Shown piece by piece: positions 1 to 64,000 of a stretch of 64,000 nt of DNA. Under the pieces are notes generated by a model, which saw only the letters and a program-made list of their open reading frames with translations, made no database searches and had not been told where the DNA came from. Both the position numbers and the translations under genes were made by a program. How positions within the stretch are numbered: the stretch's first letter is position 1; every line of letters begins with the position of its first letter. The DNA comes from a virus: the IMG/VR virus record IMGVR_UViG_3300028197_001237, positions 1 through 64,000 of that record. One strand, given 5' to 3'.

Positions 1-2661
1 AATGATAATGTGGAAGGAACATTTGATTTCAAATGGTATCTGGATGATAATGAACTGAATAGTTCAATGACATCACCATCTGTATCAATAGTAAGTGTTG
101 GTAATTCTTCGATACTTACTCTTGATAATATTCCACTAATTAATGACAACTCAAGAGTTTATCTGAAGACGGATTATATTCCAGCAACTGGTGAATCACA
201 GGCAAATAATGAACCACTTCAGTCAGATACTGGTACAATTGAACTGATCAAAAACATTCAGATTCTAACTCAACCAGTAACTCAAACTGTTGCTTCTGGT
301 GATGATGTAACATATACAGTTGAAGCTCAACTGGAGAATGGATTAAAGACTGGTATCGAGTATCAATGGTATTTTGATGGTTCAGTCAGGAATGATGGTG
401 GTGTAGCTGGATTTACATATAGTGGAACTAACACAGATAGTGTTAAAGTTGCTGTTGATGAAAACGTAACAACTGGTGGTCCAGCAGTTTGTATTAGTGT
501 CCTTGGGTTGACTCTTGAGAGTCAATCTACAATTGATAGTGATTGGTCCTCCTTTAGATCAAGTTACCCACAAAGACCATTCCATCTCTTACAACCACCA
601 CAATTTCCCAATAGTCTTCTGAAGGTGCCTTCATCATACACTAGTGATGGTCTTGCATATCCTATACAAGCTATAAATTTGGACGGTGGTGACACAAACC
701 AGACAAGTGATTGGTTCACTCTGACTGGATTGAATAATGCTCCAGCTGGTACTTCGGTCTCTCTGGCAATTGATGATTCATTTGGTGGACCAATATCAAT
801 TACAGACAATAGTGGGAGTGTAAGTGTATCAGATCAAACTAATACCGATCTTCAAATTTCAGTAAATAGATTTATCAATGTTTCTAGTGGAACTGAAGGT
901 CACCCAGTCGGAAGTATTGGATATGATATTACTTTCCCCCAGTTAGGATCAACAGGCAATGTTGAACTTGAGGCATATGTCAACAACACTTCAACTAGGG
1001 CAAGTGGTCTAACTGCATCTGACAATTCTATTGCAGTTTCATCAGGTTACCCACAGAGACTCAGTGCAAACTCATTCAGAGTTGCTTTTGACATGACTAA
1101 TAGTGTTGGATCAGGAAGACAGGCAACACTGGTGAGGAGTTGGGGATTTAACTTCCTTTCACCAATCGTCTATGGTATTGGTGGTAGAACTGTTCAGATT
1201 AATGTCAGAGCATCAGTAAATGAGTTCACTAAGAAGTGTAGAGATAATGGAATGAATCTCTACTATTCTACTATGTCTGGTGAGAGATGGGCTATTGATC
1301 ATAATAGGTCACTACCCGAAGCTGGTAATAATACTGTTCAGAATCTATATTGTGAGGTATCACACCCACAGTCGTTCAATTCACCTCAGAATACTAACAC
1401 TGTAACTATGACAGTGGTCTCACCAAGACCACTGATTACTTTTGAAGCTTATACTTTCGCTAATGACTATGCAACAAAAGATGTAGACTTTGATAGTAAT
1501 CCTGAATTTACACTTGATCAGAACACTTTTGGATCACAATATAGTATCATTCAGTTCCACTCAGTAGAGAGGAACAACCCTATCATCATGAATATGTTTG
1601 GTTCTAAGGGAGCTGGTTCTAATGGTGGAGAAGGTGGAACTGCAACTATCAAATTTACAGCTGAAAAAGATATTGAGTATACTGTGATTGGTATCTCAAA
1701 TAATTCGGCTGTATTCTTGTATCGTGGTTCAACTCTTATTGCTGTTGTTGGCGAAGGTGGAGACAGCGTGGGTCACTCTGACGCTACATCTTCAGTATCA
1801 GGTGGTGATGGAGGTGGTGCAAGTGGTTCCGGTGGTGATGGTGGTAGTAATAGTGGTTCCGGTGGTCAGTATTCATCACTGTCACTGAATGGTGTATACG
1901 GTTCAATCACACCATCTAGTGTTACTTTACAGAGTGGTGATACTCTAGCAACTCAAAACCAGGGTGGTAGAACTATTGCTTGTACCAAGGGTTCTTATTG
2001 GATAAATCAGGCTATTTCGGCTTGTAGTAATAATAGTTCAAGTGAGATCAAGTATGTCAACATTGATGGGACAACTATTAATTCAAGTTCTTCTATCATT
2101 AGGGGATTTAAACCTGGATATACCATTACTTCAACAGCTGGTGCTGGCCTAGCTGCTGGTGGACAAGGTGGTAATGGTGCAGTAGGTGGTAATGGTGGAT
2201 CTAATGGTCAAGGTGGTGGCGGTGGATCAGGATACAATGATGGTAGTGTAGAGATTGTATCAACTCGTCTTGGTGGTTCAACTGGACTAGCTAAAATTAG
2301 CATGAGAACGGAAACTTCCCAGTTCGTACACTTCTTTGATAATAGAGTTAGACCTAAGAGAACTACTTCTCTTACAAGTACTGGTAATATTGCCAGTGTA
2401 TCTGCTCAGTCTGAGAGTGGTAATGGTCAGCCAGGTGATACCGGTGCTAAACATTATCTCGTCACAATGGATGCTGACTATACTGGTCTCACTATTGAGG
2501 TTACATCAGATCTCACAGCCGCTGGTGGTTCAACCGATCCAGACATGCGAGCAGGAGCGATACAGAAACAGAACTCTACTCAGTGGAGAGTATGGTTCGT
2601 CAGAGGAGGTGGAACATCCAATACCTTTATCAGAGAAGCGACCATTATTGGAAACTTATAA
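1..2661 (+). CDS. Tail fibre/adhesin-like protein with Ig-like and Gly-rich domains (5' partial)
   Basis: The reading frame is open to the first base, so the gene starts upstream of the window; a GTG at 10 is only the first possible start inside it. The visible part is about 886 residues. It has Ig-like segments near the N-terminus (a 'QPVTQTVASGDDVTYTV' strand and a 'YQWYFDG' core), a beta-rich middle, and a C-terminal third with two glycine-rich blocks (around residues 540-640 and 710-750). Ig-like plus Gly-rich architecture is typical of phage fibres and adhesins that contact the cell surface, so a virion role in host recognition is inferred. It is followed by a perfect late-promoter octamer that overlaps its stop codon. 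The exact receptor role is unknown. Confidence 0.75.
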   Translation, partial: NDNVEGTFDFKWYLDDNELNSSMTSPSVSIVSVGNSSILTLDNIPLINDNSRVYLKTDYIPATGESQANNEPLQSDTGTIELIKNIQILTQPVTQTVASGDDVTYTVEAQLENGLKTGIEYQWYFDGSVRNDGGVAGFTYSGTNTDSVKVAVDENVTTGGPAVCISVLGLTLESQSTIDSDWSSFRSSYPQRPFHLLQPPQFPNSLLKVPSSYTSDGLAYPIQAINLDGGDTNQTSDWFTLTGLNNAPAGTSVSLAIDDSFGGPISITDNSGSVSVSDQTNTDLQISVNRFINVSSGTEGHPVGSIGYDITFPQLGSTGNVELEAYVNNTSTRASGLTASDNSIAVSSGYPQRLSANSFRVAFDMTNSVGSGRQATLVRSWGFNFLSPIVYGIGGRTVQINVRASVNEFTKKCRDNGMNLYYSTMSGERWAIDHNRSLPEAGNNTVQNLYCEVSHPQSFNSPQNTNTVTMTVVSPRPLITFEAYTFANDYATKDVDFDSNPEFTLDQNTFGSQYSIIQFHSVERNNPIIMNMFGSKGAGSNGGEGGTATIKFTAEKDIEYTVIGISNNSAVFLYRGSTLIAVVGEGGDSVGHSDATSSVSGGDGGGASGSGGDGGSNSGSGGQYSSLSLNGVYGSITPSSVTLQSGDTLATQNQGGRTIACTKGSYWINQAISACSNNSSSEIKYVNIDGTTINSSSSIIRGFKPGYTITSTAGAGLAAGGQGGNGAVGGNGGSNGQGGGGGSGYNDGSVEIVSTRLGGSTGLAKISMRTETSQFVHFFDNRVRPKRTTSLTSTGNIASVSAQSESGNGQPGDTGAKHYLVTMDADYTGLTIEVTSDLTAAGGSTDPDMRAGAIQKQNSTQWRVWFVRGGGTSNTFIREATIIGNL

Positions 2662-2664
2662 ATA
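2657..2664 (+). promoter_or_regulatory. Late promoter TATAAATA
   Basis: This is an exact match to the T4 late-promoter octamer TATAAATA, 36 bp before the ATG at 2700. The TAA stop of the preceding fibre gene (2659-2661) lies inside the motif. Confidence 0.75.
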
Positions 2665-2699
2665 ACTATCAGGTGGATAGTGAAACCTAACGGAGACAA

Positions 2700-3491
2700 A
2701 TGGCTGTAAACAAGAATTTTGTAGTCAAAAATGGAATAGAAGTAGCAAATGATCTAATTTTTGCTTCATCTGACCAAAATAAAGTCGGTATAGGTACCAC
2801 TCAACCTAATGCTCTCCTCGAAGTTGGAGGGGATTTTAAGGCACTTGGGAATTCAACTGTAGTTGGATTTGCAACTATCCAAGATACACTTAAAGTTGGT
2901 AGTGGTGGAACCGTACTTCTTGCTGATGTTCAATCAGGAAGATTAGGATTCAATACAGCTACACCACATCATAATGTTCACATTTCTAATGTGGGTAGTG
3001 GACTCACTTCACTATATGTTGATGGTGGTAATGTTGTTTTTACTGGAGACCTCAGTGGTTATAACGCTGTTTTCTCTGGTGATGTCAATTTAAGTTCAGG
3101 TAATCTTGTTGTTGGCGGTGCAGCCACAATTACCTCTAACCTGGTTGTTGGTGGTGACATTAGTTATGATGAGGCTAATGGTAGAAATATCAATATTAGT
3201 GGTATTTCAACACTTGGAACAGTACAGGTTTCAAATGGTCAAGTAACATCAACATCCGGTGTTGTAACTTACTTTGGTGATGGTTCCAATCTGACAGGAG
3301 TTACCGCTACCGCTGGTGGTACAATTGGTCTTGGTGCCGAAGGTACATTTGTGGGTTCTGGGGTTACTCAGATAAACATCAACTCCTCAAGCGGTTCGGG
3401 TGTAGTAGCATCTTCAGTACATGCTGGAATTGTTACCGCAACCATTCAAACTGGAGTTTCGATTGGTCTTGCTATCGCTCTCGGTAGTTGA
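2700..3491 (+). CDS. Cyanophage tail-fibre-like protein, 263 aa
   Basis: The protein is rich in Gly, Ser, Thr, Val and Asn with short beta-strand repeats. It starts with a 'KNFVVKNGIEVAND' segment, then 'KVGIGTTQPNALLEVGG', a phrasing common in trimeric phage fibres and intramolecular-chaperone endosialidase-type proteins. A 'YFGDGSNLTGV' motif near residue 195 recurs in other fibre genes here (4051, 18806, 55715). It lies behind a late promoter at 2657 and before another fibre gene. I infer a structural fibre segment; the attachment partner cannot be read from the sequence. Confidence 0.7.
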   Translation: MAVNKNFVVKNGIEVANDLIFASSDQNKVGIGTTQPNALLEVGGDFKALGNSTVVGFATIQDTLKVGSGGTVLLADVQSGRLGFNTATPHHNVHISNVGSGLTSLYVDGGNVVFTGDLSGYNAVFSGDVNLSSGNLVVGGAATITSNLVVGGDISYDEANGRNINISGISTLGTVQVSNGQVTSTSGVVTYFGDGSNLTGVTATAGGTIGLGAEGTFVGSGVTQININSSSGSGVVASSVHAGIVTATIQTGVSIGLAIALGS

Positions 3492-3497
3492 TAAATA
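3490..3497 (+). promoter_or_regulatory. Late promoter GATAAATA
   Basis: Late-promoter motif 20 bp before the ATG at 3518. The TGA stop of the upstream gene overlaps its first bases. Confidence 0.6.
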
Positions 3498-3517
3498 TTC
3501 CTAACACTTAAAGAAAA

Positions 3518-4051
3518 ATGGCAGAAGTATTTGTAAATTCACTCACACCATCGGCAGGTATTGTTGCGACAAACCAAGCTGGAATTATTGCAGCAAATGC
3601 AACCACAATTACAGGTATTTCTACTCTGAATGTGGGTCTTGGTTATATGGTTGACAACCAAAACTTCCGTGGTGGAACTAAGGTATCTGGAATTGGTGTT
3701 GGTCAAGTCACTGTAAATAGCACATCCACCAATAGTGCTACCGCAACCACACAAAGTGTTAACTTTTTGGGTCCAACGACCTGTTACACTTCACCTGGTA
3801 GCACTAAATCAATTCTTATTGGTGGCACATTCGCTAACATAACAAAAAGTAATGTCAACATATTTGTTGAGGTTGTTTCTGGTTCTAACAGATCAAACAT
3901 CGCTAATGAGATTCCTGTTCCGACCGGAAGTTCATTCGTAATTAGTGACGCCGGTAAGACAATTTTATTGGCGGCAGATGAACTTCGTGTTTATTCTGAT
4001 ATCAATAATGGTATTGATGTAACTCTTGGCATTCTTCAGGGGGTAAACTGA
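3518..4051 (+). CDS. Small virion/fibre-associated protein, 177 aa
   Basis: The first half contains 'GIIAANATTITGISTLNVG' and resembles fibre shaft sequence. The second half ('TSPGSTKSILIGGTFANIT') looks like a compact beta-sandwich of about 100 residues, and a similar domain makes up most of the 134-aa protein at 19130. It has its own late promoter. Its last A is the first base of the next ATG, so translation of the two is probably coupled. A virion decoration or fibre-tip role is inferred from context only. Confidence 0.6.
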   Translation: MAEVFVNSLTPSAGIVATNQAGIIAANATTITGISTLNVGLGYMVDNQNFRGGTKVSGIGVGQVTVNSTSTNSATATTQSVNFLGPTTCYTSPGSTKSILIGGTFANITKSNVNIFVEVVSGSNRSNIANEIPVPTGSSFVISDAGKTILLAADELRVYSDINNGIDVTLGILQGVN

Positions 4052-4926
4052 TGGCTGATAGAGGAGGGTATCTAGGTAGAAATCCTGGAGACACATCTGT
4101 TCGTTTTGCTCGTCAATCGTATGTGGTATCAGGTGCAACTTCATTATTCACATTCTCTTCAGGATATGACGTTGGATTTATTGATGTCTTTCTGAATGGA
4201 TCAAAATTAGTCAATGGACTTGACTATACTGCTAATGATAAACAGACAGTTAGTCTAACAATTCCAGCACAGAGTGGGGACTCATTAGAACTTGTAGCTT
4301 ATAAAGCGTTCGATATAGTTAGTATTATATCATCTTCTGATGGTGATTTCACTGCTAGTGGAAACATTATAGCTGGTGGTACAATCCAAGGTAATTTTGT
4401 CGGTGATGGATCTGGACTGACTGGTATTTTAACTGGTGGAAGTAATGGATCAAATCTCACTGGTATTGTAACCAGTATTACGGCTGGTGATAACATTTCA
4501 GTTGATTCTTCAACTGGTAATGTAACAATTACAGGTTTGGCTAACACATCTAATGTGGTTGCAGACACACTAGTTGTTAGTGGTGTTGGTACATTCTCAG
4601 GTGGTGTTAAGGGTATCGGTATTAGTTCCGGTGGAACTGTCGTTACTACTGATGCTATCGAGACATTAAACTTCATCGGTGCAGGTAACACTTTCAAGGT
4701 AACTGGTTCTCAAGTTGATATCAGTATCCAAGGAGGAGGCGGTGGAGCTGGACTATCCACAGTTGGTGTTAATACAGGATTTGTATTCTCTAATCCCAAC
4801 TCTATAACAACAAGTATTCAACTAACAGAACCCGGATATAATTATGGTATGTTTGGTCCAATCACTATTAGTGGTGTGGGTGTAACCGTCACCGTTGGTG
4901 CTGGTAATAGTTTCACTATTGTATAA
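4051..4926 (+). CDS. Tail-fibre-like protein, 291 aa
   Basis: An N-terminal domain of about 95 residues ('FIDVFLNGSKLVNGLDYTAND', then 'IPAQSGDSLELVAYKAFDI') occurs in many cyanophage fibres and also at the start of the 488-aa protein at 16106. It is followed by a repetitive Gly/Ser/Thr shaft with 'GDGSGLTGI' and 'ITAGDNISVDSSTGNVTITG' units; the latter is close to a unit in the 987-aa protein at 52722. The start overlaps the upstream stop by one base. The shared N-terminal domain suggests a common attachment point with interchangeable distal parts. Confidence 0.7.
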   Translation: MADRGGYLGRNPGDTSVRFARQSYVVSGATSLFTFSSGYDVGFIDVFLNGSKLVNGLDYTANDKQTVSLTIPAQSGDSLELVAYKAFDIVSIISSSDGDFTASGNIIAGGTIQGNFVGDGSGLTGILTGGSNGSNLTGIVTSITAGDNISVDSSTGNVTITGLANTSNVVADTLVVSGVGTFSGGVKGIGISSGGTVVTTDAIETLNFIGAGNTFKVTGSQVDISIQGGGGGAGLSTVGVNTGFVFSNPNSITTSIQLTEPGYNYGMFGPITISGVGVTVTVGAGNSFTIV

Positions 4927-4939
4927 GGAGGAATAGAAA

Positions 4940-6721
4940 ATGGCTCAACTTAGAGTAGATAACATCACTAATCAGAATGATGACGGACCAGTAATCTTTG
5001 ATAAGGGTATCGTTGCTTCTGCTGATAATCTTATACTAAAACCAGGTACAACATCTTTCAACCCTGTACAACTTGCTACCAACGTTGGCATTACCACCAA
5101 CATTCAGATTGGTTTCAACCAAACGATGCAATTCAGTGGTATTGGTACCATTCGCATTCGTGAGGGTTCGGCAACCGGAACAATCACTACTTCATTTACT
5201 TGTGGTGTATCATCTGAAGCAAATTTTGTTGGTCAAACTCTTATTATCAATCCAAAGGATGATTTGGCTACTGGTCAAACTTACTTTGTCACCTTACCAT
5301 CTGTTGGTATTGCAAACACAGTAGGTTCGTTCATTGAACCAGTTACTAATTATCAATTCCAAACGGAATTTATAGATTTTAATATTCAAGGTGGTGACTT
5401 TGAACAAGTAATTGTATCACCTACATCACCAACTGGATATTATAAGTATAATGTCTTTACCAGTTCTGGTATTGCGACATTCCAATCACCATCAGCTGCA
5501 GCTATAGACTTTGCTTATGTAATGGTCGGTGGTGGTGGAGGTGGAGGTTCTGCAAGAGGTAGTTACTATGATCCAGGTTCCGGTGGTGGTGGTGCTGGTG
5601 GTTATGTAAAGAATTACAATTCAAATAATTTACCAGCTAAAAACTACACTATTTCTATCGGAAGTGGTGGATCTGGTTGTTGGAATTGGCCAACTGGAAT
5701 AAGTGGAGCTCCACCAACTACACCATCCCAGGGAAGGTCACCTAGCCCAGCTGTATATACTGTAATTCCATCACCTGGGGGCAATTCAACATTTGGACCT
5801 ACACCAGTAGGAACACTTATTGCATATGGTGGTGGAGCAGGTGGCCATGGTAGTATTCGTGGTAATCAACCTCCTTCTCCGGGTGATCCCAGTGCGGCTC
5901 CATACAGGCTTCAGTGGTGGGATACCAATGTTCCATCGTCTATGCCACAACCGTCGCATCCAAACTGGTCACCGGCACCACTACCACCGGCTCCATCGAG
6001 TGGACCATACCCAACGACAAACTGGAATGATAACCAATTGAATACCGGTGGAGCACCTGGTGGATCAGGTGGTGGTCATAGTATCTCTGGTTATTATCCA
6101 GGTTATCTGTATGATTATACATATACAAGAATAAACATTACAGGATGTAGTGGTGCATCATATCCGTCACCAAATCAACAAGGTTATCCTGGTGGTCCCG
6201 TTTATATGAATGGACAATCTTCTATGTATGGTGCAGGTAGTGGTTCTGGTGGCGGTGGAGCCGGTGGTGCCGGTGGCGGTGGTGGTACTAATACAAACGA
6301 TCTCCAAACTCCAATTCCACCAGCATCAGGTGGAAATGGAAAAACTACTCCTGAATTCCCTGGTCCTGGAATGTCATTGATACCTGGATTCCCTGCTCCC
6401 TTTGTACAGGAATTAGGTCCAAATGGATATCTCGCTGGTGGTGGTGGCGGTGGTAGATACATGACAGGTCCGCCGAATCCCTATCCTAATGGACCTAACG
6501 TAGGTGGTAATGGTGGTGGTGGTAGAGGATACCACTATCATCCCCAAACCGGAGAGACGTATTCCACAAGAGGTGCAGAACACGTTGGTGGTGGAGGCGG
6601 TGGCGGAAAGTCACCTGGTGGTCCCACTGGAACATATCCAACACCAGCACCTGGCCAATGGTTAGGTCAAAATGGTGGAAGTGGAGTTATGATGTTCAGA
6701 TATGCACACCCTGGTTCATAA
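4940..6721 (+). CDS. Gly/Pro-rich tail-fibre adhesin, 593 aa (paralogue of next gene)
   Basis: An N-terminal region ('MAQLRVDNITNQNDDGPVIFDKG') and a beta-rich part up to about residue 190 lead into a region from about residue 195 dominated by Gly, Pro, Ser and Tyr, with poly-Gly runs. This resembles the glycine-rich domains of phage distal adhesins. The protein ends 'GGSGVMMFRYAHPGS', exactly like the next gene. A good Shine-Dalgarno (AAGGAGGA) precedes the ATG. Receptor binding is inferred. The long proline-rich ORFs on the other strand here are shadows of the Gly codons. Confidence 0.7.
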   Translation: MAQLRVDNITNQNDDGPVIFDKGIVASADNLILKPGTTSFNPVQLATNVGITTNIQIGFNQTMQFSGIGTIRIREGSATGTITTSFTCGVSSEANFVGQTLIINPKDDLATGQTYFVTLPSVGIANTVGSFIEPVTNYQFQTEFIDFNIQGGDFEQVIVSPTSPTGYYKYNVFTSSGIATFQSPSAAAIDFAYVMVGGGGGGGSARGSYYDPGSGGGGAGGYVKNYNSNNLPAKNYTISIGSGGSGCWNWPTGISGAPPTTPSQGRSPSPAVYTVIPSPGGNSTFGPTPVGTLIAYGGGAGGHGSIRGNQPPSPGDPSAAPYRLQWWDTNVPSSMPQPSHPNWSPAPLPPAPSSGPYPTTNWNDNQLNTGGAPGGSGGGHSISGYYPGYLYDYTYTRINITGCSGASYPSPNQQGYPGGPVYMNGQSSMYGAGSGSGGGGAGGAGGGGGTNTNDLQTPIPPASGGNGKTTPEFPGPGMSLIPGFPAPFVQELGPNGYLAGGGGGGRYMTGPPNPYPNGPNVGGNGGGGRGYHYHPQTGETYSTRGAEHVGGGGGGGKSPGGPTGTYPTPAPGQWLGQNGGSGVMMFRYAHPGS

Positions 6722-6736
6722 TAAGGAGGTACCAAA

Positions 6737-8368
6737 ATGTCAGATTTAAGAGTTAATAGAGTAAGAAGCCTTAGTGGTGGTACCGTTGAATTTGTCGATG
6801 GTGTTAGTGGAAATGCAGATGGTCTTAGGTTTGCACCTAAGATCGTACAATATAGTCCACTTGCACTGTCAACAGATGTTCAGGTATCGACTAATCAGTT
6901 TCAGTTTACATTTGACCAACCTATTAAGTTTTACGGAACTGGTACTATTCAGATTATAAAATCATCTAATAGTTCTGTTTACGAATCATTCGCAATCACT
7001 AATGGTGGTACTGCAGGTGTGGGTGTTACTATTGCAGGTAATGTTCTTCAACTTGATACATCAGCTGGAAACTTTGAATTCTTCACTAATTACCATATCT
7101 CATTCCCAGGTGCTGGTATCGCGGGCACTTACAATGATCCCCTTACCGCTCAAGATGGATACACTTTCAGAACTGGTACAACTTCCTTTGATGTTAATGG
7201 TGGCGATTATCAACAAGTAGTTGTAGATTCAAATTCACCAACTGGTTACTACAAATATAATATCTTTACTAATTCAGGAATAGCTACATTTACTGGACCT
7301 AGTGCATCTGCTACAGATTTTAATTATGTTCTTGTCGGTGGTGGCGGTGGTGGCGGTGGATCCTACTCAAACATGACAGGTGGAGGAGGAGGAGCCGGTG
7401 GACTTGTCCAAGACTATAATGCATCAAACATACCTGCAGGAAACTACACTATCAGTATTGGAGCAGGTGGTCCTGGTGTTTTCAATAATCCAGGTGGAAC
7501 AAATGCTCCTCCAACATCACCTCCAACCGGTGCATTTACAGTACTAGCAAATCCAGGATCAGATTCAACATTTGGACCTACACCAGTAGGAACAATTACA
7601 GCTAAAGGGGGTGGTCGAGGAGGAAGGTATCGATACTATGGAAGTCCAGGACCATCTTACCCATACCCTGCTAACCCGATGAGTACTCATTTTTGGGGTG
7701 CACCGGGTGGTTCAGGTGGTGGAGGTGCTTTTACTGCAGAACCAGCTCCAACACAATCCCCAAGAAATCCTGGAGGATCAGGATTTTCATATCCTTCTCC
7801 AAACCAACAGGGTCATCCTGGAGGATCTACAATGTCAAACCCTACTGCCCCTGGTCCCACTAGTAAAGGTGGTGCTGGTGGAGGTGGTGCCGGTGGTGCC
7901 GGTGGAAGTATAAATCCTTACAACGTTTGGCACTTTAGTGGCGGCGGCGGTGGATCTGGTAAAGCTAGTCCCCAGTTTCCTGGTCCTGGTTTAGCACTCT
8001 TAGGATTGCCTATTCCAATGACTAATGAAATGGGACCATCGGGAACGCTTGCTGGTGGAGGTGCTGGAGGAAACTATGTTAGTCCTGGAAGTGCCTATCC
8101 TACTAATCCAGGTTTCTGGTCTCCACCTAGCTCAGCTGTTGGTGGTTCAGGTGGTGGAGGTGATTCTTACTACAATTTGCCTAGTTATCCATCTCAAACG
8201 CAAAGACAGATGCAAGCTGGTCACCAACATATGGGTGGCGGTGGAGGTTGTGGTCCAGGACCAGGTGGTCCTACTGGAAATCTTCCAACACCAGCTCCAG
8301 GTGATTGGTATGGCGCACCAGGTGGATCTGGAGTTATGATGTTCAGATATGCACACCCTGGTTCATAA
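6737..8368 (+). CDS. Gly/Pro-rich tail-fibre adhesin, 543 aa (paralogue of previous gene)
   Basis: The layout is the same as the preceding gene: N-terminus 'MSDLRVNRVRSLSGGTVEFVDG', a beta-rich domain with 'GGDYQQVVVDSNSPTGYYKYNIF' closely matching its neighbour's counterpart, then a long Gly/Pro-rich region with poly-Gly runs. The last 42 nt including the stop are identical in the two genes, as is a stretch coding for 'STFGPTPVGT'. The Shine-Dalgarno is AAGGAGGT. I read this as a tandem duplication with divergence of the central, probably receptor-facing, region. Confidence 0.7.
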   Translation: MSDLRVNRVRSLSGGTVEFVDGVSGNADGLRFAPKIVQYSPLALSTDVQVSTNQFQFTFDQPIKFYGTGTIQIIKSSNSSVYESFAITNGGTAGVGVTIAGNVLQLDTSAGNFEFFTNYHISFPGAGIAGTYNDPLTAQDGYTFRTGTTSFDVNGGDYQQVVVDSNSPTGYYKYNIFTNSGIATFTGPSASATDFNYVLVGGGGGGGGSYSNMTGGGGGAGGLVQDYNASNIPAGNYTISIGAGGPGVFNNPGGTNAPPTSPPTGAFTVLANPGSDSTFGPTPVGTITAKGGGRGGRYRYYGSPGPSYPYPANPMSTHFWGAPGGSGGGGAFTAEPAPTQSPRNPGGSGFSYPSPNQQGHPGGSTMSNPTAPGPTSKGGAGGGGAGGAGGSINPYNVWHFSGGGGGSGKASPQFPGPGLALLGLPIPMTNEMGPSGTLAGGGAGGNYVSPGSAYPTNPGFWSPPSSAVGGSGGGGDSYYNLPSYPSQTQRQMQAGHQHMGGGGGCGPGPGGPTGNLPTPAPGDWYGAPGGSGVMMFRYAHPGS

Positions 8369-8374
8369 TAAATA
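8367..8374 (+). promoter_or_regulatory. Late promoter AATAAATA
   Basis: Late-promoter motif overlapping the TAA stop at 8366-8368, 24 bp before the ATG at 8399. Confidence 0.55.
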
Positions 8375-8398
8375 TTAAACAAAGAGGTTAAGTTTAAA

Positions 8399-9127
8399 AT
8401 GGCTCATTTTGCTGAATTAGATAACAACAATATTGTTCAGCGCGTTATTGTTGTTTCAAATAAAAACACCAGTGACGGAAATGGTGTAGAGAGTGAGGAT
8501 ATTGGTGTTGCATTCTGTAAGACTCTCTACGGATCCGACACTAATTGGAAACAATGTTCTTATTCGATGAAAATCAGAAGAGCGTTTCCTTCAACAGGAA
8601 TGGTATACAGTTCTACACATGATGCGTTTCATGATCCTTCTCCCTTTCCTTCTTGGGTTTTAGACTCTAATGCATTTTGGCAACCACCAAATGCTGAACC
8701 TTCAATCACTGATGAAGACCGCGAGTTAGGATATTTTTACTACTGGAATGAAACTGAATATCAGAAAGATTCCTCAACTGGGTGGTTTCTATTCACTCCA
8801 CAACTTATCACTATCAATACACAACCTTCTCCCACAACTGTAAGTGTTTCTGTAGGATCTTCAGTAAATGTTAGTGCAGCTGCTACTGTTTCTAAAGATC
8901 AAATCGAAGCAGTATTGGAAAGAGCAGTAGTGGATGATAATGGAAATGAGATTTGGTTCTATACGGCTGGTTCAGTTCAAAGTGAAGATTCATCGTTAAG
9001 TACAACAATTAACACTGGAATTCTCACTGACACATCTCATTCTGGTAAATATAGAATTGCATTCGCTCCATTAGAAAGTGGAGTTATTGGATACACATCA
9101 TCAGTTACAATTACAGTTACTGATTGA
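8399..9127 (+). CDS. Cyanophage virion-type protein with C-terminal Ig-like domain, 242 aa
   Basis: The N-terminal 130 residues ('MAHFAELDNNNIVQRVIVV', then 'ESEDIGVAFCKTLYG') form a domain I recognise from cyanophage tail regions. It ends with a Trp/Tyr-rich 'YYWNETEYQKDSSTGW' motif. The C-terminal half ('TQPSPTTVSVSVGSSVNV', ending 'TSSVTITVTD') reads as one Ig-like beta-sandwich, comparable to those in the first gene of the window. The motif before the Ig domain is echoed in the broken remnant at 23119-23230. The function is unknown; a surface-exposed fibre accessory is likely. Confidence 0.65.
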   Translation: MAHFAELDNNNIVQRVIVVSNKNTSDGNGVESEDIGVAFCKTLYGSDTNWKQCSYSMKIRRAFPSTGMVYSSTHDAFHDPSPFPSWVLDSNAFWQPPNAEPSITDEDRELGYFYYWNETEYQKDSSTGWFLFTPQLITINTQPSPTTVSVSVGSSVNVSAAATVSKDQIEAVLERAVVDDNGNEIWFYTAGSVQSEDSSLSTTINTGILTDTSHSGKYRIAFAPLESGVIGYTSSVTITVTD

Positions 9128-9176
9128 CCTTCCATAGTTAATGATATATAATAACACTGAATACATTATTGAATAG

Positions 9177-9797
9177 ATGGCATTTCAATCAGTATGGTAT
9201 TATACGGATATACCTGAAGAAGTGGTTGACCTGATCGAGAAAGACCTAACTGAGACATTTGATCCTCAGATGGGCGATTCTCGACTCATGGGAGACGCAC
9301 TGAACAAAGAAAAAAGAAACTCCAAAAACGCATGGGTTCCCACCAATCATTGGTTAGGTGGGTTTATGTGGCATTATATTTCTAGAGCAAATAGAGAAAA
9401 CTTCTTATATGATCTGAGGTGTATTGATGGTGAATCAATGCAATACACTCAGTATGATGTTGGTCAATTCTATAGTTGGCACAATGATGCTGGTATTGCT
9501 GGAGCGTATAAACCAGCAACGGTTGGTAATAGAATGGAAGGACTTGCACAAGACTTTGTAAATGAGAATACTGAACTTGTAAGGAAGCTTTCTTTTGTCC
9601 TGCAACTATCAGATCCTGATGATTATGAAGGTGGAAATCTTCAAATGTTAGATGAATCTGGTAATAATTACTTTGCTCCAAGGAAAAGGGGAACTATTAT
9701 TCTCTTTGATTCAAGAACGATGCATAGGGTTCTTCCTGTAAAATCTGGTCTCCGTAAGTCTATCGTTGGATGGACTGTCGGACCTCGTTGGAAGTGA
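9177..9797 (+). CDS. 2-oxoglutarate/Fe(II)-dependent oxygenase (PKHD/PiuC-like), 206 aa
   Basis: The double-stranded beta-helix signature is clear. The HxD iron ligands are His102 and Asp104 ('YSWHNDAG'), the distal His is His183 ('TMHRV'), and the 2-oxoglutarate-binding Arg is probably Arg193 ('GLRKSIVGW'). Such enzymes hydroxylate protein side chains or small molecules using O2 and 2-oxoglutarate. Many T4-like cyanophages carry them near fibre genes, so hydroxylation of virion proteins is a reasonable but unproven idea. The start and the 36 bp before it resemble the broken copy at 23083-23160. The next gene begins 8 bp after the stop. Confidence 0.85.
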   Translation: MAFQSVWYYTDIPEEVVDLIEKDLTETFDPQMGDSRLMGDALNKEKRNSKNAWVPTNHWLGGFMWHYISRANRENFLYDLRCIDGESMQYTQYDVGQFYSWHNDAGIAGAYKPATVGNRMEGLAQDFVNENTELVRKLSFVLQLSDPDDYEGGNLQMLDESGNNYFAPRKRGTIILFDSRTMHRVLPVKSGLRKSIVGWTVGPRWK

Positions 9798-9804
9798 GGT
9801 AGAT

Positions 9805-10533
9805 ATGGCAGAACATATGACATTGGAACAACTTCAGTTCCAAGAGAGGGTGCATACTGGATCATCCTGGACAAAGAATGAACAGTTTGACAAAGATGGA
9901 TATATTGTAGTTAAAGATCTGTGGGATCCAGAGGAATTAATTGTTCCTGTTCCAGAGATGAGGGGACAAATGAACTATTGGGGTAAGAAAGAAGATCAAT
10001 TTAGTTTTGATCCTTTGGAAGGTCAAGTAGAAGGATCATTAGCTTGTTACACTCGTCCACAATATCGTCACATTCACATAGGTATTCGTCAGAAACTTGA
10101 GAAAGTAATTGGTAGAAAGTTATGCAATACTTACTACTATGATCGTTTCTATTTTGCAGGACAGGGTCTTTCTTTACATGCGGATAGACCAGCATGTGAA
10201 ATTTCTGTGAGTGTTCACATCAGTACCAATCTAGAAGAATGTTGGCCTCTGTGGATCAAGACACCTGATACATATTCCGAACCAAAGAATAGGGGTGAAA
10301 TTGTTGAATCAGGTGAGAATAGATCAGTATGTCTGAATCCTGGTGATGGTATGATTTACAAAGGGTGTGAGAGACCACACTGGAGAGATCCTTTAGTATC
10401 ACGACATACCGGTAATTACTTTATTCGTAAGTTGGATCAGAAAGATGATACTTACTATCATCAGGTGTTCTTCCATTATGTTTTGTCTGATGGTAATAGA
10501 GCACAATGTGCAAACGATATGGCTAGGGAATGA
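9805..10533 (+). CDS. 2OG/Fe(II) oxygenase-like (phytanoyl-CoA/prolyl hydroxylase type), 242 aa
   Basis: The start at 9805 is preferred over an upstream in-frame ATG at 9766, because GTGAGGT lies just before it and the longer form would overlap the previous gene. Candidate iron ligands are His125 and Asp127 ('LSLHADRPACEISVSVHI') with a distal His192 in 'CERPHWRD'; 'NPGDGMIYKG' is the usual strand before the distal His. The reaction type is the same as its neighbours but the subfamily differs. The stop overlaps the next ATG, so the three oxygenase-type genes 9177-11144 form one translationally linked set. Confidence 0.75.
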   Translation: MAEHMTLEQLQFQERVHTGSSWTKNEQFDKDGYIVVKDLWDPEELIVPVPEMRGQMNYWGKKEDQFSFDPLEGQVEGSLACYTRPQYRHIHIGIRQKLEKVIGRKLCNTYYYDRFYFAGQGLSLHADRPACEISVSVHISTNLEECWPLWIKTPDTYSEPKNRGEIVESGENRSVCLNPGDGMIYKGCERPHWRDPLVSRHTGNYFIRKLDQKDDTYYHQVFFHYVLSDGNRAQCANDMARE

Positions 10534-11144
10534 TGAAAACTATTGACGAAATTTTCAGTGATGTGACATTGATTGGTCAGACACCTAATCTGATTCTCAA
10601 AACACAACTACCTGATAAGATCTTAGAAGAAGTGAAGGGATGGATTAAACCCTGTCGTGATATCAAAGATGATGACTATCGTGATCTCTTAAACCATCGT
10701 AATGTTGGTACAGATCACAATTCTTATCAAACCGCAGTACCCAGAAGGTTGATTGATAATTCATTCTTTCTTGGTTACATTCTTCACTTTGGTGAGTTGT
10801 ACCTCAAAACTGCTAATATTGGTGACCCAAATGCAAACATGATGGCTAGAAGATGTCACCTTCGTAATTATCCTGGACACTTTGATGGATATGATTGTTG
10901 GGTAAACTTCACTTATAAGGGTGATGACAATCCAGAACACAATCATGCTGGTGCACTCTCATCTATCATCTATATTCAAGATGAGGATTATCAACCAACA
11001 AACTTTCCTAGTATAGACTATGTCCATCAACCCAAAGAAGGAGATATTTTGTTATTTCCCTCTAATTTATTCCATAGTGTAGATACGAAGGAAACTGAAT
11101 CAGAGAGGATCAGTGCTTCATTTAACCTTGATGTGTTTAGTTGA
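10530..11144 (+). CDS. Putative 2OG/Fe(II) oxygenase, 204 aa
   Basis: The C-terminal half has the pattern of the cyanophage 2OG-Fe(II) oxygenase group: 'NPEHNHAGALSSIIYI', then 'PKEGDILLFPSNLFHSVD', then 'ERISASFNLD'. The first motif reads His-x-His rather than the classic His-x-Asp, so the metal site may be altered. The distal His in 'LFHSVD' and an Arg in 'SERISASF' fit the fold. The ATG overlaps the previous stop (ATGATGA). The gene ends in a TGATAAATA late promoter for the next fibre gene. The substrate is unknown. Confidence 0.7.
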   Translation: MMKTIDEIFSDVTLIGQTPNLILKTQLPDKILEEVKGWIKPCRDIKDDDYRDLLNHRNVGTDHNSYQTAVPRRLIDNSFFLGYILHFGELYLKTANIGDPNANMMARRCHLRNYPGHFDGYDCWVNFTYKGDDNPEHNHAGALSSIIYIQDEDYQPTNFPSIDYVHQPKEGDILLFPSNLFHSVDTKETESERISASFNLDVFS

Positions 11145-11150
11145 TAAATA
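11143..11150 (+). promoter_or_regulatory. Late promoter GATAAATA with ACTAAAAAG extension
   Basis: Late motif overlapping the TGA stop at 11142-11144, followed by ACTAAAAAG, an extension repeated at 13926, 16081, 18779, 19104 and 20775. The ATG is at 11170. Confidence 0.65.
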
Positions 11151-11169
11151 ACTAAAAAGTAGCAGTGCG

Positions 11170-11685
11170 ATGAGCAGAGCCAGAGAACTTGCTAGTTTAG
11201 CTAGTCCAGGTACATTTACAATAGATGTAGCTAATAGTAGAGTTGGTATTGCTAGCACAATGCCAAAATCAACATTAGACTGTGGAGGTGAACTAACCTC
11301 CACTACACTAGAGGTCGCCAATTTTGCCCCAACTGATCTGGCTGTTCCAGGGACAGTTACAGCTGGAATACTTACAGCTGGAACACTTACAGCTACTGGG
11401 GCACTTACAGCTGGAACACTTACAGCTGGAACACTTACAGCTGGAACACTTACATCATCTGGAACAATAACCGGCAATTATTTTACCGGTAATGGGCATA
11501 ACATTACCGGTATTTCTACGCTTAATATTACTGATTATGGTAAAGATCTTGGTGGAGGCGGTGGTGGTGGTGGCGCTGTTTTCACAATTGGAGTAAGAAC
11601 GGGAGTTGCAGTTACTTTTGGCATTTCTGGAGAAACTTTCAATATTACCAATAGATCTGGTGGAAATGTTCCCATCAATATTTGA
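11170..11685 (+). CDS. Tail-fibre-like protein with TAGTL pentapeptide repeats, 171 aa
   Basis: A Gly/Thr/Ala-rich fibre-like protein. Residues of about 63-98 are five-residue repeats of the type T-A-G-T-L encoded by near-identical 15-bp units. This is followed by 'GNGHNITGISTLNITDYG', a Gly6 run, and a 'AVFTIGVRTGVAVTFG' terminal strand pair. The repeat block predicts a regular beta-structured shaft. The 119-aa ORF on the opposite strand (VSVPAV repeats) is only the complement of these units. Start chosen at the ATG after the late promoter; the SD is weak. Confidence 0.6.
   Translation: MSRARELASLASPGTFTIDVANSRVGIASTMPKSTLDCGGELTSTTLEVANFAPTDLAVPGTVTAGILTAGTLTATGALTAGTLTAGTLTAGTLTSSGTITGNYFTGNGHNITGISTLNITDYGKDLGGGGGGGGAVFTIGVRTGVAVTFGISGETFNITNRSGGNVPINI
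11358..11453 (+). repeat. 15-bp tandem repeat in fibre gene
   Basis: About six tandem copies of a 15-bp unit (ACAGCTGGAACACTT and close variants) in frame. Copy-number change would lengthen or shorten the protein in 5-residue steps. Confidence 0.85.
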
Positions 11686-11691
11686 TAAATA
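11684..11691 (+). promoter_or_regulatory. Late promoter GATAAATA
   Basis: Late motif overlapping the TGA stop of the upstream gene, 23 bp before the ATG at 11715. Confidence 0.6.
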
Positions 11692-11714
11692 CCAACATAG
11701 GAGTTTAATTCAAA

Positions 11715-12290
11715 ATGGCTAATAGATTTCCACTCATTGCCAATTCAAGTTCCAAACAAATTCAAGAACTTGCAAACGCAGACAATTTAGATTTAACTGG
11801 CAATAATATTGTTGGAGTGGTTGATATTACTGCGGATAGTGTAACTGCGGATAGTGTAACTACTGATGAAGTTAAAGTTGTCGGTGGAGGCACTACATCA
11901 TCCATCAAATCAACTAGTACCGGTATTCGGTTAGAAGATGCTAATGGTGATCCTATTGGTCTAGGAAATTCATTTATTTCAATTACCTCTCCAGATGCTA
12001 ATGGTATTGTAACGACTACTAAGGCTAATCGATATTATTTTAGTGATACCTCTGCTGGTGTTATTACAGCACATCTTCCACATCCAGTTAATATAGGTGA
12101 TTATGTAAGAATAAGTGATTCCTCTGGTACCTTTAATACAAATAGTTTATTTATGGTACCAAACGACTCAGCTACCGGACCAGCGACAGTTATTCAAGGT
12201 GCTCTTACACCTTTGGAAGCAGATGTACAGTACGCAACCGCCACTTTAACATACACAGGTATTTCTTCAACAGGGTGGATGATTAAATGA
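11715..12290 (+). CDS. Tail-fibre-like protein, 191 aa
   Basis: N-terminus 'MANRFPLIANSSSKQIQELANADNLDLTGNNIVGV' is a typical cyanophage fibre start. It includes a short in-frame 15-bp duplication (coding 'ADSVT' twice near residue 40). The C-terminal 100 residues ('SITSPDANGIVTTTKANRYYF', then 'TAHLPHPVNIGDYVRISDSSG') form a compact beta-domain resembling phage fibre knob sequences. The stop overlaps the ATG of the next gene (ATGA), linking it to the larger adhesin that follows. Confidence 0.65.
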   Translation: MANRFPLIANSSSKQIQELANADNLDLTGNNIVGVVDITADSVTADSVTTDEVKVVGGGTTSSIKSTSTGIRLEDANGDPIGLGNSFISITSPDANGIVTTTKANRYYFSDTSAGVITAHLPHPVNIGDYVRISDSSGTFNTNSLFMVPNDSATGPATVIQGALTPLEADVQYATATLTYTGISSTGWMIK

Positions 12291-13666
12291 CAAAACTATC
12301 AGAAATTAGAGGATTTGGTGCTTCTGGATCATCAGGTGGTGGTGGTAGCGGATATACTGGAGCAAGCCCTGTTCTTGATAGTTATAGCACCAATCTTCAA
12401 GATGGTGGTTATAACTTACAGATAACAAACCTTGATGCTTATGCTCAAGCTGTTAGAATTAGGGGTCTTGACACATCTACCAAAGCATATTTTGGAATGA
12501 ATATGATGACGAAAAATAGTGCCACATATGGAAGTGGAAATGCTGCTCATACATTTGTACTGTTTTCTGTGAATCAGACAACTGGTGCTATTACTAGAGA
12601 AAATATAATTAACGTATATCAAACATCACAGCAAAGTGATTATTCCACATTCAGTAGATGTTCTGATGAATGGACTGGAAGATATTGTTATTCTGGCAAT
12701 CTACCAAACAGTGGTAGTACTGGTCACAACTATGGTTATGATGCTGTACTAATATACAATACTAGTTCTTCAAGTTCATCCAGAGCTTCAAACAATACTT
12801 TTTATCCACAAGGAAATAGTTCTAATATCAATTATGTAGCACCAAATGAACGTAGAATTGGTGGTGCGGTCAATCAGAGCCTTACTGTATATGCGAGCAG
12901 TAACAGTAAGGCTGCTCCTTGTGAATTCAAATTCAGTTATAGTTCTAGTTCTTTGAGCATGACCAATTCTCAATATCAAGCTTTTAATACTTCTGTTACA
13001 TCTACCAATTATGGAGTAAATGGTTTTTGGCAGTGGGATCCAAATTACACACAACCATATTTTAGTAACTTTATATCATTTTCTGAAGGTCTATACGGTA
13101 AAACAAGAACCAGTGGTAGTTGGAACAATATAAGCTCTACAATGGGTCTAAATGAAACTAGATATTTTTTCCACCTTTCTAGTGGTAACATGGTATTTTG
13201 GGATGCTGGTACAGCTTACAAAATTGATACTAGTGGAACTTTCACACAGTTAACTGATGGATCTCAATCAATACTATCATTGGCTAGAGCTGGATCGTAT
13301 AAAGCAGTTACATTCTGTTGGAATATAGGACAAGATGAGTGGTTACAACACTATCCAGGTGGTAAATTTCAGAAATTTAAATTTGACCCCAGCACTTGTG
13401 TAGTAACTTCATCAAATATTTTAGAAGTCTCTGACTTAGTTGGTTATGACAATTACTACCAGTATAAAACTGGATTATTTTCAAGTTTTTCAGTGAGTAC
13501 AATTAACTACTCTTCTCAAATGTTTACATTTGGAAATGAGAATAGTAATGGTCCTGGTTATGGTCAGAAGAAACTGGTTTGGATGGGAGCGAGCGACTCT
13601 GACAATACGATTTATGCACAATCATATGATATGACAAATGTAATTAGTCAACTTGTATACAGTTAA
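12287..13666 (+). CDS. Large putative adhesin, 459 aa (MTKLSEIRGFGASG family)
   Basis: It starts 'MTKLSEIRGFGASG' followed by a Gly/Ser linker, then about 430 residues rich in Ser, Asn, Tyr and Gly with recurring strand motifs separated by loops, possibly a beta-propeller or beta-helix. The same N-terminus and organisation occur at 13958. Each is followed by a small gene of the tail-assembly-chaperone type, so I infer a receptor-binding fibre tip with its own assembly factor. The start overlaps the preceding stop. No catalytic motif was seen. Confidence 0.65.
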   Translation: MTKLSEIRGFGASGSSGGGGSGYTGASPVLDSYSTNLQDGGYNLQITNLDAYAQAVRIRGLDTSTKAYFGMNMMTKNSATYGSGNAAHTFVLFSVNQTTGAITRENIINVYQTSQQSDYSTFSRCSDEWTGRYCYSGNLPNSGSTGHNYGYDAVLIYNTSSSSSSRASNNTFYPQGNSSNINYVAPNERRIGGAVNQSLTVYASSNSKAAPCEFKFSYSSSSLSMTNSQYQAFNTSVTSTNYGVNGFWQWDPNYTQPYFSNFISFSEGLYGKTRTSGSWNNISSTMGLNETRYFFHLSSGNMVFWDAGTAYKIDTSGTFTQLTDGSQSILSLARAGSYKAVTFCWNIGQDEWLQHYPGGKFQKFKFDPSTCVVTSSNILEVSDLVGYDNYYQYKTGLFSSFSVSTINYSSQMFTFGNENSNGPGYGQKKLVWMGASDSDNTIYAQSYDMTNVISQLVYS

Positions 13667-13678
13667 TAGGAGAAACCA

Positions 13679-13930
13679 ATGGCTTATAGTAATCTTTCAG
13701 ATCTGAGAACAGCAAGAGATGCAGCATTAAAAGATAGTGACTTCTGGTTATTACCTGATTCACCAATTAACCCAGAGTTTAGAAAAGTATCAGATACTGC
13801 TATCAAACTTTATAGACAACAACTTCGTGATATTACAGTGGGGGTAACTGACACAAAGTCAGAGTCCGAGGGTACATCTTTAACTTTTGTAGAAGATGTC
13901 GAGTTACCATCATTAGTGTTTCCATACTAA
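13679..13930 (+). CDS. Tail-fibre assembly chaperone-like protein, 83 aa
   Basis: The core 'LRTARDAALKDSDFWLLPDSP' followed by 'LYRQQLRDIT' matches the pattern of phage tail assembly chaperones (R-x-x-L-x-x-x-D-W/F, then a P-containing loop, then YRQ-x-LRDI). Those proteins help fold or trimerise tail fibres. It sits directly behind the 459-aa adhesin with an AGGAG Shine-Dalgarno and is paralogous to the 71-aa protein at 15251. This family call is by eye; profile comparison with Phage_tail_APC-type domains would settle it. Confidence 0.6.
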   Translation: MAYSNLSDLRTARDAALKDSDFWLLPDSPINPEFRKVSDTAIKLYRQQLRDITVGVTDTKSESEGTSLTFVEDVELPSLVFPY

Positions 13931-13933
13931 ATA
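13926..13933 (+). promoter_or_regulatory. Late promoter ACTAAATA with extension
   Basis: Late motif overlapping the TAA stop of the chaperone-like gene, followed by ACTAAAAAAAGATATCGCC. Nearly the same leader occurs at 16081 before another fibre gene. Confidence 0.65.
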
Positions 13934-13957
13934 ACTAAAAAAAGATATCGCCATCAA

Positions 13958-15244
13958 ATGACAAAACTATCAGACATTAGAGGATTTGGTGCTTCCGGAG
14001 GTGGCGGAGGCGGCGGAGGTGGAGGTTCAGATGAATGGCCAGCTCAATCAGATTATAAAGTGTTTCAATCATCTGGTTGGACCTCCTCTTCAACCTATGA
14101 CTTCCAGATGAGAGCTGGTGGAGGAATGAAGAACAATAAATTTGTTGCTCTTCGTGGAGAAAATAATCAATCGAATACAGTAAGATTACGAGTTATTCCA
14201 TTTCAAGTAAATACATCCACAGGTGCCATTTCGACACTGGGCAGCGAAACCAACGCATGGTCAAATGGTTCGTATACAGGATGGAGTACAACTCACTGGA
14301 CTAGTCCAGAAGGAACAGGTGCTTTCTTCTATGGTGGAAATATTGGTTTCCCTGGCCATAGTACATACAAATTTGGATATGGATATGGTTATGTCAATAG
14401 TAGTGGTGCCCTTTCTAATGCTTCATACTCCGTAACCAATGCAGACCATGCATATAACCAGTGGGACCAATCGATACCAACTGGTGGTAAAAACGGAACA
14501 ACAGGTTATATAGTTAGTACTGGATATAATCAAGATGATGGCAATAAGGCATATTGGAGACAAAGTTACTTCAATGGTAGCAGTTGGAGTGTTGGTGGCA
14601 ATAACAATCCAAGTTCTAATACATCTACTTCTTATGGATCTTGTATGGTTTCAAATCCATCTGCTACTGTAACTGGTGGTCAGATGGTTGATATGTGTAA
14701 CTATCAAAATAGTTCTGGCACCGGCATGTTTAGGGTTTGTTCCGCTAGTGGTAATAATTATGAACATAATATGGGTGTTAGCGGTTTGGATAGTAATATA
14801 ATGGGATTCCAGATGGATGATGGTAGTGTTATAGTGTATAGTAATAAATATGGTACCCAAAAATTCACTAGTTACTCAAGTAAGACTGCTTTGTCATATG
14901 GCTGGCCATATGGGTACACCAATCACACTAGTGGATTTGGATTGGGTAATAATAGATTTGTAGTTGGTATGAGCAATAGTTCTTGGGTAGCTAATAATGA
15001 AAATATGCTATTGATGGAGATCAACCCATCAACCGGAGAACTAACTACACTTGAATGGGGACCAACATCAAACACTAAATCTGGTTTCTATCCATTAAAC
15101 TCTAGTTATTGTAGAGGTTGGCCTGTCTGGGCAAATGATTCTGACACCACACCTACTCACATCTGTTTCATTCGATGTAAAGGATCAGCGACAACCGTTG
15201 TCGCGACATACCCCTGGCCTTTCACCTACGACCTATCATCATAA
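13958..15244 (+). CDS. Large putative adhesin, 428 aa (paralogue of 12287 gene)
   Basis: N-terminus 'MTKLSDIRGFGASG' then a Gly10 run and 'SDEW'. The remainder is Ser/Asn/Gly/Tyr-rich with repeated blade-like segments. Sequence after the first 15 residues has diverged strongly from the 459-aa protein, as expected if only the attachment end is conserved and the distal part determines specificity. It is followed 6 bp later by a small chaperone-like gene. Probably a receptor-binding virion protein; no enzyme motif seen. Confidence 0.65.
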   Translation: MTKLSDIRGFGASGGGGGGGGGGSDEWPAQSDYKVFQSSGWTSSSTYDFQMRAGGGMKNNKFVALRGENNQSNTVRLRVIPFQVNTSTGAISTLGSETNAWSNGSYTGWSTTHWTSPEGTGAFFYGGNIGFPGHSTYKFGYGYGYVNSSGALSNASYSVTNADHAYNQWDQSIPTGGKNGTTGYIVSTGYNQDDGNKAYWRQSYFNGSSWSVGGNNNPSSNTSTSYGSCMVSNPSATVTGGQMVDMCNYQNSSGTGMFRVCSASGNNYEHNMGVSGLDSNIMGFQMDDGSVIVYSNKYGTQKFTSYSSKTALSYGWPYGYTNHTSGFGLGNNRFVVGMSNSSWVANNENMLLMEINPSTGELTTLEWGPTSNTKSGFYPLNSSYCRGWPVWANDSDTTPTHICFIRCKGSATTVVATYPWPFTYDLSS

Positions 15245-15250
15245 AAATAA

Positions 15251-15466
15251 ATGGCTTATTCATCCCTATCAGATCTCAGAACAGCAAGAAATACTCGTCT
15301 TGCATCTACGGATTATGTATTTCTATTCGATAATAAGGATAGATTTGATCCGATTTACCTAGAACTCATCAGAACTTATAGAGAAGCTCTTCGTAATATT
15401 ACTAATGGTGTCACATCGGAGAATGTTGACGGAGTTACGTTACCAGACGAACCAGTTATGGTATAA
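15251..15466 (+). CDS. Tail-fibre assembly chaperone-like protein, 71 aa
   Basis: Paralogue of the 83-aa protein at 13679: 'MAYSSLSDLRTARNTRLASTD' then 'YREALRNITNGVT'. It has the R-x-x-L...D and YR-x-ALR-x-I pattern of phage tail assembly chaperones. It directly follows the second MTKLS-type adhesin, giving two large/small cassettes in tandem. The 75-aa ORF at 15135 is an out-of-frame shadow. Confidence 0.6.
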   Translation: MAYSSLSDLRTARNTRLASTDYVFLFDNKDRFDPIYLELIRTYREALRNITNGVTSENVDGVTLPDEPVMV

Positions 15467-15487
15467 TTATATTATTAGTGAGGTATT

Positions 15488-16093
15488 ATGTCAAAAGTGA
15501 AGGGGTTGCAGGTATATGATAATTTTTTATCTAATCAATACCTAAACCATTTAAAAGATGTGTTTATGTGGTCTCAGATGATAGATTGGAAAGTCAATCT
15601 ATCATCTAGAGGTGAGCGTGAAGAATTAGAGAAGAAAATATTTGATACTCAAATGGTGTGTGAACTAATCAAGACACCCTATTTCATATCTCCACATACT
15701 AAATTCTTGTGCCCATTCCTTGATATTATGCCGTGGACGTATAGGGCAAAAGTGAATGTAACATTCCCATCAGAAAAAGAACCATATTATCTTGGCCATC
15801 ATACAGATCAACCAGAACTAGATAAAAAGCACGATTACTACTCTGGTGTATTCTACATGAATGATAGTGATGGTTATACTGAGGTCATTGACCCTAAGAA
15901 ACTTACAAAGAAAAAAGTAGATTGTGTTGAGAATAGATTGGTAGTATTTCCAGGACATTGGAACCACACAGGGACCACACCAACAAACACCAAAGCAAGA
16001 TTTATAATCAACTTTGTATTCTTCGGTGAGTTTTATCCAGAAGATATTAGAAAAACCGAAGATAACTACATGAAACAGATGCTAAATAACTAA
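15488..16093 (+). CDS. 2OG/Fe(II)-dependent oxygenase, 201 aa
   Basis: 'LGHHTDQPE' supplies an HxD pair (His105, Asp107), 'VVFPGHWNHTG' the distal His (157 or 160), and 'KARFIINFVFF' the 2-oxoglutarate-binding Arg171. This is the fourth oxygenase-type gene in the island and is diverged from the other three, so separate acquisition is more likely than recent duplication. It has a GTGAGGT Shine-Dalgarno and lies between a chaperone-like gene and a fibre gene. Substrate unknown; fibre or host-protein hydroxylation are both possible. Confidence 0.8.
   Translation: MSKVKGLQVYDNFLSNQYLNHLKDVFMWSQMIDWKVNLSSRGEREELEKKIFDTQMVCELIKTPYFISPHTKFLCPFLDIMPWTYRAKVNVTFPSEKEPYYLGHHTDQPELDKKHDYYSGVFYMNDSDGYTEVIDPKKLTKKKVDCVENRLVVFPGHWNHTGTTPTNTKARFIINFVFFGEFYPEDIRKTEDNYMKQMLNN
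16081..16088 (+). promoter_or_regulatory. Late promoter GCTAAATA with extension
   Basis: Late motif inside the last codons of the oxygenase gene, followed by ACTAAAAAGATATCGCC and the ATG at 16106. The block matches the leader at 13926. Confidence 0.65.
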
Positions 16094-16105
16094 AAAGATA
16101 TCGCC

Positions 16106-17572
16106 ATGGCAATCGGCAGACCTATAAATCTAACTGGCAATGTAGCCTCAAAGACGATTAGTGTAACTGCAACGGCAAACCAGACCGAGTTCACTGTTGT
16201 TGGTGGTTATCGAATTAACCAGATTGATGTTTTCAGGAATGGTGTTAAACTAACACCTCAAACTGATTTCCAAGCTGCTGATGCATCTAAAGTTGTATTA
16301 ACTACACCATCTAATTTGAATGATGAAGTATCATTTAAGATATTTGATACCTTCAGTGTGGCTGATGCCATTGTAGGTGCTGCTTCTTCACAGACTATTA
16401 ATGGTGATCTTGTAGTCACAGGTATACTTTATAGTGAAAATGGAGGAGGTAGTGGTGGAGGTAGTGTAGGTGCTGCTGGTACCTGGACTAACTACGATAA
16501 CAACACTGGTGTAACAACTACTAGTAAAGTAAAGATTCAGAATGACTTAGAAGTTACTGGAGTAACAACATCAAATGGATTTGTTGGAAGTCTTACTGGT
16601 AATGTATCTGGTAATGTTTCAGGAACTTCTGGTGGATTAATTGGAACACCAAACATTATAGTTGGTTCAGTAACAGGAACTACAGGATCATTTACTGGTA
16701 ATGTAACAATAGGTGGCACTCTCACCTATGAAGATGTTACCAATGTTGATTCTGTTGGTGTTGTAACCGCACGAACAGGAATTAAAGTTCTTGCAGGTGG
16801 CATTAATGCTGTTGGGTTAGTAACTGGAACAGCATTTGCAGGATATGATTATCTACAAGCACCTTTTAGCACTACAGTAAACTTTGCTGTAACAGTAGCT
16901 TCCAAGACCGCAGCACATAGATATAATGGAACAGGTAGTGGTAGTGGATATGTAATTGATGGAGTGCAATCTCCGTTCCTTACACTAACACCAGGTAGAA
17001 CTTACAGATTTACTCTAAGTTCAAGTGACATGACAAGTCACCCATTTAGATTCTATCTTGAGGCAGATAAAACTACAGCATATACCACGAATGTTACTTC
17101 TACAGCAACATATACTGAGATAGTTGTAACTGATACTACCCCAACTGTTCTTCATTATCAGTGTTCTGCCCATGGATATATGGGTAATGCTGTAAATACC
17201 AATTCTAATGTTGTTTCTTCTGATTTTACTGGCACAGTCAGTGACTCGATCGGTCCACTGAGAAGACTTGGCGTTAACACTAAGTCTTCTTCTTATACAC
17301 TACTTGTTAGTGACGCTGGGAAACTTATAAGATCATCAGGAAGCGGTGCTGCTATTACTCTCAACTCAGGTATATTCACTGCTGGTGATATGATTTCAGT
17401 CTTCAATGTCTCTAGCGGTAACAATACAGTCGTACAAGGTTCAGGAGTTGTATTGTATAATACTGCTAATGCAGCAACTGGAACTAGAACAATAGAACCA
17501 AAAGGAATGGCTACAATTGTTTGTATTTCTGGTTCTAATGAGTTTGCTATTTCTGGTTCACAATTAGTATAA
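16106..17572 (+). CDS. Tail-fibre protein with cupredoxin-like domain, 488 aa
   Basis: Residues 1-95 are the fibre N-terminal domain ('QIDVFRNGVKLTPQTDFQA') shared with the gene at 4051. A shaft with 'GGTLTYEDVTNVDSVGVVTAR' follows at about 200. Residues of about 250-370 look like a cupredoxin: 'FLTLTPGRTYRF', His312 in 'SHPFRFY', and Cys353/His356 in 'YQCSAHGYMG'. These match three of the four type-1 copper ligands of plastocyanin. The usual axial Met position (Cys+8) is Asn, with a Met at Cys+6. The C-terminal 100 residues ('VNTKSSSYTLLVSDAGKLI') resemble the end of the gene at 20801. Copper binding is untested. Confidence 0.7.
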   Translation: MAIGRPINLTGNVASKTISVTATANQTEFTVVGGYRINQIDVFRNGVKLTPQTDFQAADASKVVLTTPSNLNDEVSFKIFDTFSVADAIVGAASSQTINGDLVVTGILYSENGGGSGGGSVGAAGTWTNYDNNTGVTTTSKVKIQNDLEVTGVTTSNGFVGSLTGNVSGNVSGTSGGLIGTPNIIVGSVTGTTGSFTGNVTIGGTLTYEDVTNVDSVGVVTARTGIKVLAGGINAVGLVTGTAFAGYDYLQAPFSTTVNFAVTVASKTAAHRYNGTGSGSGYVIDGVQSPFLTLTPGRTYRFTLSSSDMTSHPFRFYLEADKTTAYTTNVTSTATYTEIVVTDTTPTVLHYQCSAHGYMGNAVNTNSNVVSSDFTGTVSDSIGPLRRLGVNTKSSSYTLLVSDAGKLIRSSGSGAAITLNSGIFTAGDMISVFNVSSGNNTVVQGSGVVLYNTANAATGTRTIEPKGMATIVCISGSNEFAISGSQLV

Positions 17573-17586
17573 GGAGATATTCAGAT

Positions 17587-18732
17587 ATGATGCAACAAAT
17601 GTTAGTTGGTTTTAAAGGTAGTGGTAGTCAATTTCCTCCCTTACCTGGTTACGATGTAAATAAAGCAGGTTCTTATCTTATGGTCCCATTTAGGGGCCCT
17701 TCATACCAAACTGATTTATTGTTTATAGACAGTAATACAGGTAAAGTAGAAGAACGTATTGTAAATATTGGTTATGGTGGAGAATTATATAGATTTGGAA
17801 CTAATATTCTAAACTTGAGTTATAGTAGTACTTGGGAACTTTGGTCAGCACTGACTTTACAAAAAATTGCAACTGGAACGATTGCTTCGAATTTCTATTC
17901 CGATGGTTTAAAATTTGCGTCTGACAAAATACTAACTTTTGGTTTGACGAATACTTCTGGTAATAGTACGTCTACTGCTTATACCCATAGTGTTAGCAAT
18001 TCAGGGTTGAGTCAGATAGCTTCTAATACCGCAACAAATATGGGAATTCGTAACAGCACTTATGGTCTGATTCAAAACCCTGTAATAGGTGGTCAGGCAA
18101 GTATTAATTCCAGTACAGGGATCTTGTCTAGCATGGGAACCATAGGTACAAAAGCTCCTAATAATGGTTCGAGTGCGCACGCGCTCCGTGGTTCTATGAC
18201 AGTGAATAGTTCAGGTACATCAATAGGATTCAACGGGGCCAGCAATGATCCCAATAACTATTCTCGTCCAGTGGCAGCCACTGGGGGAAATGGAAATTGC
18301 TTAGTCAGTGGCATGGATGGGGCCCAAGTTCACATATTTAGTGGTAATAGCCATGGTAGCCAGGTACCTGGTAATGGTCTTCATTCCCCTCCCACGACTA
18401 CATTCTCACCAGCAGCTGTTCTAGGGTCAAATGCATGGTTGTCTGTAGCTAACATTTATAGTGGTAGCACTCCATACCCGAATTGTGTTGTTATGACTAC
18501 CGGAGGAACTTCCAGTCTTTTTGTTGTTCCAAATTCTACTAGTTCATCAGTGCAGTCTATTCCTGGAGGAGCTGCTATTGTGTACGTTAGTGGCAATGAT
18601 ATTAAGTTTAGAAAGTATCTATCTAGTGGTGGTCTACAGTCAGAAGTAACAGTGACTGATGTACCCATGACCGTTAGTTCTTCTAATGCAGTAAATCCTG
18701 GTCACGCATTCAAGAAAATTATCAACTACTAA
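17587..18732 (+). CDS. Putative adhesin, 381 aa
   Basis: A beta-rich Ser/Asn/Gly/Thr protein starting 'MMQQMLVGFKGSGSQFPPLPGY'. It has repeating segments about 45-50 residues long that could form a propeller ('LLFIDSNTGKVEERIVNIG', 'ELWSALTLQKIATG', 'ASINSSTGILSSMGTIG'). It shares this style with the 459- and 428-aa proteins but lacks their MTKLS N-terminus and a chaperone-like partner. Shine-Dalgarno AAGGAGAT. Likely a distal fibre component; function unproven. Confidence 0.6.
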   Translation: MMQQMLVGFKGSGSQFPPLPGYDVNKAGSYLMVPFRGPSYQTDLLFIDSNTGKVEERIVNIGYGGELYRFGTNILNLSYSSTWELWSALTLQKIATGTIASNFYSDGLKFASDKILTFGLTNTSGNSTSTAYTHSVSNSGLSQIASNTATNMGIRNSTYGLIQNPVIGGQASINSSTGILSSMGTIGTKAPNNGSSAHALRGSMTVNSSGTSIGFNGASNDPNNYSRPVAATGGNGNCLVSGMDGAQVHIFSGNSHGSQVPGNGLHSPPTTTFSPAAVLGSNAWLSVANIYSGSTPYPNCVVMTTGGTSSLFVVPNSTSSSVQSIPGGAAIVYVSGNDIKFRKYLSSGGLQSEVTVTDVPMTVSSSNAVNPGHAFKKIINY

Positions 18733-18778
18733 ACTTACGGATTATACAGACTAATCTAAATTTACAAGTACGATCCAT

Positions 18779-18786
18779 TCTAAATA
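18779..18786 (+). promoter_or_regulatory. Late promoter TCTAAATA with extension
   Basis: Late motif then CTAAAAAGATTC, 20 bp before the ATG at 18806. Here it lies in a true 73-bp intergenic gap. Confidence 0.6.
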
Positions 18787-18805
18787 CTAAAAAGATTCTA
18801 GAATA

Positions 18806-19108
18806 ATGTCCAGAATTAGAGTTGACACAGTCACCAATAGGGCTGCAAGCGGATCAGTAAATTTTCCAGATGGATTGACTGCTGCAAATATATCTGTTGG
18901 TGGTACATTAACATATCAAGATGTTACCAATGTTGATTCTGTTGGTATTGTTACTGCTCAATCCGGTATTAAAGTGGGAGCCGGTGAAAGTATTTCCGCT
19001 ATCAGTGGTACAATCTATTACTATGGTGATGGTTCTAATCTTGAAGGTGTCAACACCAGTGGCGGTGGTGGCAGTTTTGATGAATTAGATGCAGCTTTGT
19101 TCAACTAA
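18806..19108 (+). CDS. Short tail-fibre-like protein, 100 aa
   Basis: It reads as a minimal fibre: start 'MSRIRVDTVTNRAASGSVNFPDG', the recurring unit 'GGTLTYQDVTNVDSVGIVTA', 'YYGDGSNLEGV', and a short acidic C-terminus. The central unit is shared at DNA level with the genes at 16106 and 20801. Either a short fibre subunit or a remnant of a longer fibre that lost its distal part. Late promoters sit on both sides. Confidence 0.6.
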   Translation: MSRIRVDTVTNRAASGSVNFPDGLTAANISVGGTLTYQDVTNVDSVGIVTAQSGIKVGAGESISAISGTIYYYGDGSNLEGVNTSGGGGSFDELDAALFN

Positions 19109-19111
19109 ATA
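19104..19111 (+). promoter_or_regulatory. Late promoter ACTAAATA with extension
   Basis: Late motif overlapping the TAA stop of the 100-aa gene, then ACTTAAAAAGATATCACA and the ATG at 19130. Confidence 0.6.
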
Positions 19112-19129
19112 ACTTAAAAAGATATCACA

Positions 19130-19534
19130 ATGGGACTCAAAAGAACTAAACTAATTGGTATTACCAACTTAACTGGTATCACCCCTAACCCGATTGGTAT
19201 CTTTACCTCGGGAACAACACAAACTTCATCTGGAGTTGCTGGAACCACGTACATTCGTAGTATTGTAACTCACAATACTAGTGGTATCAACACTGCTGCT
19301 TGTTCGATTTATATTGCTCCAAACGGGGTTAATGCTTCAAGTTCTGGAACTAATCATTTAATTTCTCAAGTAAATTTAAACCCAACGGAAACGTATTTCT
19401 TTGATTATGCTTATCCATTAGTTTTGGAAAATGGTGACAAAATTGCTATAAACATTACTCACCCCGTTATGGACGCGATTGGTTTTGGTACGGGAACACA
19501 AATGAATGTTCAAATTTTAGGTGACACTGTCTAA
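19130..19534 (+). CDS. Small virion-associated protein, 134 aa
   Basis: Starts 'MGLKRTKLIGITNLTGI'. The remainder is a single beta-rich domain ('TYIRSIVTHNTSGINTAA', then 'ETYFFDYAYPLVLENGDKI') resembling the C-terminal half of the 177-aa protein at 3518. Similar small domains occur in cyanophage structural modules. Function unknown; a fibre accessory or decoration protein is plausible from context. Confidence 0.55.
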   Translation: MGLKRTKLIGITNLTGITPNPIGIFTSGTTQTSSGVAGTTYIRSIVTHNTSGINTAACSIYIAPNGVNASSSGTNHLISQVNLNPTETYFFDYAYPLVLENGDKIAINITHPVMDAIGFGTGTQMNVQILGDTV

Positions 19535-19549
19535 TAGGAGGTACTTCAA

Positions 19550-20776
19550 ATGCTTAGATCTAACGCGCCAGGAACTAGAATTAGAGGTCAACAGACTCTT
19601 GTAGATGGTCGATCCATTCCCTATACCAGATCTGGTAGAGTTTTTGGAGTGCCAAACGCTTCATTTGATACTCGATTTATCGGTGAAGCATTATTCCACG
19701 CAAGTGGTTGGAACTCACAACAACCATACTCATGGACTGTTCCAGATGCTTCTAATATTGATTACATTTCTGTAGTTTGTGTTGGTGGTGGTGGTTCTGG
19801 AGAAATGCAACACGATGGGGCCAGTGCTGGTGGTGGGGCGTTAGCTTATAAGAATGATATACCTATCTCACCAGGAGCTCAAGTTGAAGTTTATGTTGGT
19901 GGTGGTGGACGCAATCCCAATGGATCCCTTAATAGTACTCAATATAGTGGAAATCCATCTTATATAAGAATTGCAGGTGTAAACTATGCAGTAGCTGGTG
20001 GTGGTACCGGAGGAACTGACAATCCATCCGAGCCTCGGTGGCAAAACATCTCTGGTGGGACATGGAATTCAAATAATGCTGATGGTGGTGGTAATGGTGG
20101 TGGTGGTACTGACATCAGTGGTGCTAGAATGGGAGGCGGTGGTGCCGGTGGATATAGTGGAAACGGTGGATCGAGTGGACCAGCCAATGGATATACTGTA
20201 CCAGGATTTCCTGGTCAACCACAGCCAGGAAATGGTGGCGGTGGTGCTGGTGGTAATAGTCAGAACAGCTCCAATGGTGCCGGAGGCGGAGGTGGAACAG
20301 GCGTGTATGGTGAAGGGACATCGGGTGTAGCTGGCACGCCCGCTAGTAACTGGTATGAAAATTATGGAAGAGGAGGTTCAACAGCATATAATACTGGTTT
20401 AAACGGTTATATTGCATATCCAACTAGCATCAATAATATACCTGGTGTTAACAGACCCAGCGGTTACTGGGGGGATGGGCCAACTCCTAACCCAAATATC
20501 TATGCTAACCAAAGAAGCGACGGCCCTGTTACACAATATGTAGGTGATGGTGGGTTCTGTGGAGGTGGTGGATGTGGCGGCCACTCTAGTTCCCATGCGG
20601 GTGCTGGAGGACATGGTATGGTAAGAATTGTTTATGGATATAATGGTCCTGTTACTGATGCGAATAAAAGAAAATTCCCCACTGATTCGGTACTTCGAAG
20701 TGATGAATATGCCAATAATACTAATCCAGCGAAAATTACCATTGATGATATCAATGGTGTTCAGTTGATGTACTAA
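19550..20776 (+). CDS. Gly-rich tail-fibre adhesin, 408 aa
   Basis: After a 60-residue N-terminus ('MLRSNAPGTRIRGQQTLVDG'), the protein has 'QQPYSWTVPDASNIDYISVVCVGGGGSGE' and then about 250 residues dominated by Gly, Asn, Ser and Pro, ending in 'GHGMVRIVYGYNG'. This is the Gly-rich domain layout seen in the genes at 4940, 6737 and 22090. Preceded by AGGAGGTA. Host-surface binding is inferred from composition and context. Confidence 0.65.
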   Translation: MLRSNAPGTRIRGQQTLVDGRSIPYTRSGRVFGVPNASFDTRFIGEALFHASGWNSQQPYSWTVPDASNIDYISVVCVGGGGSGEMQHDGASAGGGALAYKNDIPISPGAQVEVYVGGGGRNPNGSLNSTQYSGNPSYIRIAGVNYAVAGGGTGGTDNPSEPRWQNISGGTWNSNNADGGGNGGGGTDISGARMGGGGAGGYSGNGGSSGPANGYTVPGFPGQPQPGNGGGGAGGNSQNSSNGAGGGGGTGVYGEGTSGVAGTPASNWYENYGRGGSTAYNTGLNGYIAYPTSINNIPGVNRPSGYWGDGPTPNPNIYANQRSDGPVTQYVGDGGFCGGGGCGGHSSSHAGAGGHGMVRIVYGYNGPVTDANKRKFPTDSVLRSDEYANNTNPAKITIDDINGVQLMY

Positions 20777-20782
20777 TAAATA
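20775..20782 (+). promoter_or_regulatory. Late promoter AATAAATA with extension
   Basis: Late motif overlapping the TAA stop of the upstream gene, followed by ACTAAAAATTAG, 18 bp before the ATG at 20801. Confidence 0.6.
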
Positions 20783-20800
20783 ACTAAAAATTAGATAGAT

Positions 20801-22090
20801 ATGTCCAAAGCAAATATACTAGCTAATCTTGTATCTAAAAATTTACTCACACCTAATAATACAGATAACAGATTAGGAATTATAACGGCAGATCCTGGTA
20901 GTACACTGTCTGTTGCAGGCACTATCACTGCCGATAAGTTTCTTACTTCTGATGGAGCAGAAGTTGGTGGTGGAGGTGGTATTGGTACTGCTATGTCCGC
21001 TCAAGGACCAGGAAAGGACATATTTTATGTTGACAAAACTCTTGGTATCAATGAAACAATTACCATTGATATTCCAAACTCATCTACTGTTGCATACACT
21101 CTAAATCAAGAGATTGTAACTACCGAGAATGCTGATATCATTATTGCTGATGGAGATGACTTTTTACTTGATGTTTTAGGGCTATCCACAGAAGGAACTA
21201 CTTCTGGACTTTTATCAGGTGCAGGTGGTAGAGTTCGTACAGGTCAAATTACAGGACCTAATGGTGGTGATGCGCCTATATTCCCAAGTGGTTTGGTTGT
21301 CACTGGTGTATCAACATTTACTGCTGTAAATGCAACAACTGGTTCATTCTCTGGTGCTGTAAATGCAACAACTGGTTCATTCTCTGGTAATGTATCAGTT
21401 GGTGGTACATTGACTTATGAAGATGTTACCAATGTTGATTCAGTTGGACTTGTTACTGCCAGAACTGGTATTGATGTTACTGGTGGTAATATTGATCTTG
21501 TAGATAACTCTAGGATTAGAGTTGGAACTGGTGATGACCTGCAACTTTATCACAACGCATATGATAGTTACATTGATAACACTGCTACTGGCGATTTTAC
21601 AATCCGAAACCTGGCAGACGACAAAGACATTAGATTTGTCTGTGACAATGGTAGTGGTGGAACAGCAAATTATATTCTCATCGATGGGAGCACCACTGGA
21701 GTAGATCTTTACTTTGGCGGAAGTGTAAAGTTGGCAACCTCAGCAACTGGTGTCACAGTAACTGGCACAGTCACTGACACTAGTGGTAATTTAAGAATAA
21801 CACCAATTTCAGCAAAGAGTGGTAATTATACACTTGTAGCAACTGATACTGGTAAGACTATTACAAGGACTGGTGGAGATATAACAGTTCCACAAAGTAT
21901 GACTGCTGGTATGGTTGTTACAATTATCAATAATGTTAACTCAACTATGAGTATCATAAAGGGTACTGGTGTTACACTTCGTTCTACTGATGGAACAGAT
22001 GCAACTAAAACACTTGCAGCATATGGAGTAGCAACTGTATTATACATATCTGCAAGTAGTGCATATCTTACAGGATCCGGGTTAAGCTAA
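20801..22090 (+). CDS. Tail-fibre protein, 429 aa
   Basis: An N-terminal region ('MSKANILANLVSKNLLTPNN') leads to a shaft with a 33-bp in-frame tandem duplication (residues of about 175-196) and the shared 'GGTLTYEDVTNVDSVGLVTAR' unit near 205. Then comes 'RIRVGTGDDLQLYHNAYDSYI', a phrase common in phage fibres. The last 100 residues ('ISAKSGNYTLVATDTGKTI') resemble the C-terminal domain of the 488-aa fibre at 16106. The stop overlaps the next ATG. Confidence 0.65.
   Translation: MSKANILANLVSKNLLTPNNTDNRLGIITADPGSTLSVAGTITADKFLTSDGAEVGGGGGIGTAMSAQGPGKDIFYVDKTLGINETITIDIPNSSTVAYTLNQEIVTTENADIIIADGDDFLLDVLGLSTEGTTSGLLSGAGGRVRTGQITGPNGGDAPIFPSGLVVTGVSTFTAVNATTGSFSGAVNATTGSFSGNVSVGGTLTYEDVTNVDSVGLVTARTGIDVTGGNIDLVDNSRIRVGTGDDLQLYHNAYDSYIDNTATGDFTIRNLADDKDIRFVCDNGSGGTANYILIDGSTTGVDLYFGGSVKLATSATGVTVTGTVTDTSGNLRITPISAKSGNYTLVATDTGKTITRTGGDITVPQSMTAGMVVTIINNVNSTMSIIKGTGVTLRSTDGTDATKTLAAYGVATVLYISASSAYLTGSGLS
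21323..21388 (+). repeat. 33-bp direct tandem repeat (two copies)
   Basis: Two perfect adjacent copies of a 33-bp unit beginning GCTGTAAATGCAACAACTGG, in frame, adding 11 residues per copy to the fibre shaft. Confidence 0.85.
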
Positions 22091-23061
22091 TGTCTATACC
22101 AAATCTTTTATCTATCTTTGGAAATAGTGGTGGTGGTTTGAAATATGAAGGAACCTACCTTTTCAAGAGCCCCAGAACTTACAATACATCCGCTTCTAGT
22201 TGGACTGTTCCTTCTGGTATCAAATACCTTATGATTAGGGCAGTGGGTTCAGGTGCTCATGCTTCAAACTATTCTAATACTTTCCCTGATGCTAATGGTG
22301 GATCTGGTGGTTATTCCACTGGTATCATGGAAGTAACCCCTGGCCAGGTATTAAAAGTTGCTGTAGGAAGTGCCGATCAAAATGGTAGAGGTTATGGTCC
22401 ATATGCTTCTGGTGGTGGATTTAGTGGAGTCTTAACTGGTCCAAATACTCCATCTGACCCAGAACCTTCGTGGACTTCTCATTTAATTGCTGGTGGTGGC
22501 GGTGGCGGTGTAATCAATGATAGTACTGCTGGTGGTGCCGGTGGTGGTCCCTCAGGCCAACCTGGATTTGGTCCGGCTCCCAATGGTAAAGGTTATGGTG
22601 GCACTCAGTCAGCTGGTGGAACCACCAACGCCGGTAGTCCATATTATGGAAGTTATTTGAAGGGTGGACCAGGAGGAAACGGTGGTGGCGGTGGTGGTGG
22701 TTACTATGGTGGTGCCGCTGGCGGTGGCCAGGGCGGCGGTGGTGGCGGATCTGGCCGCATTGAAGGTCCACTAATGATTCCGCAATCGGAAGGTGGTCCA
22801 TTTATAAATTACTATACAGGATCTGGTAGAAATGTCAATCCCAACGGATATAGTTTTACAGAATATCCTTTGTTAGGATCATCACCTACTACTCCAACCC
22901 AACCTTGGGGTTCTGGTGGGATGGGGCAGAATACTCCTAATAGAAGCTATCAGAGAAATAATGGATTTGTTATAATTCATGCTTTTTCTGGAGGTGTCGT
23001 ACCATCAGCAGATGATCTACCCCAAAATGTTAATGATTTTGTTATATCTGCAACATACTAA
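22090..23061 (+). CDS. Gly-rich tail-fibre adhesin, 323 aa
   Basis: Begins 'MSIPNLLSIFGNSGGGLKYEG', then 'SSWTVPSGIKYLMIRAVGSGAH' and long Gly/Ser/Asn/Pro stretches, ending with 'NGFVIIHAFSGG'. It has the same Gly-rich adhesin plan as the gene at 19550 and is translationally coupled to the fibre gene upstream (one-base overlap). It is the last intact gene of the island. Confidence 0.65.
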   Translation: MSIPNLLSIFGNSGGGLKYEGTYLFKSPRTYNTSASSWTVPSGIKYLMIRAVGSGAHASNYSNTFPDANGGSGGYSTGIMEVTPGQVLKVAVGSADQNGRGYGPYASGGGFSGVLTGPNTPSDPEPSWTSHLIAGGGGGGVINDSTAGGAGGGPSGQPGFGPAPNGKGYGGTQSAGGTTNAGSPYYGSYLKGGPGGNGGGGGGGYYGGAAGGGQGGGGGGSGRIEGPLMIPQSEGGPFINYYTGSGRNVNPNGYSFTEYPLLGSSPTTPTQPWGSGGMGQNTPNRSYQRNNGFVIIHAFSGGVVPSADDLPQNVNDFVISATY

Positions 23062-23082
23062 AAAATTGATATTCTGATTAAA

Positions 23083-23230
23083 CTGATATGTAATATCACT
23101 GAATATATTATACATTAAATGGCATATCAATCTATTTGGTATTCCACACCCAACAAATTATGAAGGTCCAGTTACTTATCTTTGGGACGAAGAATCTTAC
23201 CAGGTTGACAATACATCTGGTTGGGTCTAA
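23083..23230 (+). pseudogene. Decayed chimera: oxygenase 5' end joined to a virion-protein motif
   Basis: The ATG at 23119 opens 'MAYQSIWYSTP', like the start of the oxygenase at 9177 ('MAFQSVWYYTD'). The 36 bp upstream also align with that gene's upstream sequence without gaps. The frame stops at 23163. In the +1 frame the text continues as 'NYEGPVTYLWDEESYQVDN' and ends 'TSGWV' at 23230, resembling the Trp-rich motif of the 242-aa protein at 8399. I read this as a frameshifted recombination remnant. Confidence 0.6.
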
Positions 23231-23268
23231 ACGAATAGACGATTAGGACAATCCACAAGGTGTCCATC

Positions 23269-23296
23269 AGACCTCTCCGATACGTCGGGGGGGTCT
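23269..23296 (+). terminator. Strong hairpin at end of fibre island
   Basis: A 12-bp stem (AGACCTCTCCGA with TCGGGGGGGTCT, two G-T pairs) closed by a TACG loop, followed by TTATAG. It lacks a long U-tract but is well placed to end late transcription before the early cluster. Confidence 0.55.
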
Positions 23297-23334
23297 TATA
23301 GTATGAGGGTGTCAGAGACTCTCCTAGAGGGGGC

Positions 23335-23363
23335 TTGACAATCATCCCTGTATCCTATAGACT
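23335..23363 (+). promoter_or_regulatory. Possible sigma70 promoter
   Basis: TTGACA at 23335-23340. The -10 is ambiguous: TATAGA after 15 bp or TAGACT after 17 bp. It would drive the early cluster beginning at 23409. Confidence 0.4.
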
Positions 23364-23408
23364 GGGTTTGTCCTCTAAGATAGGGTTAATTAAAGCAACC
23401 TTAAGATC

Positions 23409-23603
23409 ATGAAACCAAAGTTCATCACAGTTCAGCCTAAATCATCAAAGGCGAAGAATAGATTCGCTAATATGATGGATTATCTTCATTCCTGTAAAGT
23501 GGAACAAGAGGATCAAGAAAAGTGGTTCTTGGTATCTATTACCGGAAGGTATCACTTCTGGATGAGTAAAGAAAACGACCCTAATTGGAGCATCTGTAAG
23601 TGA
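23409..23603 (+). CDS. Conserved small cyanophage protein, 64 aa
   Basis: 'MKPKFITVQPKSSKAKNRFANMMD' followed by 'RYHFWMSKENDPNW'. I recognise this as a small protein of T4-like cyanophages with no assigned function. It is basic at the N-terminus and aromatic at the C-terminus. It is the first gene of the early cluster; the start is preceded by AAGATC rather than a Shine-Dalgarno. The stop overlaps the next gene's GTG. Confidence 0.7.
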   Translation: MKPKFITVQPKSSKAKNRFANMMDYLHSCKVEQEDQEKWFLVSITGRYHFWMSKENDPNWSICK

Positions 23604-23926
23604 TCAACTACAAGAAAACTTGGGAGGTTATGAACAACCTCGAAGAATCATTTAATCGTATCAAGGTTGTGGAGGAAATGATTGATGATCTAACTCAGGC
23701 AGTGAACAATGAAGATAGAACTCAAATCATTGATATCACAAATGCTTTGGTTGCTTATATGCCAGTCTATACCAGTCAGTATGAAAAAGCATCACAAAAA
23801 GCATGGAATAATACTGTAATTACAGCGGCACAGGAGGATGTTCCTTATCGTCGTAGTAACTGGGTAGAAGAAACAAATAATGGTAAATATAAGGACAACA
23901 TTGACATGGAGCTCGAAAGCCTATGA
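23600..23926 (+). CDS. Conserved hypothetical protein, 108 aa
   Basis: An alpha-helical, acidic protein ('VVEEMIDDLTQAVNNEDRTQ', then 'YEKASQKAWNNTVI' and 'VPYRRSNWVEE'). The GTG at 23600 overlaps the preceding TGA and gives 108 residues. An ATG at 23630 with GGGAGG in front would give 98 and remains possible. Small gene of unknown function in the early cluster. Confidence 0.65.
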   Translation: MINYKKTWEVMNNLEESFNRIKVVEEMIDDLTQAVNNEDRTQIIDITNALVAYMPVYTSQYEKASQKAWNNTVITAAQEDVPYRRSNWVEETNNGKYKDNIDMELESL

Positions 23927-24069
23927 CCCTCCCCCAGGATCGAAAGAAACTGAAATCAAAAGAAATGGAGTCAATTCGCAAAGCGGTTGAAGACTCTGGC
24001 ATTCGAGCTATTCATCCTGATAAGATGGAGGAGTGGGCAGAACACCTTGTACGCAAACTTAAAAAATGA
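23923..24069 (+). CDS. Small hypothetical protein, 48 aa
   Basis: 'MTLPQDRKKLKSKEMESIRKA' and ending 'WAEHLVRKLKK'. Charged and helical. Starts at an ATGA overlap with the previous gene and itself overlaps the next ATG, so it sits in a four-gene coupled string. No known domain. Confidence 0.55.
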   Translation: MTLPQDRKKLKSKEMESIRKAVEDSGIRAIHPDKMEEWAEHLVRKLKK

Positions 24070-24191
24070 GCATTGAACGCAAACTTGAGCAAATTGAAGT
24101 GTCAGACATGGAAGACTTTCTTGATGAGTGTCAACAAAAGGCTGATGAACTAAACGTTAATTTGGACTACTACCTTGAGGAATTTATTTAA
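24066..24191 (+). CDS. Small acidic hypothetical protein, 41 aa
   Basis: 'MSIERKLEQIEVSDMEDFLDE' and ending 'NLDYYLEEFI'. Acidic, probably a helical hairpin. Overlaps the upstream stop (ATGA), and the next ATG follows its TAA directly. Reality rests on the tight coupling; function unknown. Confidence 0.5.
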   Translation: MSIERKLEQIEVSDMEDFLDECQQKADELNVNLDYYLEEFI

Positions 24192-24383
24192 ATGAACAGA
24201 GAACAAGAGATTGAGATGGAGAAGATAGCTAATGCTAGGGCTCACATCTCTGCAGCAGTAGATGTTTTGGTAGACAATCCATATAAAACATTTCTTTATC
24301 AACATTTGACATCAATTGCAACCGAATTGGAACGTCAGTTGTCAATTATGCGTCTTAATGATACAATTGAAGAGAATCCATAG
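24192..24383 (+). CDS. Small helical hypothetical protein, 63 aa
   Basis: 'MNREQEIEMEKIANARAHIS' and 'HLTSIATELERQLSIMRL' suggest two amphipathic helices. Starts immediately after the previous TAA. No function recognised. Confidence 0.55.
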   Translation: MNREQEIEMEKIANARAHISAAVDVLVDNPYKTFLYQHLTSIATELERQLSIMRLNDTIEENP

Positions 24384-24389
24384 GAGTAA

Positions 24390-24623
24390 ATGAAGTACCT
24401 CTACGTCATTGATCATTTTGTCCCATTTCCCCAGTCAGAGTATGGTGGAGTGTGGAATGTTATTGCAGAGTCTGATCAACAATGTTTTGATATTGTAGTA
24501 TCAGAAGATGATGAATTGAATATTGGATGTTACACGAAGCTTCGTGAGAACATAGAAAAATCTAATAAATATGCACTGTTGGACGAAGAAAAGTCTAAAG
24601 TAGTAGCGTCATTTCTTACCTAA
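24390..24623 (+). CDS. Conserved small cyanophage protein, 77 aa
   Basis: 'MKYLYVIDHFVPFPQSEYGG' followed by 'VWNVIAESDQQCFDIV' and 'YTKLRENIEKSNKYAL'. An alpha/beta pattern with an N-terminal hydrophobic strand. Recognised as a recurrent small protein of cyanomyovirus early regions; function unknown. GGAGTAA precedes the ATG. Confidence 0.65.
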   Translation: MKYLYVIDHFVPFPQSEYGGVWNVIAESDQQCFDIVVSEDDELNIGCYTKLRENIEKSNKYALLDEEKSKVVASFLT

Positions 24624-24627
24624 AATT

Positions 24628-24858
24628 ATGTCACAACCACGCCAAAAAGATCCATCCGATCCACTTTACGATCCCAATGATAAGTGGAATGAATATAAAG
24701 TAGAACTTCATTGTAATGAAGAACATTCAGATGATGAATGGGATCCTACGACAGAGGGAAAGATTGCTGATCCAAAGAATCGTCACCAAGATAAGGTATT
24801 AGATAAGTTCTGTGATGATCATCCAGGTTCACCTATGTGTAAGGTGTTTGACGAATGA
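24628..24858 (+). CDS. Small acidic protein with CP12-like C-terminus, 76 aa
   Basis: The last 16 residues, 'FCDDHPGSPMCKVFDE', match the C-terminal loop of cyanobacterial CP12 in cysteine spacing (Cys62-x8-Cys71), the Pro four after the first Cys, and the closing K/R-V/L-F/Y-D-D/E. In CP12 this loop binds glyceraldehyde-3-phosphate dehydrogenase and helps shut down the Calvin cycle; cyanophages are known to carry CP12 genes. The upstream part ('DPLYDPNDKWNEYKVELHC') has a single Cys29 instead of the N-terminal Cys pair that binds phosphoribulokinase. A GAPDH-only or degenerate CP12 mimic is inferred. The stop overlaps the next ATG. Confidence 0.6.
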   Translation: MSQPRQKDPSDPLYDPNDKWNEYKVELHCNEEHSDDEWDPTTEGKIADPKNRHQDKVLDKFCDDHPGSPMCKVFDE

Positions 24859-25091
24859 ACGACAGAGAACAGAGATCTTTGGATCTTATGATTGAGAGTA
24901 TATACAAACCAGACAGTAAACTCCGTGGTTGTGCATATAACCAAAGTTGTTTTCCTGAGTTAATGGGTTGGAGGCAACTCGTTATTGACACACTCAAACA
25001 TTATCATGAATCTAATGAAGTTCCTCCTCAAGTATCAACAACCAAAGAAAAAGAAATCTCACTACTCAGTTCAGACAGCAACGTTTTTTGA
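24855..25091 (+). CDS. Conserved small cyanophage protein, 78 aa
   Basis: 'MNDREQRSLDLMIESIYKPDSKLRG' is broken here only by listing; the motif continues with 'YNQSCFPELMGW' and 'TLKHYHESN'. Recognised as a recurrent cyanophage early protein of unknown role. Starts in an ATGA overlap with the CP12-like gene. Its 3' end overlaps the next small gene by about 77 bp. Confidence 0.6.
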   Translation: MNDREQRSLDLMIESIYKPDSKLRGCAYNQSCFPELMGWRQLVIDTLKHYHESNEVPPQVSTTKEKEISLLSSDSNVF

Positions 25092-25170
25092 TATCAGAGA
25101 CGCAATGTTGTTCGAACGATTTGTTGTGAAAAATAGAGGTGCAATTAATTCAGAGATTCGTCCCCTTTGA
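25015..25170 (+). CDS. Small hypothetical protein, 51 aa, overlapping gene
   Basis: 'MKFLLKYQQPKKKKSHYSVQ' then 'TATFFDIRDAMLFERFVVK' and 'INSEIRPL'. The phrase 'YSVQTATFFDIRDAMLFE' has the look of a conserved small alpha/beta protein. ATG at 25015 chosen because an upstream in-frame ATG (24985) would lengthen the overlap with the preceding gene. Function unknown; existence moderately supported. Confidence 0.5.
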   Translation: MKFLLKYQQPKKKKSHYSVQTATFFDIRDAMLFERFVVKNRGAINSEIRPL

Positions 25171-25173
25171 CAC

Positions 25174-25202
25174 TTGACAGATTAATTAATATTAGTTATA
25201 AT
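25174..25202 (+). promoter_or_regulatory. Consensus sigma70 promoter TTGACA-N17-TATAAT
   Basis: Perfect -35 (25174-25179) and perfect -10 (25197-25202) with 17-bp spacing. Transcription should start near 25209, downstream of the ATGs at 25204 and 25207, so the next gene's usable start is 25219. Confidence 0.85.
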
Positions 25203-25218
25203 TATGATGGATAACTTT

Positions 25219-25497
25219 ATTATGGAATTTCCACACAAAGCCCCTGATGGATATGAGTATTGGACAGATGATTTCAAGAAAACAATTAAACGTATATGGA
25301 TTCGCAACCTTGGCGATTTCGTATACACTGGTGGCATCCATCCTTCTAGCGTGTGGGGCTTTTATGATAGTAGAAAGAAATCTTACCTCTCTCCCATCAA
25401 TCACAAGAAACCTGGAAAACCGGTAAATATAAAGGATACAACTCCCTTCTCCGCAATGGTGTTGAATCTCAATCCCTTAATGAGTGCTTTCCTATGA
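25219..25497 (+). CDS. Conserved small cyanophage protein, 92 aa
   Basis: 'MEFPHKAPDGYEYWTDDFKK' and 'SVWGFYDSRKKSYLSPINHK' make a compact, aromatic-rich protein that I recognise from cyanophage early regions; no function is assigned. The ATG at 25219 is preferred because the consensus promoter places the RNA start after the two upstream ATGs. The resulting leader is only about 10 nt without a Shine-Dalgarno. The stop overlaps the next ATG. Confidence 0.65.
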   Translation: MMEFPHKAPDGYEYWTDDFKKTIKRIWIRNLGDFVYTGGIHPSSVWGFYDSRKKSYLSPINHKKPGKPVNIKDTTPFSAMVLNLNPLMSAFL

Positions 25498-25688
25498 CAG
25501 ATATGGATCCCAATAGTATTACATTAACTACTCCTTCAAAATCTTTTGCATATGAAAAGATGTCCAGGGAGATTGAAGAGTGTAAGGATATTGATACATT
25601 GAAAACAGTTCTACGATGTTATGTTAAACTGTACTTCAAACAACAAGAGACCATTGCAGTCATTGGGATCCCAGATGGAAACACGTAA
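25494..25688 (+). CDS. Conserved small cyanophage protein, 64 aa
   Basis: 'MDPNSITLTTPSKSFAYEKM' and 'CYVKLYFKQQETIAVIGIPD' are typical of a recurrent cyanomyovirus small protein, mostly helical. Starts at an ATGA overlap. Function unknown. Confidence 0.6.
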   Translation: MTDMDPNSITLTTPSKSFAYEKMSREIEECKDIDTLKTVLRCYVKLYFKQQETIAVIGIPDGNT

Positions 25689-25695
25689 GGATAGG

Positions 25696-25965
25696 ATGGC
25701 ACATACTTATTTGCCAAAACTACATGATTATGTGAGATGGCATCATGGTAAGTTTATTCATGAGGGGTGGATATATTTTTGTGATCAAGAATATATTTCA
25801 ATTGAAATATACGTCAAAGACAAAACATGCACTTTAACTGACGATCTACATAAAAAACATCATGTCTTACTCTGTTGTTTTCACTGGGATTGGTATCAAT
25901 TAGAATATGTAAAATCAAGAAAAGGTTTCAACGATAGTAGTGAACCTAATGCACAAATTATCTAA
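25696..25965 (+). CDS. Conserved hypothetical protein, 89 aa
   Basis: 'MAHTYLPKLHDYVRWHHGKF', 'HEGWIYFCDQEYISIEI', and 'VLLCCFHWDWYQLEYVKSR'. A small beta-barrel-like protein conserved in cyanophages by recognition of these phrases. The ATG at 25696 is chosen because AAGGATAGG lies just upstream; an in-frame ATG at 25675 would overlap the previous gene. Function unknown. Confidence 0.6.
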   Translation: MAHTYLPKLHDYVRWHHGKFIHEGWIYFCDQEYISIEIYVKDKTCTLTDDLHKKHHVLLCCFHWDWYQLEYVKSRKGFNDSSEPNAQII

Positions 25966-25974
25966 ATTTTTAAC

Positions 25975-26646
25975 ATGAAAAAGATTATTATGACTCTAAT
26001 GGCAGCATGTCTTGCTGCTCCTGTAATGGCAGATCCTATTGGAAAGGATGATTATTATTCTAGTCATTCTATGGGTTGTATGCTTCTTCAGGAATGCACC
26101 GATGATGTGACTGAAGTGAATTCTTTGTTAGATGTTTCTTCAAATTATGATAACCCTGAAGCATTTACTTCAGTGGCACAAGAGTTCAATCATATGATGT
26201 CTTCACTGAACCATGTTGGTGTGGGTGTATATCTTGCTGACGAAAAGTATTTTCCAGTAGGAAATCGTGGTGTCTATCATACTGTAAGTAATAACTTCTT
26301 CTTGAACAAGACATTTATGAGTCGCCCTCATGTCTTAATGAGTGTGATGCGTCATGAAGGATGGCACGCAGCACAAGACTGTATGGCGGGAACAATTGAT
26401 AATAGTTTGATTGCTATTATCTTACCCGAAGATGCTGTTCCTGAGGTGTGGCAAGAGATAACACGTAAAACATATGCAATGCAACCAGCAGCAATTCCGT
26501 GGGAGAAGGAAGCAATGTGGGCAGGTAAGACTGAACACATGACTATGAATGCATTAAATGCTTGTGCTGCTGGTCAAATGTGGAAGGAATATGAACCGAC
26601 TCCACTCACACGCCAATACTTAGAGGAGAATGGTTTTATCAAGTGA
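25975..26646 (+). CDS. Secreted putative zinc metallopeptidase (HEGWH), 223 aa
   Basis: A signal peptide is clear: 'MKKIIMTLMAACLAAPVMAD', with likely cleavage after Ala19. The mature part contains 'RHEGWHAAQDC', an HExxH zinc motif (His127, Glu128, His131). 'WEKEAMWAGKTEH' at about 176-188 offers a candidate third ligand (Glu177 or Glu179). Several Cys residues suggest disulphides in the periplasm. If active, it would act in the host periplasm or outside. Not a recognised lysis enzyme, and it has no holin neighbour other than the tiny membrane proteins that follow. Activity is inferred from motif only. Confidence 0.65.
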   Translation: MKKIIMTLMAACLAAPVMADPIGKDDYYSSHSMGCMLLQECTDDVTEVNSLLDVSSNYDNPEAFTSVAQEFNHMMSSLNHVGVGVYLADEKYFPVGNRGVYHTVSNNFFLNKTFMSRPHVLMSVMRHEGWHAAQDCMAGTIDNSLIAIILPEDAVPEVWQEITRKTYAMQPAAIPWEKEAMWAGKTEHMTMNALNACAAGQMWKEYEPTPLTRQYLEENGFIK

Positions 26647-26729
26647 TTTCAACTTTCTATGTTGCATTTCTAATATTGTTGTTATGTGGTGGTATGCATT
26701 TTACATGGCCTATTAAATATCGTAAGTAA
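26643..26729 (+). CDS. Tiny membrane protein, 28 aa
   Basis: GTG start overlapping the TGA of the peptidase gene. Sequence 'ISTFYVAFLILLLCGGMHF' then 'TWPIKYRK' is one transmembrane helix with a basic tail. Its last A begins the next ATG, giving a peptidase-membrane-membrane coupled set. Too short for homology; support is from coupling and composition. Confidence 0.45.
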   Translation: MISTFYVAFLILLLCGGMHFTWPIKYRK

Positions 26730-26926
26730 TGTGGAGATTGTGGGCTAAAGCATTAGGACAAAAAGAGGGTAGAGATGTAAAGGAGGCGGATAAGATTGCC
26801 ATTATCCGTACTCTTATTATGCTCCAGTTAGTCATTACAAATGGGTTTATTATTGCTGGTAATGTAAAAACATTGTTCTTCGATACCCCTGGTGTGACAG
26901 AACAGGAAGTGAACACCAAATCTTGA
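26729..26926 (+). CDS. Small membrane protein, 65 aa
   Basis: 'MWRLWAKALGQKEGRDVKEAD' then a hydrophobic segment 'IIRTLIMLQLVITNGFIIAG' and a polar tail. I recognise the MWRLW-KALG start from cyanophage small membrane proteins. One transmembrane helix predicted. Function unknown. A sigma70 promoter begins in its stop region. Confidence 0.6.
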   Translation: MWRLWAKALGQKEGRDVKEADKIAIIRTLIMLQLVITNGFIIAGNVKTLFFDTPGVTEQEVNTKS

Positions 26927-26951
26927 CATAGAACGCTATATACCTTATAGT
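26923..26951 (+). promoter_or_regulatory. Sigma70 promoter TTGACA-N17-TATAGT
   Basis: Consensus -35 at 26923-26928 and a -10 matching 5 of 6 at 26946-26951, spacing 17 bp. Drives the gene at 26981 and perhaps 27225. Confidence 0.8.
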
Positions 26952-26980
26952 TCATAGGTAATCAATCAGGGGTCTGCCTT

Positions 26981-27151
26981 ATGCCTTCCTTCCAATACGC
27001 GCAAAAGACCAAGTATAGAATTACACTAGAATTGGATGTCCTTAATGACTTCCAACCTCATAATATTGACTGGGAAAAAGTCCTTGATGTTCAAGGTGCC
27101 GAAAGTGTCACCGCATATGTTGAGGATCTCAGTACCCCTGATAGTTGGTAA
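26981..27151 (+). CDS. Small hypothetical protein, 56 aa
   Basis: 'MPSFQYAQKTKYRITLELDV' then 'NIDWEKVLDVQGAESVTAYVE'. A beta-alpha-beta-like pattern. It lies about 30 bp downstream of a good sigma70 promoter with a plausible leader. Recognised style of cyanophage early protein; function unknown. Confidence 0.6.
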   Translation: MPSFQYAQKTKYRITLELDVLNDFQPHNIDWEKVLDVQGAESVTAYVEDLSTPDSW

Positions 27152-27177
27152 TTGATAACCAAATGATGAGTAATATT

Positions 27178-27212
27178 GTTACTCACCTCTAAACTGCCCC
27201 ATCACTGTAGAC
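27178..27212 (+). promoter_or_regulatory. Early/middle element copy 1
   Basis: GTTACTCACC block, CTGCCCCAT block, then TGTAGAC. The ATG of the 66-aa gene follows 12 bp later (27225). One A shorter than the 36-bp form. Confidence 0.75.
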
Positions 27213-27224
27213 AACTAACTCATC

Positions 27225-27425
27225 ATGATCAACAACTCTGCTGTACTTCGTGAACTTATGGAGATGAAAAAGACATACACAAGTCAGAGATTCAGTTTTA
27301 CTGGTTCTCAACAACAAAGGTATGATATTCTTCTTCAACTTCGTCGAGATCGTGTTAAGTCTTTTTATGATGATCGACGTGTGTGGGTTGGACCATCTGA
27401 AGCTGGAAAATCTAAAGGAGAGTAA
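27225..27425 (+). CDS. Small basic hypothetical protein, 66 aa
   Basis: 'MINNSAVLRELMEMKKTYTS' and 'RYDILLQLRRDRVKSFYDD'. Basic, helical; conserved type of cyanophage early protein. Controlled by element copy 1 and closed by an intrinsic terminator at 27440, so probably a single-gene unit. The start is preceded by CATC and no Shine-Dalgarno. Confidence 0.6.
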   Translation: MINNSAVLRELMEMKKTYTSQRFSFTGSQQQRYDILLQLRRDRVKSFYDDRRVWVGPSEAGKSKGE

Positions 27426-27439
27426 GGTTGATTGATATG

Positions 27440-27464
27440 AAAGGGAGGTTATGACCTCCCTTTT
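27440..27464 (+). terminator. Intrinsic terminator
   Basis: Perfect 10-bp stem AAAGGGAGGT / ACCTCCCTTT with a TATG loop and T-rich tail, 15 bp after the 66-aa gene. Confidence 0.8.
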
Positions 27465-27504
27465 AGTCAAACATTAGTCCATATTATCATGCACTCATAT
27501 ATGA

Positions 27505-27512
27505 GATAAATA
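27505..27512 (+). promoter_or_regulatory. Late promoter GATAAATA
   Basis: Late motif in the intergenic gap, 22 bp before the ATG at 27534. It implies late expression of the next two genes inside an otherwise early cluster. Confidence 0.6.
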
Positions 27513-27533
27513 TATTTAAAGACCTGTAAATAA

Positions 27534-27722
27534 ATGGCATATCTCATTAAAAGACAATCTCAGATTGATGATCGCTATGTTTACTTTGTGGGTAGTCAAT
27601 CTTGGTCTGATGATAGATCATTAGCTGTGGAGTTTGAAACTGAGAATGATGCTAAAATGTTGTTTTTGAACGCTGATGGATTGAATGGTGGTTTTAAAAC
27701 AGCTATTGCTGAGGAAAAGTAA
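27534..27722 (+). CDS. Small hypothetical protein, 62 aa
   Basis: 'MAYLIKRQSQIDDRYVYFVG' then 'SWSDDRSLAVEFETENDAKM'. A small alpha/beta protein of unknown function. Late promoter in front; its TAA overlaps the ATG of the capsid-targeted protein, so the two are likely co-expressed late. Confidence 0.6.
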   Translation: MAYLIKRQSQIDDRYVYFVGSQSWSDDRSLAVEFETENDAKMLFLNADGLNGGFKTAIAEEK

Positions 27723-28324
27723 TGAAAACATTTAGAGAGTTTATTTCAGAAGCTTCTATTCCTGATGAACTAGCAGGTGGTGCCTCTATTAGACAATCAG
27801 GTGAGGGTGGTAGAGTATATCGTAAGAGGAAGAAGTCCGAGGCAGAGACACGCCGAATGAAGGCAATTGGTGGTGGTAAGACTGCACCTGTCGGATATAA
27901 GGACAGGAAGGACATTGGATCCCAGAAGAAACGTAGTGAAAAAGAACAACAACCAGAAAAAGAGAGAGGAACAGCAGCACTCTCTGCCAAAGAAGCACAA
28001 CGTAAGGCATACAGAGAACGTAAAGCGAGAGAAGCAAGTAATAAATCTACTCCTGAAACTAGCAGATCAAAGGAAAAAGAAGCATCCAAACTTCTGACTA
28101 AGAAAACTGCACCTAAGAAACCTGCACCGGGATATAAATCACAACCCGCAAGTGGTAAGACTCGCGTAGAACGTGACAAGATACGCGGAGAGGGTGAAAG
28201 ATACCTGAAAGGTATTATGAAAGATCAAGAAACTTCTAAGTACAAGAAAGAAACTGGGACCAATCCCGATGCTAAGGGTAAGACAAAGATTCTTGGACGT
28301 GTCAATAAGAGAATGAGCACCTAA
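27722..28324 (+). CDS. Putative internal (capsid-packaged) protein with T4-type targeting sequence, 200 aa
   Basis: The N-terminus 'MKTFREFISEA' matches the T4 capsid-targeting sequence 'MKTYQEFIAEA' of internal proteins IPI-IPIII. 'ISE-A' fits the I/L-x-E cleavage rule of the prohead protease gp21, so cleavage after Glu10 is predicted. The mature part is very rich in Lys, Arg, Glu, Ser and Pro with no hydrophobic core: disordered, strongly basic, suited to packing with DNA. T4 internal proteins are injected with the genome and counter host defences. A late promoter at 27505 fits a virion protein. The 158-aa ORF on the opposite strand is a shadow. Confidence 0.7.
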   Translation: MKTFREFISEASIPDELAGGASIRQSGEGGRVYRKRKKSEAETRRMKAIGGGKTAPVGYKDRKDIGSQKKRSEKEQQPEKERGTAALSAKEAQRKAYRERKAREASNKSTPETSRSKEKEASKLLTKKTAPKKPAPGYKSQPASGKTRVERDKIRGEGERYLKGIMKDQETSKYKKETGTNPDAKGKTKILGRVNKRMST

Positions 28325-28329
28325 TTATA

Positions 28330-28533
28330 ATGAATTACACTAAAGAACAACTTGTGGACGCACTTGTTCATGAGTGGGAATACCTCTGCCATGATGATTA
28401 TGACCCAGAAGATCCAACACCAGAAGAATATCGCAAAGATATGGAAGAACTTACAATCGAACAATTGATTGAGGAAACATCAACTGGAGAGGGTTACACA
28501 CTTGATGAATTTATGGAAAATCACAGCAATTAA
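28330..28533 (+). CDS. Conserved small acidic cyanophage protein, 67 aa
   Basis: 'MNYTKEQLVDALVHEWEYLC' then 'DDYDPEDPTPEEYRKDMEEL' and 'TGEGYTLDEFMENH'. Strongly acidic and helical. Recognised as a common cyanophage early protein without function. Its stop is followed within 2 bp by element copy 2. Confidence 0.65.
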   Translation: MNYTKEQLVDALVHEWEYLCHDDYDPEDPTPEEYRKDMEELTIEQLIEETSTGEGYTLDEFMENHSN

Positions 28534-28534
28534 A

Positions 28535-28570
28535 GTTACTCACCTCTAAAGTGCCCCATAGATGTAAGAC
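28535..28570 (+). promoter_or_regulatory. Early/middle element copy 2
   Basis: GTTACTCACC block, GTGCCCCATAGATG, then TAAGAC. The ATG at 28586 is 15 bp downstream. Confidence 0.8.
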
Positions 28571-28585
28571 ACTTTAAACCACACT

Positions 28586-28768
28586 ATGATTAGCTATCTC
28601 GTTAAATGTCCATCTGATCCTTATGAGAATACCGATTGTTTCGATGATCTTGACAGGGCATGGGATCTATGTTTCAATTTATCTGAAGAGTACGGATACG
28701 CAGAGGTTGGATACTATAATGTCAAAGGACATTATCAACTTGTAGGTGATTATACAAACGGTAAATGA
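28586..28768 (+). CDS. Small hypothetical protein, 60 aa
   Basis: 'MISYLVKCPSDPYENTDCFD' then 'DRAWDLCFNLSEEYGYAEV' and 'YYNVKGHYQLVGDY'. Acidic alpha/beta protein. First gene of an operon led by element copy 2 that continues through 29260 by stop-start overlaps. Confidence 0.6.
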   Translation: MISYLVKCPSDPYENTDCFDDLDRAWDLCFNLSEEYGYAEVGYYNVKGHYQLVGDYTNGK

Positions 28769-28893
28769 ATATGTGGGAAGAAATTCAAGACTCACCCGGT
28801 GAGATCTATGACATGGAAGATTTCTACAAACAGTTAGAAGAACTCCGTGAAATTATGGACAAATGTGTTAAACTTGAGGAAGAACAATCATGA
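28765..28893 (+). CDS. Small acidic coiled protein, 42 aa
   Basis: 'MNMWEEIQDSPGEIYDMEDF' then 'YKQLEELREIMDKCVKLEEE'. Probable single amphipathic helix or coiled coil. ATGA overlaps on both ends support it. Function unknown. Confidence 0.5.
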   Translation: MNMWEEIQDSPGEIYDMEDFYKQLEELREIMDKCVKLEEEQS

Positions 28894-29102
28894 TTACTAT
28901 TCACAAGTATGAACTCGAAATCCTTCTTGAAGGTATTGAAGACACGATGAAAGTTTTGTCTAATGTTGATTATACAGTGGACAAATATGATCCTCGTAAT
29001 GTAGAGAAAACTGCACCATATTCAATAGGTTATTCTCGATCTAGTCTCAGAGTTATTCGCGAAACTCTCACAAGGATGATTCAGGATGACAAAAACTCAT
29101 GA
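28890..29102 (+). CDS. Small hypothetical protein, 70 aa
   Basis: 'MITIHKYELEILLEGIEDTM' then 'APYSIGYSRSSLRVIRETL'. Mostly helical. Coupled to both neighbours by 4-bp overlaps; the start context is AATCATG. No function recognised. Confidence 0.55.
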   Translation: MITIHKYELEILLEGIEDTMKVLSNVDYTVDKYDPRNVEKTAPYSIGYSRSSLRVIRETLTRMIQDDKNS

Positions 29103-29260
29103 CAATTTACAATTGCAAAGGTGCATGGTATGATAGACGTGGAGCAAGACATAATTTTGAGATCGAATCTGACCGTGCAGAGCGTCGATTTATCATTGAA
29201 CTTGTAGAGTCGAGGTATCCTACAGATAAGGTGGTAATTAACTCTGTCCGTCAAAAGTAA
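29099..29260 (+). CDS. Small basic hypothetical protein, 53 aa
   Basis: 'MTIYNCKGAWYDRRGARHNF' then 'ERRFIIELVESRYPTDKVV'. Basic, beta-alpha pattern; overlaps the preceding TGA. Closes the operon of element copy 2. Confidence 0.55.
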   Translation: MTIYNCKGAWYDRRGARHNFEIESDRAERRFIIELVESRYPTDKVVINSVRQK

Positions 29261-29272
29261 CAACTAATTAAA

Positions 29273-29308
29273 GTTACTCACCCCCAAACTGCCCCATTGA
29301 TGTAAGAC
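29273..29308 (+). promoter_or_regulatory. Early/middle element copy 3
   Basis: GTTACTCACC block, CTGCCCCATTGATG, then TAAGAC; the ATG of the nucleotidyltransferase-like gene is 12 bp downstream. Confidence 0.8.
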
Positions 29309-29320
29309 ACCACAAACATT

Positions 29321-30199
29321 ATGACATCCACCCATCTCGAACATCCTGAAGATCTTATCCTCACGGGTGATATTTCTGTGATTGATGCACTATATGCACC
29401 CGCAGATATTACTATGAAGATGGATGGTATGTCACTTGTTTGGGGTACTAATCCTGAGAATGGTAAGTTTTTTGTTTGTACCAAAGCAGCATTCAACAAG
29501 AAAAAGATTCGTCTTTGTTATACTACAGACGACATCTTCACTCACTTTGGTCATCAAATAGAAGTCGTTGAGATTCTGTCATATTGTATCAAGTATCTTC
29601 CCCGAACAGAGAACATTTATTGGGGTGATTGGTTGGGTTTTGGTCGGACTCAACTCCTAAAACCTAACACTATTTCTTATCTCTTTCCTGAGAAAATCTC
29701 TCAAAAGATGGTGATTGCACCTCATACTCAGGTATTTGTTGATGGTCCTATGTGTGAAGCAACATGTAAACCATTGATTGAGATCTTAGATGACACCGCT
29801 ATCATCAAGTGGGTACAACCTTCCATTGATCGTCTTCCTTCCAATGAAACTGCACCGAATCTGAACACCTCTAAGGTTCAGTTCATGACAACTAAAGAGG
29901 CAAATGTTGCGAAACAGAAGATCAATTCCCTGGTCAAAGAGGGTCGTGAGTTGACTGATTCCAACCTATTTGATATTCTTGGTTGTGTCTATCTCACCAA
30001 TCTTTATCAACTGATCATCGAGATCAAAGAAGACATCATGAATTCTATGATTATCAATGATGCACCTCGTAGTTTCATTTTTGATGATGTAGAAACTGAT
30101 GGTGAGGGATATGTATTCCACACTGAGAACGTTTCATTCAAACTTGTCAATCGTGAGGAGTTTGCATACGCTAACTTCACTGACGGTCGTTTCAACTAA
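29321..30199 (+). CDS. Putative covalent nucleotidyltransferase (ligase-like, KxDG), 292 aa
   Basis: 'TMKMDGMSLVWGTNPENGKFF' is cited in parts: the K33-M-D35-G36 tetrad is the active-site motif of DNA/RNA ligases and capping enzymes, and the 'NPENGKFFVCTKAAFNKK' text matches a cyanophage family I recall as DUF6267. 'YWGDWLGFGR' (100-109) may be motif III. 'EGYVF' (262-266) and 'FKLV' (273-276) fit motifs IV and V. It would transfer AMP to a nucleic-acid or other end. No OB-fold or HxH partner domain is seen, so it is shorter than classical ligases. It is led by element copy 3; a helicase gene follows nearby. Confidence 0.55.
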   Translation: MTSTHLEHPEDLILTGDISVIDALYAPADITMKMDGMSLVWGTNPENGKFFVCTKAAFNKKKIRLCYTTDDIFTHFGHQIEVVEILSYCIKYLPRTENIYWGDWLGFGRTQLLKPNTISYLFPEKISQKMVIAPHTQVFVDGPMCEATCKPLIEILDDTAIIKWVQPSIDRLPSNETAPNLNTSKVQFMTTKEANVAKQKINSLVKEGRELTDSNLFDILGCVYLTNLYQLIIEIKEDIMNSMIINDAPRSFIFDDVETDGEGYVFHTENVSFKLVNREEFAYANFTDGRFN

Positions 30200-30205
30200 T
30201 TCATC

Positions 30206-30355
30206 ATGATTCGTTTTCTTTATCTCATTGCAATCGGTTCATTGTTCGTTGCGACTATCAACATCTTCTCTCCAGATAGTGAGGCAGAGAGGAGACAAGA
30301 GGCAAAATCTGCACTCGAAAGGCTCATGAGACCTCCCTCAAACGTTATTCAATAA
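30206..30355 (+). CDS. Small membrane-anchored protein, 49 aa
   Basis: 'MIRFLYLIAIGSLFVATINI' is a hydrophobic N-terminal helix (signal anchor), followed by a charged helix 'EAERRQEAKSALERLM'. The start context is TCATCATG. The TAA touches element copy 4. Function unknown. Confidence 0.55.
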   Translation: MIRFLYLIAIGSLFVATINIFSPDSEAERRQEAKSALERLMRPPSNVIQ

Positions 30356-30356
30356 A

Positions 30357-30391
30357 GTTACTCACCTCTAAATTGCCCTATAGTTATAGAC
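30357..30391 (+). promoter_or_regulatory. Early/middle element copy 4
   Basis: GTTACTCACC block, TTGCCCTATAGTTATAGAC. The helicase ATG follows 9 bp later. One base shorter than the 36-bp form. Confidence 0.75.
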
Positions 30392-30400
30392 ACCTACATT

Positions 30401-31582
30401 ATGACAATCACCCTCCGTCCACACCAGCAACGTGGACTCGATGCACTCAAACAGAATGCTATCGGTCAGGTGATTGTTCCGACTGGTGGTGGTAAGACTC
30501 TGATCGCAATCATGGACGCTATGCGTCGTTTTGAGATCAAAGTTCCTCGCGTCATTGTTGTTGTCGCACCTCGTATTCTTCTTGCAGAACAACTTTGTTC
30601 TGAGTATCTGGAGCACATCACAAACGCAAATGTTCTCCATGTTCATAGTGGAGAAACCAAACATTTCAAGACAACTAAGTCAGAACGCATCAAGTTGTTT
30701 GTGGAGATGTGTCAAACCGTTCGTGAACATGTCATCATCTTCACGACATATCATTCTTTGCACCGTGTGCAAGAGTCTGGAATCCCTGTAGACACGATTT
30801 ACTTTGACGAGGCACATAACTCGGTTCAACGTAACTTCTTCGGTCCTACAGAGTATTTCTCACGTCATGCAGATCGTTGTTACTACTTCACTGCAACCCG
30901 TAGGACTTCGATCACTATCAACAAGCCAGGGATGAACGATCGTGAGATCTATGGTGACATCATCACTCGCGTATCTGCACCCGAACTTGTTAATGGTGGA
31001 TTCATCCTTCCCCCTAAAGTGAAGGTGATCGAGATGGATAAGGTGGACAGAGCATCTGTTACTCCACACCTTGAGAGTAACAACATTCTCTCTACGATTG
31101 ATGAGATGAATATCAAAAAGATTCTAGTATGTTCTAAGACTACGAAACAACTCACCACGATCTTTCAGACTGACTTTGCAGACCAACTTGCACAACGTGG
31201 ATACTCTTATCTTTACATAACTGCAAAGACAGGTGCTGTTGTTGATGGTAAGAAAGTCAGTCGTGAGGTATTCTTCGAGACACTGAATGCATGGGGTAAA
31301 GATACAGACAAAAAGTTTGTTGTACTTCATCGCTCGATTCTGTCTGAAGGTATCAACGTATCGCAACTGGAATGTGTCATCTTCATGAGGAACATGAATA
31401 TCATTGAGATGACTCAGACTATCGGTCGTGTTCTTCGCAAAGGTGGACAATCGAAGACCTATGGGTTCTGTGTTGTCCCTGTTTATTCTAAGGTTGGTAT
31501 CTCTACCGCCAAGGGATTGCAGACTGTTGTTGATACCGTGTTTGAAAAGGGTGAGATGCTTGACTCTGTTGTTCGTCGTTAA
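30401..31582 (+). CDS. Superfamily 2 DNA/RNA helicase, 393 aa
   Basis: Walker A 'PTGGGKT' (27-33), DEAH box 'FDEAHN' (135-140), motif III 'FTATRR' (163-168) and motif VI 'QTIGRVLR' (339-346) are all present in order, with a Q-tip-like 'LRPHQQRGL' at the start. These define an ATP-dependent SF2 helicase of the DEAH/UvsW/RecQ-like broad class. It is close in size to small phage helicases such as T4 UvsW but lacks an obvious extra DNA-binding domain. A role in recombination-dependent replication or origin-transcript removal is inferred. Led by element copy 4. Confidence 0.85.
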   Translation: MTITLRPHQQRGLDALKQNAIGQVIVPTGGGKTLIAIMDAMRRFEIKVPRVIVVVAPRILLAEQLCSEYLEHITNANVLHVHSGETKHFKTTKSERIKLFVEMCQTVREHVIIFTTYHSLHRVQESGIPVDTIYFDEAHNSVQRNFFGPTEYFSRHADRCYYFTATRRTSITINKPGMNDREIYGDIITRVSAPELVNGGFILPPKVKVIEMDKVDRASVTPHLESNNILSTIDEMNIKKILVCSKTTKQLTTIFQTDFADQLAQRGYSYLYITAKTGAVVDGKKVSREVFFETLNAWGKDTDKKFVVLHRSILSEGINVSQLECVIFMRNMNIIEMTQTIGRVLRKGGQSKTYGFCVVPVYSKVGISTAKGLQTVVDTVFEKGEMLDSVVRR

Positions 31583-31587
31583 TTTAT

Positions 31588-31800
31588 ATGAAACAACCAA
31601 CCAATTCGTATATTCTAGATTGTAAACCAGGACCGTTATCTTTTGTTGTAGGTGATTGGGATGATGCAGAGAGTTTCTATGCGGCAGTTCCCTGTAATAA
31701 TGGATTGGCGATTGTTAATCAAGGAAATGTAATAAAGGTTTGCAGAAACACATCTTCTGCACGAAAGTTCATCAATAAACATCAAAAACGTAGGAAATAA
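31588..31800 (+). CDS. Small hypothetical protein, 70 aa
   Basis: 'MKQPTNSYILDCKPGPLSFV' then 'DDAESFYAAVPCNNGLAIV' and a very basic tail 'ARKFINKHQKRRK', which could bind nucleic acid. It directly follows the helicase gene (5-bp gap) and its TAA abuts element copy 5. Confidence 0.55.
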   Translation: MKQPTNSYILDCKPGPLSFVVGDWDDAESFYAAVPCNNGLAIVNQGNVIKVCRNTSSARKFINKHQKRRK

Positions 31801-31801
31801 A

Positions 31802-31837
31802 GTTACTCACCCCTAAAGTGCCCTATTGATGTAAGAC
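31802..31837 (+). promoter_or_regulatory. Early/middle element copy 5
   Basis: GTTACTCACC block, GTGCCCTATTGATG, TAAGAC; ATG at 31850, 12 bp downstream. Confidence 0.8.
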
Positions 31838-31849
31838 ACCACAAAGATT

Positions 31850-32038
31850 ATGACACCAACCACCAAAGCACAAGCACTGGAACAATTCCGTTACAACTGG
31901 AAAGTTTCAACTATGGGCACACGGACAGCAACAGATAGCATCGCAAAACGTGAGGCATGGGGAATCTTTACTGATGAACTTTGTAAGGAAGGTTACATCA
32001 CCATGAAGAAGTACGAATCATGGTCTAACCCTTTCTGA
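31850..32038 (+). CDS. Small hypothetical protein, 62 aa
   Basis: 'MTPTTKAQALEQFRYNWKVS' then 'REAWGIFTDELCKEGYITM'. Helical; the pattern 'R-x-x-W-x-x-x-T/D-x-L-C-K-x-G-x-I' recalls other small phage proteins that end in 'YESWSNPF'. Function unknown. Under element copy 5. Confidence 0.6.
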   Translation: MTPTTKAQALEQFRYNWKVSTMGTRTATDSIAKREAWGIFTDELCKEGYITMKKYESWSNPF

Positions 32039-32068
32039 TTCAAACTTCACAAACTTTTTATTATCATC

Positions 32069-32401
32069 ATGACAACAATCACTCAATCCAAAACCGAATG
32101 TTTGCTTGAAGTTGTTAACAACGAATGGAAAGTTAATGCAATTGAATCAGGACATAGTTCATACTCTAAGTTAGAATATAGTGTAGGTAAGAAATATATC
32201 AAACTGAATCAATTCAGGGTTCATGCTGATAACAGTTTTTCAAATAACGGTGTGTTCATGTTTATCGATAAAGAGACTGAAGCATGTTACAAACCCGCAT
32301 CATTCAAGGCACCTGCTAAAGGTATCCGGTTCTTTCTTGAGTCCTTAGTTGAGAATCCCGATCTAGTAGATCCTTACGGTTCTTTCCTCTATGTTCGTTA
32401 A
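32069..32401 (+). CDS. Hypothetical protein, 110 aa
   Basis: 'MTTITQSKTECLLEVVNNEW' then 'GKKYIKLNQFRVHADNSFSN' and 'GVFMFIDKETEACYKPASF'. Predominantly beta. The 'VFMFIDKETEACYKPASFKAP' region is the sort of conserved core seen in cyanophage early proteins. Start context TTATCATCATG without a Shine-Dalgarno. Function unknown. Confidence 0.6.
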   Translation: MTTITQSKTECLLEVVNNEWKVNAIESGHSSYSKLEYSVGKKYIKLNQFRVHADNSFSNNGVFMFIDKETEACYKPASFKAPAKGIRFFLESLVENPDLVDPYGSFLYVR

Positions 32402-32438
32402 ATCTATTACTTTACACTCACACTAATTAACAACCATC

Positions 32439-32579
32439 ATGAATGAATTCAAAGTCACATTGTCTAAAGGTGGTCGTCACATTGTTATCACAGTGATGGC
32501 AGAATCGACTCATCGAGCATACAAACAGGCAGAACATTTATATCCTGGATGTAGGGCCCTGAACGCAAAGATGATGTAA
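32439..32579 (+). CDS. Small hypothetical protein, 46 aa
   Basis: 'MNEFKVTLSKGGRHIVITVM' then 'STHRAYKQAEHLYPGCRALN'. Beta-beta-alpha pattern. Start context ACCATCATG. It is followed by element copy 6. Function unknown. Confidence 0.55.
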   Translation: MNEFKVTLSKGGRHIVITVMAESTHRAYKQAEHLYPGCRALNAKMM

Positions 32580-32584
32580 TTAAA

Positions 32585-32620
32585 GTTACTCACCTCTAAA
32601 CTGCCCTATAGATGTAAGAC
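32585..32620 (+). promoter_or_regulatory. Early/middle element copy 6
   Basis: GTTACTCACC block, CTGCCCTATAGATG, TAAGAC; ATG at 32632, 11 bp downstream. Closest copy to the consensus. Confidence 0.8.
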
Positions 32621-32631
32621 ACACACCAACC

Positions 32632-32883
32632 ATGACTAACTCAACTTTTCAAACCACAATCGAAGATACCACGTACAACGGGTGGACAAACTATGAGACC
32701 TGGAATGTAGCACTCTGGATCGGAAATGACGAAGGTTTGTATAACATAGCACGTCGTTGTTATTCATATCAAGATTTCGTCAATCGTTATACGGAAGAAG
32801 GTGATACAACTTTAGATGGAGTAAAGTGGGATGATGTTAACCTGAACATCGTTGAACTTGATGAAATGATAGAGGAACTTTGA
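32632..32883 (+). CDS. DUF7249-like protein, 83 aa
   Basis: 'YNGWTNYETWNVALWIGNDE' is a widespread motif in phage and plasmid small proteins (a DUF7249-type family by recollection), followed by 'YNIARRCYSYQDFV'. Trp-rich; molecular role unknown, often found in early phage genes. First gene behind element copy 6. Confidence 0.7.
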   Translation: MTNSTFQTTIEDTTYNGWTNYETWNVALWIGNDEGLYNIARRCYSYQDFVNRYTEEGDTTLDGVKWDDVNLNIVELDEMIEEL

Positions 32884-32885
32884 TC

Positions 32886-33053
32886 ATGAATAAAAGAACA
32901 CAAACTAAAGTTCAAAAACATCTAGAAGACCCATATAATCGTCTTAACTATTGTTATGAATTCATTGGTGAAGATGAAGATATGAATCGAAAATGTTATA
33001 AGAGAATCTATCACTATCTTTCCGTACTAACCGACACCGAGTATCACTACTAA
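32886..33053 (+). CDS. Small hypothetical protein, 55 aa
   Basis: 'MNKRTQTKVQKHLEDPYNRL' then 'EDEDMNRKCYKRIYHYLSVL'. Helical with basic and acidic patches. Context GATCATG, 2 bp after the previous stop. Function unknown. Confidence 0.5.
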   Translation: MNKRTQTKVQKHLEDPYNRLNYCYEFIGEDEDMNRKCYKRIYHYLSVLTDTEYHY

Positions 33054-33055
33054 TC

Positions 33056-33337
33056 ATGAATTACACTCTCAAGCAACTTCAAGACAAAGTGTCACGAATG
33101 ATTGAACAACAGGGAGAAGATGCAGAATGTGCCGTGTGGATTTATACCAAGAATGATTGTTATTTAAAAGACGAAGATGGTAACGTTGATTATGGTAACA
33201 ACGTAGAAGATCCTGCACTGATTGCACGTATCTTTGATGATGTTGGCAACATGGATTACATTTACACTGAGATTCAAGAGTGTGTAGATGAAGCAACAGA
33301 AGAGCAATTGATGTTATATCAGCAGGAGTTAGTTTGA
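33056..33337 (+). CDS. Acidic hypothetical protein, 93 aa
   Basis: 'MNYTLKQLQDKVSRMIEQQG' then 'AVWIYTKNDCYLKDEDGNV' and 'ECVDEATEEQLMLYQQEL'. Strongly acidic; the acidity and size resemble DNA-mimic or antirestriction candidates, but no family is recognised. TGATG overlap with the next gene. Confidence 0.55.
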   Translation: MNYTLKQLQDKVSRMIEQQGEDAECAVWIYTKNDCYLKDEDGNVDYGNNVEDPALIARIFDDVGNMDYIYTEIQECVDEATEEQLMLYQQELV

Positions 33338-33513
33338 TGATTGACTTCCCTATCTACAAGAAACAACTCCCACAAATCTGGATGGAGGATGATAAGTTTA
33401 TTATCGAATCATCATCATTCCGATATGTAATAGAAGACGACTTAAAACTATTGTTTAAGTTATGTCGTCGTTTTAAATCTGAAGCAATCAAACAAACTTA
33501 CATCACTAATTAA
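33337..33513 (+). CDS. Small hypothetical protein, 58 aa
   Basis: 'MIDFPIYKKQLPQIWMEDDK' then 'SFRYVIEDDLKLLFKLCRRF'. ATG shares its A with the preceding TGA. Function unknown. Confidence 0.5.
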   Translation: MIDFPIYKKQLPQIWMEDDKFIIESSSFRYVIEDDLKLLFKLCRRFKSEAIKQTYITN

Positions 33514-33517
33514 CATC

Positions 33518-33685
33518 ATGATCAAAACACAACTACTCAAAGTCGTCGGTGAAACTTCAAAGGGCATTGATGCTAACCTGACACGATTAGAAAAGTTTGA
33601 AGTATTCTGTCAAGTATGTGATGGATTACTCAAAGATGGTAGGATTAGCTCTGCTAAACATCAATCATGGACCAATGTATTCTAA
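33518..33685 (+). CDS. Conserved small cyanophage protein, 55 aa
   Basis: 'MIKTQLLKVVGETSKGIDAN' then 'EVFCQVCDGLLKDGRISSAK'. Helical; 'LLKDGRISSAKHQSWTNVF' is a phrase typical of recurrent cyanophage small proteins. Context AACATCATG. It is the true gene here; the longer ORF at 33597 is out of frame with it. Function unknown. Confidence 0.55.
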   Translation: MIKTQLLKVVGETSKGIDANLTRLEKFEVFCQVCDGLLKDGRISSAKHQSWTNVF

Positions 33686-33698
33686 TGAAAACTACAAC

Positions 33699-33851
33699 AT
33701 GAAACAAACCAAAACCCTATCAATGAAGAATAGGAAAGAAGAACTCTTCAATGCTTACTTTGAAGCATCTGATGAAATGAAACAAATGAAAGAAGAACAA
33801 AAGATCTTGATTGTTATTTGTTCAGTATTGTTCATTTTCACCATGATTTAA
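33699..33851 (+). CDS. Tail-anchored small membrane protein, 50 aa
   Basis: A charged N-terminal helix ('KEELFNAYFEASDEMKQMK') followed by a C-terminal hydrophobic segment 'ILIVICSVLFIFTMI' makes a tail-anchor arrangement with the charged part in the cytoplasm. ATG at 33699 chosen inside a longer frame, because the 5' part overlaps the preceding gene. Function unknown. Confidence 0.5.
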   Translation: MKQTKTLSMKNRKEELFNAYFEASDEMKQMKEEQKILIVICSVLFIFTMI

Positions 33852-33856
33852 TTCTA

Positions 33857-34048
33857 ATGAAAACTACAACAGCAACTTACAAAATTGAAGTGACACAAGA
33901 GACAGGAAATGTTTTGACTTATGTGAGAACAATGCCCACAAGACCAACAACAACTAAGGGTCAAATTGCACAGATGAATAGGTTAGAGAATTGGGTAAGT
34001 AAGGTTTCATATAAACCTACCAAAGTCAAGATTGAACTTCAAAAATGA
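33857..34048 (+). CDS. Small basic hypothetical protein, 63 aa
   Basis: 'MKTTTATYKIEVTQETGNVL' then 'QMNRLENWVSKVSYKPTKV'. Basic, beta-rich. ATG at 33857 is 5 bp after the upstream stop. Function unknown. Precedes element copy 7. Confidence 0.5.
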   Translation: MKTTTATYKIEVTQETGNVLTYVRTMPTRPTTTKGQIAQMNRLENWVSKVSYKPTKVKIELQK

Positions 34049-34079
34049 TATCAATTATATGAATCATCAATGAATTAAA

Positions 34080-34115
34080 GTTACTCACCTCTAAACTGCC
34101 CTATAGGTGTAAGAC
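34080..34115 (+). promoter_or_regulatory. Early/middle element copy 7
   Basis: GTTACTCACC block, CTGCCCTATAGGTG, TAAGAC; ATG at 34132, 16 bp downstream. Confidence 0.8.
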
Positions 34116-34131
34116 ACTTCCAACCAACACC

Positions 34132-34476
34132 ATGAGAAAGATCGAATCCCAAATGTGTCAGGCAATCAAAGACAATAAGTCTTGGAAGTCTGGTAACACT
34201 GAAGTACAATACGTGGGAGATGATCTCTCTATTGTATATCTTCACGGTAACAAAATTGCAGTTGTTGATGATACTACTATGTCAATCTTTGATGGTGGTT
34301 GGCAATCAGTTACAACAAAGTCTAGACTCAACGCACTTTGTGATGAATTTTGTATCACTGGAGAAGGAGTCTTTCAGAAGGATTTCCTCTGGTATGTAAG
34401 AAAGTTCGTTGGATGTATCAACGGAAAGAATGTCTATCAGACTCAAGATTTTAAATCCGGTTATCTCTTTGCCTGA
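34132..34476 (+). CDS. Hypothetical protein, 114 aa
   Basis: 'MRKIESQMCQAIKDNKSWKS' then 'GNTEVQYVGDDLSIVYLHGN' and 'SRLNALCDEFCITGEGVFQK'. An alpha/beta protein with 'YLHGNKIAVVDDTTMSIFDGG', recognised as a common cyanophage early protein of unknown role. First gene behind element copy 7; its stop overlaps the next ATG. Confidence 0.6.
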   Translation: MRKIESQMCQAIKDNKSWKSGNTEVQYVGDDLSIVYLHGNKIAVVDDTTMSIFDGGWQSVTTKSRLNALCDEFCITGEGVFQKDFLWYVRKFVGCINGKNVYQTQDFKSGYLFA

Positions 34477-34595
34477 TGTGTAGTTTACTCTTATGGATAA
34501 TCACATTCTATTGTTTATCTAAGTGGACAGGATTAAGACGATTCATATCATCAATTCTATACGGATTAGCAAACTTCATTGACCCTAAATCATGA
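34476..34595 (+). CDS. Tiny membrane protein, 39 aa
   Basis: 'MCSLLLWIITFYCLSKWTGL' then 'RRFISSILYGLANFIDPKS'. An N-terminal transmembrane helix with an amphipathic second half. TGATG overlap with the gene before and ATGA overlap with the gene after make it very likely translated. Confidence 0.55.
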   Translation: MCSLLLWIITFYCLSKWTGLRRFISSILYGLANFIDPKS

Positions 34596-34879
34596 CTCCA
34601 ACAATCTCACAAATGAAAGACATTATCAATCAAGGAACAACAACCAAAGACAACATCATTGACAGAGATGAACTACAAGATCAATACATTAAAGAACTGA
34701 TTGATAGTATGGATTTCAAAACTATGGAAACATTTGTGTATGATACTATCAATGATAATCTTGATAGGTATTCTCTTGATGAACTAATTGAAGAGGTAGA
34801 AGAGTCTTACCCTGAACTCCTAGATGATACTGATCAGGATGATATACCTGAACCAAGTGAATTGACCGGATGGAATTAA
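34592..34879 (+). CDS. Acidic hypothetical protein, 95 aa
   Basis: 'MTPTISQMKDIINQGTTTKD' then 'DELQDQYIKELIDSMDFKTM' and a very acidic C-terminus ('EEVEESYPELLDDTDQDDI'). Helical. Last gene of the element-7 operon before the gene-free stretch. Acidity is compatible with a DNA-mimic or host-protein binder, but nothing specific is recognised. Confidence 0.55.
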   Translation: MTPTISQMKDIINQGTTTKDNIIDRDELQDQYIKELIDSMDFKTMETFVYDTINDNLDRYSLDELIEEVEESYPELLDDTDQDDIPEPSELTGWN

Positions 34880-35190
34880 CCTTTAAAATACACACATAAA
34901 TACAATGTTTTATATTAAAAAAGGTATTTAAAAACATATATGCGTGTTTTATTGTTTTCCACAAGGGTGTGGAATAAGTGAAGGAAAGTGTGGATAAACC
35001 CTGATATTATGTGTTGTTATGTGTTATAAACCTGTGGAGAAAGGTCTGATCTTATTATGACTTGTATCTGATAAAGGTCTGATCTTATTGTCATCTAAGG
35101 CCGTAGTCTATCAGGACTTCGAGAACATGTCAACCCCCCAATCCCGTCAAATCAGTATCCCTTATCTGTAACAGTCTCCAAGGTATTATT
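34880..35190. other. Gene-free stretch with DnaA-box-like cluster; candidate origin
   Basis: No ORF is credible. Within 90 bp there are four TTWTCCACA-type nonamers: TTTTCCACA (34955-34963), TGTGGAATA (34968-34976), a perfect DnaA-box TGTGGATAA (34989-34997) and TGTGGAGAA (35033-35041). The first two form a hairpin TTCCACA-AGGG-TGTGGAA. A 17-bp direct repeat (AAAGGTCTGATCTTATT) lies at 35040 and 35073. AT-rich DNA with a TATTTAAAAA core flanks it. A CATAAATA motif is at 34895-34902. Confidence 0.45.
35040..35089. repeat. 17-bp direct repeat, 33-bp period
   Basis: Perfect copies of AAAGGTCTGATCTTATT at 35040-35056 and 35073-35089, outside any gene, next to the DnaA-box-like cluster. Confidence 0.8.
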
Positions 35191-35225
35191 GTTACTCACC
35201 CCCAAATTGCCCCATGGATATGAAC
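35191..35225 (+). promoter_or_regulatory. Early/middle element copy 8
   Basis: GTTACTCACC block, TTGCCCCATGGATATGAAC. Most diverged copy; the start codon of the next gene (35220) lies inside its 3' end. Confidence 0.6.
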
Positions 35226-35390
35226 AACACTCAAACCATCCTCACCGAATCAGTCTTCTCAGACCTCTATAGTTTCGTCCTAGAGATGACACCTGATCTG
35301 GAAATGTGTCTTGACTATTGTGAATCTCAGGGAATCACAATCACTGATGATGTATTCACAGTGATTGAAGACTTACTAGAGAACAACTGA
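35220..35390 (+). CDS. Small acidic hypothetical protein, 56 aa
   Basis: 'MNNTQTILTESVFSDLYSFV' then 'EMTPDLEMCLDYCESQGITI'. Acidic and helical. ATG at 35220 or, two codons earlier, 35214; both lie within element copy 8, so if the element is the promoter the true start could be further downstream. Function unknown. Confidence 0.5.
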   Translation: MNNTQTILTESVFSDLYSFVLEMTPDLEMCLDYCESQGITITDDVFTVIEDLLENN

Positions 35391-35415
35391 TCACCCCTAA
35401 TTGACATTAACTACC

Positions 35416-35541
35416 ATGACCAGTTATACTAACCTGATCAACATCATCGATGAGTTACAACAATCAGGAGTGAAACCAAAGGTAACAGTTCTCAAGACAA
35501 AGAAAGGTCCTAAGCATTCCTTACTGACCAACACTAAGTAA
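35416..35541 (+). CDS. Small hypothetical protein, 41 aa
   Basis: 'MTSYTNLINIIDELQQSGVK' then 'PKVTVLKTKKGPKHSLLT'. Short basic protein; ATG 25 bp after the previous stop, preceded by TTGACATTAACTACC. Function unknown. Confidence 0.4.
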   Translation: MTSYTNLINIIDELQQSGVKPKVTVLKTKKGPKHSLLTNTK

Positions 35542-35544
35542 CAA

Positions 35545-35619
35545 CCTGGGCACGTTAGCGAAGCATCGATAAGTCCCAGATCAATAACTAGGCAGCACAG
35601 TATTCAGCGTAAGACCTAG
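35545..35619 (+). other. Two similar adjacent hairpins
   Basis: Between two small genes: stem CTGGG (35546-35550)/CCCAG (35575-35579) and stem CTAGG (35588-35592)/CCTAG (35615-35619). Both end in a TAAG-x-CC-x-AG pattern, which suggests a duplicated RNA structure or leader element. No known riboswitch consensus was matched. Confidence 0.35.
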
Positions 35620-35655
35620 AACAAATCCCCTCTATCTAACACTTTCTTCTTTATT

Positions 35656-35772
35656 ATGACTCTCGAACTTGCACTCGGATTGTTGGCTCAAGGTAACAAC
35701 GGTGATGAAATCCTTCAGATTCTCGATGTGATTCAGAATGACACATCTAACCCTGAGGAGATTACCTTCTAA
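35656..35772 (+). CDS. Conserved small cyanophage protein, 38 aa
   Basis: 'MTLELALGLLAQGNNGDEIL' then 'QILDVIQNDTSNPEEITF'. I recognise the 'G-x-x-GDEIL-x-ILD' phrase from tiny conserved cyanophage proteins. Helical. No function assigned. Confidence 0.55.
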   Translation: MTLELALGLLAQGNNGDEILQILDVIQNDTSNPEEITF

Positions 35773-35794
35773 GACACACCTATAAGAGTCTGTA

Positions 35795-35812
35795 GGGGGG
35801 TCTAATCCCCCC
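35795..35812 (+). terminator. G6/C6 hairpin after 38-aa gene
   Basis: GGGGGG, TCTAAT loop, CCCCCC, then TTCGG. It lacks a U-tract, so it may be a weak terminator or a stabilising 3' structure. Confidence 0.45.
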
Positions 35813-35953
35813 TTCGGTTACATACATTTAAGAACACTTACTAAGTATTACAAACAGACCAAGGGTGAGGTCTATAAACTCATATCCGGTGTGTGTTACA
35901 AACTGAGGGAGAGGAGTGGTGTCCTTTCCCTTTTTTATTACCTAGGGACAGTG

Positions 35954-35982
35954 TTGACAGACAGTGATATATGCGTTATGAT
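35954..35982 (+). promoter_or_regulatory. Sigma70 promoter TTGACA-N17-TATGAT
   Basis: Consensus -35 and a -10 matching 5 of 6 at 17-bp spacing. The RNA would begin near 35989 and run into the GC-rich hairpin with no ORF for 215 bp, so it may make a non-coding RNA or a long leader. Confidence 0.75.
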
Positions 35983-36204
35983 GATGTTGTGAATCGACAC
36001 GTTATTATTCGTCGGTTTATGATGCCGTCGGTCGGCGTAGCGGGTATAAAGCCGATCCGACCCCCCCCCGTTCTAAAAAAGTACCTAACCCTAACCTACA
36101 AAAGTATATACCCTCTTTCGAAATAATTCCCCCTATTTTTTTTCCCAGCTATGCCCAGCATATAGGGAGTTCCATATATAAAAACGAAATCCCATTGGAG
36201 GTTG

Positions 36205-36408
36205 ATGAAAAATTTTACCCCTGAAAATTATTATCACATATACTTGAGAGACAGGTGTGTAGTTCCTATGATAAGTGAAGAAAACTTCGACCATACTTGG
36301 ACATCATTGAAAGCAATGGTAGGACTCATGAAAACTGAGTATGGGGAGGAGGATCTCTCATATGAGGTAGTGAAAACAATACCAGAGGAAGAGGAAAGCT
36401 CCTATTGA
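36205..36408 (+). CDS. Conserved small cyanophage protein, 67 aa
   Basis: 'MKNFTPENYYHIYLRDRCVV' then 'ENFDHTWTSLKAMVGLMKTE'. Recognised as a conserved small protein next to cyanophage structural operons; role unknown. ATG at 36205 chosen over TTG 36202 because GGAGG (36197-36201) gives usable spacing only to the ATG. Confidence 0.6.
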   Translation: MKNFTPENYYHIYLRDRCVVPMISEENFDHTWTSLKAMVGLMKTEYGEEDLSYEVVKTIPEEEESSY

Positions 36409-36433
36409 CTCTCCCTAGATACTCTGATATAAT
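36405..36433 (+). promoter_or_regulatory. Sigma70 promoter TTGACT-N17-TATAAT
   Basis: -35 TTGACT at 36405-36410 and perfect TATAAT at 36428-36433 with 17-bp spacing, 23 bp before the glycosyltransferase-like ATG. Confidence 0.8.
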
Positions 36434-36456
36434 TTGAAGTGTAGTTACTAAGACTT

Positions 36457-37269
36457 ATGGCTAAAGGATTTACGGTGAAGGCAGCAAAGCCCAAAACTCT
36501 AAGGACAAAAGCACCTGAGTGGGATATTGATGATATCAAGGCTCGGATGAGAGGTAAGACAATTGTATTCTGTCTACCTGGAAGAGGATGTTCATATACG
36601 TTTATGAAGAACTTCGTACAATTATGTTTTGATATGGTACAGAATGGTATGTCCATTCAGATCAGTCAAGACTATAGTAGTATGGTAAACTTTGCACGTT
36701 GTAAGTGTTTAGGTGCCAATGTACTTCGTGGACCAGATCAGATTCCCTGGGATGGTAAGTTGAACTATGACTATCAGTTGTGGATTGATAGTGACATTGT
36801 ATTCAATACAGAGAAGTTTTGGCAATTGTGTGATGTAGCACTACCTGCTTCTGCAATTGATGAAGAAGGTAATGAGATTACAGGAGAAGATCATCCGATC
36901 TCTGCTGGTTGGTATTCCACAGAAGACGGGAAGACCACCTCAGTTGCACATTGGTTAGAAGAGGATGACTTCCGTAATAACGGTGGTGTGATGAACCATG
37001 AGATGGTGGACTCGATTCAGAATCGTAAGAAGCCTTTCACTGTAGATTACACAGGTTTCGGATGGGTATTGATTAAGAAGGGTGTGTTTGAAGATAAGAA
37101 GATGACATATCCATGGTTTGCACCGAAGATGCAGGTGTTTGAATCAGGAGCTGTTCAAGATATGTGTGGAGAGGATGTCTCATTCTGTTTAGATGCTATC
37201 GAAGCTGGTTATGAGATCTGGTGTGATCCTCGTATTCGTGTGGGTCACGAAAAAATGCGAGTTATTTGA
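36457..37269 (+). CDS. GT-A fold glycosyltransferase-like protein, 270 aa
   Basis: The DxD motif 'LWIDSDIVF' (Asp111, Asp113) for metal-nucleotide-sugar binding and the C-terminal 'GEDVSFCLDAIEAGYEI' with 'RVGHEK' (Glu239-Asp240, His264) follow the layout of GT-A glycosyltransferases. An N-terminal 30-residue basic stretch precedes the fold. Such proteins would move sugars onto DNA, lipopolysaccharide or virion proteins; the acceptor cannot be read. It has its own sigma70 promoter, so it is probably expressed early although it lies at the edge of the late operon. Confidence 0.65.
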   Translation: MAKGFTVKAAKPKTLRTKAPEWDIDDIKARMRGKTIVFCLPGRGCSYTFMKNFVQLCFDMVQNGMSIQISQDYSSMVNFARCKCLGANVLRGPDQIPWDGKLNYDYQLWIDSDIVFNTEKFWQLCDVALPASAIDEEGNEITGEDHPISAGWYSTEDGKTTSVAHWLEEDDFRNNGGVMNHEMVDSIQNRKKPFTVDYTGFGWVLIKKGVFEDKKMTYPWFAPKMQVFESGAVQDMCGEDVSFCLDAIEAGYEIWCDPRIRVGHEKMRVI

Positions 37270-37281
37270 TAGGAGGTCATT

Positions 37282-37428
37282 ATGGCAAGAATTAGAAAGA
37301 GTCTAATGGGTAATGTGTTTATTGAGACACAACCCAAAAAAACGCGACAAGGATCAGGCCAACATACAAAGTATGCGTCTACGAGTTCTAACAAGGCAAA
37401 GAAGAGGTATAAAGGTCAAGGTCGATAG
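37282..37428 (+). CDS. Small basic conserved protein, 48 aa
   Basis: 'MARIRKSLMGNVFIETQPKK' then 'STSSNKAKKRYKGQGR'. Extremely Lys/Arg-rich, probably nucleic-acid binding. Strong AGGAGG Shine-Dalgarno. Recognised as a conserved tiny cyanophage protein. A clear intrinsic terminator follows. Confidence 0.65.
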   Translation: MARIRKSLMGNVFIETQPKKTRQGSGQHTKYASTSSNKAKKRYKGQGR

Positions 37429-37435
37429 TATTAGG

Positions 37436-37458
37436 GGAATCCTTCGGGATTCCTTTTT
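37436..37458 (+). terminator. Intrinsic terminator
   Basis: Perfect 7-bp stem GGAATCC/GGATTCC with UUCG loop and T5 tail, 8 bp after the 48-aa gene. Confidence 0.9.
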
Positions 37459-37490
37459 AATGCATAGATATATTAACTGAAGATATTAAT

Positions 37491-38198
37491 ATGGCATGTT
37501 TGATTGCTAACTTACCATCTGTTGAAGTATGGGTTAGGAAAGAATATCTAACAGACCACCAGTCAGGTCATGGGGAGTTTGAGAAAGGTGTATGGGTATC
37601 TGCTAAGAGTATCCCTGGTCGAGCCTTTTACTTTGAGACATACTTACCAGAGTATGGGGCAATGTATGACAAACTACCGATCAGTGCTTTTGTATCAGAA
37701 CCAAAGACACCTGACCCTGATATGAATTTACAAAACCTACAGTTTTGGAATTGTATGGATTATGGTGTTGTTGCTGTTAATAAACAATTCATTGGTAGTA
37801 TGGACTATGAGGTCTATACAAGGAACCATGGGACCATGAAGGGGTCTTATGTGTGTACTCTTGACAACTACCATCAAGATCCTGATATCATTGATTACAG
37901 TTGTTCAGAGAATCCTTCAGAACATAAATCTCATAACTTGATTGAACTTGACAATGGACAATATGCATTGTATCCAAACAATAGAACTCGTATCTATGAT
38001 AATAGTTTAACACCTGAGAATCCAAAGATGCCAGATTTCAAAGTATCTACTCAAATCTATCAGGTAGAGTGTGGTTATGAGAAGGATGGACTTGGTGATC
38101 AGGATTCTTATTTTTGGAAGACTGCTAGAGAAAGACTAGATACTAATACTACAGAGGATAATGATGGAAGACAATCTACTTCGGGAGATAGCAAATGA
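37491..38198 (+). CDS. Conserved structural-region protein, 235 aa
   Basis: 'MACLIANLPSVEVWVRKEYL' then 'VWVSAKSIPGRAFYFETYLP' and 'MDYEVYTRNHGTMKGSYVCT'. I recognise it as a protein found beside gp25 in cyanophage baseplate operons, but not with a T4 gp number. The beta-rich first 150 residues could be a baseplate or tail-completion domain; the C-terminal 30 residues are polar and disordered. The next small gene overlaps its 3' end by 38 bp. Confidence 0.6.
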   Translation: MACLIANLPSVEVWVRKEYLTDHQSGHGEFEKGVWVSAKSIPGRAFYFETYLPEYGAMYDKLPISAFVSEPKTPDPDMNLQNLQFWNCMDYGVVAVNKQFIGSMDYEVYTRNHGTMKGSYVCTLDNYHQDPDIIDYSCSENPSEHKSHNLIELDNGQYALYPNNRTRIYDNSLTPENPKMPDFKVSTQIYQVECGYEKDGLGDQDSYFWKTARERLDTNTTEDNDGRQSTSGDSK

Positions 38199-38319
38199 TA
38201 ATGTTACACCTAAAAATAAAAGGATTGTAAATGAAGATGGATTGTTTGAGTCTGAGGATTGTGATGCCCCAGATCATGTGTGTAAGTGTGGACAACAAAC
38301 CCTGTCAGAACACACCTAA
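38161..38319 (+). CDS. Small Cys-containing protein, 52 aa, overlapping gene
   Basis: 'MMEDNLLREIANDNVTPKNK' then 'ESEDCDAPDHVCKCGQQTL'. The C-x6-C-x-C cluster with His (in 'DHVCKCG' and 'SEHT') could bind a metal. Starts within the preceding gene (38-bp overlap); the stop lies inside the late promoter for gp25. Moderate support. Confidence 0.5.
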   Translation: MMEDNLLREIANDNVTPKNKRIVNEDGLFESEDCDAPDHVCKCGQQTLSEHT

Positions 38320-38322
38320 ATA
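38315..38322 (+). promoter_or_regulatory. Late promoter CCTAAATA
   Basis: Late motif overlapping the TAA stop at 38317-38319, 26 bp before the GTG start of gp25. A TATAAT lies at 38333-38338. Confidence 0.6.
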
Positions 38323-38347
38323 AAGCACACTTATATAATCTGTTCAG

Positions 38348-38749
38348 GTGCCAGCAGAAAGGATCAGTAAAGCATTTCGCGACGTGAGTGCTACATTTCA
38401 GGCTAATCCCTTGAATATGGATCTAGTTGCTCTCAGAAATGAAAATGCAATTGCGAGATCTATTCGCAATCTCATTATGACTGCACCTGGTGAGAGACCT
38501 TTTAACTCAGAATTGGGTTCAAATGTTTATCGGTTATTGTTTGAGAACTTTGATAATCAAACATCATATGCTATCAAAACCGAAATTGAAATATCAATAA
38601 GAAACTTTGAACCAAGAGTTAAATTAACTGAAGTTCAGGTTTCTGCTAATGAAGATAATCATGAGTTTGATGTAGTCATTCGTTATAAGATTGTTGGTAT
38701 TGATGCTCTACCACAATCACTATCATTTGCATTAGAGCCCACTAGGTAA
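38348..38749 (+). CDS. 25: Baseplate wedge subunit gp25, 133 aa
   Basis: 'NAIARSIRNLIMTAPGERPF' followed by 'NSELGSNVYRLLFENFD' is the gp25/W-like signature, and the length matches T4 gp25 (132 aa). gp25 joins gp6 and gp53 in the core of each baseplate wedge. GTG start at 38348; no ATG fits the conserved N-terminus. The next gene begins 1 bp after the stop, in the same order as other T4-like cyanophages. Confidence 0.93.
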   Translation: MPAERISKAFRDVSATFQANPLNMDLVALRNENAIARSIRNLIMTAPGERPFNSELGSNVYRLLFENFDNQTSYAIKTEIEISIRNFEPRVKLTEVQVSANEDNHEFDVVIRYKIVGIDALPQSLSFALEPTR

Positions 38750-38750
38750 G

Positions 38751-40667
38751 ATGCCCTTAGTAAACTTCAGCAATGTCGATTTTGATGAGATTAAACAATC
38801 CATCAAAGATTATCTCAGATCAAATTCCAACTTTACGGATTATGATTTTGAGGGATCAAATCTATCGACAATCATAGACACGTTAGCATATAACAGTTAT
38901 ATCTCCTCATACAATGCCAACATGGTATCGAATGAGGTGTTCCTTGATAGTGCAACATTAAGAGAGAATGTTGTATCAATCGCACGAAACATTGGTTATC
39001 TTCCTCGTTCAAGGAAGTCGTCAAGATCAAACATCTCCTTTGAGGTTGACCTAAGAGGATCGGGTGATACTAAGACTAGTGTTGTATCAGTAACACTGAA
39101 AGCTGGGGCTGTGGCACTATCTGGTTCCACGTTCAATAATTCTTCATTTACATTTTGTATAATGGAGGATATCACTGTACCGGTAGATTCAACAGGATTT
39201 GCTGTATTTGATAACGTTGATGTATATGAAGGTTCGTTCCTGAATCAAACATATGATGTTCAGTCAAGATTACCAAATCAAAAATACATCTTACCAAATA
39301 CCGGTATTGATACCGATTCTATTAGAGTAGCAGTAAAGGTTAATTCTAACTCAACAGTATCGAGAAAGTATAGTCAATATAGTAGTCTTATCAATGCAGA
39401 TAAGGATACACCACTATTCTTCCTAAGAGAAACAGAAGGTGAGAGATATGAATTATTGTTTGGTGATGGTATATTTGGAACTAAGTTACAAGAACCAAAT
39501 CAAATTGTAGTTCAATACCTGACATGTAGTGGATCATCACCAAACGGTATCTCCAATCTGACATTTATTGGTAGAATAGAAGATAATAACGGAAGCCCAC
39601 TAGCTAGTGGTGTTTCTGGTCTCACAATCAATGAATCGGCTCTTGGTGGTGATGAGATCGAGAGTGTTGAGTCAATTAAGAAACTAGCACCTAACATCTA
39701 TGCATCTCAAGACAGAGCTGTAACATCAACTGATTTTGAGTCACTTGTCCCCAGAATCTACACCGAAGCAGAATCAGTTGCGGCATATGGTGGTGAAGAA
39801 CTGAGTCCCCCACAGTATGGTAAGGTATTTGTCAGTATTAAACCATTCAATGGTGTATTCTTATCTGAGGAAATTAAAAGGAACCTCAAACTAGAACTTG
39901 CTAAGTATTCGGTAGCTGGTATCATTACTGAGATTATCGATCTCAATTATCTGTTTATTGAGATCGATACTAAGGTATATTATAATTCAAACCTAGCACC
40001 TGGTCCTTCCCAAGTCAGGAACGTAGTAACAAATAATATCATAAAGTACTCTGATTCTACTCAGTTAAATAAGTTTGGGGCAAGGTTCAAGTATAGTAAA
40101 TTTGGTAAGATCATTGACGATAGTCATGATTCAATTACCTCAAATATTACTACTGTGAAGATGAGGAGAGACCTACAGGCTATACTAAATCAATTTGTTG
40201 AATATAGTCTAACATTTGGTAATCGCATTCATGTAAAGAGTGAACTTGGATTTAACATTAAAACTTCTGGTTTCTCAGTAAGTGGTATATCTGGAACAGT
40301 ATACATGAGTGATGCACCTAATGCAAATCTCACCACTGGAACAATCTTTATGTTTAAGTTGGATTCACCAACTGAACCAGTGATTCTGAAAAGAAACATT
40401 GGAACGATTGATTACATAACAGGATCAATTAAACTCAACCCACTTAATGTTATTTCAACTGAAGTAACTCGTGGAACTTCTCTTATTGAAGTTTCATCCT
40501 GTCCATACTCTAATGATGTTCTTGGTCTTCGTGATCTCTATCTACAGATGGATACCTCATATTTGACAGTGAACATGGTTCCTGATCAGGTTTCCTCAGG
40601 TAGTGATGTATCAGGTGGATCATATACAGTAACTTCAAGCTATTCAAACGGATCACTCACACGATAA
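38751..40667 (+). CDS. 6: Baseplate wedge subunit gp6, 638 aa
   Basis: The N-terminus 'FDFEGSNLSTIIDTLAYNS' (reading from 'YDFEGSN') followed by 'NEVFLDSATLRENVVSIARN' and 'IGYLPRSRKSSRS' aligns with T4 gp6. The length is close to T4's 660. gp6 dimers form the ring that links the six baseplate wedges. Middle and C-terminal regions ('SQDRAVTSTDFESLVPRIY') fit the baseplate J-like fold. It directly follows gp25 and precedes the giant protein at 40674, where T4 would have gp7. Confidence 0.92.
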   Translation: MPLVNFSNVDFDEIKQSIKDYLRSNSNFTDYDFEGSNLSTIIDTLAYNSYISSYNANMVSNEVFLDSATLRENVVSIARNIGYLPRSRKSSRSNISFEVDLRGSGDTKTSVVSVTLKAGAVALSGSTFNNSSFTFCIMEDITVPVDSTGFAVFDNVDVYEGSFLNQTYDVQSRLPNQKYILPNTGIDTDSIRVAVKVNSNSTVSRKYSQYSSLINADKDTPLFFLRETEGERYELLFGDGIFGTKLQEPNQIVVQYLTCSGSSPNGISNLTFIGRIEDNNGSPLASGVSGLTINESALGGDEIESVESIKKLAPNIYASQDRAVTSTDFESLVPRIYTEAESVAAYGGEELSPPQYGKVFVSIKPFNGVFLSEEIKRNLKLELAKYSVAGIITEIIDLNYLFIEIDTKVYYNSNLAPGPSQVRNVVTNNIIKYSDSTQLNKFGARFKYSKFGKIIDDSHDSITSNITTVKMRRDLQAILNQFVEYSLTFGNRIHVKSELGFNIKTSGFSVSGISGTVYMSDAPNANLTTGTIFMFKLDSPTEPVILKRNIGTIDYITGSIKLNPLNVISTEVTRGTSLIEVSSCPYSNDVLGLRDLYLQMDTSYLTVNMVPDQVSSGSDVSGGSYTVTSSYSNGSLTR

Positions 40668-40673
40668 AAAATA

Positions 40674-43600
40674 ATGTCAGTAGATAGAGTAAAATTCCAG
40701 GACATAGTTGCCAGCCAACTTCCTTCTTTTATCAGAGATGATTTTCCTCTCCTATCAGAGTTTCTGGAACAGTATTATGTTTCACAGGAAACTCAAGGTG
40801 CGACATTAGATCTTCTTCAAAATATTGACAAATATGTCAATATTGATCAACTTACTGGTCTAAAATCTTCTACCGTTCTTCAGGTTGATATTAGTAGTGT
40901 AGATGATACAATTGTTACTGGTGTCGATGGTAATTTTACTGAAGGATTTGTTGATAATAATGGACTGATTAAAATTGATGATGAAATTATTGCATATAAT
41001 TCAAAGACTAATCTTAACTTTGAAGGATGCCAGAGAGGATTTAGTGGCACCACTTCACATACTTCTGCCAATATACCAGACAGACTATCCTTCTCAAGTC
41101 AAACTACACCCACCAATCACAAGAAAGGTGCTATAATTCAAAACCTGAATGTCTTGTTTCTTCAGGAGTTCTTTAGAAAGTTAAAGGCACAAGTAAGTCC
41201 TGGGTTCGGTGATAGAACACTGAAGACGAATCCAAAGAATTTTATTATCAATAGTAATAGTTTCTATAAGTCGAAAGGAACAGACTTATCATATAAGATT
41301 CTGTTTAAATCTCTATTTGGTGAGACTGTTGATATCATTCGCCCAAGTAGATTCCTACTCAAACCATCTAGCTCAAACTATAATGTAACAGAAGATATTG
41401 TTGTAAAGAGTTATATTGGTGATCCACTGCAACTCAAAAACCTTACATTATTTCAGAATTCAACACAAGCTCGTGGTACAGTCAACAATGTCTGTAAAAT
41501 TCAATATAATGATGGTGACTACTATCAACTGAGTATTGACTCTGGATATGATAGAGATGTTAATGTAACTGGTACAACTTACGGTAAGTTCAAACCAAAT
41601 CCTAAAACAAAACTCCTGAACACTGTTGCAGTTGGTGCAACAATCATGGATGTTGACTCTACTGTAAGTTTCCCTGAATCAGGAAAGTTAGAGATACCTG
41701 ATAGTGATGGCAATATAGTATCAATAGTATACACAGGAAAGACTGTCACTCAGTTCTTAAATGTGAGTGGAGTTAATGCTATACTCAGTGAGAAGACCGA
41801 TGTAGATCTCGATGATTATTCTTATTCTTATGTTGGTTTAGGTACTGATGACGAAGTCAGAGTAAGGATCACTTCCACACTGAAAGATCTTAAGATTCAG
41901 GATAGTGGTTTCTATAATAAGAGAGACACCATTAATATCAAGTCATTTGGTATTGAAGATGAGTCAATAAGAGGATCTGATTGGTTAGTCAACAATAAGT
42001 CAAGGTATGATGTCTCCAGCATCATTATTACTGACATTTCTGAACTTAAGTATGATGTGATAACATTCGACGATCACACATTGAAGATAGGATATAAAAT
42101 AATATTAAGTGACAATACTGGTGGCACTCTCGATGCTTCAATTATTGATATTGGAAGTAAGAAATCATTTACTATAAAGGCAAATTCATCAATTGATCTG
42201 AACAAGGTTTATAGTTTTGAGAATCAACTACTTAAAGTTTTCTCTCCGAAGTATAGTTTCCTTGGAAAGTACACTGCTAACGTTCAGAATACTTATTCAA
42301 ACTTCAATACTGATTTACTGATTGCAACCAACTCACTTCCATCTTATGGTGATCTAGGTCTTGATCCATATAATAAGACCCTGAATTTTAGTGGTTTTGC
42401 CACAGATAACATAATCAACTTTGGTTTACCTCATGGTTTCTACACTGGTGATGCGGTTTATTATCAACCAGGTGTAATAACAAATACAACAATCAACGCT
42501 GATGGAATCCCCATCACGACAACAACTGAAAGTAAATTTGAGGGAACAGAATCAGGTGTTTTCTATATTAAGAAAATCAATAATACTTCTGTCAAACTTT
42601 CAAGAAGTAGATCAGATTTATTCAGGAATGTATTTGCAAATCTAGGTGGATCTGTCAACAATAACGTCTTCACTTACTTTAGTTTCTACAACAAAACCAT
42701 TGCACCACAAGGGATCTACAGAAAGATCATTGAACCAGTCAGAGAATCTGGTCAGTTCAAAACTCTTCCAGGTTATAATGGAATATTCCTTAATGGTGTT
42801 GAACTTCTGAACTATAAGTCAGAAGATACCATCTTCTATGGACCAATTAAAAATCTAATTGTGACTGCCGGTGGTTCTGGTTATGATGTTGCCAACCCAC
42901 CTAGACTTACTATTAGGGATAATATTGGCATAGGAGCTACAGGTGTTGTTGCTGTTGAAGGTTCATTAGAAAGAATTGATATTGTAGATCAAGGTTTTGA
43001 CTTCTTGGGAACTCCTACAATATCAATTACCGGTGGCAATCCAATTAGACCTGCAAAGGCTGAAACTTCATTGGTTGACATTTTATATTCTGTCAATATT
43101 AATACTGAATTCAATGGTAATGTAAACATTGGAAACAATACTATTGGATTCTCATCATTTCATAAGTTTTCACAGAACGAGAAAATCGTTTATGATTCAA
43201 AAGAAATGAGATCTATTGGTGGACTGTCCACTAATACAACTTACTTTGCTAACGTAATTGATAACTTTAGGATATCCCTCCACACTAATGAAAAAGATTC
43301 TCAGTTAGGTATCAATACGATTACCTTCAATAATACATTTGGACAGGGAACTCAATCTTTGCATTCGGCAGAAACTAAAAAGATTGTAAGTAATATTGTT
43401 GTAACTGATTCTGGTGAAGGATACAAGAATAAAAAGAGATTAATTGTTGGTGTAGTTACTGCTACAGATTCATTCAAGATTGGTAATCATGGTTTTGAGA
43501 CGGGTGAAATAATTCAGTATACCTCAGGATCAACTGCAGTGCAAGGGATTCTAGAGAATACAAATTACTTTGTAATCAAGATTGATTCAGACAATTTCCG

Positions 43601-46600
43601 TCTCAGTGATTCCAAATCTGAATTTAATAATGGTGTCTATGTTGATATTAAAGGAGTGGGTGATGGTACTTTCAATTATGAACCAATCACTGTTAATATT
43701 AGTGGTATAACTAGAATTACCGAACGCAATGGTCAAGACTTCCAATGTAAGATACAACCTGCCTTCAGAGGTTCTATTGATTCTATTGACATTACCAATC
43801 GTGGTTCTCAGTATGGTTCTTCAGAAATCATCAATCTGAACAGAGAACCTGAAATTTTATTTGAGGGTGGACAACAAGCTCAAATCAAACCTGTCATTAA
43901 TAACGGCCGGTTTGTCGATATCATCATTGATAATTCAGGAAGAGAATATATTTCTCCACCAGATCTGATAATCATTGGAAATGGTAAGTATGCGAAACTC
44001 ACTCCCATTATCGAAAATGGAAAACTTGTAGATGTAAATATCATAAACCCTGGTATTGGTTATGTCGATGGTCAAACTTCTATTACAATTGCCAATCCTG
44101 GTAAAGGATGCGACGTAGAATCAAAGATCAATGAGTGGAGTATTAACCTTTTTGAAAGAAATAATGAGTTTGTCAATAATGACGACGGATTTGTTGATGA
44201 GAATCTTACTGGTGATAAAACAGAATACTGTCACCTATACACACCGAGAGAACTTAGAGAGTCATCTTATGTTCTAAAGAACAATGGTGATTCATTCTAT
44301 GGTATTGCTGACTTAGAAAAATCTAATGGTATTGAGATATCTAACAGTCACCACTCACCAATTATTGGTTGGGCATATGATGGAACTCCAATCTATGGTC
44401 CTTATGGGTATTCCACTCCTGAGGGTGGTGTAATCAAACAGATGAGAAGTGGTTATGAGTTGAATGTCAACCTTACCAATAGACCTTCTCCCAGTATATA
44501 CCCACAAGGATTCTTTATTGAAGATTTTCAGTTCACTGGTGTTGGTGACCTAGATGTTCATAATGGTAGGTTCTGTGTCACTCCAGACTATCCTGCAGGG
44601 GTCTACGCGTACTTTACGACGTTAGAACCAAATGTTGAGGCTCAAGGTCCATTTAGGAACTATAAAAAACCACAGTTCCCATATATTATTGGAGATACAT
44701 TTCATTCCAAGAGAATTGAGTTTAACTATAGTGTAGAATCAAACCAAACAGACTATGACATTCAAAAAAATGAGTGGTTCAGAAATACAAGGTCATATAA
44801 TACTAATAACCTCTATAGTGGATATGATTACATCTTTAATTCTAACAAAATTAAAAGACAAACCATAGAAGTAACGGGTATTAATCCTGGATTTATCAGT
44901 GGCGTTGGTATCTTTACTGGTGGCAGAAACTATCAGGTTGGTGAAAGAGTTATCTTTGATAATAAACAATCAGAAGGTAAAGGTGCTCAGGCAAGAGTCA
45001 GTTATGTTAATGGTAAAGAAATAAACACTGTAAGTATCGCTACTACTCTAACTCCAAACGTTGAGTTTATCAAATACTTTGGTCTCCAACAGTTTATTGG
45101 TTTCAGCTCACAACCACACAACTATCAGGACCAAGAATTAGTCAATGTCAGTGGTCTCTCCAACTACTACAAAGGTTTTGATGGACCATATAATGTTGGA
45201 GTAAGATCAGAAACTTTTGTTACTATTCTTGGTATTGGGACAGCATCTGCAACTGGTATTGCCACATACTTATATGTTGGTGGTGCTTTAGAGTTTCCAT
45301 TTATTAGACCAAATGACATTCTGGGTATTGGAACAGAAAAAGTCAAAGTTCTCAATATTGAAGAAGAAAGTCAGAGAATTCGTGTTCTCAGAGAACAGGA
45401 ATCGACAGTAGGTCTTGCTTATTCAACAGGTCAAATTCTGATTGGTGATCCAAGAAAGTTCACTATCAATGTTGGAACTCTAACGACAGATAAGTCATTC
45501 AGAGTAAATGAAGAATTGTACTTTGATCCTCCAGAGGCAGTCGGTATCGGAACGACCACTGGCAACGGTGTAGGAACCCCTGTAACGTTCAGAAACCCAG
45601 GTATAGGGGCAACTACCCTATTCATTGAACCACAGTCAATCTACTACAAAAATCATGGTCTGAAACTGAATGACAAGGTTGTTTATTCATTGAATGGTGG
45701 AACATCAATCGGTGTTTATAATGGTATCTCTGATGCCAACCTTACCGATTATAGTGAACTATATGTAGCTCCATTAACTAATAATTTCATCGGTATCTCG
45801 TCGCATAAAGTTGGTATGACAACCACTGGTACCTATGTTGGTATCGGAACTACAACCGGTCTCTTATTTTTCAGAGATACTGGAACAGGTGATCATCATA
45901 GCTTCAAGACGGTAAGATCTGATATTCTAAGAACTCAGGTAAGTCGTAATATTGTTACTGTTTCAACTGCAACTACACATGGACTGAGACCAAATAATAA
46001 TGTAAGAGTCAATATCAAACCAACTGATATCCAAACAGTTGATGTGAGATTTAATAAATTTAATAGAAGAATTGTATTCAATCCTATTGGTTTTACCTCT
46101 GAAAATGTTGACACCACACTCAATACATTGTATATCTCTAACCATGAGTTTTCTCTTGGTGATAAAGTAGTTCATCAATCTTCATCTCCTGCAGGGGGTT
46201 TAGTGAACGAGAAGATGTATTATGTGATTCCTTATAGTAGAGATGAAATCAGACTGGTAGAAGATAAGTACCAGATCAATGAAGAGGAACCAATCTTTGT
46301 AGGTATTACAAGTACAGGTCTTGGCGGCACTATCTCCAAGATAAACCCCCTTACTAAGACTAGAAAAAATAATAATCTTAAGTTTGATCTTTCGGATCCT
46401 TCACTCTCATTCCTCTCGAATGGTGTGAAGTATCCAGCATTCAAGATGTTTGTATATCTTGATCAAGAGTTCAATAAAGAGTTTGTCACTACTGGAACTA
46501 AGACAGATAATAAATTTGAAGTGTCTCGTAGTGGATCAGTTGGTATCACATCTGATGCTAACCTGACTATTGAAATTACTGACGATGTGCCTTCCAGACT

Positions 46601-49600
46601 TTATTATAAGTTTGATGCAATCAATATCGACATTATTAGTATTGATCAGAGGGGTCTTATCCTTGATACTGAGGTTTCGCCATATAATCAGATCAATATT
46701 GAGAAGAGTGGATATGATGGTATCCAAAGACTAATTGGTGCTAGTGGAACTTCATTCACATATGAATTAGATTCTGTTCCAGAGTCTCTGTTATACAATA
46801 GTAAAAATTCAATCCCCACGTATGATACTGATTCCAAATCAGTCTTCGGATCAATCTCTAATATTGAGATGATCAGTAATGGTAGTGGATATACAAAACT
46901 TCCTTATGTCAAAGGAGTTAATAGTGGTATTGGAACTAATGCAATTTTAGATGCTCAAACTAAAGATATTGGTAAGATTCTGAATCATCGTTTTGATTCT
47001 GACAATATTGGTTTTGATTATCCAACTGACGAAACATTAAGACCTGTGGCTAATCTTCCAGAAATTCTGGAAATGGAGTCGCTAACATCCTTTGAATCTA
47101 TTGGTATCACTTCGTTTGGTAGAAACTACCTCCACCCAGCAAAACTAGTAGTTATTGACGGATACACTAATAAAGTTATTCCTGAGGTAGATCTGAGATA
47201 TCAGATTGGTGACACAACAGTTAAGATTTTGAATAACACTACAGGAATGTATGATGTTATGCCAAGAATTATCCCAACACTGAACACAAATGGTGTTGGT
47301 ATCTCATCAATCATATTTGATTCAACAACTAAGATTGTAAGACTTCTTCTCAATCAATCATTCCAGGATGAAAGAGACTTTCCATTTGATGTTGGTAGCA
47401 ACATCCTTATTGAGAATATAAGTGTTGGTCTCAATACTGCATCAAAGGGATATAACTCTTCGGTATATGAATATGATTTGTTCCCAGTAACTACAATATT
47501 TCCACAGTATGGGGGCACTGGAGCTTACATTGAGTATAGCCTCAAAGATCACCTTAAAGATGGTGAGTTTCCAGGAAAAGTAGAACCACTGACCACACTT
47601 GGTCAGGTTGTTGCTGAAAATGATTTCCCAACCTTTACTGCTAAACTGACCACTAATGACTACTTCGATGGTGAAAGAGTAGTCAATGGAGAAAACACCG
47701 GTATCGTTGAATCTTGGACATCAAGTCTCGATCAATTGAAAGTAGATACCCCTAAGGACTTCAAAGTGGGTACGGTTGTAAGAGGTGAGAGTTCTAATAC
47801 TCAAGCCGTTGTTATGAAGAAGTATGAGTTTAATGCAGAAATTACAACCGGTGTCGGTGCTACTATTATTCATGGTTGGCAAGATAACATTGGTTTCTTA
47901 AATGATAATCTACAGGTTATTCCTAATAACGAATACTATCAGAACTTCTCATATTCACTATCAAGTAAAGTTCCGTATGATCAGTGGAATGATCCAGTAA
48001 GTAACCTAGGTCATACTGCCGGTTTTGCTAAGTTTGCTGATTATCAATTAGTAAGTAAAGAAACTAATCCAGGTAAAGGTATCATTCAATCAGAAGATGC
48101 AAATGTTGAGGTTGTTATTGATATCATCGGAGAAGGTGATCTGAATTGTTATTATAACTTTGATTTTGTATCAGAAGGAACACAGTATATTAATGGTGTT
48201 CTTGCATCTAATGAAATTTTCTTTGAGAATAGACTCCTTACAGATTACTTCCAGTCAGTCGGTAACAGAGTTCTTTCAATCGATGATGTTAGTGATCAGT
48301 TCAATAGCAATGAAAGAGCTGAGAAATTTTCTAAGGTTGATGATTTTGAATCAAACTACATTCTGAATAAGATTTTTACTTTTGTTAAGGATGACGTATT
48401 TACAAATGAGAGACAATTCTCTGTTGTCAATATGCTTCATAATGGTATTATTGGTTACTCTAATGAATATGGTACAGTTTCAACTTATCCACCACTTGGT
48501 TTCTATGGTTATATTCAATCTGGTACTGGTTGGAGTCTGACATTTAATCCAATTAAATTCCAATATAACGCATATCAAACTGCAACAGTGGCTATCAGTC
48601 TCCTCGATGGTGTGGCTGGTGTGGGATCTACTTCTCTTGGTGATGTTTTAAGTATAGAGAGTGATCAAGTAAATATTAATTTTGGATCTACCACAACAAT
48701 CGCTTCCTTCCCAACATCTAACAAAGCAGCTAAACTTTGTGTTTTGGCAAAGGGCACATCTGGAATTCATTCTGGTCAGTATGATGCATCAGATATTAAT
48801 ATTGTCCATGACGGAACTACTGTATCAATGGTTCAGTATGGTGATATACAGACTAGTTTTAACAACTTAAACAGTGGTTTTGGAACATATAGTTCTTATA
48901 TTGACGGTGGTCTTGTCAAGATTGATTATCATCCAAGTTCTTCTGGCAGCATTGAGCATCAGTCTCAGATGACAGTGTTTTCTGGAGTTGGTACGAGTAC
49001 CGGTGATCATACATTGAGAACTGGTAGAATAAAATCTTCTTATACTTCTATCGCATCTTCTGGATCACCATTACCAGTCGCAATCTCCTCTTACAATGAT
49101 CCATACTCAGCAAACTATAGTATTGTAGTTGTAGAAGACACTACAAATAATGACTTTGAGATGTTTGAGTTGGGTATGTGTAACTCGACATGGAATGAGG
49201 TTCTCACCGATTGGGCTTACACTAGAACCTCTGGTACTCTTGGACAGATTGGTGTAACATCAACAACAACTAAGAACATCACATTCACCCCAAATCCAGG
49301 TATAGATGTTAAAGTCAGAACCTTTGGTATTGATTTGATGCTCTATCCCGGTGTCATTAATGATACTGAACTTAAAATGAACAACCTTGAGATTACAACA
49401 GGTGATGGTAGTTATCGTGGAACTAAACTTGATCTTAAGTCTCAATTTGGTCTCAATCACAAAGGACTTGAGATCTTCAGAAGAGTAATTGATGGTAGTG
49501 ATACTAGTACTGTTAGTACTACAGCTGACACAGTTACTATTCCAAACCATTTCTTTGTTACTGGTGAAAAGCTTCAATATTCCCATGTTGGATCTGGTAC

Positions 49601-52600
49601 ATCTCAAGCAATTAGTATCGCACCTACCTCAATCTCTGGTGTAACTACTGATAAGTTACCTGAAACACTATATGTTATAAAGGTTGATGAGGGTAGAGTA
49701 AGGTTCGCTGATACTGCAGAAAATGCACTGTCATTAACACCAATATCTCTTGATATTACTGGAGTTGGTATTGGGGAATCACATGTCTTCACATCCACCA
49801 ATCAAAATGCTAAGGCTTTGATTGCTGTTGACAACATGATTCAATCACCTATTACAGAGACATCTATTACAACGAATTTGAATCAAGATATAATCTTTGA
49901 TACGGTCTTCGATGTTACTGGTATCACATCGTTTGCAAGTGGTGATATTGTCAGAATCGATGACGAATATATGATTGCAGATGCTGTTGGTATTGCTGGT
50001 TCAACTAGACTCGGTGTTAGAAGAGCACAACTCGGTACTGGAATTGGTCTTCATACCACGGGAACAACAATTACCAAGATCACTGGTAGTTACAACATCA
50101 CTGATAGTACTGTCAACTTCTCTTCATCTCCATATGGTAAAACACCACTGAGTACAACGGCTACAGCTGATCCAGACTCTAGAGATTGGACTGGTATCAC
50201 TACTAGCTCTAGTTTCCAGGGCAGAACTTTCATGAGAAGATCTGGTGCTGGTAGAACTGAAGATACCTACTCAAATAACTATGTCTTTGATGATATCTCA
50301 AATAAGTTTAATGGTATTGGTACAGTATTCACTCTTCAAAATAATGGTAACAATACTACTGGATACTCTACTGATAACGGTATTATCCTTCTGAATAATA
50401 TCTTCCAGGTTCCAAAAGGAGCACAAGTTGGTGATGGAACGTATCATATGGAAGAGAGTGTAGGTGTTACCTCTATTTCATTCACTGGTGTAGGTATTGC
50501 CGCAACAAATGGTTATGATCCAAACTCTGGTGATGTCCCTATTGGTGGATTAATCATCTCTGTTGGGTCTGAATCTGGATTTGGTTATCAACCTCTCGTA
50601 TCAGCTGGTGGAACAGTTACAGTTTCTGCAACTGGTTCAATCACTAATGTTAGTATCGCCAATAGTGGTTCTGGTTACAGGGCTGGTATTCAAACGGTAG
50701 TTAATGTTGGTGTTCAAACTGATGGAGAACCAAATCTTCAGTTTATCGGAACAGCATCTATTAGTGGTGGCAATATTGTTAGTGTTAATATTACAAATCC
50801 TGGTAGTGGTTACACTTCTACTAACCCACCATCTGTAGTGTTTGACGAACCACTTTCGTACTCTAATATTCCTGTAGAGTACAGTGGTAATGTTGGAGCT
50901 GGAAAGAGTGCAACAGTTAATATTGTTGTTGGTCAAGGGTCTAGTGTTATTGACTTTGAATTTAGATATGGTGGATATGGTTATGGCGAGGGTGAAGTTC
51001 TTACCGTACCAGTTGGTGGACCTACAGGTATCCCTACAGATCCATCACTTGCATTTGAAGAATTCCAAATTAATATCGATGAGATCTTTACTGATAAGTT
51101 CAATGGAATATCTATTGGACAACTTCAAGTTCTTGATAAGTTTGATAATCTATTTAACGGTTCAGATAAGGACTTTAGACTTCTTATTGATGGAGAACCT
51201 GTTTCTATTCAATCGGCTAAGGGTTCAAACATTGAAGTTGACCAGACACTTTTGATTTTCCTCAATGATGTTCTTCAGGAACCCGGTAAATCTTATATCT
51301 TTAACGGTGGATCAACTATTAAGTTTGCAGAATCACCCAAGTTTGGTGATACTTCTAAAGTTTTGTTCTATAAAGGTAGTGGAGACATTGATGTTATCTT
51401 TACTAATGTACTTGAGACGGTGAAAGTTGGTGACACTCTTGATATTAACAATTTCCCACCTGATCAAACAATCATCTTTGACCAAGAACCAAGAACAGTA
51501 ACTGGTATCAATACTCTAGATTCTGTTCAGACGGTCACCTATCTAAATCCTGGTATTACTAGTGATAGAAGTGTTCTCAGACCAGTAACATGGTGTAAAC
51601 AAACTTCGGATAAGATTATTAATGGTAAACCTATTGGTAAGAGTAGGGTTAAGTATGAACCATTTGTTCAACCAACTTCTTACTTAATTCAATCAGTTGG
51701 TTTGGGTTCTACAGAAGCCTATGTTGATAATGTCAGACCTCTGTTTGATTCAAATAATGAAAGTCAAATTAGAAGTTTCCAGAGAGAAATTACACTCACT
51801 TCACAAGATAATATTGTGGGGGCTTCTGGAACAGCTATTGTATCTACATCTGGTATAATTACCAGTATTTCAATAACTAACTCTGGTGTTGGTTATACTG
51901 TAGCACCTTCGGTGACTATTGGTTCTTATAGTGGTGTTTCTGAATCGACAGCAACGGCTGCCATTTCAGGTGGTCAAGTAACATCAGTTACTATTACCGA
52001 TGGTGGTAGTGGATACTCTGATGTTCCAGTTGTTCTCTTTGAACAACCAAAACTCATTCAAGAGAAGATAAATGTTTCTTCTTATGAGGGTGATTATGGA
52101 ACCCTTGTTGGTTTTGGTACCACAACTGTTGGTAATGATACTAGAGTGATCTTTGACTTTTTCATCGATTCACAATCATTCTTGAGAGATACGAAATATG
52201 TTGGTACGGCTATCACAGTCAGTGGAATCTCAACTGGTGACTTCTTCACCATATACAATAGTAACATTGGAGATGATACATTTGTTTCAATGTCTAATGA
52301 TAACACAACAATTGTTGGCATTACAACCATTAACATTGATGGTATCTGGTGTGTCAAAGATGCTCAAACATTAACAACTAATGTCATTGGTATTGGTAAC
52401 ACAGTAGTGAGGAGAGTATTCTGCAACATCTCTGGTCTAAGTACAGCTTCATTCTCATCCACTTTCCTAACATTTGATTCAACACTCTTTACATATGATA
52501 CGCAGGAGGTTGAAGTGTTCACTGGTGGTATTTCATCTTCCTTTAGTTTTGGTAAGTTTAGCTGGGGTAAAATTAATTTTGAACCTAGAATATCAAGTAG

Positions 52601-52697
52601 GGAGTTTAATTCTTATAATAATAATGGTTATGTTGGTATTTCGTCAGCTGGTCTTGTTCAAAGAACGAATCCATTGAAGTTTGTTAATTACATCTAA
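40674..52697 (+). CDS. Giant baseplate/virion protein with YHYH domain, 4007 aa
   Basis: N-terminus 'FIRDDFPLLSEFLEQYYVSQ' is typical of the cyanophage giant virion proteins downstream of gp6; position suggests a gp7-like wedge role, but T4 gp7 is only about 1030 aa. 'LIKIDDEIIAYNS' with 'FEGCQRGFSGTTSH' (about 98-130) recurs in altered form near 3100. A YHYH domain lies at about 1220-1320 ('GWAYDGTPIYGPYGY' and 'NGRFCVTPDYPAGVYAYF'). At least eight short beta repeats with G-S-G-Y cores are scattered from about 725 to 3780. One uninterrupted frame of 12 kb. Probably a long periplasm- or capsule-contacting baseplate component; enzyme activity not evident. Confidence 0.8.
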   Translation: MSVDRVKFQDIVASQLPSFIRDDFPLLSEFLEQYYVSQETQGATLDLLQNIDKYVNIDQLTGLKSSTVLQVDISSVDDTIVTGVDGNFTEGFVDNNGLIKIDDEIIAYNSKTNLNFEGCQRGFSGTTSHTSANIPDRLSFSSQTTPTNHKKGAIIQNLNVLFLQEFFRKLKAQVSPGFGDRTLKTNPKNFIINSNSFYKSKGTDLSYKILFKSLFGETVDIIRPSRFLLKPSSSNYNVTEDIVVKSYIGDPLQLKNLTLFQNSTQARGTVNNVCKIQYNDGDYYQLSIDSGYDRDVNVTGTTYGKFKPNPKTKLLNTVAVGATIMDVDSTVSFPESGKLEIPDSDGNIVSIVYTGKTVTQFLNVSGVNAILSEKTDVDLDDYSYSYVGLGTDDEVRVRITSTLKDLKIQDSGFYNKRDTINIKSFGIEDESIRGSDWLVNNKSRYDVSSIIITDISELKYDVITFDDHTLKIGYKIILSDNTGGTLDASIIDIGSKKSFTIKANSSIDLNKVYSFENQLLKVFSPKYSFLGKYTANVQNTYSNFNTDLLIATNSLPSYGDLGLDPYNKTLNFSGFATDNIINFGLPHGFYTGDAVYYQPGVITNTTINADGIPITTTTESKFEGTESGVFYIKKINNTSVKLSRSRSDLFRNVFANLGGSVNNNVFTYFSFYNKTIAPQGIYRKIIEPVRESGQFKTLPGYNGIFLNGVELLNYKSEDTIFYGPIKNLIVTAGGSGYDVANPPRLTIRDNIGIGATGVVAVEGSLERIDIVDQGFDFLGTPTISITGGNPIRPAKAETSLVDILYSVNINTEFNGNVNIGNNTIGFSSFHKFSQNEKIVYDSKEMRSIGGLSTNTTYFANVIDNFRISLHTNEKDSQLGINTITFNNTFGQGTQSLHSAETKKIVSNIVVTDSGEGYKNKKRLIVGVVTATDSFKIGNHGFETGEIIQYTSGSTAVQGILENTNYFVIKIDSDNFRLSDSKSEFNNGVYVDIKGVGDGTFNYEPITVNISGITRITERNGQDFQCKIQPAFRGSIDSIDITNRGSQYGSSEIINLNREPEILFEGGQQAQIKPVINNGRFVDIIIDNSGREYISPPDLIIIGNGKYAKLTPIIENGKLVDVNIINPGIGYVDGQTSITIANPGKGCDVESKINEWSINLFERNNEFVNNDDGFVDENLTGDKTEYCHLYTPRELRESSYVLKNNGDSFYGIADLEKSNGIEISNSHHSPIIGWAYDGTPIYGPYGYSTPEGGVIKQMRSGYELNVNLTNRPSPSIYPQGFFIEDFQFTGVGDLDVHNGRFCVTPDYPAGVYAYFTTLEPNVEAQGPFRNYKKPQFPYIIGDTFHSKRIEFNYSVESNQTDYDIQKNEWFRNTRSYNTNNLYSGYDYIFNSNKIKRQTIEVTGINPGFISGVGIFTGGRNYQVGERVIFDNKQSEGKGAQARVSYVNGKEINTVSIATTLTPNVEFIKYFGLQQFIGFSSQPHNYQDQELVNVSGLSNYYKGFDGPYNVGVRSETFVTILGIGTASATGIATYLYVGGALEFPFIRPNDILGIGTEKVKVLNIEEESQRIRVLREQESTVGLAYSTGQILIGDPRKFTINVGTLTTDKSFRVNEELYFDPPEAVGIGTTTGNGVGTPVTFRNPGIGATTLFIEPQSIYYKNHGLKLNDKVVYSLNGGTSIGVYNGISDANLTDYSELYVAPLTNNFIGISSHKVGMTTTGTYVGIGTTTGLLFFRDTGTGDHHSFKTVRSDILRTQVSRNIVTVSTATTHGLRPNNNVRVNIKPTDIQTVDVRFNKFNRRIVFNPIGFTSENVDTTLNTLYISNHEFSLGDKVVHQSSSPAGGLVNEKMYYVIPYSRDEIRLVEDKYQINEEEPIFVGITSTGLGGTISKINPLTKTRKNNNLKFDLSDPSLSFLSNGVKYPAFKMFVYLDQEFNKEFVTTGTKTDNKFEVSRSGSVGITSDANLTIEITDDVPSRLYYKFDAINIDIISIDQRGLILDTEVSPYNQINIEKSGYDGIQRLIGASGTSFTYELDSVPESLLYNSKNSIPTYDTDSKSVFGSISNIEMISNGSGYTKLPYVKGVNSGIGTNAILDAQTKDIGKILNHRFDSDNIGFDYPTDETLRPVANLPEILEMESLTSFESIGITSFGRNYLHPAKLVVIDGYTNKVIPEVDLRYQIGDTTVKILNNTTGMYDVMPRIIPTLNTNGVGISSIIFDSTTKIVRLLLNQSFQDERDFPFDVGSNILIENISVGLNTASKGYNSSVYEYDLFPVTTIFPQYGGTGAYIEYSLKDHLKDGEFPGKVEPLTTLGQVVAENDFPTFTAKLTTNDYFDGERVVNGENTGIVESWTSSLDQLKVDTPKDFKVGTVVRGESSNTQAVVMKKYEFNAEITTGVGATIIHGWQDNIGFLNDNLQVIPNNEYYQNFSYSLSSKVPYDQWNDPVSNLGHTAGFAKFADYQLVSKETNPGKGIIQSEDANVEVVIDIIGEGDLNCYYNFDFVSEGTQYINGVLASNEIFFENRLLTDYFQSVGNRVLSIDDVSDQFNSNERAEKFSKVDDFESNYILNKIFTFVKDDVFTNERQFSVVNMLHNGIIGYSNEYGTVSTYPPLGFYGYIQSGTGWSLTFNPIKFQYNAYQTATVAISLLDGVAGVGSTSLGDVLSIESDQVNINFGSTTTIASFPTSNKAAKLCVLAKGTSGIHSGQYDASDINIVHDGTTVSMVQYGDIQTSFNNLNSGFGTYSSYIDGGLVKIDYHPSSSGSIEHQSQMTVFSGVGTSTGDHTLRTGRIKSSYTSIASSGSPLPVAISSYNDPYSANYSIVVVEDTTNNDFEMFELGMCNSTWNEVLTDWAYTRTSGTLGQIGVTSTTTKNITFTPNPGIDVKVRTFGIDLMLYPGVINDTELKMNNLEITTGDGSYRGTKLDLKSQFGLNHKGLEIFRRVIDGSDTSTVSTTADTVTIPNHFFVTGEKLQYSHVGSGTSQAISIAPTSISGVTTDKLPETLYVIKVDEGRVRFADTAENALSLTPISLDITGVGIGESHVFTSTNQNAKALIAVDNMIQSPITETSITTNLNQDIIFDTVFDVTGITSFASGDIVRIDDEYMIADAVGIAGSTRLGVRRAQLGTGIGLHTTGTTITKITGSYNITDSTVNFSSSPYGKTPLSTTATADPDSRDWTGITTSSSFQGRTFMRRSGAGRTEDTYSNNYVFDDISNKFNGIGTVFTLQNNGNNTTGYSTDNGIILLNNIFQVPKGAQVGDGTYHMEESVGVTSISFTGVGIAATNGYDPNSGDVPIGGLIISVGSESGFGYQPLVSAGGTVTVSATGSITNVSIANSGSGYRAGIQTVVNVGVQTDGEPNLQFIGTASISGGNIVSVNITNPGSGYTSTNPPSVVFDEPLSYSNIPVEYSGNVGAGKSATVNIVVGQGSSVIDFEFRYGGYGYGEGEVLTVPVGGPTGIPTDPSLAFEEFQINIDEIFTDKFNGISIGQLQVLDKFDNLFNGSDKDFRLLIDGEPVSIQSAKGSNIEVDQTLLIFLNDVLQEPGKSYIFNGGSTIKFAESPKFGDTSKVLFYKGSGDIDVIFTNVLETVKVGDTLDINNFPPDQTIIFDQEPRTVTGINTLDSVQTVTYLNPGITSDRSVLRPVTWCKQTSDKIINGKPIGKSRVKYEPFVQPTSYLIQSVGLGSTEAYVDNVRPLFDSNNESQIRSFQREITLTSQDNIVGASGTAIVSTSGIITSISITNSGVGYTVAPSVTIGSYSGVSESTATAAISGGQVTSVTITDGGSGYSDVPVVLFEQPKLIQEKINVSSYEGDYGTLVGFGTTTVGNDTRVIFDFFIDSQSFLRDTKYVGTAITVSGISTGDFFTIYNSNIGDDTFVSMSNDNTTIVGITTINIDGIWCVKDAQTLTTNVIGIGNTVVRRVFCNISGLSTASFSSTFLTFDSTLFTYDTQEVEVFTGGISSSFSFGKFSWGKINFEPRISSREFNSYNNNGYVGISSAGLVQRTNPLKFVNYI

Positions 52698-52700
52698 ATA
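52693..52700 (+). promoter_or_regulatory. Late promoter TCTAAATA
   Basis: Late motif overlapping the TAA stop of the giant gene, 22 bp before the ATG at 52722. Confidence 0.65.
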
Positions 52701-52721
52701 TAAAAAGGTAATCAAAGAAAA

Positions 52722-55685
52722 ATGTCTAGACTAGGAATATCTACAGGAACAACTCCTAATGATGGTACTGGCGATAGTTTGCTCCTAGGAGCATCTAAAA
52801 TCAATAAAAACTTTGATGAGTTATATAATCTTCTCGGAGATGGAACAACTCTTTCTGGTATTGTTACTTCCTTAACTGCTGGTGACAATATATCATTGAG
52901 TGGTTCAACTGGTAATGTAACCATTACTGGTCAATCATCTGGTGCTAATGTAACCATTTCTGACAATCCACCATCAAGTCCCAACTCGGGTGATCTATGG
53001 TGGGAGAGTGATGCTGGTAGATTAAAAGTTTATTACTCCAATGTCTGGGTAGATTCTAACCCTGCTGGTGGAAACTCAGGTGGTGGTGGAGGAGGTATTT
53101 CTGGAATCAATATTCAGGATGAAGGTTCTACATTATCTACAACTGCAACTGCACTAAATTTTGTTGGTAGTGGTGTAGTTGCATCAGGAACTGGATCAAC
53201 TAAAACAATTACCATCTCCGGTGGTTCTGGTGTAGGTAATACTAATAATATAAGAACTAATTTCTTAGAAGTTAGTGGTATCTCCACTTTTAATGGTGGG
53301 GTTGATATTACTGGGAATATAGATAGCACTAATCTTGAAACTGGCACTGGTTCCCTCACACTAGGAAATTCATCATCACAATTTGATATTAGATTTTCTC
53401 CATCGGCCGGAAGCAGTCCTGCGATTAGATATAATATCAGTGAAGGTATATCAATATACAATAGGTATAATGGTGGTGCAGATCTTCTCGCAGATGTTAC
53501 ATTTGGAGCTAGCCAGACATTCGTAAAACACATAACACCATTTAGTGATTCAACATATAACTTAGGTACAAACGGCGTTAGATGGGCAACAATTCATTCT
53601 GACAATATTGTAACTGGTAACGTTAGCGCTACTCAATTTGTTGGAGCTGGAGCTACTATTAATTCTACTGGTATGACTGTTACTGGTATTTCTACTTTCA
53701 ATGGTGCTGTTGATGTAAATGCAAACGTTGAATTCAATGGTGATGTTGATGTAAATGCAAACGTTGAATTCAAAGCAAGTAGTGGAAATAGTTCACTGTA
53801 CATGTATGATGAGAATGCAATTAATCTTGGCAGTAATAATGATGCAAGAATAGTTTATAATAACACTGGAAATATTGTTAAATTTGAAAGAGTTGGAAGT
53901 GCTGGTGAGATAGAAATTGATGCTGCACCAGTTACACTTAAACATTCTGATAGTGTAAGGTTACAAACGACTAATTATGGTATAAGTGTCGATCAATCAA
54001 TTGCAGGATATGCTTACCTACAAGCACCATTCTGGAAACAACCAAATGGATCAACAGTCACAATTAATGTGACTGTTGCTACTAAGACCCAAGAACATAG
54101 ATATAATGGAACAGGTAGTGGTAGTGGATATCTACTTAATGGAGTTCAAGCTCCATTCCTTACACTCACACCAGGTAGAAGTTATAGATTCTTCAATACT
54201 AACACGGGATCTCATCCACTCAAGTTTTATCTTGAAGCAGACAGGACAACATTATATTCTACAGGGGTAACCTTTAATAATGCTTACACTGAAATTGCAA
54301 TAAGTGATACTACTCCGCAAGTTCTTCATTATCAATGTACTAATCATGCATATATGGGTAATGCGGTATATACGAACTCTAATAAATTACAAACTCCATA
54401 TACTGTATCCGTTGGATCAGGTTCATCTACTAATGGAATTGATTCACCTGCACTAACACTATCACACAATAATTCAACAGTTGTTGGTACAGCAGGAACC
54501 ACTGGTCAAGTCAAACAAATTGGTGGTCAACCATATTACTATGATGGAACTACTTGGAGAGCACTATTCTTATCAGAGGCTCCATTAACTGTTAATCAAG
54601 CAGATAGTGATTGGGATAATACGATGATTCGTATGAATTTCGATCAGGCAAACATTGGTGCTGTTACCAACTTAAAGGATGGACGAACCCCGGCCGCTAC
54701 TAATGTTGATCTAGTCGCATCACCCCTAAAATATGGAACAAAATCTGCAAGATTTCAATCTGGCAATACTGGTTTAAGTTTCACACAGAATAATTCAGGA
54801 TCTGTATATTATCCTTTTGAAGGTGCTTGGACACTTGAAGGATGGTTCTACTTTGATTCTTCTGCGCTTCCAAACGAAACTGTCATAACCAATTCTCATG
54901 CATTATTTTCAAATCTTCATACAACTACTGGAGTCCAGTACAACTGGAGGATTGGATTTTATCATGGTGGTTCTACTCTTTACAACTTCTATTGGAGTAA
55001 TAAAAATAGTTCCGCTACTGGAAATAATGGGGCTGGAAATAGTAATACTGGATTTTTATTAGATCAACGGGGTTCAAACACTTTTGCCAACAACGCATGG
55101 CACCATATCGCTATTGTAAGAGAACCTGGCAATGGTTCGATTCACTACTATTTTGATGGTACTGAATCTACTAGAACTAGTAGTGATCAATTAATTGATA
55201 ATCAGATTAGTGATCAAACAAGTCATTCTTTTAATGTTGGTTACTATGGTTTGGCTGGCGATAGTGGTGAATTTCAAGGTAATGTTGATGATATTAGAGT
55301 TTCTAAATCAGCAAGATATACAACTAATTTCATTCCACCGGCTTCAGCTCTTCCAATTACTGGTTCTACAACAACAGTTTATGAACCAGCTGATAGTAAG
55401 GTAGGTGAGATTTCTCTTGGTGGTTCACCAGCATGGACTGGAACTCCTGGAATTACTGCTTCACAAATAGCTGCTGGTCAATACAGGGCGACATTTGCTA
55501 CAGCGTATTCCAACGCTACAGATTATGTTATACAAACCAGTATGAATGATTACACACCTGCAACAACTCCTGTTGGTATAGGTGTTAGTAGATTTACTAC
55601 ACACGCTGATTTCTTTGTAAGAAGAGTAAGTGATGGTGCCAATATCGATACAGGTAGTTTGGCAATTGATCTCTTCAAAAAGTAA
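52722..55685 (+). CDS. Multidomain virion fibre with cupredoxin-like and LamG-like domains, 987 aa
   Basis: Residues 1-45 ('TTPNDGTGDSLLLGASKINK') are a baseplate/fibre N-terminus common in cyanophages. A fibre shaft follows, with a 36-bp in-frame duplication near 330-350. Residues of about 428-560 are cupredoxin-like: 'FLTLTPGRSYRF', His498 in 'GSHPLKFY', Cys539 and His542 in 'YQCTNHAYMG'. Residues of about 626-876 form a LamG/concanavalin-A-like sandwich ('GAWTLEGWFYFDSS', 'WHHIAIVREPGNGS', 'FQGNVDDIRVSKSARY'). These suggest glycan binding at the host surface. A C-terminal domain of about 90 residues closes the protein. Flanked by late promoters. Confidence 0.75.
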   Translation: MSRLGISTGTTPNDGTGDSLLLGASKINKNFDELYNLLGDGTTLSGIVTSLTAGDNISLSGSTGNVTITGQSSGANVTISDNPPSSPNSGDLWWESDAGRLKVYYSNVWVDSNPAGGNSGGGGGGISGINIQDEGSTLSTTATALNFVGSGVVASGTGSTKTITISGGSGVGNTNNIRTNFLEVSGISTFNGGVDITGNIDSTNLETGTGSLTLGNSSSQFDIRFSPSAGSSPAIRYNISEGISIYNRYNGGADLLADVTFGASQTFVKHITPFSDSTYNLGTNGVRWATIHSDNIVTGNVSATQFVGAGATINSTGMTVTGISTFNGAVDVNANVEFNGDVDVNANVEFKASSGNSSLYMYDENAINLGSNNDARIVYNNTGNIVKFERVGSAGEIEIDAAPVTLKHSDSVRLQTTNYGISVDQSIAGYAYLQAPFWKQPNGSTVTINVTVATKTQEHRYNGTGSGSGYLLNGVQAPFLTLTPGRSYRFFNTNTGSHPLKFYLEADRTTLYSTGVTFNNAYTEIAISDTTPQVLHYQCTNHAYMGNAVYTNSNKLQTPYTVSVGSGSSTNGIDSPALTLSHNNSTVVGTAGTTGQVKQIGGQPYYYDGTTWRALFLSEAPLTVNQADSDWDNTMIRMNFDQANIGAVTNLKDGRTPAATNVDLVASPLKYGTKSARFQSGNTGLSFTQNNSGSVYYPFEGAWTLEGWFYFDSSALPNETVITNSHALFSNLHTTTGVQYNWRIGFYHGGSTLYNFYWSNKNSSATGNNGAGNSNTGFLLDQRGSNTFANNAWHHIAIVREPGNGSIHYYFDGTESTRTSSDQLIDNQISDQTSHSFNVGYYGLAGDSGEFQGNVDDIRVSKSARYTTNFIPPASALPITGSTTTVYEPADSKVGEISLGGSPAWTGTPGITASQIAAGQYRATFATAYSNATDYVIQTSMNDYTPATTPVGIGVSRFTTHADFFVRRVSDGANIDTGSLAIDLFKK
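53709..53772 (+). repeat. 36-bp tandem repeat in fibre gene
   Basis: A unit starting GTTGATGTAAATGCAAACG is repeated directly (second copy identical for 28 bp), adding 12 in-frame residues to the shaft. Confidence 0.8.
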
Positions 55686-55691
55686 TAAATA
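55684..55691 (+). promoter_or_regulatory. Late promoter AATAAATA
   Basis: Late motif overlapping the TAA stop at 55683-55685, 23 bp before the ATG at 55715. Confidence 0.6.
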
Positions 55692-55714
55692 CCTTTAGGG
55701 GTTAGACTATTCAT

Positions 55715-57118
55715 ATGGCTATTTCATTTCCATCCAATCCTACAGTTGGAGAACAATACACTGCAGCAAGTATTACTTGGGAGTGGAATGGATCTTCATG
55801 GGAATCTCTTCCTCCCAGTCCTGGTATCGGACTTACAAATCTATCTGTAACACAAAGTGCTGTAGGGACTGCAGCACTTTCTTATAATAATTCAAGCGGT
55901 GCCTTCTCTTATACACCACCAGATCTTTCTAGTTATCTAACATCATATACAGAAACAGACACTCTCTCATCTGTAACTGGTAGAGGTGCTATCACTAATA
56001 CTAATCTTACTTTTGGTGGTGGACTGAATGTGTCTGGTATTTCTACATTCTCTGGTAACGTTAATTTAAGTCAGGCAAATGTTGTACTTGGGGTGAGTAC
56101 TGGATCTAGTGATGATAGATTAAAGTTTCATACTTCTGAAATTTATCAAGATACTCTTGCTTTCAGAATTATTAGTAATACTGGTGGAATTAATTTAAGA
56201 GGTGGATCTACAAACTCTTGGACAAATGCATCAGGAGCTGAAGAATATATCACCGCTACTGAAAATGGTTCTGTAGATCTTTATTATGACAACTCCAAGA
56301 AACTTGAAACCACTACTAGTGGTGTAAAAATCACAGGAGAGTCGAAAAGCGATTCAATAACACTCGAAGGTAGATCCTTTAGTATTTTGCCTAGTGGATC
56401 ACAAGATGTAACATTCCAGAATACATTTACTGGTGGTAAAATTGTTCAGCGCGCTGCTGGTGATGTAGAGATACAGGGTTATCAAGGATCTACTTTGTTG
56501 AAAACAAACACTGGTGCTGCACTCACAGGTGGAATTAAATTATATTATGCTAATGGTCTTACCACAGAAGTTGAAAGACTTACAACTACTTCAAATGGTG
56601 TAGACATTAATGGTAATTTAAATGTAAGTAGTAATATTACAGTTGGTTCTGGTCAATCATTTGGTTCAAGCACTGGATCTGCTGCGGTCTATTATGGTGA
56701 TGGATCTAATCTTACTGGTGTTGGTGGTGGACTTAGTTCAAGATCTGTAGTATCAGCAACTACAGGATCTGTATCAGTTGGAGCAACAACTAATTTAGAT
56801 ATAACTGGATTTAAATCCTATGGACTTTTAAAAGTTGGAATTAGTAGTGCTGCTTGGGTAAGATTATATGTTGATGCATCATCTAGAACTTCAGATTCTT
56901 CAAGATCCTACTTAACAGATCCAACTCCAGGGTCTGGATTGATAGCAGAAGTTCGTACAGTAACTGCTGGTATATCAACTTTCTTAATGACACCTGGTGT
57001 TATTGGTTATAATAATGATGCTTCTGTTGGATCTACAATATATACAGCAGTAACAAATAATGAATCCTCATCATCAACAATTACTGTTGATTTAACTGTA
57101 CTTAAGATGGAGAACTAA
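55715..57118 (+). CDS. Virion fibre-like protein, 467 aa
   Basis: N-terminus 'FPSNPTVGEQYTAASITWEW' with 'NGSSWESLPP' is a tail-fibre attachment domain frequent in cyanophages. Then a shaft with 'GLNVSGISTFSGNVNLSQ', 'SVDLYYDNSKKLETTTSG' (typical fibre/endosialidase-like text) and 'YYGDGSNLTGVGGG' near 330. The last 130 residues ('SRSVVSATTGSVSVGATTNL') form a terminal beta-domain. The stop codon's A begins the ATG of the protease gene, suggesting that the two products act together. Confidence 0.7.
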   Translation: MAISFPSNPTVGEQYTAASITWEWNGSSWESLPPSPGIGLTNLSVTQSAVGTAALSYNNSSGAFSYTPPDLSSYLTSYTETDTLSSVTGRGAITNTNLTFGGGLNVSGISTFSGNVNLSQANVVLGVSTGSSDDRLKFHTSEIYQDTLAFRIISNTGGINLRGGSTNSWTNASGAEEYITATENGSVDLYYDNSKKLETTTSGVKITGESKSDSITLEGRSFSILPSGSQDVTFQNTFTGGKIVQRAAGDVEIQGYQGSTLLKTNTGAALTGGIKLYYANGLTTEVERLTTTSNGVDINGNLNVSSNITVGSGQSFGSSTGSAAVYYGDGSNLTGVGGGLSSRSVVSATTGSVSVGATTNLDITGFKSYGLLKVGISSAAWVRLYVDASSRTSDSSRSYLTDPTPGSGLIAEVRTVTAGISTFLMTPGVIGYNNDASVGSTIYTAVTNNESSSSTITVDLTVLKMEN

Positions 57119-58782
57119 TGAACGAATACATAGTAACCTGTAAGAACAGAGATGACTTAGTTAGTTTATATGATGATCTAGAAACTCCTGGAGGATCCCT
57201 TTATATTCCTGACAGGGCAGTTGATCTTGTTGATAGAAGGGAGATAAGTCGTAACACCCACTACACATTGTCTGAAGAGGAAGCAGTAGAGGTTAGGAAA
57301 GACCCTAGAGTGATTGCTTGTGAGCGTCCAGCAGAGGATAGGGGTTTTGTACCTGATTATCTATGGGAACAGACTGGAGATTTTAACAAAACAACAGGAA
57401 CATTTGCTAGTGATGATAAAAATTGGGGACTTTATAGAGTAATTGAAGGTGATAGTGTTTCTAACTGGGGTAGCAATTCAACATCTGAAATAACAAATAA
57501 ATCCATAGCAACAGATGTATCAGGAAAAAATGTAGATGTTGTAATTGTTGATGGACACGTCAATCCAGATCATGTGGAATTTGCTGTTAACTCCAATGGA
57601 ACTGGTGGATCTAGAGTTGTTCAGTTCAACTGGTATCAATACAATTCAGTATTAGGATATGGATCTAACGGTACTTATTCTTACAGTTCTAGTGGATCTT
57701 CACCAAATACTAATCATGGATCTCATGTAGCAGGAACTGCTGCTGGCAATACACAAGGATGGGCAAGAGATGCTAATATTTACAATATGGCTTTCTCTTC
57801 CACGTTATCAGGAACAAGTAATTGGGCTGAAAAGTTGTGGGATTATTTGAGACATTTTCATAAAAATAAACCAATTAACCCAGAAACTGGCAGAAGAAAT
57901 CCCACAATCACTAATCATAGTTGGGGTTATAGTCGAGGAACTTATAGTGCTTACCTTTCGAATATTACATCAGTAACTTATAGGGGGACAACTACTTCTG
58001 TTAGTGGAACTACTTCTGAGAAAAAAGCAATATTAGAAAGTAATGGTATTCCTGTTCCACAAAGTAGTTTCTTGTATAGGGTTCCATTGAGAGTGACAGC
58101 AGTAGATGCTGATATTCAAGATGCTATTGATGACGGTGTAATTGTCATTTCATCTGCTGGAAATAGTTATTGGAATTGTTCTGTTTCAGGTGATGCTGAT
58201 TATAATAATACTTATGTTAACTCAGGATCTACAGTATACCATTCACAAGGTTCATCACCAGGATCTGCTGATAATGTTATCTGTGTTGGATCAATTGGTT
58301 CAAAAGTTGCTGAATATAAATCCAACTTTAGCAATTGGGGATCAAGAGTAGATATCTGGGGTCCTGGTAGTGATATCATTTCTGCTGTTTTTGATCAATC
58401 AAGTGCTACTAGTGAAGGTTATGGTCCTATAGTTGCTGACTCAAGAGATTCTTCATACTACCTTGCTTCAATTAGTGGAACCAGTATGTCAGGTCCACAA
58501 GTTTGTGGTGTCATAGCATGTATTGCTCAAAATCAACCTAATATCACTACTCCTGAAGTTCTTCAATATTTAAAAGAAAATTCATTACCTGAAGTTGGGA
58601 GTTCTAGTGGATCTGAAAATGATGATTATGAGACTTTTGGTTCAACCAGTCATAATAGATACCTTTTTATAAGAAGAAAAAGACCAGCAAGTGGTTCTCT
58701 CCAACAAACTACATTTGGTAATAGAAATCCTGATTTTTCTGGGGTAAAATACCCTAGAACAAATAGATCATATACAAAGTAA
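57118..58782 (+). CDS. Subtilisin-family (S8) serine protease, 554 aa
   Basis: The catalytic residues are complete: Asp145 in 'VVIVDGHVNPDH', His200 in 'NHGSHVAGTAAG', oxyanion Asn349 in 'VISSAGNS' and Ser456 in 'SGTSMSGPQVCG'. Residues 1-110 look like an I9-type propeptide ('YIVTCKNRDDLVSLYDDLE'); no signal peptide is seen. The C-terminal 50 residues are basic and end 'YPRTNRSYTK'. It lies inside the late baseplate operon, coupled to the fibre gene before it. It probably processes a virion protein, or is itself a virion-borne enzyme that cleaves host surface protein. Confidence 0.85.
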   Translation: MNEYIVTCKNRDDLVSLYDDLETPGGSLYIPDRAVDLVDRREISRNTHYTLSEEEAVEVRKDPRVIACERPAEDRGFVPDYLWEQTGDFNKTTGTFASDDKNWGLYRVIEGDSVSNWGSNSTSEITNKSIATDVSGKNVDVVIVDGHVNPDHVEFAVNSNGTGGSRVVQFNWYQYNSVLGYGSNGTYSYSSSGSSPNTNHGSHVAGTAAGNTQGWARDANIYNMAFSSTLSGTSNWAEKLWDYLRHFHKNKPINPETGRRNPTITNHSWGYSRGTYSAYLSNITSVTYRGTTTSVSGTTSEKKAILESNGIPVPQSSFLYRVPLRVTAVDADIQDAIDDGVIVISSAGNSYWNCSVSGDADYNNTYVNSGSTVYHSQGSSPGSADNVICVGSIGSKVAEYKSNFSNWGSRVDIWGPGSDIISAVFDQSSATSEGYGPIVADSRDSSYYLASISGTSMSGPQVCGVIACIAQNQPNITTPEVLQYLKENSLPEVGSSSGSENDDYETFGSTSHNRYLFIRRKRPASGSLQQTTFGNRNPDFSGVKYPRTNRSYTK

Positions 58783-58791
58783 ATTTTCACA

Positions 58792-58799
58792 CATAAATA
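58792..58799 (+). promoter_or_regulatory. Late promoter CATAAATA
   Basis: Late motif followed by AGAAAAAAG, 20 bp before the gp8 ATG at 58819. Confidence 0.65.
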
Positions 58800-58818
58800 A
58801 GAAAAAAGTCCTAATAAA

Positions 58819-60378
58819 ATGGCTGCGATTATAACTGATCAACTTCGTATTTTGAATGCAAGGAACTTTGTGTCGGGCGTTCAATCTTCCACAAATTCTT
58901 ATTATGCTTTTATTGGTTTACCTAATGCTACGGAATATCAGTCTAATTGGGATACTAATCCGCCATCTCCCAAAGATAGTCTTAATGACTCTAATGACTA
59001 TTGGGATACAATGTTGGCTCTGAAGAAGATTAATGCTTCTGATATTAGTCAAGTTGTTAGGAAAAATGTCTGGGCATCTGGTATAACCTATGACATGTGG
59101 AGAAATGACATCAGTAGGGACAACCCATCCCTACCATCAGGTGCTTTTGATATATATTCGGCAAACTACTATGTAATGAACTCTGACTATAGAGTTTATG
59201 TATGTCTTTATAATAATGCAAGTGTTGAAAATAACTTCCAAGGTGGTCCGTCTATTGATGAACCTGGATTTACTGATTTGGAACCAAGATCAGCTGGTTC
59301 AAGTGGTGATGGTTACATCTGGAAGTACCTTTATACGGTAAAACCAAGTCAAGCAATCAAATTTGACTCCACTGACTACATCCCAGTTCCATCAAACTGG
59401 TATGACCCTAGTTCCGATGATGCTGTAATAAGACAAAACGCTTCTACAAGTGGTCAATTAAAGATTGTAACTGTTAGAAATCGTGGTGTTGGTCTTGGTA
59501 CTGCTAATGTTACTTATACAAGGGTACCTATTGATGGTGATGGTGTAGGTGGAGAAGCTACAGTTGTCATCAATAACGACTCAAAGGTTGAATCTGTAAC
59601 CGTATCAAGTGGTGGGGAAGGATATACCTTCGGAACTGTTAATCTTAAATCTGGTGGAGTTCCATCTGGGTCAACAAAACCAATATTTAATGTCATTATC
59701 CCACCAAATGGTGGTCATGGTTATGATGTTTATAGAGAACTTGGAGCATATAACGTTCTTTCATATGCTAGATTTGAAAATGATACTGAAAATCCAGATT
59801 TTATCACTGGTAACCAGTTTGCAAGAGTTGGGATGATTGAAAACCCATTGGCTTTCAATTCTTCAACAAATTTGAATCTTGATAAAGCAAGTGCGGCTTA
59901 TGCTTTAAGATTGAGTGGAATTGGATACAGTTCAGCAACATTTACACCAGATGATTATGTTACTCAAACCGTTGGTTTGGGTCACACAGCTGTTGGTAGA
60001 GTCGTCTCTTACGATCAAACCACTGGTGTTCTCAAACTTTGGCAAGACAGAACAAACTCTGGATTCAATAGTGATGGAACTTTAAACTCGAATTCAATTT
60101 ATGGATTCGAGGCATATAGATTCACTTCTAGTGTTTTGTCTGGCGGATCACTTGTAATTAATGGTGGGTCAGTCAATCTTGGAATTGATACAGTATTTAC
60201 GGGTGTAAGTACTGTAATAAATAATAGGACATATTACCTGGGTCAAAGTTTTACTTCTGGTGTTGCACAACCAGAAGTAGAAAAATATTCTGGAAATACT
60301 ATCTTTGTTGACAATAGACCCTCTATTATAAGGTCGTCATCCCAGAAAGAAGACGTAAAGATCATCTTGCAATTCTAA
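58819..60378 (+). CDS. 8: Baseplate wedge subunit gp8, 519 aa
   Basis: Conserved gp8 blocks are present: 'NYYVMNSDYRVYVCLYNN', 'GSSGDGYIWKYLYTVKPS' with 'YIPVPSNWY', and the C-terminal 'IFVDNRPSIIRSSSQKEDVK' closing in 'IILQF'. T4 gp8 ends 'YMENRPPIIMAMDQTEEINI'. T4 gp8 has 334 residues; the extra length here is mostly a beta insertion at about 215-300 containing 'VSSGGEGYTFGTVNL', like the GSGY repeats of the giant protein. gp8 dimers brace the outer wedge around gp7/gp10. Confidence 0.88.
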   Translation: MAAIITDQLRILNARNFVSGVQSSTNSYYAFIGLPNATEYQSNWDTNPPSPKDSLNDSNDYWDTMLALKKINASDISQVVRKNVWASGITYDMWRNDISRDNPSLPSGAFDIYSANYYVMNSDYRVYVCLYNNASVENNFQGGPSIDEPGFTDLEPRSAGSSGDGYIWKYLYTVKPSQAIKFDSTDYIPVPSNWYDPSSDDAVIRQNASTSGQLKIVTVRNRGVGLGTANVTYTRVPIDGDGVGGEATVVINNDSKVESVTVSSGGEGYTFGTVNLKSGGVPSGSTKPIFNVIIPPNGGHGYDVYRELGAYNVLSYARFENDTENPDFITGNQFARVGMIENPLAFNSSTNLNLDKASAAYALRLSGIGYSSATFTPDDYVTQTVGLGHTAVGRVVSYDQTTGVLKLWQDRTNSGFNSDGTLNSNSIYGFEAYRFTSSVLSGGSLVINGGSVNLGIDTVFTGVSTVINNRTYYLGQSFTSGVAQPEVEKYSGNTIFVDNRPSIIRSSSQKEDVKIILQF

Positions 60379-60387
60379 TAAGAAATC

Positions 60388-63300
60388 ATGCCACAGGAAA
60401 CTAACCTCAACGTTGCTCCTTATTTTGACGACTTTGATCCGCAGAGTAACTACTACAAAGTTCTCTTCAAGCCAGCATACCCAATTCAGGCTAGAGAGTT
60501 AAATAATCTACAATCCATTCTTCAAAATCAAATTGAAGATATGGGTACTCATTTCTTCAAAGAAGGAGCTAAGGTTATTCCTGGGCAGTTGACATATCTG
60601 CCTAATTTTTATGCAGTTCAGATTGAATCTGATTTTTTGGGCATTCCTGTATCTCTTTACCTCGATCAACTCGTTGGTAAGAAGATTACTGGTGCAGATT
60701 CTGGTGTAACTGCTGAAGTTGTCACATATATCACTGACCAAGAGTCAAATACTGGTAATTTTACCCTTTATGTTGACTATCACGATTCAAGTAGTACAGA
60801 CAATTCAACTAGAAGTTTCTTTGACAACGAAAATCTGATCACAACTGATAATATAACTTTTGAGACCACATTTATTGCTGCCGGAGAGGGTCTTGCGAGA
60901 ACTTTAACAGAAAATGCTAACTCTGTTGGTTCTGCATTTGCTCTGGGTGAGGGTGTTTACTTCCTAAGAGGATGTTTTGTTGATGTTCAAGATCAAATCC
61001 TAATTTTAGATCAGTATACCAACAAACCATCATATAGAATTGGTCTGGTCATTACTGAAAATTTGATTTCTTCGGATATTGACCCATCTCTAAACGATAA
61101 CGCTAAGAATTTTACTAATTACACCGCTCCTGGGGCTGATAGACTAGAAATTAAAGCTGTTTTGGGTAAAAAAGACAGATTTGATTACAATGATCAGAAT
61201 TTTGTTCAATTGGCAGAGGTTAATAATGGTATTTTAAGAGAAATTAATACCTCAACTGATTACAATATGCTTGGAGAGGAATTAGCCAAGAGAACTTTTG
61301 ATGAATCTGGTCATTATTATGTAAAACAGTTTGTAACCACTGTTAAAGAGAGTTTGAATAATGGAATTGGTAATAGAGGAATCTATAATCCCAATCAAAC
61401 TACTTCTAGTGGCCAAAAACCATCTGAAGACCTTATGGTCTATAAAATTAGTCCTGGTAAGGCTTATGTTAAAGGATATCCCATCGATATTGTTGGTCCA
61501 ACCTTCCTAGATGTCCCAAAAGCAAGAACAACAAAGAATCTGAAAAATCAGTCGGTCAATTTTGGGTTTGGACCGTCATTTTCCGTAAATAATGTTACTG
61601 GATCACCATTTATAGGTTTCAATAATACTAATTTCCTGAGTTTGAGGAGTAATAGAGTTGGATCTGCCACAACTGATTCAGCTGGTAAGGAAATCGGTGT
61701 TGCTAGAGTTTATGACTTCGCTCTGGAGAGTGGATCATATGAAATCTCTCAAAAATCACTAAATCAGTGGGATTTGTCACTTTTTGACATTCAAACATAT
61801 AATGACTTCGAAGTCAATGAGAATGTCACACTCACTATCCCTTGTTTTATTGAAGGTGAGTCTAGTGGAGCTACAGGTTATCTCAGATACCCCGTATCAG
61901 TTGGAACTGGATTCACAGCCTATAATATCAATGGTAATTTTTCTCTTGGTGAAAGATTGAAGTTTAATGGTGAAGATTTCGGTCAAAGAACAGTTATTGA
62001 CTCTAAGAAATTTGAAACATCTGATGTTCAGTCAGTTTATGGTATTGTTGGATCTGCTGGAACATTTACAGCTGATTTGATACCTCAGACAGCTGGTGTA
62101 ATTGGTATTGCTTCAATTTCTACTGGTCATTATGATGGAAGTCCTCTAGGTATTGCAACAATTAGTGGTCCAGGTGGTCCTTTCCCTGGAATTGTAACAA
62201 CTGGAAATTTGATCAAATATTCTAATTCTGGTCTCAACGTACAGTCATTTGGTAGAGTTACTAATGTTTCCACCAATTCTTTTGAGATCGTTGGTGTTCA
62301 GACGGTCACAGGTTTTGTTGATGGTCGTCTTCCTTCTGAAGATCTGAGTGTAACTGATCTGGAGGTCATTGAGTCAAGAACTCAACTGCATTCAAAATCT
62401 AGTGGTAATATTGCTGATAACAATTCCTTGTTCTCGGCACTTCCTAAAAAGTTTATCTCAAACGTAGATCTAACTGATTCCACATTGACTATCAGAAGAC
62501 AGTTTGATGTGACCATAGCCGACAATTCAACTGGTGCTGTTAACTCTGATCCTGGTGAAGTATTCTTACCATATGATGAAGAAAGATATAGTTTGATTAG
62601 TGATGCCGGTCAAATACAAATTCTTTCTTCTGACAGATTTACATTTGCAGCTGGTAGTAATCAGATCACAATCAATGGTCTGGATAATGACGGACCAGCT
62701 AAACTCATCTGCACACTTCGTAAAACAAATGCTACACCTAAAGTTAAGATTAAGAAGATCTCCTCAAGTGTAGTTATTGATAAGTCCAGTAACAGTGGTT
62801 CTGGTATAGGTGCAACAACATTAGATGATGGTCTTACTTATGGTTCGTTCCCATATGGAACAAGAGTTCAAGATAGAAACATTTGTCTGAATGTTCCTGA
62901 TGTTATTATTGTATATGGTATATTCCAAGGAGAAGGATCCAATAATCCAGTTGCACCATCAATGGTTTTGGGTTCAATGGATGGACCAACAAATACAACA
63001 AACGACTTGATTGTTGGTGAAGAGGTTATTGGTTCTATCAGCGGAGCTAGAGCTCTTTATGTTGTTAGACTTACTGATACTAATATTGAGTTTATCTTTG
63101 AGAACCAAACACCATTTGAACCTGGAGAGGTTATAAACTTCCAGAATTCTGGTATAAGCGCTGTAGCTACAAAGGTCTCAATGGGAAGTAAAAATATTAC
63201 TTCATCATTTGATTCTAAGTCTGGACAAAGAAAAACAATTTATGATTTTAGTAGAATTCAGAGAAGAGAGGGAGCTTCAATTCCAACCAATAAGATTAAA

Positions 63301-64000
63301 GTTTACTTCATGAGTGCTGAGTACGATTCAGCAGATACTGGTGACATTACTATTTGCAACTCATACAACGGGTTTAATTATTCTACAGATATCGCAACGT
63401 TTGCTGGATTTAGACTTACTGATCTAATTGATGCAAGACCTAGAGTTTCACCATATACACCAACATCTAGTTCTAGATCACCATTTGAGTTCTTTGGTAG
63501 ATCGTTTAATGGTGGTCAACATAGTTCTAGAAATATTCTGGCTTCAGATGAATCTACAACTATTGGTTTTGATTATTATCTGGGAAGAATTGATAGAGTT
63601 TATCTTGATAAGGATGGTATTTTCCAAGTAAAACAGGGTTCTCCATCTGATAATCCTGTTTTACCTATGGGTATTACTGGATCGATGAACATTTCCAATT
63701 TGTATATCCCAGCATACACTCACAGTGTACAGAATGTAGAAACAGCATTTATTCAACATAAGAGATATCAAATGACTGATATCTCCAAGTTGGAACAGAG
63801 AATCAAGAATCTTGAATATTATACTTCTTTGAATCAACTTGAGTCTACAACGATGAATCAATTCATCCCAGACGCCAATGGTTTGAATAGATTCAGATCT
63901 GGTATCTTTGTCGATAACTTCCGTGATATTCGGAATCAAGACCTCACTATTGGTGCTAAGAACTCTATTGATAGGTCTGAAGGTATTTTGAGACCCTCTC
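60388..64000 (+). CDS. DUF4815-type virion structural protein (3' partial)
   Basis: 'LNVAPYFDDFDPQSNYYKVL' then 'FKPAYPIQARELNNLQSILQ' is the start of the DUF4815 family of cyanophage virion proteins, usually encoded after gp8. At least 1204 codons are open to the window end, with 'GKAYVKGYPIDIVGPTF' near residue 355 and 'YIPAYTHSVQNVETAFIQHK' near 1105. A baseplate or short-fibre role is likely (T4 position of gp9/gp10). ATG at 60388 has the AAATCATG context, 9 bp after the gp8 stop. Confidence 0.8.
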   Translation, partial: MPQETNLNVAPYFDDFDPQSNYYKVLFKPAYPIQARELNNLQSILQNQIEDMGTHFFKEGAKVIPGQLTYLPNFYAVQIESDFLGIPVSLYLDQLVGKKITGADSGVTAEVVTYITDQESNTGNFTLYVDYHDSSSTDNSTRSFFDNENLITTDNITFETTFIAAGEGLARTLTENANSVGSAFALGEGVYFLRGCFVDVQDQILILDQYTNKPSYRIGLVITENLISSDIDPSLNDNAKNFTNYTAPGADRLEIKAVLGKKDRFDYNDQNFVQLAEVNNGILREINTSTDYNMLGEELAKRTFDESGHYYVKQFVTTVKESLNNGIGNRGIYNPNQTTSSGQKPSEDLMVYKISPGKAYVKGYPIDIVGPTFLDVPKARTTKNLKNQSVNFGFGPSFSVNNVTGSPFIGFNNTNFLSLRSNRVGSATTDSAGKEIGVARVYDFALESGSYEISQKSLNQWDLSLFDIQTYNDFEVNENVTLTIPCFIEGESSGATGYLRYPVSVGTGFTAYNINGNFSLGERLKFNGEDFGQRTVIDSKKFETSDVQSVYGIVGSAGTFTADLIPQTAGVIGIASISTGHYDGSPLGIATISGPGGPFPGIVTTGNLIKYSNSGLNVQSFGRVTNVSTNSFEIVGVQTVTGFVDGRLPSEDLSVTDLEVIESRTQLHSKSSGNIADNNSLFSALPKKFISNVDLTDSTLTIRRQFDVTIADNSTGAVNSDPGEVFLPYDEERYSLISDAGQIQILSSDRFTFAAGSNQITINGLDNDGPAKLICTLRKTNATPKVKIKKISSSVVIDKSSNSGSGIGATTLDDGLTYGSFPYGTRVQDRNICLNVPDVIIVYGIFQGEGSNNPVAPSMVLGSMDGPTNTTNDLIVGEEVIGSISGARALYVVRLTDTNIEFIFENQTPFEPGEVINFQNSGISAVATKVSMGSKNITSSFDSKSGQRKTIYDFSRIQRREGASIPTNKIKVYFMSAEYDSADTGDITICNSYNGFNYSTDIATFAGFRLTDLIDARPRVSPYTPTSSSRSPFEFFGRSFNGGQHSSRNILASDESTTIGFDYYLGRIDRVYLDKDGIFQVKQGSPSDNPVLPMGITGSMNISNLYIPAYTHSVQNVETAFIQHKRYQMTDISKLEQRIKNLEYYTSLNQLESTTMNQFIPDANGLNRFRSGIFVDNFRDIRNQDLTIGAKNSIDRSEGILRPS

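Follow-up and report, generated by a model that had tools for sequence, protein, structure and literature searches.

A cupredoxin-like domain with a predicted amicyanin-type copper site in tail-fibre and baseplate proteins of marine phages

The fibre gene, its neighbours and a second copy

The window, by which we mean the whole stretch of DNA that was analysed (64,000 nucleotides), belongs to a virus record of 89 kb with T4-like baseplate genes. The source is a T4-like marine phage whose host is probably cyanobacterial. One of its fibre genes encodes a protein that can be divided as follows:

16106–17572, + strand: fibre-like structural protein with a cupredoxin-like domain, 488 aa; matches phrog_30742 (E 3.8e-69) and phrog_18345
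16106–16480, + strand: N-terminal region, residues 1–125; tblastn matches to residues 1–110 in S-B43, RB11-B and others
16523–16852, + strand: repetitive, shaft-like region, residues 140–249; TGxVTGxVSG repeats and a match to phrog_6942 (tail fibre)
16853–17218, + strand: cupredoxin-like domain, residues 250–371; profile match, AlphaFold2 model and fold matches
17258–17569, + strand: C-terminal domain, residues 385–488; tblastn matches restricted to residues 377–487 in S-CBS2 and S-B28

The N-terminal region is probably the part by which the fibre is attached, and the repetitive region would form its shaft. Judging by tblastn, the N-terminal part is common to cyanophage fibres, and the C-terminal domain is common to cyanophage fibres that have no cupredoxin. 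In the match to phrog_30742, a tail-fibre family, positions 305–481 align with residues 231–403 of the protein. Pfam and NCBIfam give no match to this open reading frame, and the baseplate domain PF07880 is absent from it.

Three 2OG-Fe(II) oxygenase-like genes lie amid the fibre genes (window 9177–9797, 10530–11144 and 15488–16093, all + strand), and the last of them stops 12 bases upstream of the cupredoxin fibre gene. Their products might modify fibre proteins. Farther along the same strand come a phage ferredoxin-type gene (37491–38198; phrog_3704, E 1.8e-114), and an open reading frame of 4007 aa (40674–52697) with a YHYH domain at residues 1222–1321 (PF14240, E 3e-26). A gene for a subtilase (S8) protein, at 57118–58782 (+), sits between fibre and baseplate genes.

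The window holds a second copy of the domain, in a baseplate protein, and the record as a whole holds these two copies:

52722–55685, + strand: second domain-bearing protein, 987 aa; PF07880 above cut-off at residues 6–75; phrog_677, baseplate wedge-fibre connector
54006–54380, + strand: second cupredoxin copy, predicted ligands His498, Cys539, His542 and Met545; profile match and motif

The N-terminus of this larger protein (residues 6–75) is the N-terminal domain of T4 gp9/10, and its cupredoxin copy is 66% identical to that of the fibre.

Predicted copper ligands

Four codons of the fibre gene specify the residues that we predict to be copper ligands:

17039–17041, + strand: CAC, His312, predicted type 1 copper ligand 1; invariant, and aligned with a histidine of nitrite reductase
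17162–17164, + strand: TGT, Cys353, predicted thiolate ligand; invariant
17171–17173, + strand: CAT, His356, predicted type 1 copper ligand 2; conserved, with one exception among full-length copies
17180–17182, + strand: ATG, Met359, predicted axial ligand at Cys+6; invariant, amicyanin spacing

An initial annotation of this DNA had picked out the two histidines and the cysteine within residues of about 250–370, and the codons, together with a profile match that spans 250–371, place them there. It had also noticed, correctly, that the residue at Cys+8 is asparagine (Asn361) and that a methionine (Met359) sits at Cys+6; from this it took the axial position to lack its methionine, and here we disagree. 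Amicyanin binds copper through His53, Cys92, His95 and Met98, i.e. C-x2-H-x2-M (PMC12723479). Methionine at Cys+6 is thus the normal arrangement in that protein; the loop Cys353-x2-His356-x2-Met359 has the same spacing, all four classical type 1 ligands are present, and the notion of an absent axial ligand can be rejected (PMC12723479). The distance from the first histidine to the cysteine is 41 in the fibre domain versus 39 in amicyanin.

Nor does the motif look accidental. The pattern [YFWH]xCxxHxxM occurs twice only in the six reading frames of the 64 kb, each time inside a copy of the cupredoxin domain, and the four ligands are the sole invariant columns among diverse copies (see below); we therefore reject chance as its origin.

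The first histidine is followed by Pro313, and by proline in 35 of 37 diverse copies; the same His-Pro pair at a type 1 ligand also occurs in multicopper oxidases. The asparagine that in amicyanin follows the first histidine, and tunes the copper site (PMC12723479), is thus replaced in the fibre domain, and the spectroscopy may differ as a result.

Predicted fold

Two AlphaFold2 models were made. That of the window copy was built from an alignment of 61 close relatives and has a pLDDT of 84.7 overall, rising to 90–98 in the core blocks. That of the gp9 copy is independent, comes from 49 sequences, 46 of them gp9, and has a mean pLDDT of 93.7. Both models are Greek-key beta sandwiches like those of solved cupredoxins. 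In the window model, His312 lies immediately ahead of strand 74–77, and the cysteine, second histidine and methionine lie between the last two strands, 108–113 and 121–125: the canonical places for these residues.

When the window-copy model was compared with the PDB by Foldseek, rusticyanin came top (E 5.5e-4, probability 1.00), followed by copper nitrite reductase, a pseudoazurin with an engineered amicyanin loop, and amicyanin; a small number of sandwiches that are not copper proteins (SO1698, IL-18 receptor) stand among these matches. Four chains reached E<=0.001, all of them rusticyanin, and the TM-scores are modest, 0.4–0.5. The gp9-copy model gave 19 PDB chains at that threshold, every one a copper protein (rusticyanin, nitrite reductase, amicyanin or laccase), and matched rusticyanin at E 5.2e-5. 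VIA-align superposed 92 residues of each model on nitrite reductase 2dv6, with Z 8.9 and rmsd 2.9 for the window copy, and Z 10.7 and rmsd 2.1 for the gp9 copy. The original suggestion of a cupredoxin-like domain in a tail fibre is upheld by these models and by matches led by copper proteins; pseudoazurin, against which the initial annotation proposed to compare a predicted structure, is among the type 1 copper proteins that were matched.

Viral proteins turn up in fold searches, too. Three BFVD entries named 'Beta-sandwich proteins' (A0A481Z6J5, A0A481YY19 and A0A481Z7Q7), from giant-virus contigs (Pithovirus and Marseillevirus-like), match the window-copy model at E of about 1e-8, and the viral proteins that match its fold also include a phage protein with a YHYH domain.

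Sequence profiles and domain libraries

Profile searches of the PDB point the same way as the models. With profile A1, type 1 copper proteins are the top three of six matches: nitrite reductase 6hbe (E 0.002), 4kns, deposited as a multicopper oxidase type 1 (E 0.003), and pseudoazurin 3tu6 (E 0.04), after which comes titin at noise level. With the gp9 profile (A2), all nine matches are type 1 copper proteins. The best of the nine, 2vmj (E 0.0021), is according to its PDB title a nitrite reductase with a grafted amicyanin loop, CTPHPFM, and in the alignment histidine stands opposite histidine and C..H..M opposite C..H..M. One by one, these E-values to copper proteins are weak (the best is 0.002), and it is their consistency that carries the point as far as sequence goes.

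The fibre domain falls below every Pfam cut-off and has no match to PF00127 (Copper-bind), whose curated cut-off no copy tested attains, although distant phage copies come close, at best 20.8 bits against 21.2. Several of these distant copies have sub-threshold matches to PF00127 or PF13473 (Cupredoxin_1) at the ligand region, and 15 of 61 family members match Pfam Cu-oxidase weakly. Neither copper nor cupredoxin is named for this domain in Pfam, PHROGs or NCBIfam.

Conservation of the ligands

The four ligands are invariant wherever they are covered in 78 aligned copies. A more demanding comparison uses 37 copies that are <70% identical to each other and are drawn from fibres, gp9, gp10-like and S8-protease proteins, the podovirus P-GSP1 and pelagiphages. 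Just four of the 96 columns are invariant in this set, and they are exactly H, C, H and M; a random draw of four columns from 96 would hit the ligands with a chance of about 3e-7. Outside the ligands, identity within the domain falls to 15–30%.

Relatives found by means of a motif will tend to possess it, and two motif-free controls were run for this reason. The distant copies among the 37 had been gathered with motif-containing profiles, which favour copies that keep the motif, and this makes the set less independent than the controls. In the first control, for which the query ended before the cysteine loop, CxxHxxM was present in 100 of the 100 relatives long enough to tell. In the second, gp9 orthologues were fetched by residues 1–305, which exclude the ligands, and HP...CxxHxxM was found in 77 of 77 untruncated sequences, in the form of 12 different loop sequences. 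With the motif in every untruncated copy of both controls, circularity can be set aside.

In the iterated profile, eight members seemed to lack ligands (seven 'GC--' and one 'G---'), but what matches there is a TGNVTG-type shaft repeat, and the domain is not involved. Genuine exceptions are limited to one HCNM copy (L222), in which asparagine replaces the second histidine, and two copies that are truncated at the end of a contig.

These results bear directly on what the domain is for. Immunoglobulin-like sandwiches are frequent in phage structural proteins, and free copper is low in the cytosol; the fibre domain could, accordingly, be a metal-free adhesive or spacer of this sort, in which the His, Cys and Met are remnants. 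The initial annotation had itself offered a simply robust knob as one option. Both ideas are weakened by the finding that the ligands alone are invariant as the remaining domain drifts, and remnants would vanish, not persist in all 77 gp9 orthologues and all 100 motif-free matches. We regard a metal-free knob as quite improbable. Without a bound metal it would be hard to explain why four residues that share no other role remain unchanged as everything around them diverges.

Which metal is the next question. Type 1 sites take other metals in vitro, and this one might, its cupredoxin fold kept, hold Zn(II), Fe(II) or Ni(II) in vivo, or else act as a thiol redox switch. Iron is used by other phage fibres (PMC11705849), and the three 2OG-Fe(II) oxygenases close to the fibre genes would also fit. 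In this topology, however, His-Cys-His-Met is the set classically used for copper, and the axial methionine is no less invariant than the others; for a thiol switch there is no nearby second cysteine with which to form a disulphide, the only cysteines of the fibre protein being residues 353 and 473. Another metal, or a switch, is on this evidence very unlikely. Since His-Cys-His-Met in a cupredoxin fold is what type 1 copper sites use, we infer copper, and consider it quite likely that the predicted site binds it.

Distribution among phages

The two window copies match the gp9 profile (E 1e-11 and 1.6e-10), from which it follows that the gp9 set and the window set are homologous. Searches of phage records found 352 with the copy from P-SSM2 and 349 with the gp9 copy from S-SSM5. 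Nearly all of the matching records are Synechococcus and Prochlorococcus phages, and most of these divergent copies belong to the protein annotated as baseplate wedge tail fibre connector (gp9) of T4-like cyanophages. Beyond these, the domain is present in Methylophilales phage Melnitz, Pelagibacter phages Mosig and Baldr, and the podovirus P-GSP1. The initial annotation had called a copper-type fold in a fibre unusual. The literature searched bears this out, but nature does not: such a domain is found in about 350 phage records. A bacterial origin of the domain was considered and rejected: among 84,980 genomes of bacteria and archaea that were scanned, it turned up at just four loci, spread over two Prochlorococcus assemblies and one archaeal MAG, and these loci are probably phage DNA.

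The N-terminal part of gp9 finds eight Aeromonas phage records, but Aeromonas is absent from the domain matches; the cupredoxin thus seems to have been added to gp9 in the marine lineages. Copies can also occur in pairs: a protein of phage S-BM3 annotated as peptidase S8 carries two, and one fibre protein (L077:4980–5816) has tandem copies with all four ligands in both.

The cupredoxins known so far carry electrons or form domains of oxidases. In T4, gp9, which couples the long fibres to the baseplate, links fibre binding to the baseplate switch, as do the fibres themselves. It might be supposed that copper on the fibre or baseplate exchanges electrons with a copper or redox protein of the host surface, or is recognized by one, and so acts in adsorption or baseplate triggering; this would be for copper what the 'Trojan horse' idea of tail fibres is for iron. 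The complete type 1 ligand set and the concentration of copies in gp9 and fibres are in keeping with this, as is the proposal that iron on the HxH motifs of tail fibres aids attachment (PMC11705849). The domain is present, however, in many different proteins—gp9, gp10-like, S8-protease and podovirus proteins—and this fits a general module better than it fits a single receptor. A redox role, though conceivable, finds no support here, and the exchange or recognition just described seems unlikely.

A copper-binding module on the virus particle?

The sequences and models are best explained by a cupredoxin whose amicyanin-type type 1 site is complete, housed in a tail-fibre or baseplate protein, and the domain is best read as a copper-binding, structurally stabilized module exposed on baseplate and fibres. 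The fibre protein would be synthesized and assembled in the host, with the beta sandwich forming a knob between shaft and tip. Its preformed His-Cys-His-Met site would take one copper ion per domain, from sea water or from copper freed at lysis. The ion would hold in place the loop that joins the last two strands, and the exposed knob would become rigid and protease-resistant for attachment to the host. Free copper is very low in the cytosol where phage structural proteins are synthesized; this counts against copper, and because of it loading probably occurs at or after lysis. The account as a whole, copper and stabilization included, we think reasonably likely; attachment is its weakest step.

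The evidence suggests that the particles of the phages with this domain may carry copper. It would be a larger claim, and at present an improbable one, that marine T4-like phages as a group bear dozens of type 1 (blue) copper centres on their baseplates and fibres, and that the loading or redox state of this copper acts in attachment or baseplate firing. Ocean virus particles would in that case also be a pool of copper-binding ligand.

We found no description of a phage-tail cupredoxin module in the literature searched (open-licence papers), and papers on the tail structure of Anabaena phage A-1(L) and on S-CREM2 mention copper only in connection with grids. The fold and the site are known; what did not turn up in that literature is a recurrent phage-tail module in which the ligands are invariant. 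A complete type 1 site as the most conserved feature of such a module in abundant ocean viruses would add copper to the metals of virions, so far a short list. There would also be a directly testable link between trace-metal chemistry and the infection of Prochlorococcus and Synechococcus. A domain now called only 'tail fibre' or 'hypothetical' in libraries acquires a label at the level of function.

Comparison with known systems

Amicyanin of Paracoccus denitrificans resembles the phage domain in its set of His, Cys, His and Met, in its C-x2-H-x2-M spacing and in its fold. It differs in being a soluble electron carrier of methylamine dehydrogenase, with no phage context, and in having asparagine where the phage domain has proline. 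Rusticyanin and the three-domain copper nitrite reductase are the best fold matches of the phage domain, but they are longer proteins or enzyme domains, and the ligand loops of rusticyanin differ in length from those of the phage domain. Among phage families, phrog_30742 includes this domain, yet is annotated as tail fibre only.

The nearest published idea concerns iron: the HxH motifs of phage tail fibres, such as T4 gp37 and that of Alteromonas phage R22Y, bind this metal, and a role in attachment has been suggested (PMC11705849). There, as we propose here, a metal is held by residues of the fibre (PMC11705849), with the difference that the iron sites are octahedral and made of paired histidines in the fibre tips, whereas the copper would reside in a folded type 1 domain.

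Follow-up and report, generated by a model that had tools for sequence, protein, structure and literature searches.

Eight copies of a 36-bp element at gene starts in the window

The 64-kb stretch of DNA analysed here (the window), from a marine cyanobacterial virus, contains eight copies of a 36-bp element, all on the + strand, each associated with the start of an open reading frame (Table 1). The initial annotation had listed the same eight sites. Taking the G of GTTACTCACC as position 1, the window consensus is TAWW-GTTACTCACC-YCY-AAA-N-TGCCCY-A..-TGTAAGAC, with conservation reaching approximately 5 bp 5' of the element (RWTAWW). A weight matrix trained on related contigs scored the eight copies at 50–59 bits, and its scan of the 64 kb returned no further site of 6 bits or more, as did a shuffled control. 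A box scan of the 89.3-kb parent virus record likewise found no copy beyond the eight. The eight copies are confirmed as real, far above chance expectation.

In seven copies the ATG lies at element position 45–53, 8–16 nt past the element (9–16 bp had been reported). Copy 35191 reads TATGAAC at positions 29–35 instead of TGTAAGAC, and its gene begins inside the element, with a further in-frame ATG at 35214. No Shine-Dalgarno sequence was found before the seven leadered genes, in agreement with the initial annotation, but this absence is not diagnostic because many other genes of the cluster also lack one.

Table 1. Element copies in the window and the genes that follow them. Positions in brackets are element positions.
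Feature	Coordinates	Strand	Remarks
Element copy 1, class A	27178..27213	+	Exact box; gene start 27225 (position 48); optional inverted half-site ATGAGTAATATT just 5'
Gene after copy 1	27225..27425	+	phrog_3262, unknown function
Element copy 2, class A (TGTAAGAC)	28535..28570	+	Gene start 28586 (position 52)
Gene after copy 2	28586..28768	+	phrog_17176, unknown function
Element copy 3, class A	29273..29308	+	Gene start 29321 (position 49), DUF6267 protein
Gene after copy 3	29321..30199	+	DUF6267 / phrog_455
Element copy 4, class A variant TATAGAC	30357..30392	+	Gene start 30401 (position 45), DNA helicase
Gene after copy 4	30401..31582	+	Superfamily 2 DNA helicase (phrog_16)
Element copy 5, class A	31802..31837	+	Gene start 31850 (position 49), phrog_336
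Gene after copy 5	31850..32038	+	phrog_336
Element copy 6, class A	32585..32620	+	Gene start 32632 (position 48), DUF7249
Gene after copy 6	32632..32883	+	DUF7249 / phrog_871
Element copy 7, class A	34080..34115	+	Gene start 34132 (position 53), Kyanoviridae Gp96 family
Gene after copy 7	34132..34476	+	Kyano_Gp96 / phrog_554
Element copy 8, class B (TATG at 29–32)	35191..35226	+	Start codon 35220 (position 30) within element; predicted leaderless mRNA
Gene after copy 8	35220..35390	+	56 aa (58 aa from 35214); weak phrog_10297

The element is a large phage-specific family

The element is not limited to the window but forms a large phage-specific family. Among the loci collected for analysis there were 494 distinct copies with an exact box. 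A DNA pattern scan identified the window-type element in 44 IMG/VR contigs, many of them multi-copy, and the looser pattern ACTCACC-N3-AAA-N12-TGTAA hit many more IMG/VR loci among the matches listed, some of these being chance matches. The element was also recovered from five cultured cyanomyoviruses (SynMITS9220M01, S-B05, S-B43, RN05-S and RB11-B). The near-complete genomes checked carry 8–15 copies on a single strand, chiefly within one small-gene cluster (genome-wide, a 222-kb contig has 15, SynMITS9220M01 has 10 and S-B43 has 8). Copies are confined to one 10–15 kb stretch in SynMITS9220M01 and the 222-kb contig, and occupy two blocks in S-B43, at 54–56 kb and 201–209 kb of the record. 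The element stretch of SynMITS9220M01 precedes the gp25/gp6 baseplate genes, the same placement as in the window. Box scans of the Syn9 and S-CAM8 genomes gave zero copies. No paper printing the motif was found in the literature available for searching.

Anatomy was analysed in the 494 copies, which were selected by the 5' box alone. The constant parts are TAWW-RTTACTCACC-YYY-AAA-N12-TRTRA, comprising a 5' box at positions −3 to 16 and a 3' block, TRTRA, at 29–33, with rigid spacing. TRTRA at position 29 matched in all five letters in 384/494 copies and in three or four letters in a further 105; it was clearly shifted in two only, and the distance from AAA is fixed in at least 489/494. Position 29 is T in 95% of copies and position 31 is T in 93%, while the frequencies at position 30 are 0.38 for A, 0.62 for G and 0.00 for both C and T. 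In copies belonging to class A the block begins TGTAA, and in class B positions 29–32 read TATG; TGTAA and TATGA differ by two bases.

Between the constant parts lies a lineage-specific core, the seven bases after AAA (positions 17–23), which is CTGCCCC in the window and GTGTCCC, GTGTCCT, GTGGACC, YGTCCAC or TGACTCC elsewhere. The core is uniform per contig, with a mean mismatch of 0.204 within contigs versus 0.448 between them (minimum of 200 label shuffles, 0.432). An inverted half-site, GGTGAGTAA, occurs just 5' of approximately 35 of the 216 window-lineage copies. Half-sites and genome-uniform cores would suit an operator or other DNA site (for repressor binding, replication or a recombination module) that does not itself promote transcription. 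However, the half-site is missing from most copies, a count on which we rejected a dyad operator, and transcription initiation is favoured both by the upstream terminators described below and by the constant placement relative to start codons, so we regard such a site as extremely improbable.

Start codons lie inside the element in class B

We surveyed gene starts in the 442 distinct copies to which an ORF of 40 aa or more could be assigned. In 109 of these, window copy 35191 included, the gene begins with the ATG at position 30 (ATG30), and across the family about a fifth of copies have a start codon inside the element. ATG30 was accompanied by an in-frame ATG at position 44 or beyond in 57 copies and stood without one in 52; starts in the other 333 lay at positions 44–60. 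In none of the 442 copies did the only start lie at 31–43 or before 30. Every downstream ATG in class B was in frame with ATG30 (62/62); class A starts were frame-random relative to position 30 (110/102/96). Among class B proteins lacking a second ATG, 14/19 had the same start as their class A orthologues when aligned. Class B spans 29 protein families on 46 contigs, and one gene can be found behind either form: the DUF6267 gene that follows copy 3 in the window has a class B orthologue in SynMITS9220M01, starting at position 30. Judged from these frames and alignments, ATG30 in class B is a genuine, translated start codon. The RNA must then contain position 30, and therefore begin at or upstream of it.

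These start codons bear directly on the promoter layout offered in the initial annotation, in which TGTAAG/TATAGA (at 29–34) serves as the −10, GTTACTCACC takes the place of the −35, and the RNA would start 5–10 bp downstream (near 37–41), with a leader of under 15 nt. We also weighed a variant with TAGTRT at 26–31 as the −10. The conserved block does have about the length of a −45 to −7 promoter, and TAGTRT is a fair TAnnnT hexamer from which ordinary sigma-70 spacing would give a start near 38. That start is excluded because class B genes begin at position 30: in 109/442 copies the start codon sits within the supposed −10, 5' of the supposed RNA start, and would be lost from the transcript, in seven cases right behind a terminator. 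In addition, A and G are interchangeable at position 30, unlike the −11 A of a true −10, and a sigma-70 scan gave no match in this register. The layout is thus highly unlikely. Another candidate −10, YAAANT at 13–18 with a start at A24, was rejected because the S-B43 and L061 lineages do not conserve T18 and A24, and a leader peptide running through the element is excluded by TAA at 13–15 in many copies.

Terminators upstream of the element point to a promoter

A strong intrinsic terminator (e.g. GGAGGGTATTGCCACCCTCCTTTTTT) lies 5' of 13 distinct copies. The T-run ends 3–21 nt before position 1 in 12 of the 13 and approximately 36 nt before it in one, and by inspection of the printed sequences seven of the terminator-preceded copies are class B. 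With strong terminators just 5' of the element, the next gene needs its own transcription start. At locus L115 the gene starts at position 30 and only 3 nt separate the T-run from the element, which would bracket the RNA start to approximately 30 bp, if the terminators work.

The copies lie between tightly spaced genes, with a regular distance to the start codon, as might also be expected of an RNA-level signal (a translation enhancer, repressor site or processing site) carried within long polycistronic RNAs, with no promoter involved. The terminators directly 5' of 12 copies speak against this, as do the few copies without a start codon nearby and the rigid 12-nt spacing, which argues for recognition at the DNA level; we consider an RNA-level signal quite improbable. 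A promoter is the best reading of the element on this sequence evidence, and the dedicated phage-specific, promoter-like regulon envisaged in the initial annotation, with GTTACTCACC as its dominant box, is to that extent supported.

A candidate transcription start at position 30

We propose that the element is a phage-specific promoter giving individual genes in the cyanophage host-takeover cluster their own transcription start, with initiation at the T29/R30 junction, a reading that we hold to be somewhat better than an even chance. We infer that its reader is the host RNA polymerase, which, assisted by an additional factor, would initiate at this junction. Class B (TATG) copies would then produce leaderless mRNAs with AUG at the 5' end, and class A (TGTAA) copies would produce an A/C-rich leader of approximately 14–25 nt without a Shine-Dalgarno sequence, such that the two base changes from TGTAA to TATGA would switch a gene from the leadered to the leaderless mode. 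Judging from gene position only, the genes behind the element would be expressed early.

Initiation at T29/R30 accounts for the invariant pyrimidine (−1)/purine (+1) pair and for class B start codons that coincide with +1. It also accounts for the empty interval at 31–43, which is too far in for a leaderless start and too short for a leader, and for the missing Shine-Dalgarno sequences. Against it, positions −12 to −7 would fall in the GC-rich lineage-specific core, which is unlike any sigma-70 −10, and an extra factor must therefore be assumed. The fuller proposal, in which the RNA starts at position 30, two bases toggle between leaderless and leadered forms without Shine-Dalgarno sequences, and the lineage-diverged but genome-uniform GC-rich core (−12 to −7) implies a co-evolving specificity factor, is tentative, and we place it a little short of even.

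The RNA could instead start further 5', with TAWWRT at −3 to 2 as the −10 and a start near A8–C10, making most of the element a conserved 5' leader and perhaps an RNA operator. Leaders would then measure approximately 20 nt in class B and 35–45 nt in class A, which are ordinary lengths; a TAnnnT −10 would be matched by the A present at −2 in 98% of copies and by the T at 2, and window copy 1 has a sigma-70 match in register (TTGATA-16-TATTGT). The aaAAUUGUUAUGUAA preferred by T4 RegA (PMC3014915) also resembles CAUUGAUGUAA, and complete element phages encode RegA. However, seven of the eight window copies have no sigma-70 match in this register, no −35 is conserved, and the strongest conservation would fall in the discriminator and RNA start. 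The rigid TRTRA spacing and the empty 31–43 interval are left unexplained, and Syn9 and S-CAM8 equally encode RegA yet lack the element. A start this far 5' is thus rather unlikely.

Comparison with other promoter systems

Marine T4-like cyanophages have been reported without motA and/or asiA (PMC5780444). In T4 middle promoters, which depend on MotA/AsiA, WWWTGCTTtA lies 12 ± 1 bp upstream of TAtaaT (PMC2988021). The element resembles them in having a phage box in the −35/−30 region and in its TGCYYYA, which is somewhat like TGCTTtA. However, TGCYYYA stands 4–5 bp (not 12) from TGTAAG and varies between lineages, and a TATAAT placed 12 bp downstream of a MotA box is lacking. The MotA family (PF09114) was not detected in the 222-kb contig, in the 89-kb parent record or in S-B43 and SynMITS9220M01 (T4 control, 3.2e-63). 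On these points the MotA-box analogy drawn in the initial annotation does not hold.

With T7-type promoters the element shares a contiguous conserved block including the would-be start site, lineage-specific recognition bases and the string ACTCAC, but no T7-type single-subunit polymerase gene (PF00940) was detected in the element phages (T7 control, 9.9e-110). The T4-like late promoter string TATAAATA occurs in none of the eight window copies. A further likeness is to the leaderless promoters known from bacteria and giant phages, which place the start codon at or next to +1 and act independently of a Shine-Dalgarno sequence, both of which we predict for the element; from general knowledge, the element would differ in that leadered and leaderless forms of one promoter coexist, separated by a two-base switch.

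Doron and colleagues reportedly described in Syn9, in 2016, a regulatory element unlike those of T4 that governs early genes in T4-like cyanophages. The window-type element occupies the corresponding gene cluster. In Syn9 and S-CAM8, where the box is absent, CTATARNAGTCAAAGG lies approximately 20–30 nt before the ATG of several cluster genes, together with a Shine-Dalgarno-like AAAGG. The DUF6267, helicase, phrog_336 and Kyano_Gp96 orthologues have CTATARNAGTCAAAGG or another TATAAT-like box in Syn9/S-CAM8, and all four follow the present element in element phages; outside the window this holds for the orthologues of DUF6267, helicase and Gp96 at least. Identity of the element with the Syn9 early motif looks doubtful from the genome scans of Syn9 and S-CAM8, in which the box served as the comparator. 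A gene-content comparison for an activator that element phages have in common and that Syn9 and S-CAM8 lack yielded candidates, of which those tested, e.g. phrog_8074 (CxxC...CxC pattern) and phrog_6501, carry no DNA-binding annotation.

Significance

The element probably activates a set of clustered takeover genes. The family bears on how early and middle genes are ordered in cyanophages reported to lack MotA/AsiA; it marks co-regulated small genes and yields precise predicted RNA 5' ends in cultured phages. If the proposed start is true, the element would provide a natural system for comparing leaderless with leadered translation of orthologous genes.

Sequences flanking the element

Downstream of some copies of the 36-bp promoter-like element, a conserved hairpin, CACCCTTTACA-N-TGTAAGGGTG, takes the place of the start codon; in the cultured cyanomyovirus SynMITS9220M01 it precedes the helicase gene. 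This hairpin may be a structured leader or a small RNA. A longer common leader, CAGACCCCTCTAGAATC.GTCTG, lies between element and ATG in several contigs and forms a small stem-loop. At two loci on related sequences (L003, position 3917, and L030, position 2840) the element is followed by GGAGACGGACCCACCGACACCTCCCTCC..., with no ORF close by, and is a possible start of a non-coding RNA. On the 5' side, a minority of copies carry an optional inverted half-site, with GGTGAGTAA ahead of TTACTCACC in a perfect or near-perfect dyad.

Features associated with the element and with structural genes (L-numbers, loci on related sequences, with position)
Feature	Location
Hairpin CACCCTTTACA-N-TGTAAGGGTG	L156:7534-7682; L138 copy 2625 (-); L057 copy 4542 (-)
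Leader CAGACCCCTCTAGAATC.GTCTG	L148 copy 3280 (-); L144:1302; L134:7782; L152 copy 4140 (-)
Dyad GGTGAGTAA / TTACTCACC	window 27165-27187; about 35 related copies
Element plus first codons CCCCATGRATATGAAYAMMAC	window 35214-35231; L020:9113 and 9358; L043:1005; L004:1562
Terminator-like hairpin, in the second gene-poor interval beside copy 8	window 35905-35932
AAATAACTAAAAA-type sequences	upstream of window 13958, 16106, 18806, 19130, 20801

Genomic context

The gene cluster is densely packed except around copy 8, which is flanked by two unusually long intervals without a clear gene (34880-35190 and 35540-36200). Elsewhere in the window, AAATAACTAAAAA-type sequences, presumably late promoters, stand immediately 5' of structural genes; some structural genes have a Shine-Dalgarno and others lack one. 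A 4007-aa ORF (40674-52697) corresponds in position to a 12.2-kb SynMITS9220M01 gene annotated as baseplate wedge initiator.

Ahead of several different genes the identical element is joined to identical opening codons (CCCCATGRATATGAAYAMMAC), a pattern suggesting that the N-terminus may travel with the element as one module.

Follow-up and report, generated by a model that had tools for sequence, protein, structure and literature searches.

A probable T4-type internal head protein with a capsid-targeting sequence in a Kyanoviridae-like cyanomyovirus

The tagged gene and its surroundings

The window analyzed here is a stretch of 64,000 nucleotides from an 89,310-base virus record whose gene content resembles that of T4-like cyanophages (Kyanoviridae-like). 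It contains a gene for a protein that starts with a near copy of the T4 capsid-targeting sequence (CTS), referred to below as the tag. The ORF, its ATG start, its length and its coordinates (Table 1) are those proposed in an earlier note made from sequence alone. The product begins MKTFREFISEASI, and the longer start region reads MKTFREFISEASIPDELAGG. Relatives of the gene were found at 66 contig loci and in the isolates S-SM2, P-TIM68, SynMITS9220M01, RN05-S, RB11-B, and S-B05. The gene sits in a variable cluster of small genes between the tail-fiber and baseplate genes, not in the head cluster, and a helicase gene is found within a few kb at most family loci. The earlier note had called this location an early cluster; the small-gene cluster was confirmed, and early expression has not been shown.

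Table 1. Features of the tagged locus, in positions of the window
Feature	Position	Strand	Basis
T4-type late promoter GATAAATA	27505..27512	+	Sequence match to consensus NATAAATA; 29 nt before ORF 27534-27722
Small ORF, 62 aa, phrog_24339, function unknown	27534..27722	+	Between promoter and tagged gene; PHROG match
CTS-tagged gene for a basic, putative internal protein, 200 aa	27722..28324	+	ORF call; ATG start
CTS, residues 1-10 MKTFREFISE; predicted gp21 cut after Glu10	27722..27751	+	T4 IPIII/IPII alignment; F7/E10 conservation; published residue roles
Conserved basic core, residues 27-84: GEGGR, GGGKxxPxxYKDRKDIG, QQPxxERGSA	27800..27973	+	Invariant columns of alignment A1
C-terminal helical hairpin, residues 148-199	28163..28318	+	AlphaFold2

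A late promoter had been noted before the upstream partner gene, and this claim held: the match is to the published cyanophage consensus (PMC2984593). The same spacing is seen ahead of several of the window's structural genes. Among distinct relatives, 30 of 35 carry [AC]TAAATA 26-34 nt upstream of the family gene, on a background of 0.2%; the exceptions are L008 and close kin of the present genome. In L005, which is 92% identical, the small ORF is absent and the tagged gene comes straight after this promoter sequence; in the present genome, ORF 27534-27722 therefore separates the promoter from the gene that it serves in relatives. This ORF is a site of turnover, with copies in other close relatives retaining 43% (L004) and 50% (L006) identity. 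When tagged genes of all kinds are considered, the motif lies at -36 to -20 in 33 of 66, versus 93 of 878 other ORFs on the same contigs. Late expression of the gene is inferred from promoter sequence only, without transcript data.

The capsid-targeting sequence and the body that follows it

Work on the capsid-targeting sequence of T4 has centered on the T-even phages. The T4 internal proteins IPIII and IPII share the start MKTYQEFIAEA, of which the first ten residues are annotated as a leader that is cut after residue 10 (record X04567). Mutagenesis found that residues 4 and 7 matter most for targeting, and residues 8 and 10 for processing (PMC9026906). Residues 1-13 of our product and of IPIII (taken from record X04567) align as MKTFREFISEASI / MKTYQEFIAEASV, with 13/13 positions positive and 9 identical, and the likeness of MKTFREFISEA to the T4 start claimed by the earlier note, including an I-x-E-A site, was thus upheld. 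Targeting calls for an aromatic or hydrophobic residue 4 and for Phe7, and F4 and F7 are both present (MKTFREF); I8-S9-E10/A11 (the slash marking the cut) fits the gp21 site [LI]-x-E at residues 8-10, although cleavage is inferred. Pairwise alignment with IPIII found nothing meaningful past residue 13, and no similarity was found between the body of the protein and mature T4 IPII.

The pattern M-x-x-F-x-x-F-[LIVMF]-x-E, built from the T4 mutational data, has a single match in the whole 89-kb record. In the DNA of ten Kyanoviridae-type records it has 14 matches, all 14 at CTS-like gene starts, versus 1 match for a reversed control. The N-terminal match to T4 is therefore not due to chance, and at the sequence level the tag is real and near-identical to that of T4. 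A narrower K-[ST]-F pattern misses GC190 of phage S-SM1, which starts MKKF.

Conservation within the family falls on the residues with known roles. F4 and F7 are each found in 26 of 27 distinct relatives; F7 and E10 are invariant in alignment A1 (21 sequences) and nearly so family-wide, and positions 5 and 9 vary freely. Three relatives have insertions within the tag (FMQITEA in L011, FISLCEA in L059, and FMSLCEA in L070), and all of them keep [IL]-x-E-A. Loss of the tag from L013, L020, L042, and L049 was considered and rejected, as an in-frame upstream ATG restores it in each, if weakly in L049. The longer ORFs begin MKTFQQFQEE (L013), MKSFHQFVSEA (L020 and L021), MKTFSQFSES (L042), and, as a weaker match, MKNLQLFLEQA (L049). 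The N-terminus of L007 is truncated by the contig end. The family was found by sequence search in 4 of 11 Kyanoviridae-type records and is considered accessory because it is missing from the other 7.

The enzyme expected to cut the tag is encoded in the same record, where the gene for the gp21 prohead protease (PF03420, E 4.8e-36; G000:86491-86934) is followed by gp22 and then gp23. The gp22 protein has many [LIV]-x-E sites, and gp23 has a comparable site, NLME/SP, at about the expected place. Additionally, protein SSM2_108 of S-SM2 (142 aa, T4-GC 1207) begins with a tag, MKTLKQFLKE/TPTNSVGNGGYTSAGGQTVAGYD, and its post-tag sequence is identical at 22 of 32 positions (E 2e-12) to gp23 just past that protein's own [IL]xE site, MIAE/QPTNAVGNGGYTSSGGQTVAGFD. 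The post-tag part of SSM2_108 (GU071095 91376-91804; L226:3377-3805) copies the N-arm of the mature major capsid protein, gp23, and the boundary of the tag therefore falls at the gp21 site inferred for gp23.

The mature body of 190 residues is strongly basic, as had been claimed, with 28% lysine plus arginine, a net charge of +29, and a pI of 10.35, compared to 9.65 for T4 IPIII and 9.56 for T4 IPII. The second motif of its conserved core reads GGGKxxPxxYKxRKDIG across the family. The claim that the body is disordered held in part: AlphaFold2 models the C-terminal hairpin with a pLDDT of about 90 and the remainder with low confidence, and a wholly disordered body was dropped given this confident hairpin. 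In some relatives (L025, L039, L048, and L059) the C-terminal module has been swapped for one that differs from the hairpin.

Homology and fold searches gave no function for the body. Nothing significant was returned by scans against Pfam, PHROGs, and PADLOC (the best PHROG hit of our product had E 0.31), and the lone weak PADLOC hit (0.008), for one relative, was to a control protein. A profile search of solved structures found none below E 0.4. The sole confident Foldseek hit among viral models was an unnamed protein of 220 aa with 40% identity, which is likely a relative. The body represents a new family in a type of system already known, and with it T4 capsid targeting would reach into marine cyanophages.

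The tag on other proteins and in virions of related phages

The earlier note had suggested searching for the same start on unrelated bodies, and such proteins were found. Viral contigs were searched at the codon level for M-K-T-F-x-[QE]-F-I-x-E followed by a codon starting with G, and at least 120 stretches were recovered, nearly all of them at ORF starts; a control with nearly the same residues in permuted order recovered 0 from viral contigs. The bodies of 82 tagged proteins of 45 aa or longer fell into 39 clusters, the largest of which (12 members) is the family of our product. Other bodies matched Pfam entries for GNAT acetyltransferase, glucosaminidase, S-adenosylmethionine lyase, DUF6267, DUF5661, DUF6321, and LysM. 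The gp21 gene (PF03420) was found in four larger tag-carrying contigs and was not found in the remaining tag-carrying contigs searched, most of which are fragments.

Several further observations concern tagged proteins and their kin. The tagged proteins L112, L135, L116, L164, and L170 have H-G-T or Y-H-G-T...GF signatures that by eye are ADP-ribosyltransferase-like (compare T4 Alt), although L116 has no Pfam match. A module of approximately KAxxLxLxSDGHGGWxDxxGxxxAxTxxGxLKF follows the tag in a cytidylyltransferase/NMNAT (L226:42762-43988) and recurs, in more divergent form, in the Cas9 (gp12) and kinase (gp14) of S-CREM2 (L243); it could be a shared core-binding or linker module. Within the window, a DUF6267 protein (29321-30199) has a KxDG (ligase/nucleotidyltransferase-like) motif and no tag, and a tagged DUF6267 relative is present in L124. 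Outside of the window, the record encodes among its structural genes a basic protein of 504 aa (MINEEGLRDWFGKSKSKDGKPGW; 77310-78824, L071) that by eye resembles the bodies of tagged L135 and L184.

Published proteomes show that tagged proteins of related phages are present in virions. T4-GC190 was detected in purified virions of S-SM1 (PMC3037559), and its gene product SSM1_190 begins MKKFSAFLNEA. The NMNAT SSCSM1_91, detected in virions of S-SCSM1 (PMC9602691), begins MKSFLQFLKEA and has ATAAATA upstream. The cytidylyltransferase SSZBM1_140 was detected in virions of S-SZBM1 (PMC9146016), and the matching ORF starts MRFRQFIIEA. For S-CREM2, 52 virion proteins have been listed (PMC10665884 Table 3). 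Among its 219 CDS, five have [FYLW]xxF[LIVMF]xE in the first 12 residues, namely gp6 (SAM hydrolase), gp13, gp14 (APH-like kinase), gp136, and gp154 (cytidylyltransferase). All five were detected in virions, versus 47 of the 214 others (Fisher p 6.5e-4), and 0.07 sites would be expected by chance. The test has only five positives and was formalized after several N-termini had been inspected, though the residue positions come from T4 genetics.

In the annotated ORF of the virion Cas9 of S-CREM2 (gp12), RFASFMAEA lies at residue 18, and the start of this ORF may be misannotated. This Cas9, the SAM hydrolase gp6, and the kinase gp14 (OR473000; L243:3837-12846) are all virion-detected with CTS-like tags, which for the Cas9 and SAM hydrolase suggests delivery by the virion.

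The presence of tagged proteins in virions of relatives does not prove an internal location. The authors of PMC9602691 noted that abundant proteins may be carried over after CsCl purification, and SSZBM1_191 (tagged, 105 aa) is not in the 30-protein virion list of S-SZBM1 (PMC9146016). No mass spectra for our product or any member of its family were found in the published data searched. One could suppose that the N-terminal likeness arose by convergence or is an ancient motif of start regions, and that the protein acts only within the infected cell's cytoplasm, perhaps as a nucleic-acid chaperone. The lack of direct virion evidence for the family is consistent with this, as are the location in a small-gene cluster and the helicase nearby in most relatives. 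We consider it unlikely, given the conservation of functional residues, the late promoter, the generality of the tag, and the tagged proteins in virions.

The literature searched makes no mention of MKTF... tags, and nothing found there describes the tag as a loading signal used generally by marine cyanophages. On present evidence, the T4 targeting tag appears to be such a signal. A bolder reading, toward which we lean only slightly, is that marine T4-like phages have in the portable N-terminal tag an all-purpose loading system, which places cargoes of many unrelated kinds (SAM lyase, NMNAT, kinase, Cas9, GNAT, glucosaminidase, and basic proteins such as our product) in the head to be delivered alongside the genome; the ejected effectors of uncultured phages could then be predicted from the tag by itself.

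Proposed role and comparison with known systems

The best overall explanation, which we regard as likely, is that the product of the gene is an internal head protein of T4 type, made by a Kyanoviridae-like cyanomyovirus. The earlier proposal of an internal, capsid-targeted protein is supported by residue-specific conservation, gp21 in the same record, conserved late promoters, the tag on dozens of unrelated bodies, and the virion proteomes of relatives. In the proposed sequence of events, the gene would be transcribed late from GATAAATA, and residues MKTFREFISE would dock the protein onto the gp22/gp21 prohead core. Once gp21 has cut after Glu10, the mature and strongly basic product would remain in the head alongside the packaged DNA. 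We hold packaging through the tag and cutting by gp21 to be very likely, although both are inferred and neither has been observed. Ejection of the mature protein into the cyanobacterium along with the genome is probable by analogy with T4. The charge and conserved motifs hint, weakly, that it may ride on the DNA and act immediately after entry, where it would shield or organize the DNA or else block a host factor.

It is also possible that the product is an accessory protein of the prohead core or scaffold, like IPIII, that helps shape the head or condense the DNA and stays in the head without a role in the new host. The highly basic product with its helical C-terminus would fit this, polyheads accumulate in T4 IPIII mutants (PMC9026906), and gp136 of S-CREM2, which is tagged, basic, and virion-detected, is encoded between the terminase genes. 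However, the family is accessory and is encoded away from the head cluster, in a variable region of small genes, and swaps of C-terminal modules are more typical of host-facing factors.

Alternatively, the product may be an ejected anti-defense effector that, like T4 IPI, acts against a host nuclease or restriction system. Two enzymes for which an anti-restriction rationale is known, the virion SAM hydrolase of S-CREM2 and a protein of the SAM-lyase family (L181), carry the same tag; GmrSD is blocked by T4 IPI, and T4 needs IPIII on ECOR17 (PMC9026906 among sources). Against this, the protein is unrelated in sequence to the T4 internal proteins compared (IPIII and IPII) and to known defense-related families, and no enzyme fold is evident in its low-complexity basic body. 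The evidence is split over DNA protection or organization, core assembly, and anti-defense: the charge favors a DNA-bound role, whereas the accessory distribution and swapped C-termini favor a host-facing one. For this body, the ejected anti-defense or DNA-organizing factor that the earlier note had in mind remains an inference.

Since tagged proteins of relatives have been found in particles, the tag can be taken to mark those proteins that these phages probably carry into their hosts. If it works across marine cyanophages, it would explain the virion cytidylyltransferase/NMNAT, SAM hydrolase, kinase, and Cas9, none of which has an assigned packaging route. It would also provide a one-line sequence test for unknown phage genes whose products are delivered with the DNA, and make the effectors that ocean phages use in the first minutes directly testable.

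Three known systems invite comparison. With T4 IPIII and IPII, our product shares a ten-residue CTS with the same key residues, an [IL]xE/A site, a small basic mature protein, and gp21 in the genome; the T4 genes ipIII and ipII are themselves found in an early region, flanked by e and denV (record X04567). It differs in having an unrelated body that is more basic and partly disordered, though of IPIII-like length, and in belonging to another viral family with another host. The cyanophage cytidylyltransferase/NMNAT (T4-GC190) likewise has a CTS-like N-terminus in Kyanoviridae and is a virion protein in S-SM1, S-SCSM1, S-SZBM1, and S-CREM2, but it has a nucleotidyltransferase domain and often a post-tag 'DGHGGW' module, both of which are absent here. 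Like our product, S-CREM2 gp136 has a CTS-like start, a lysine-rich body (237 aa in all), and a late promoter, and it has been detected in virions, although the two bodies have no evident sequence similarity and gp136 lies between the terminase genes.
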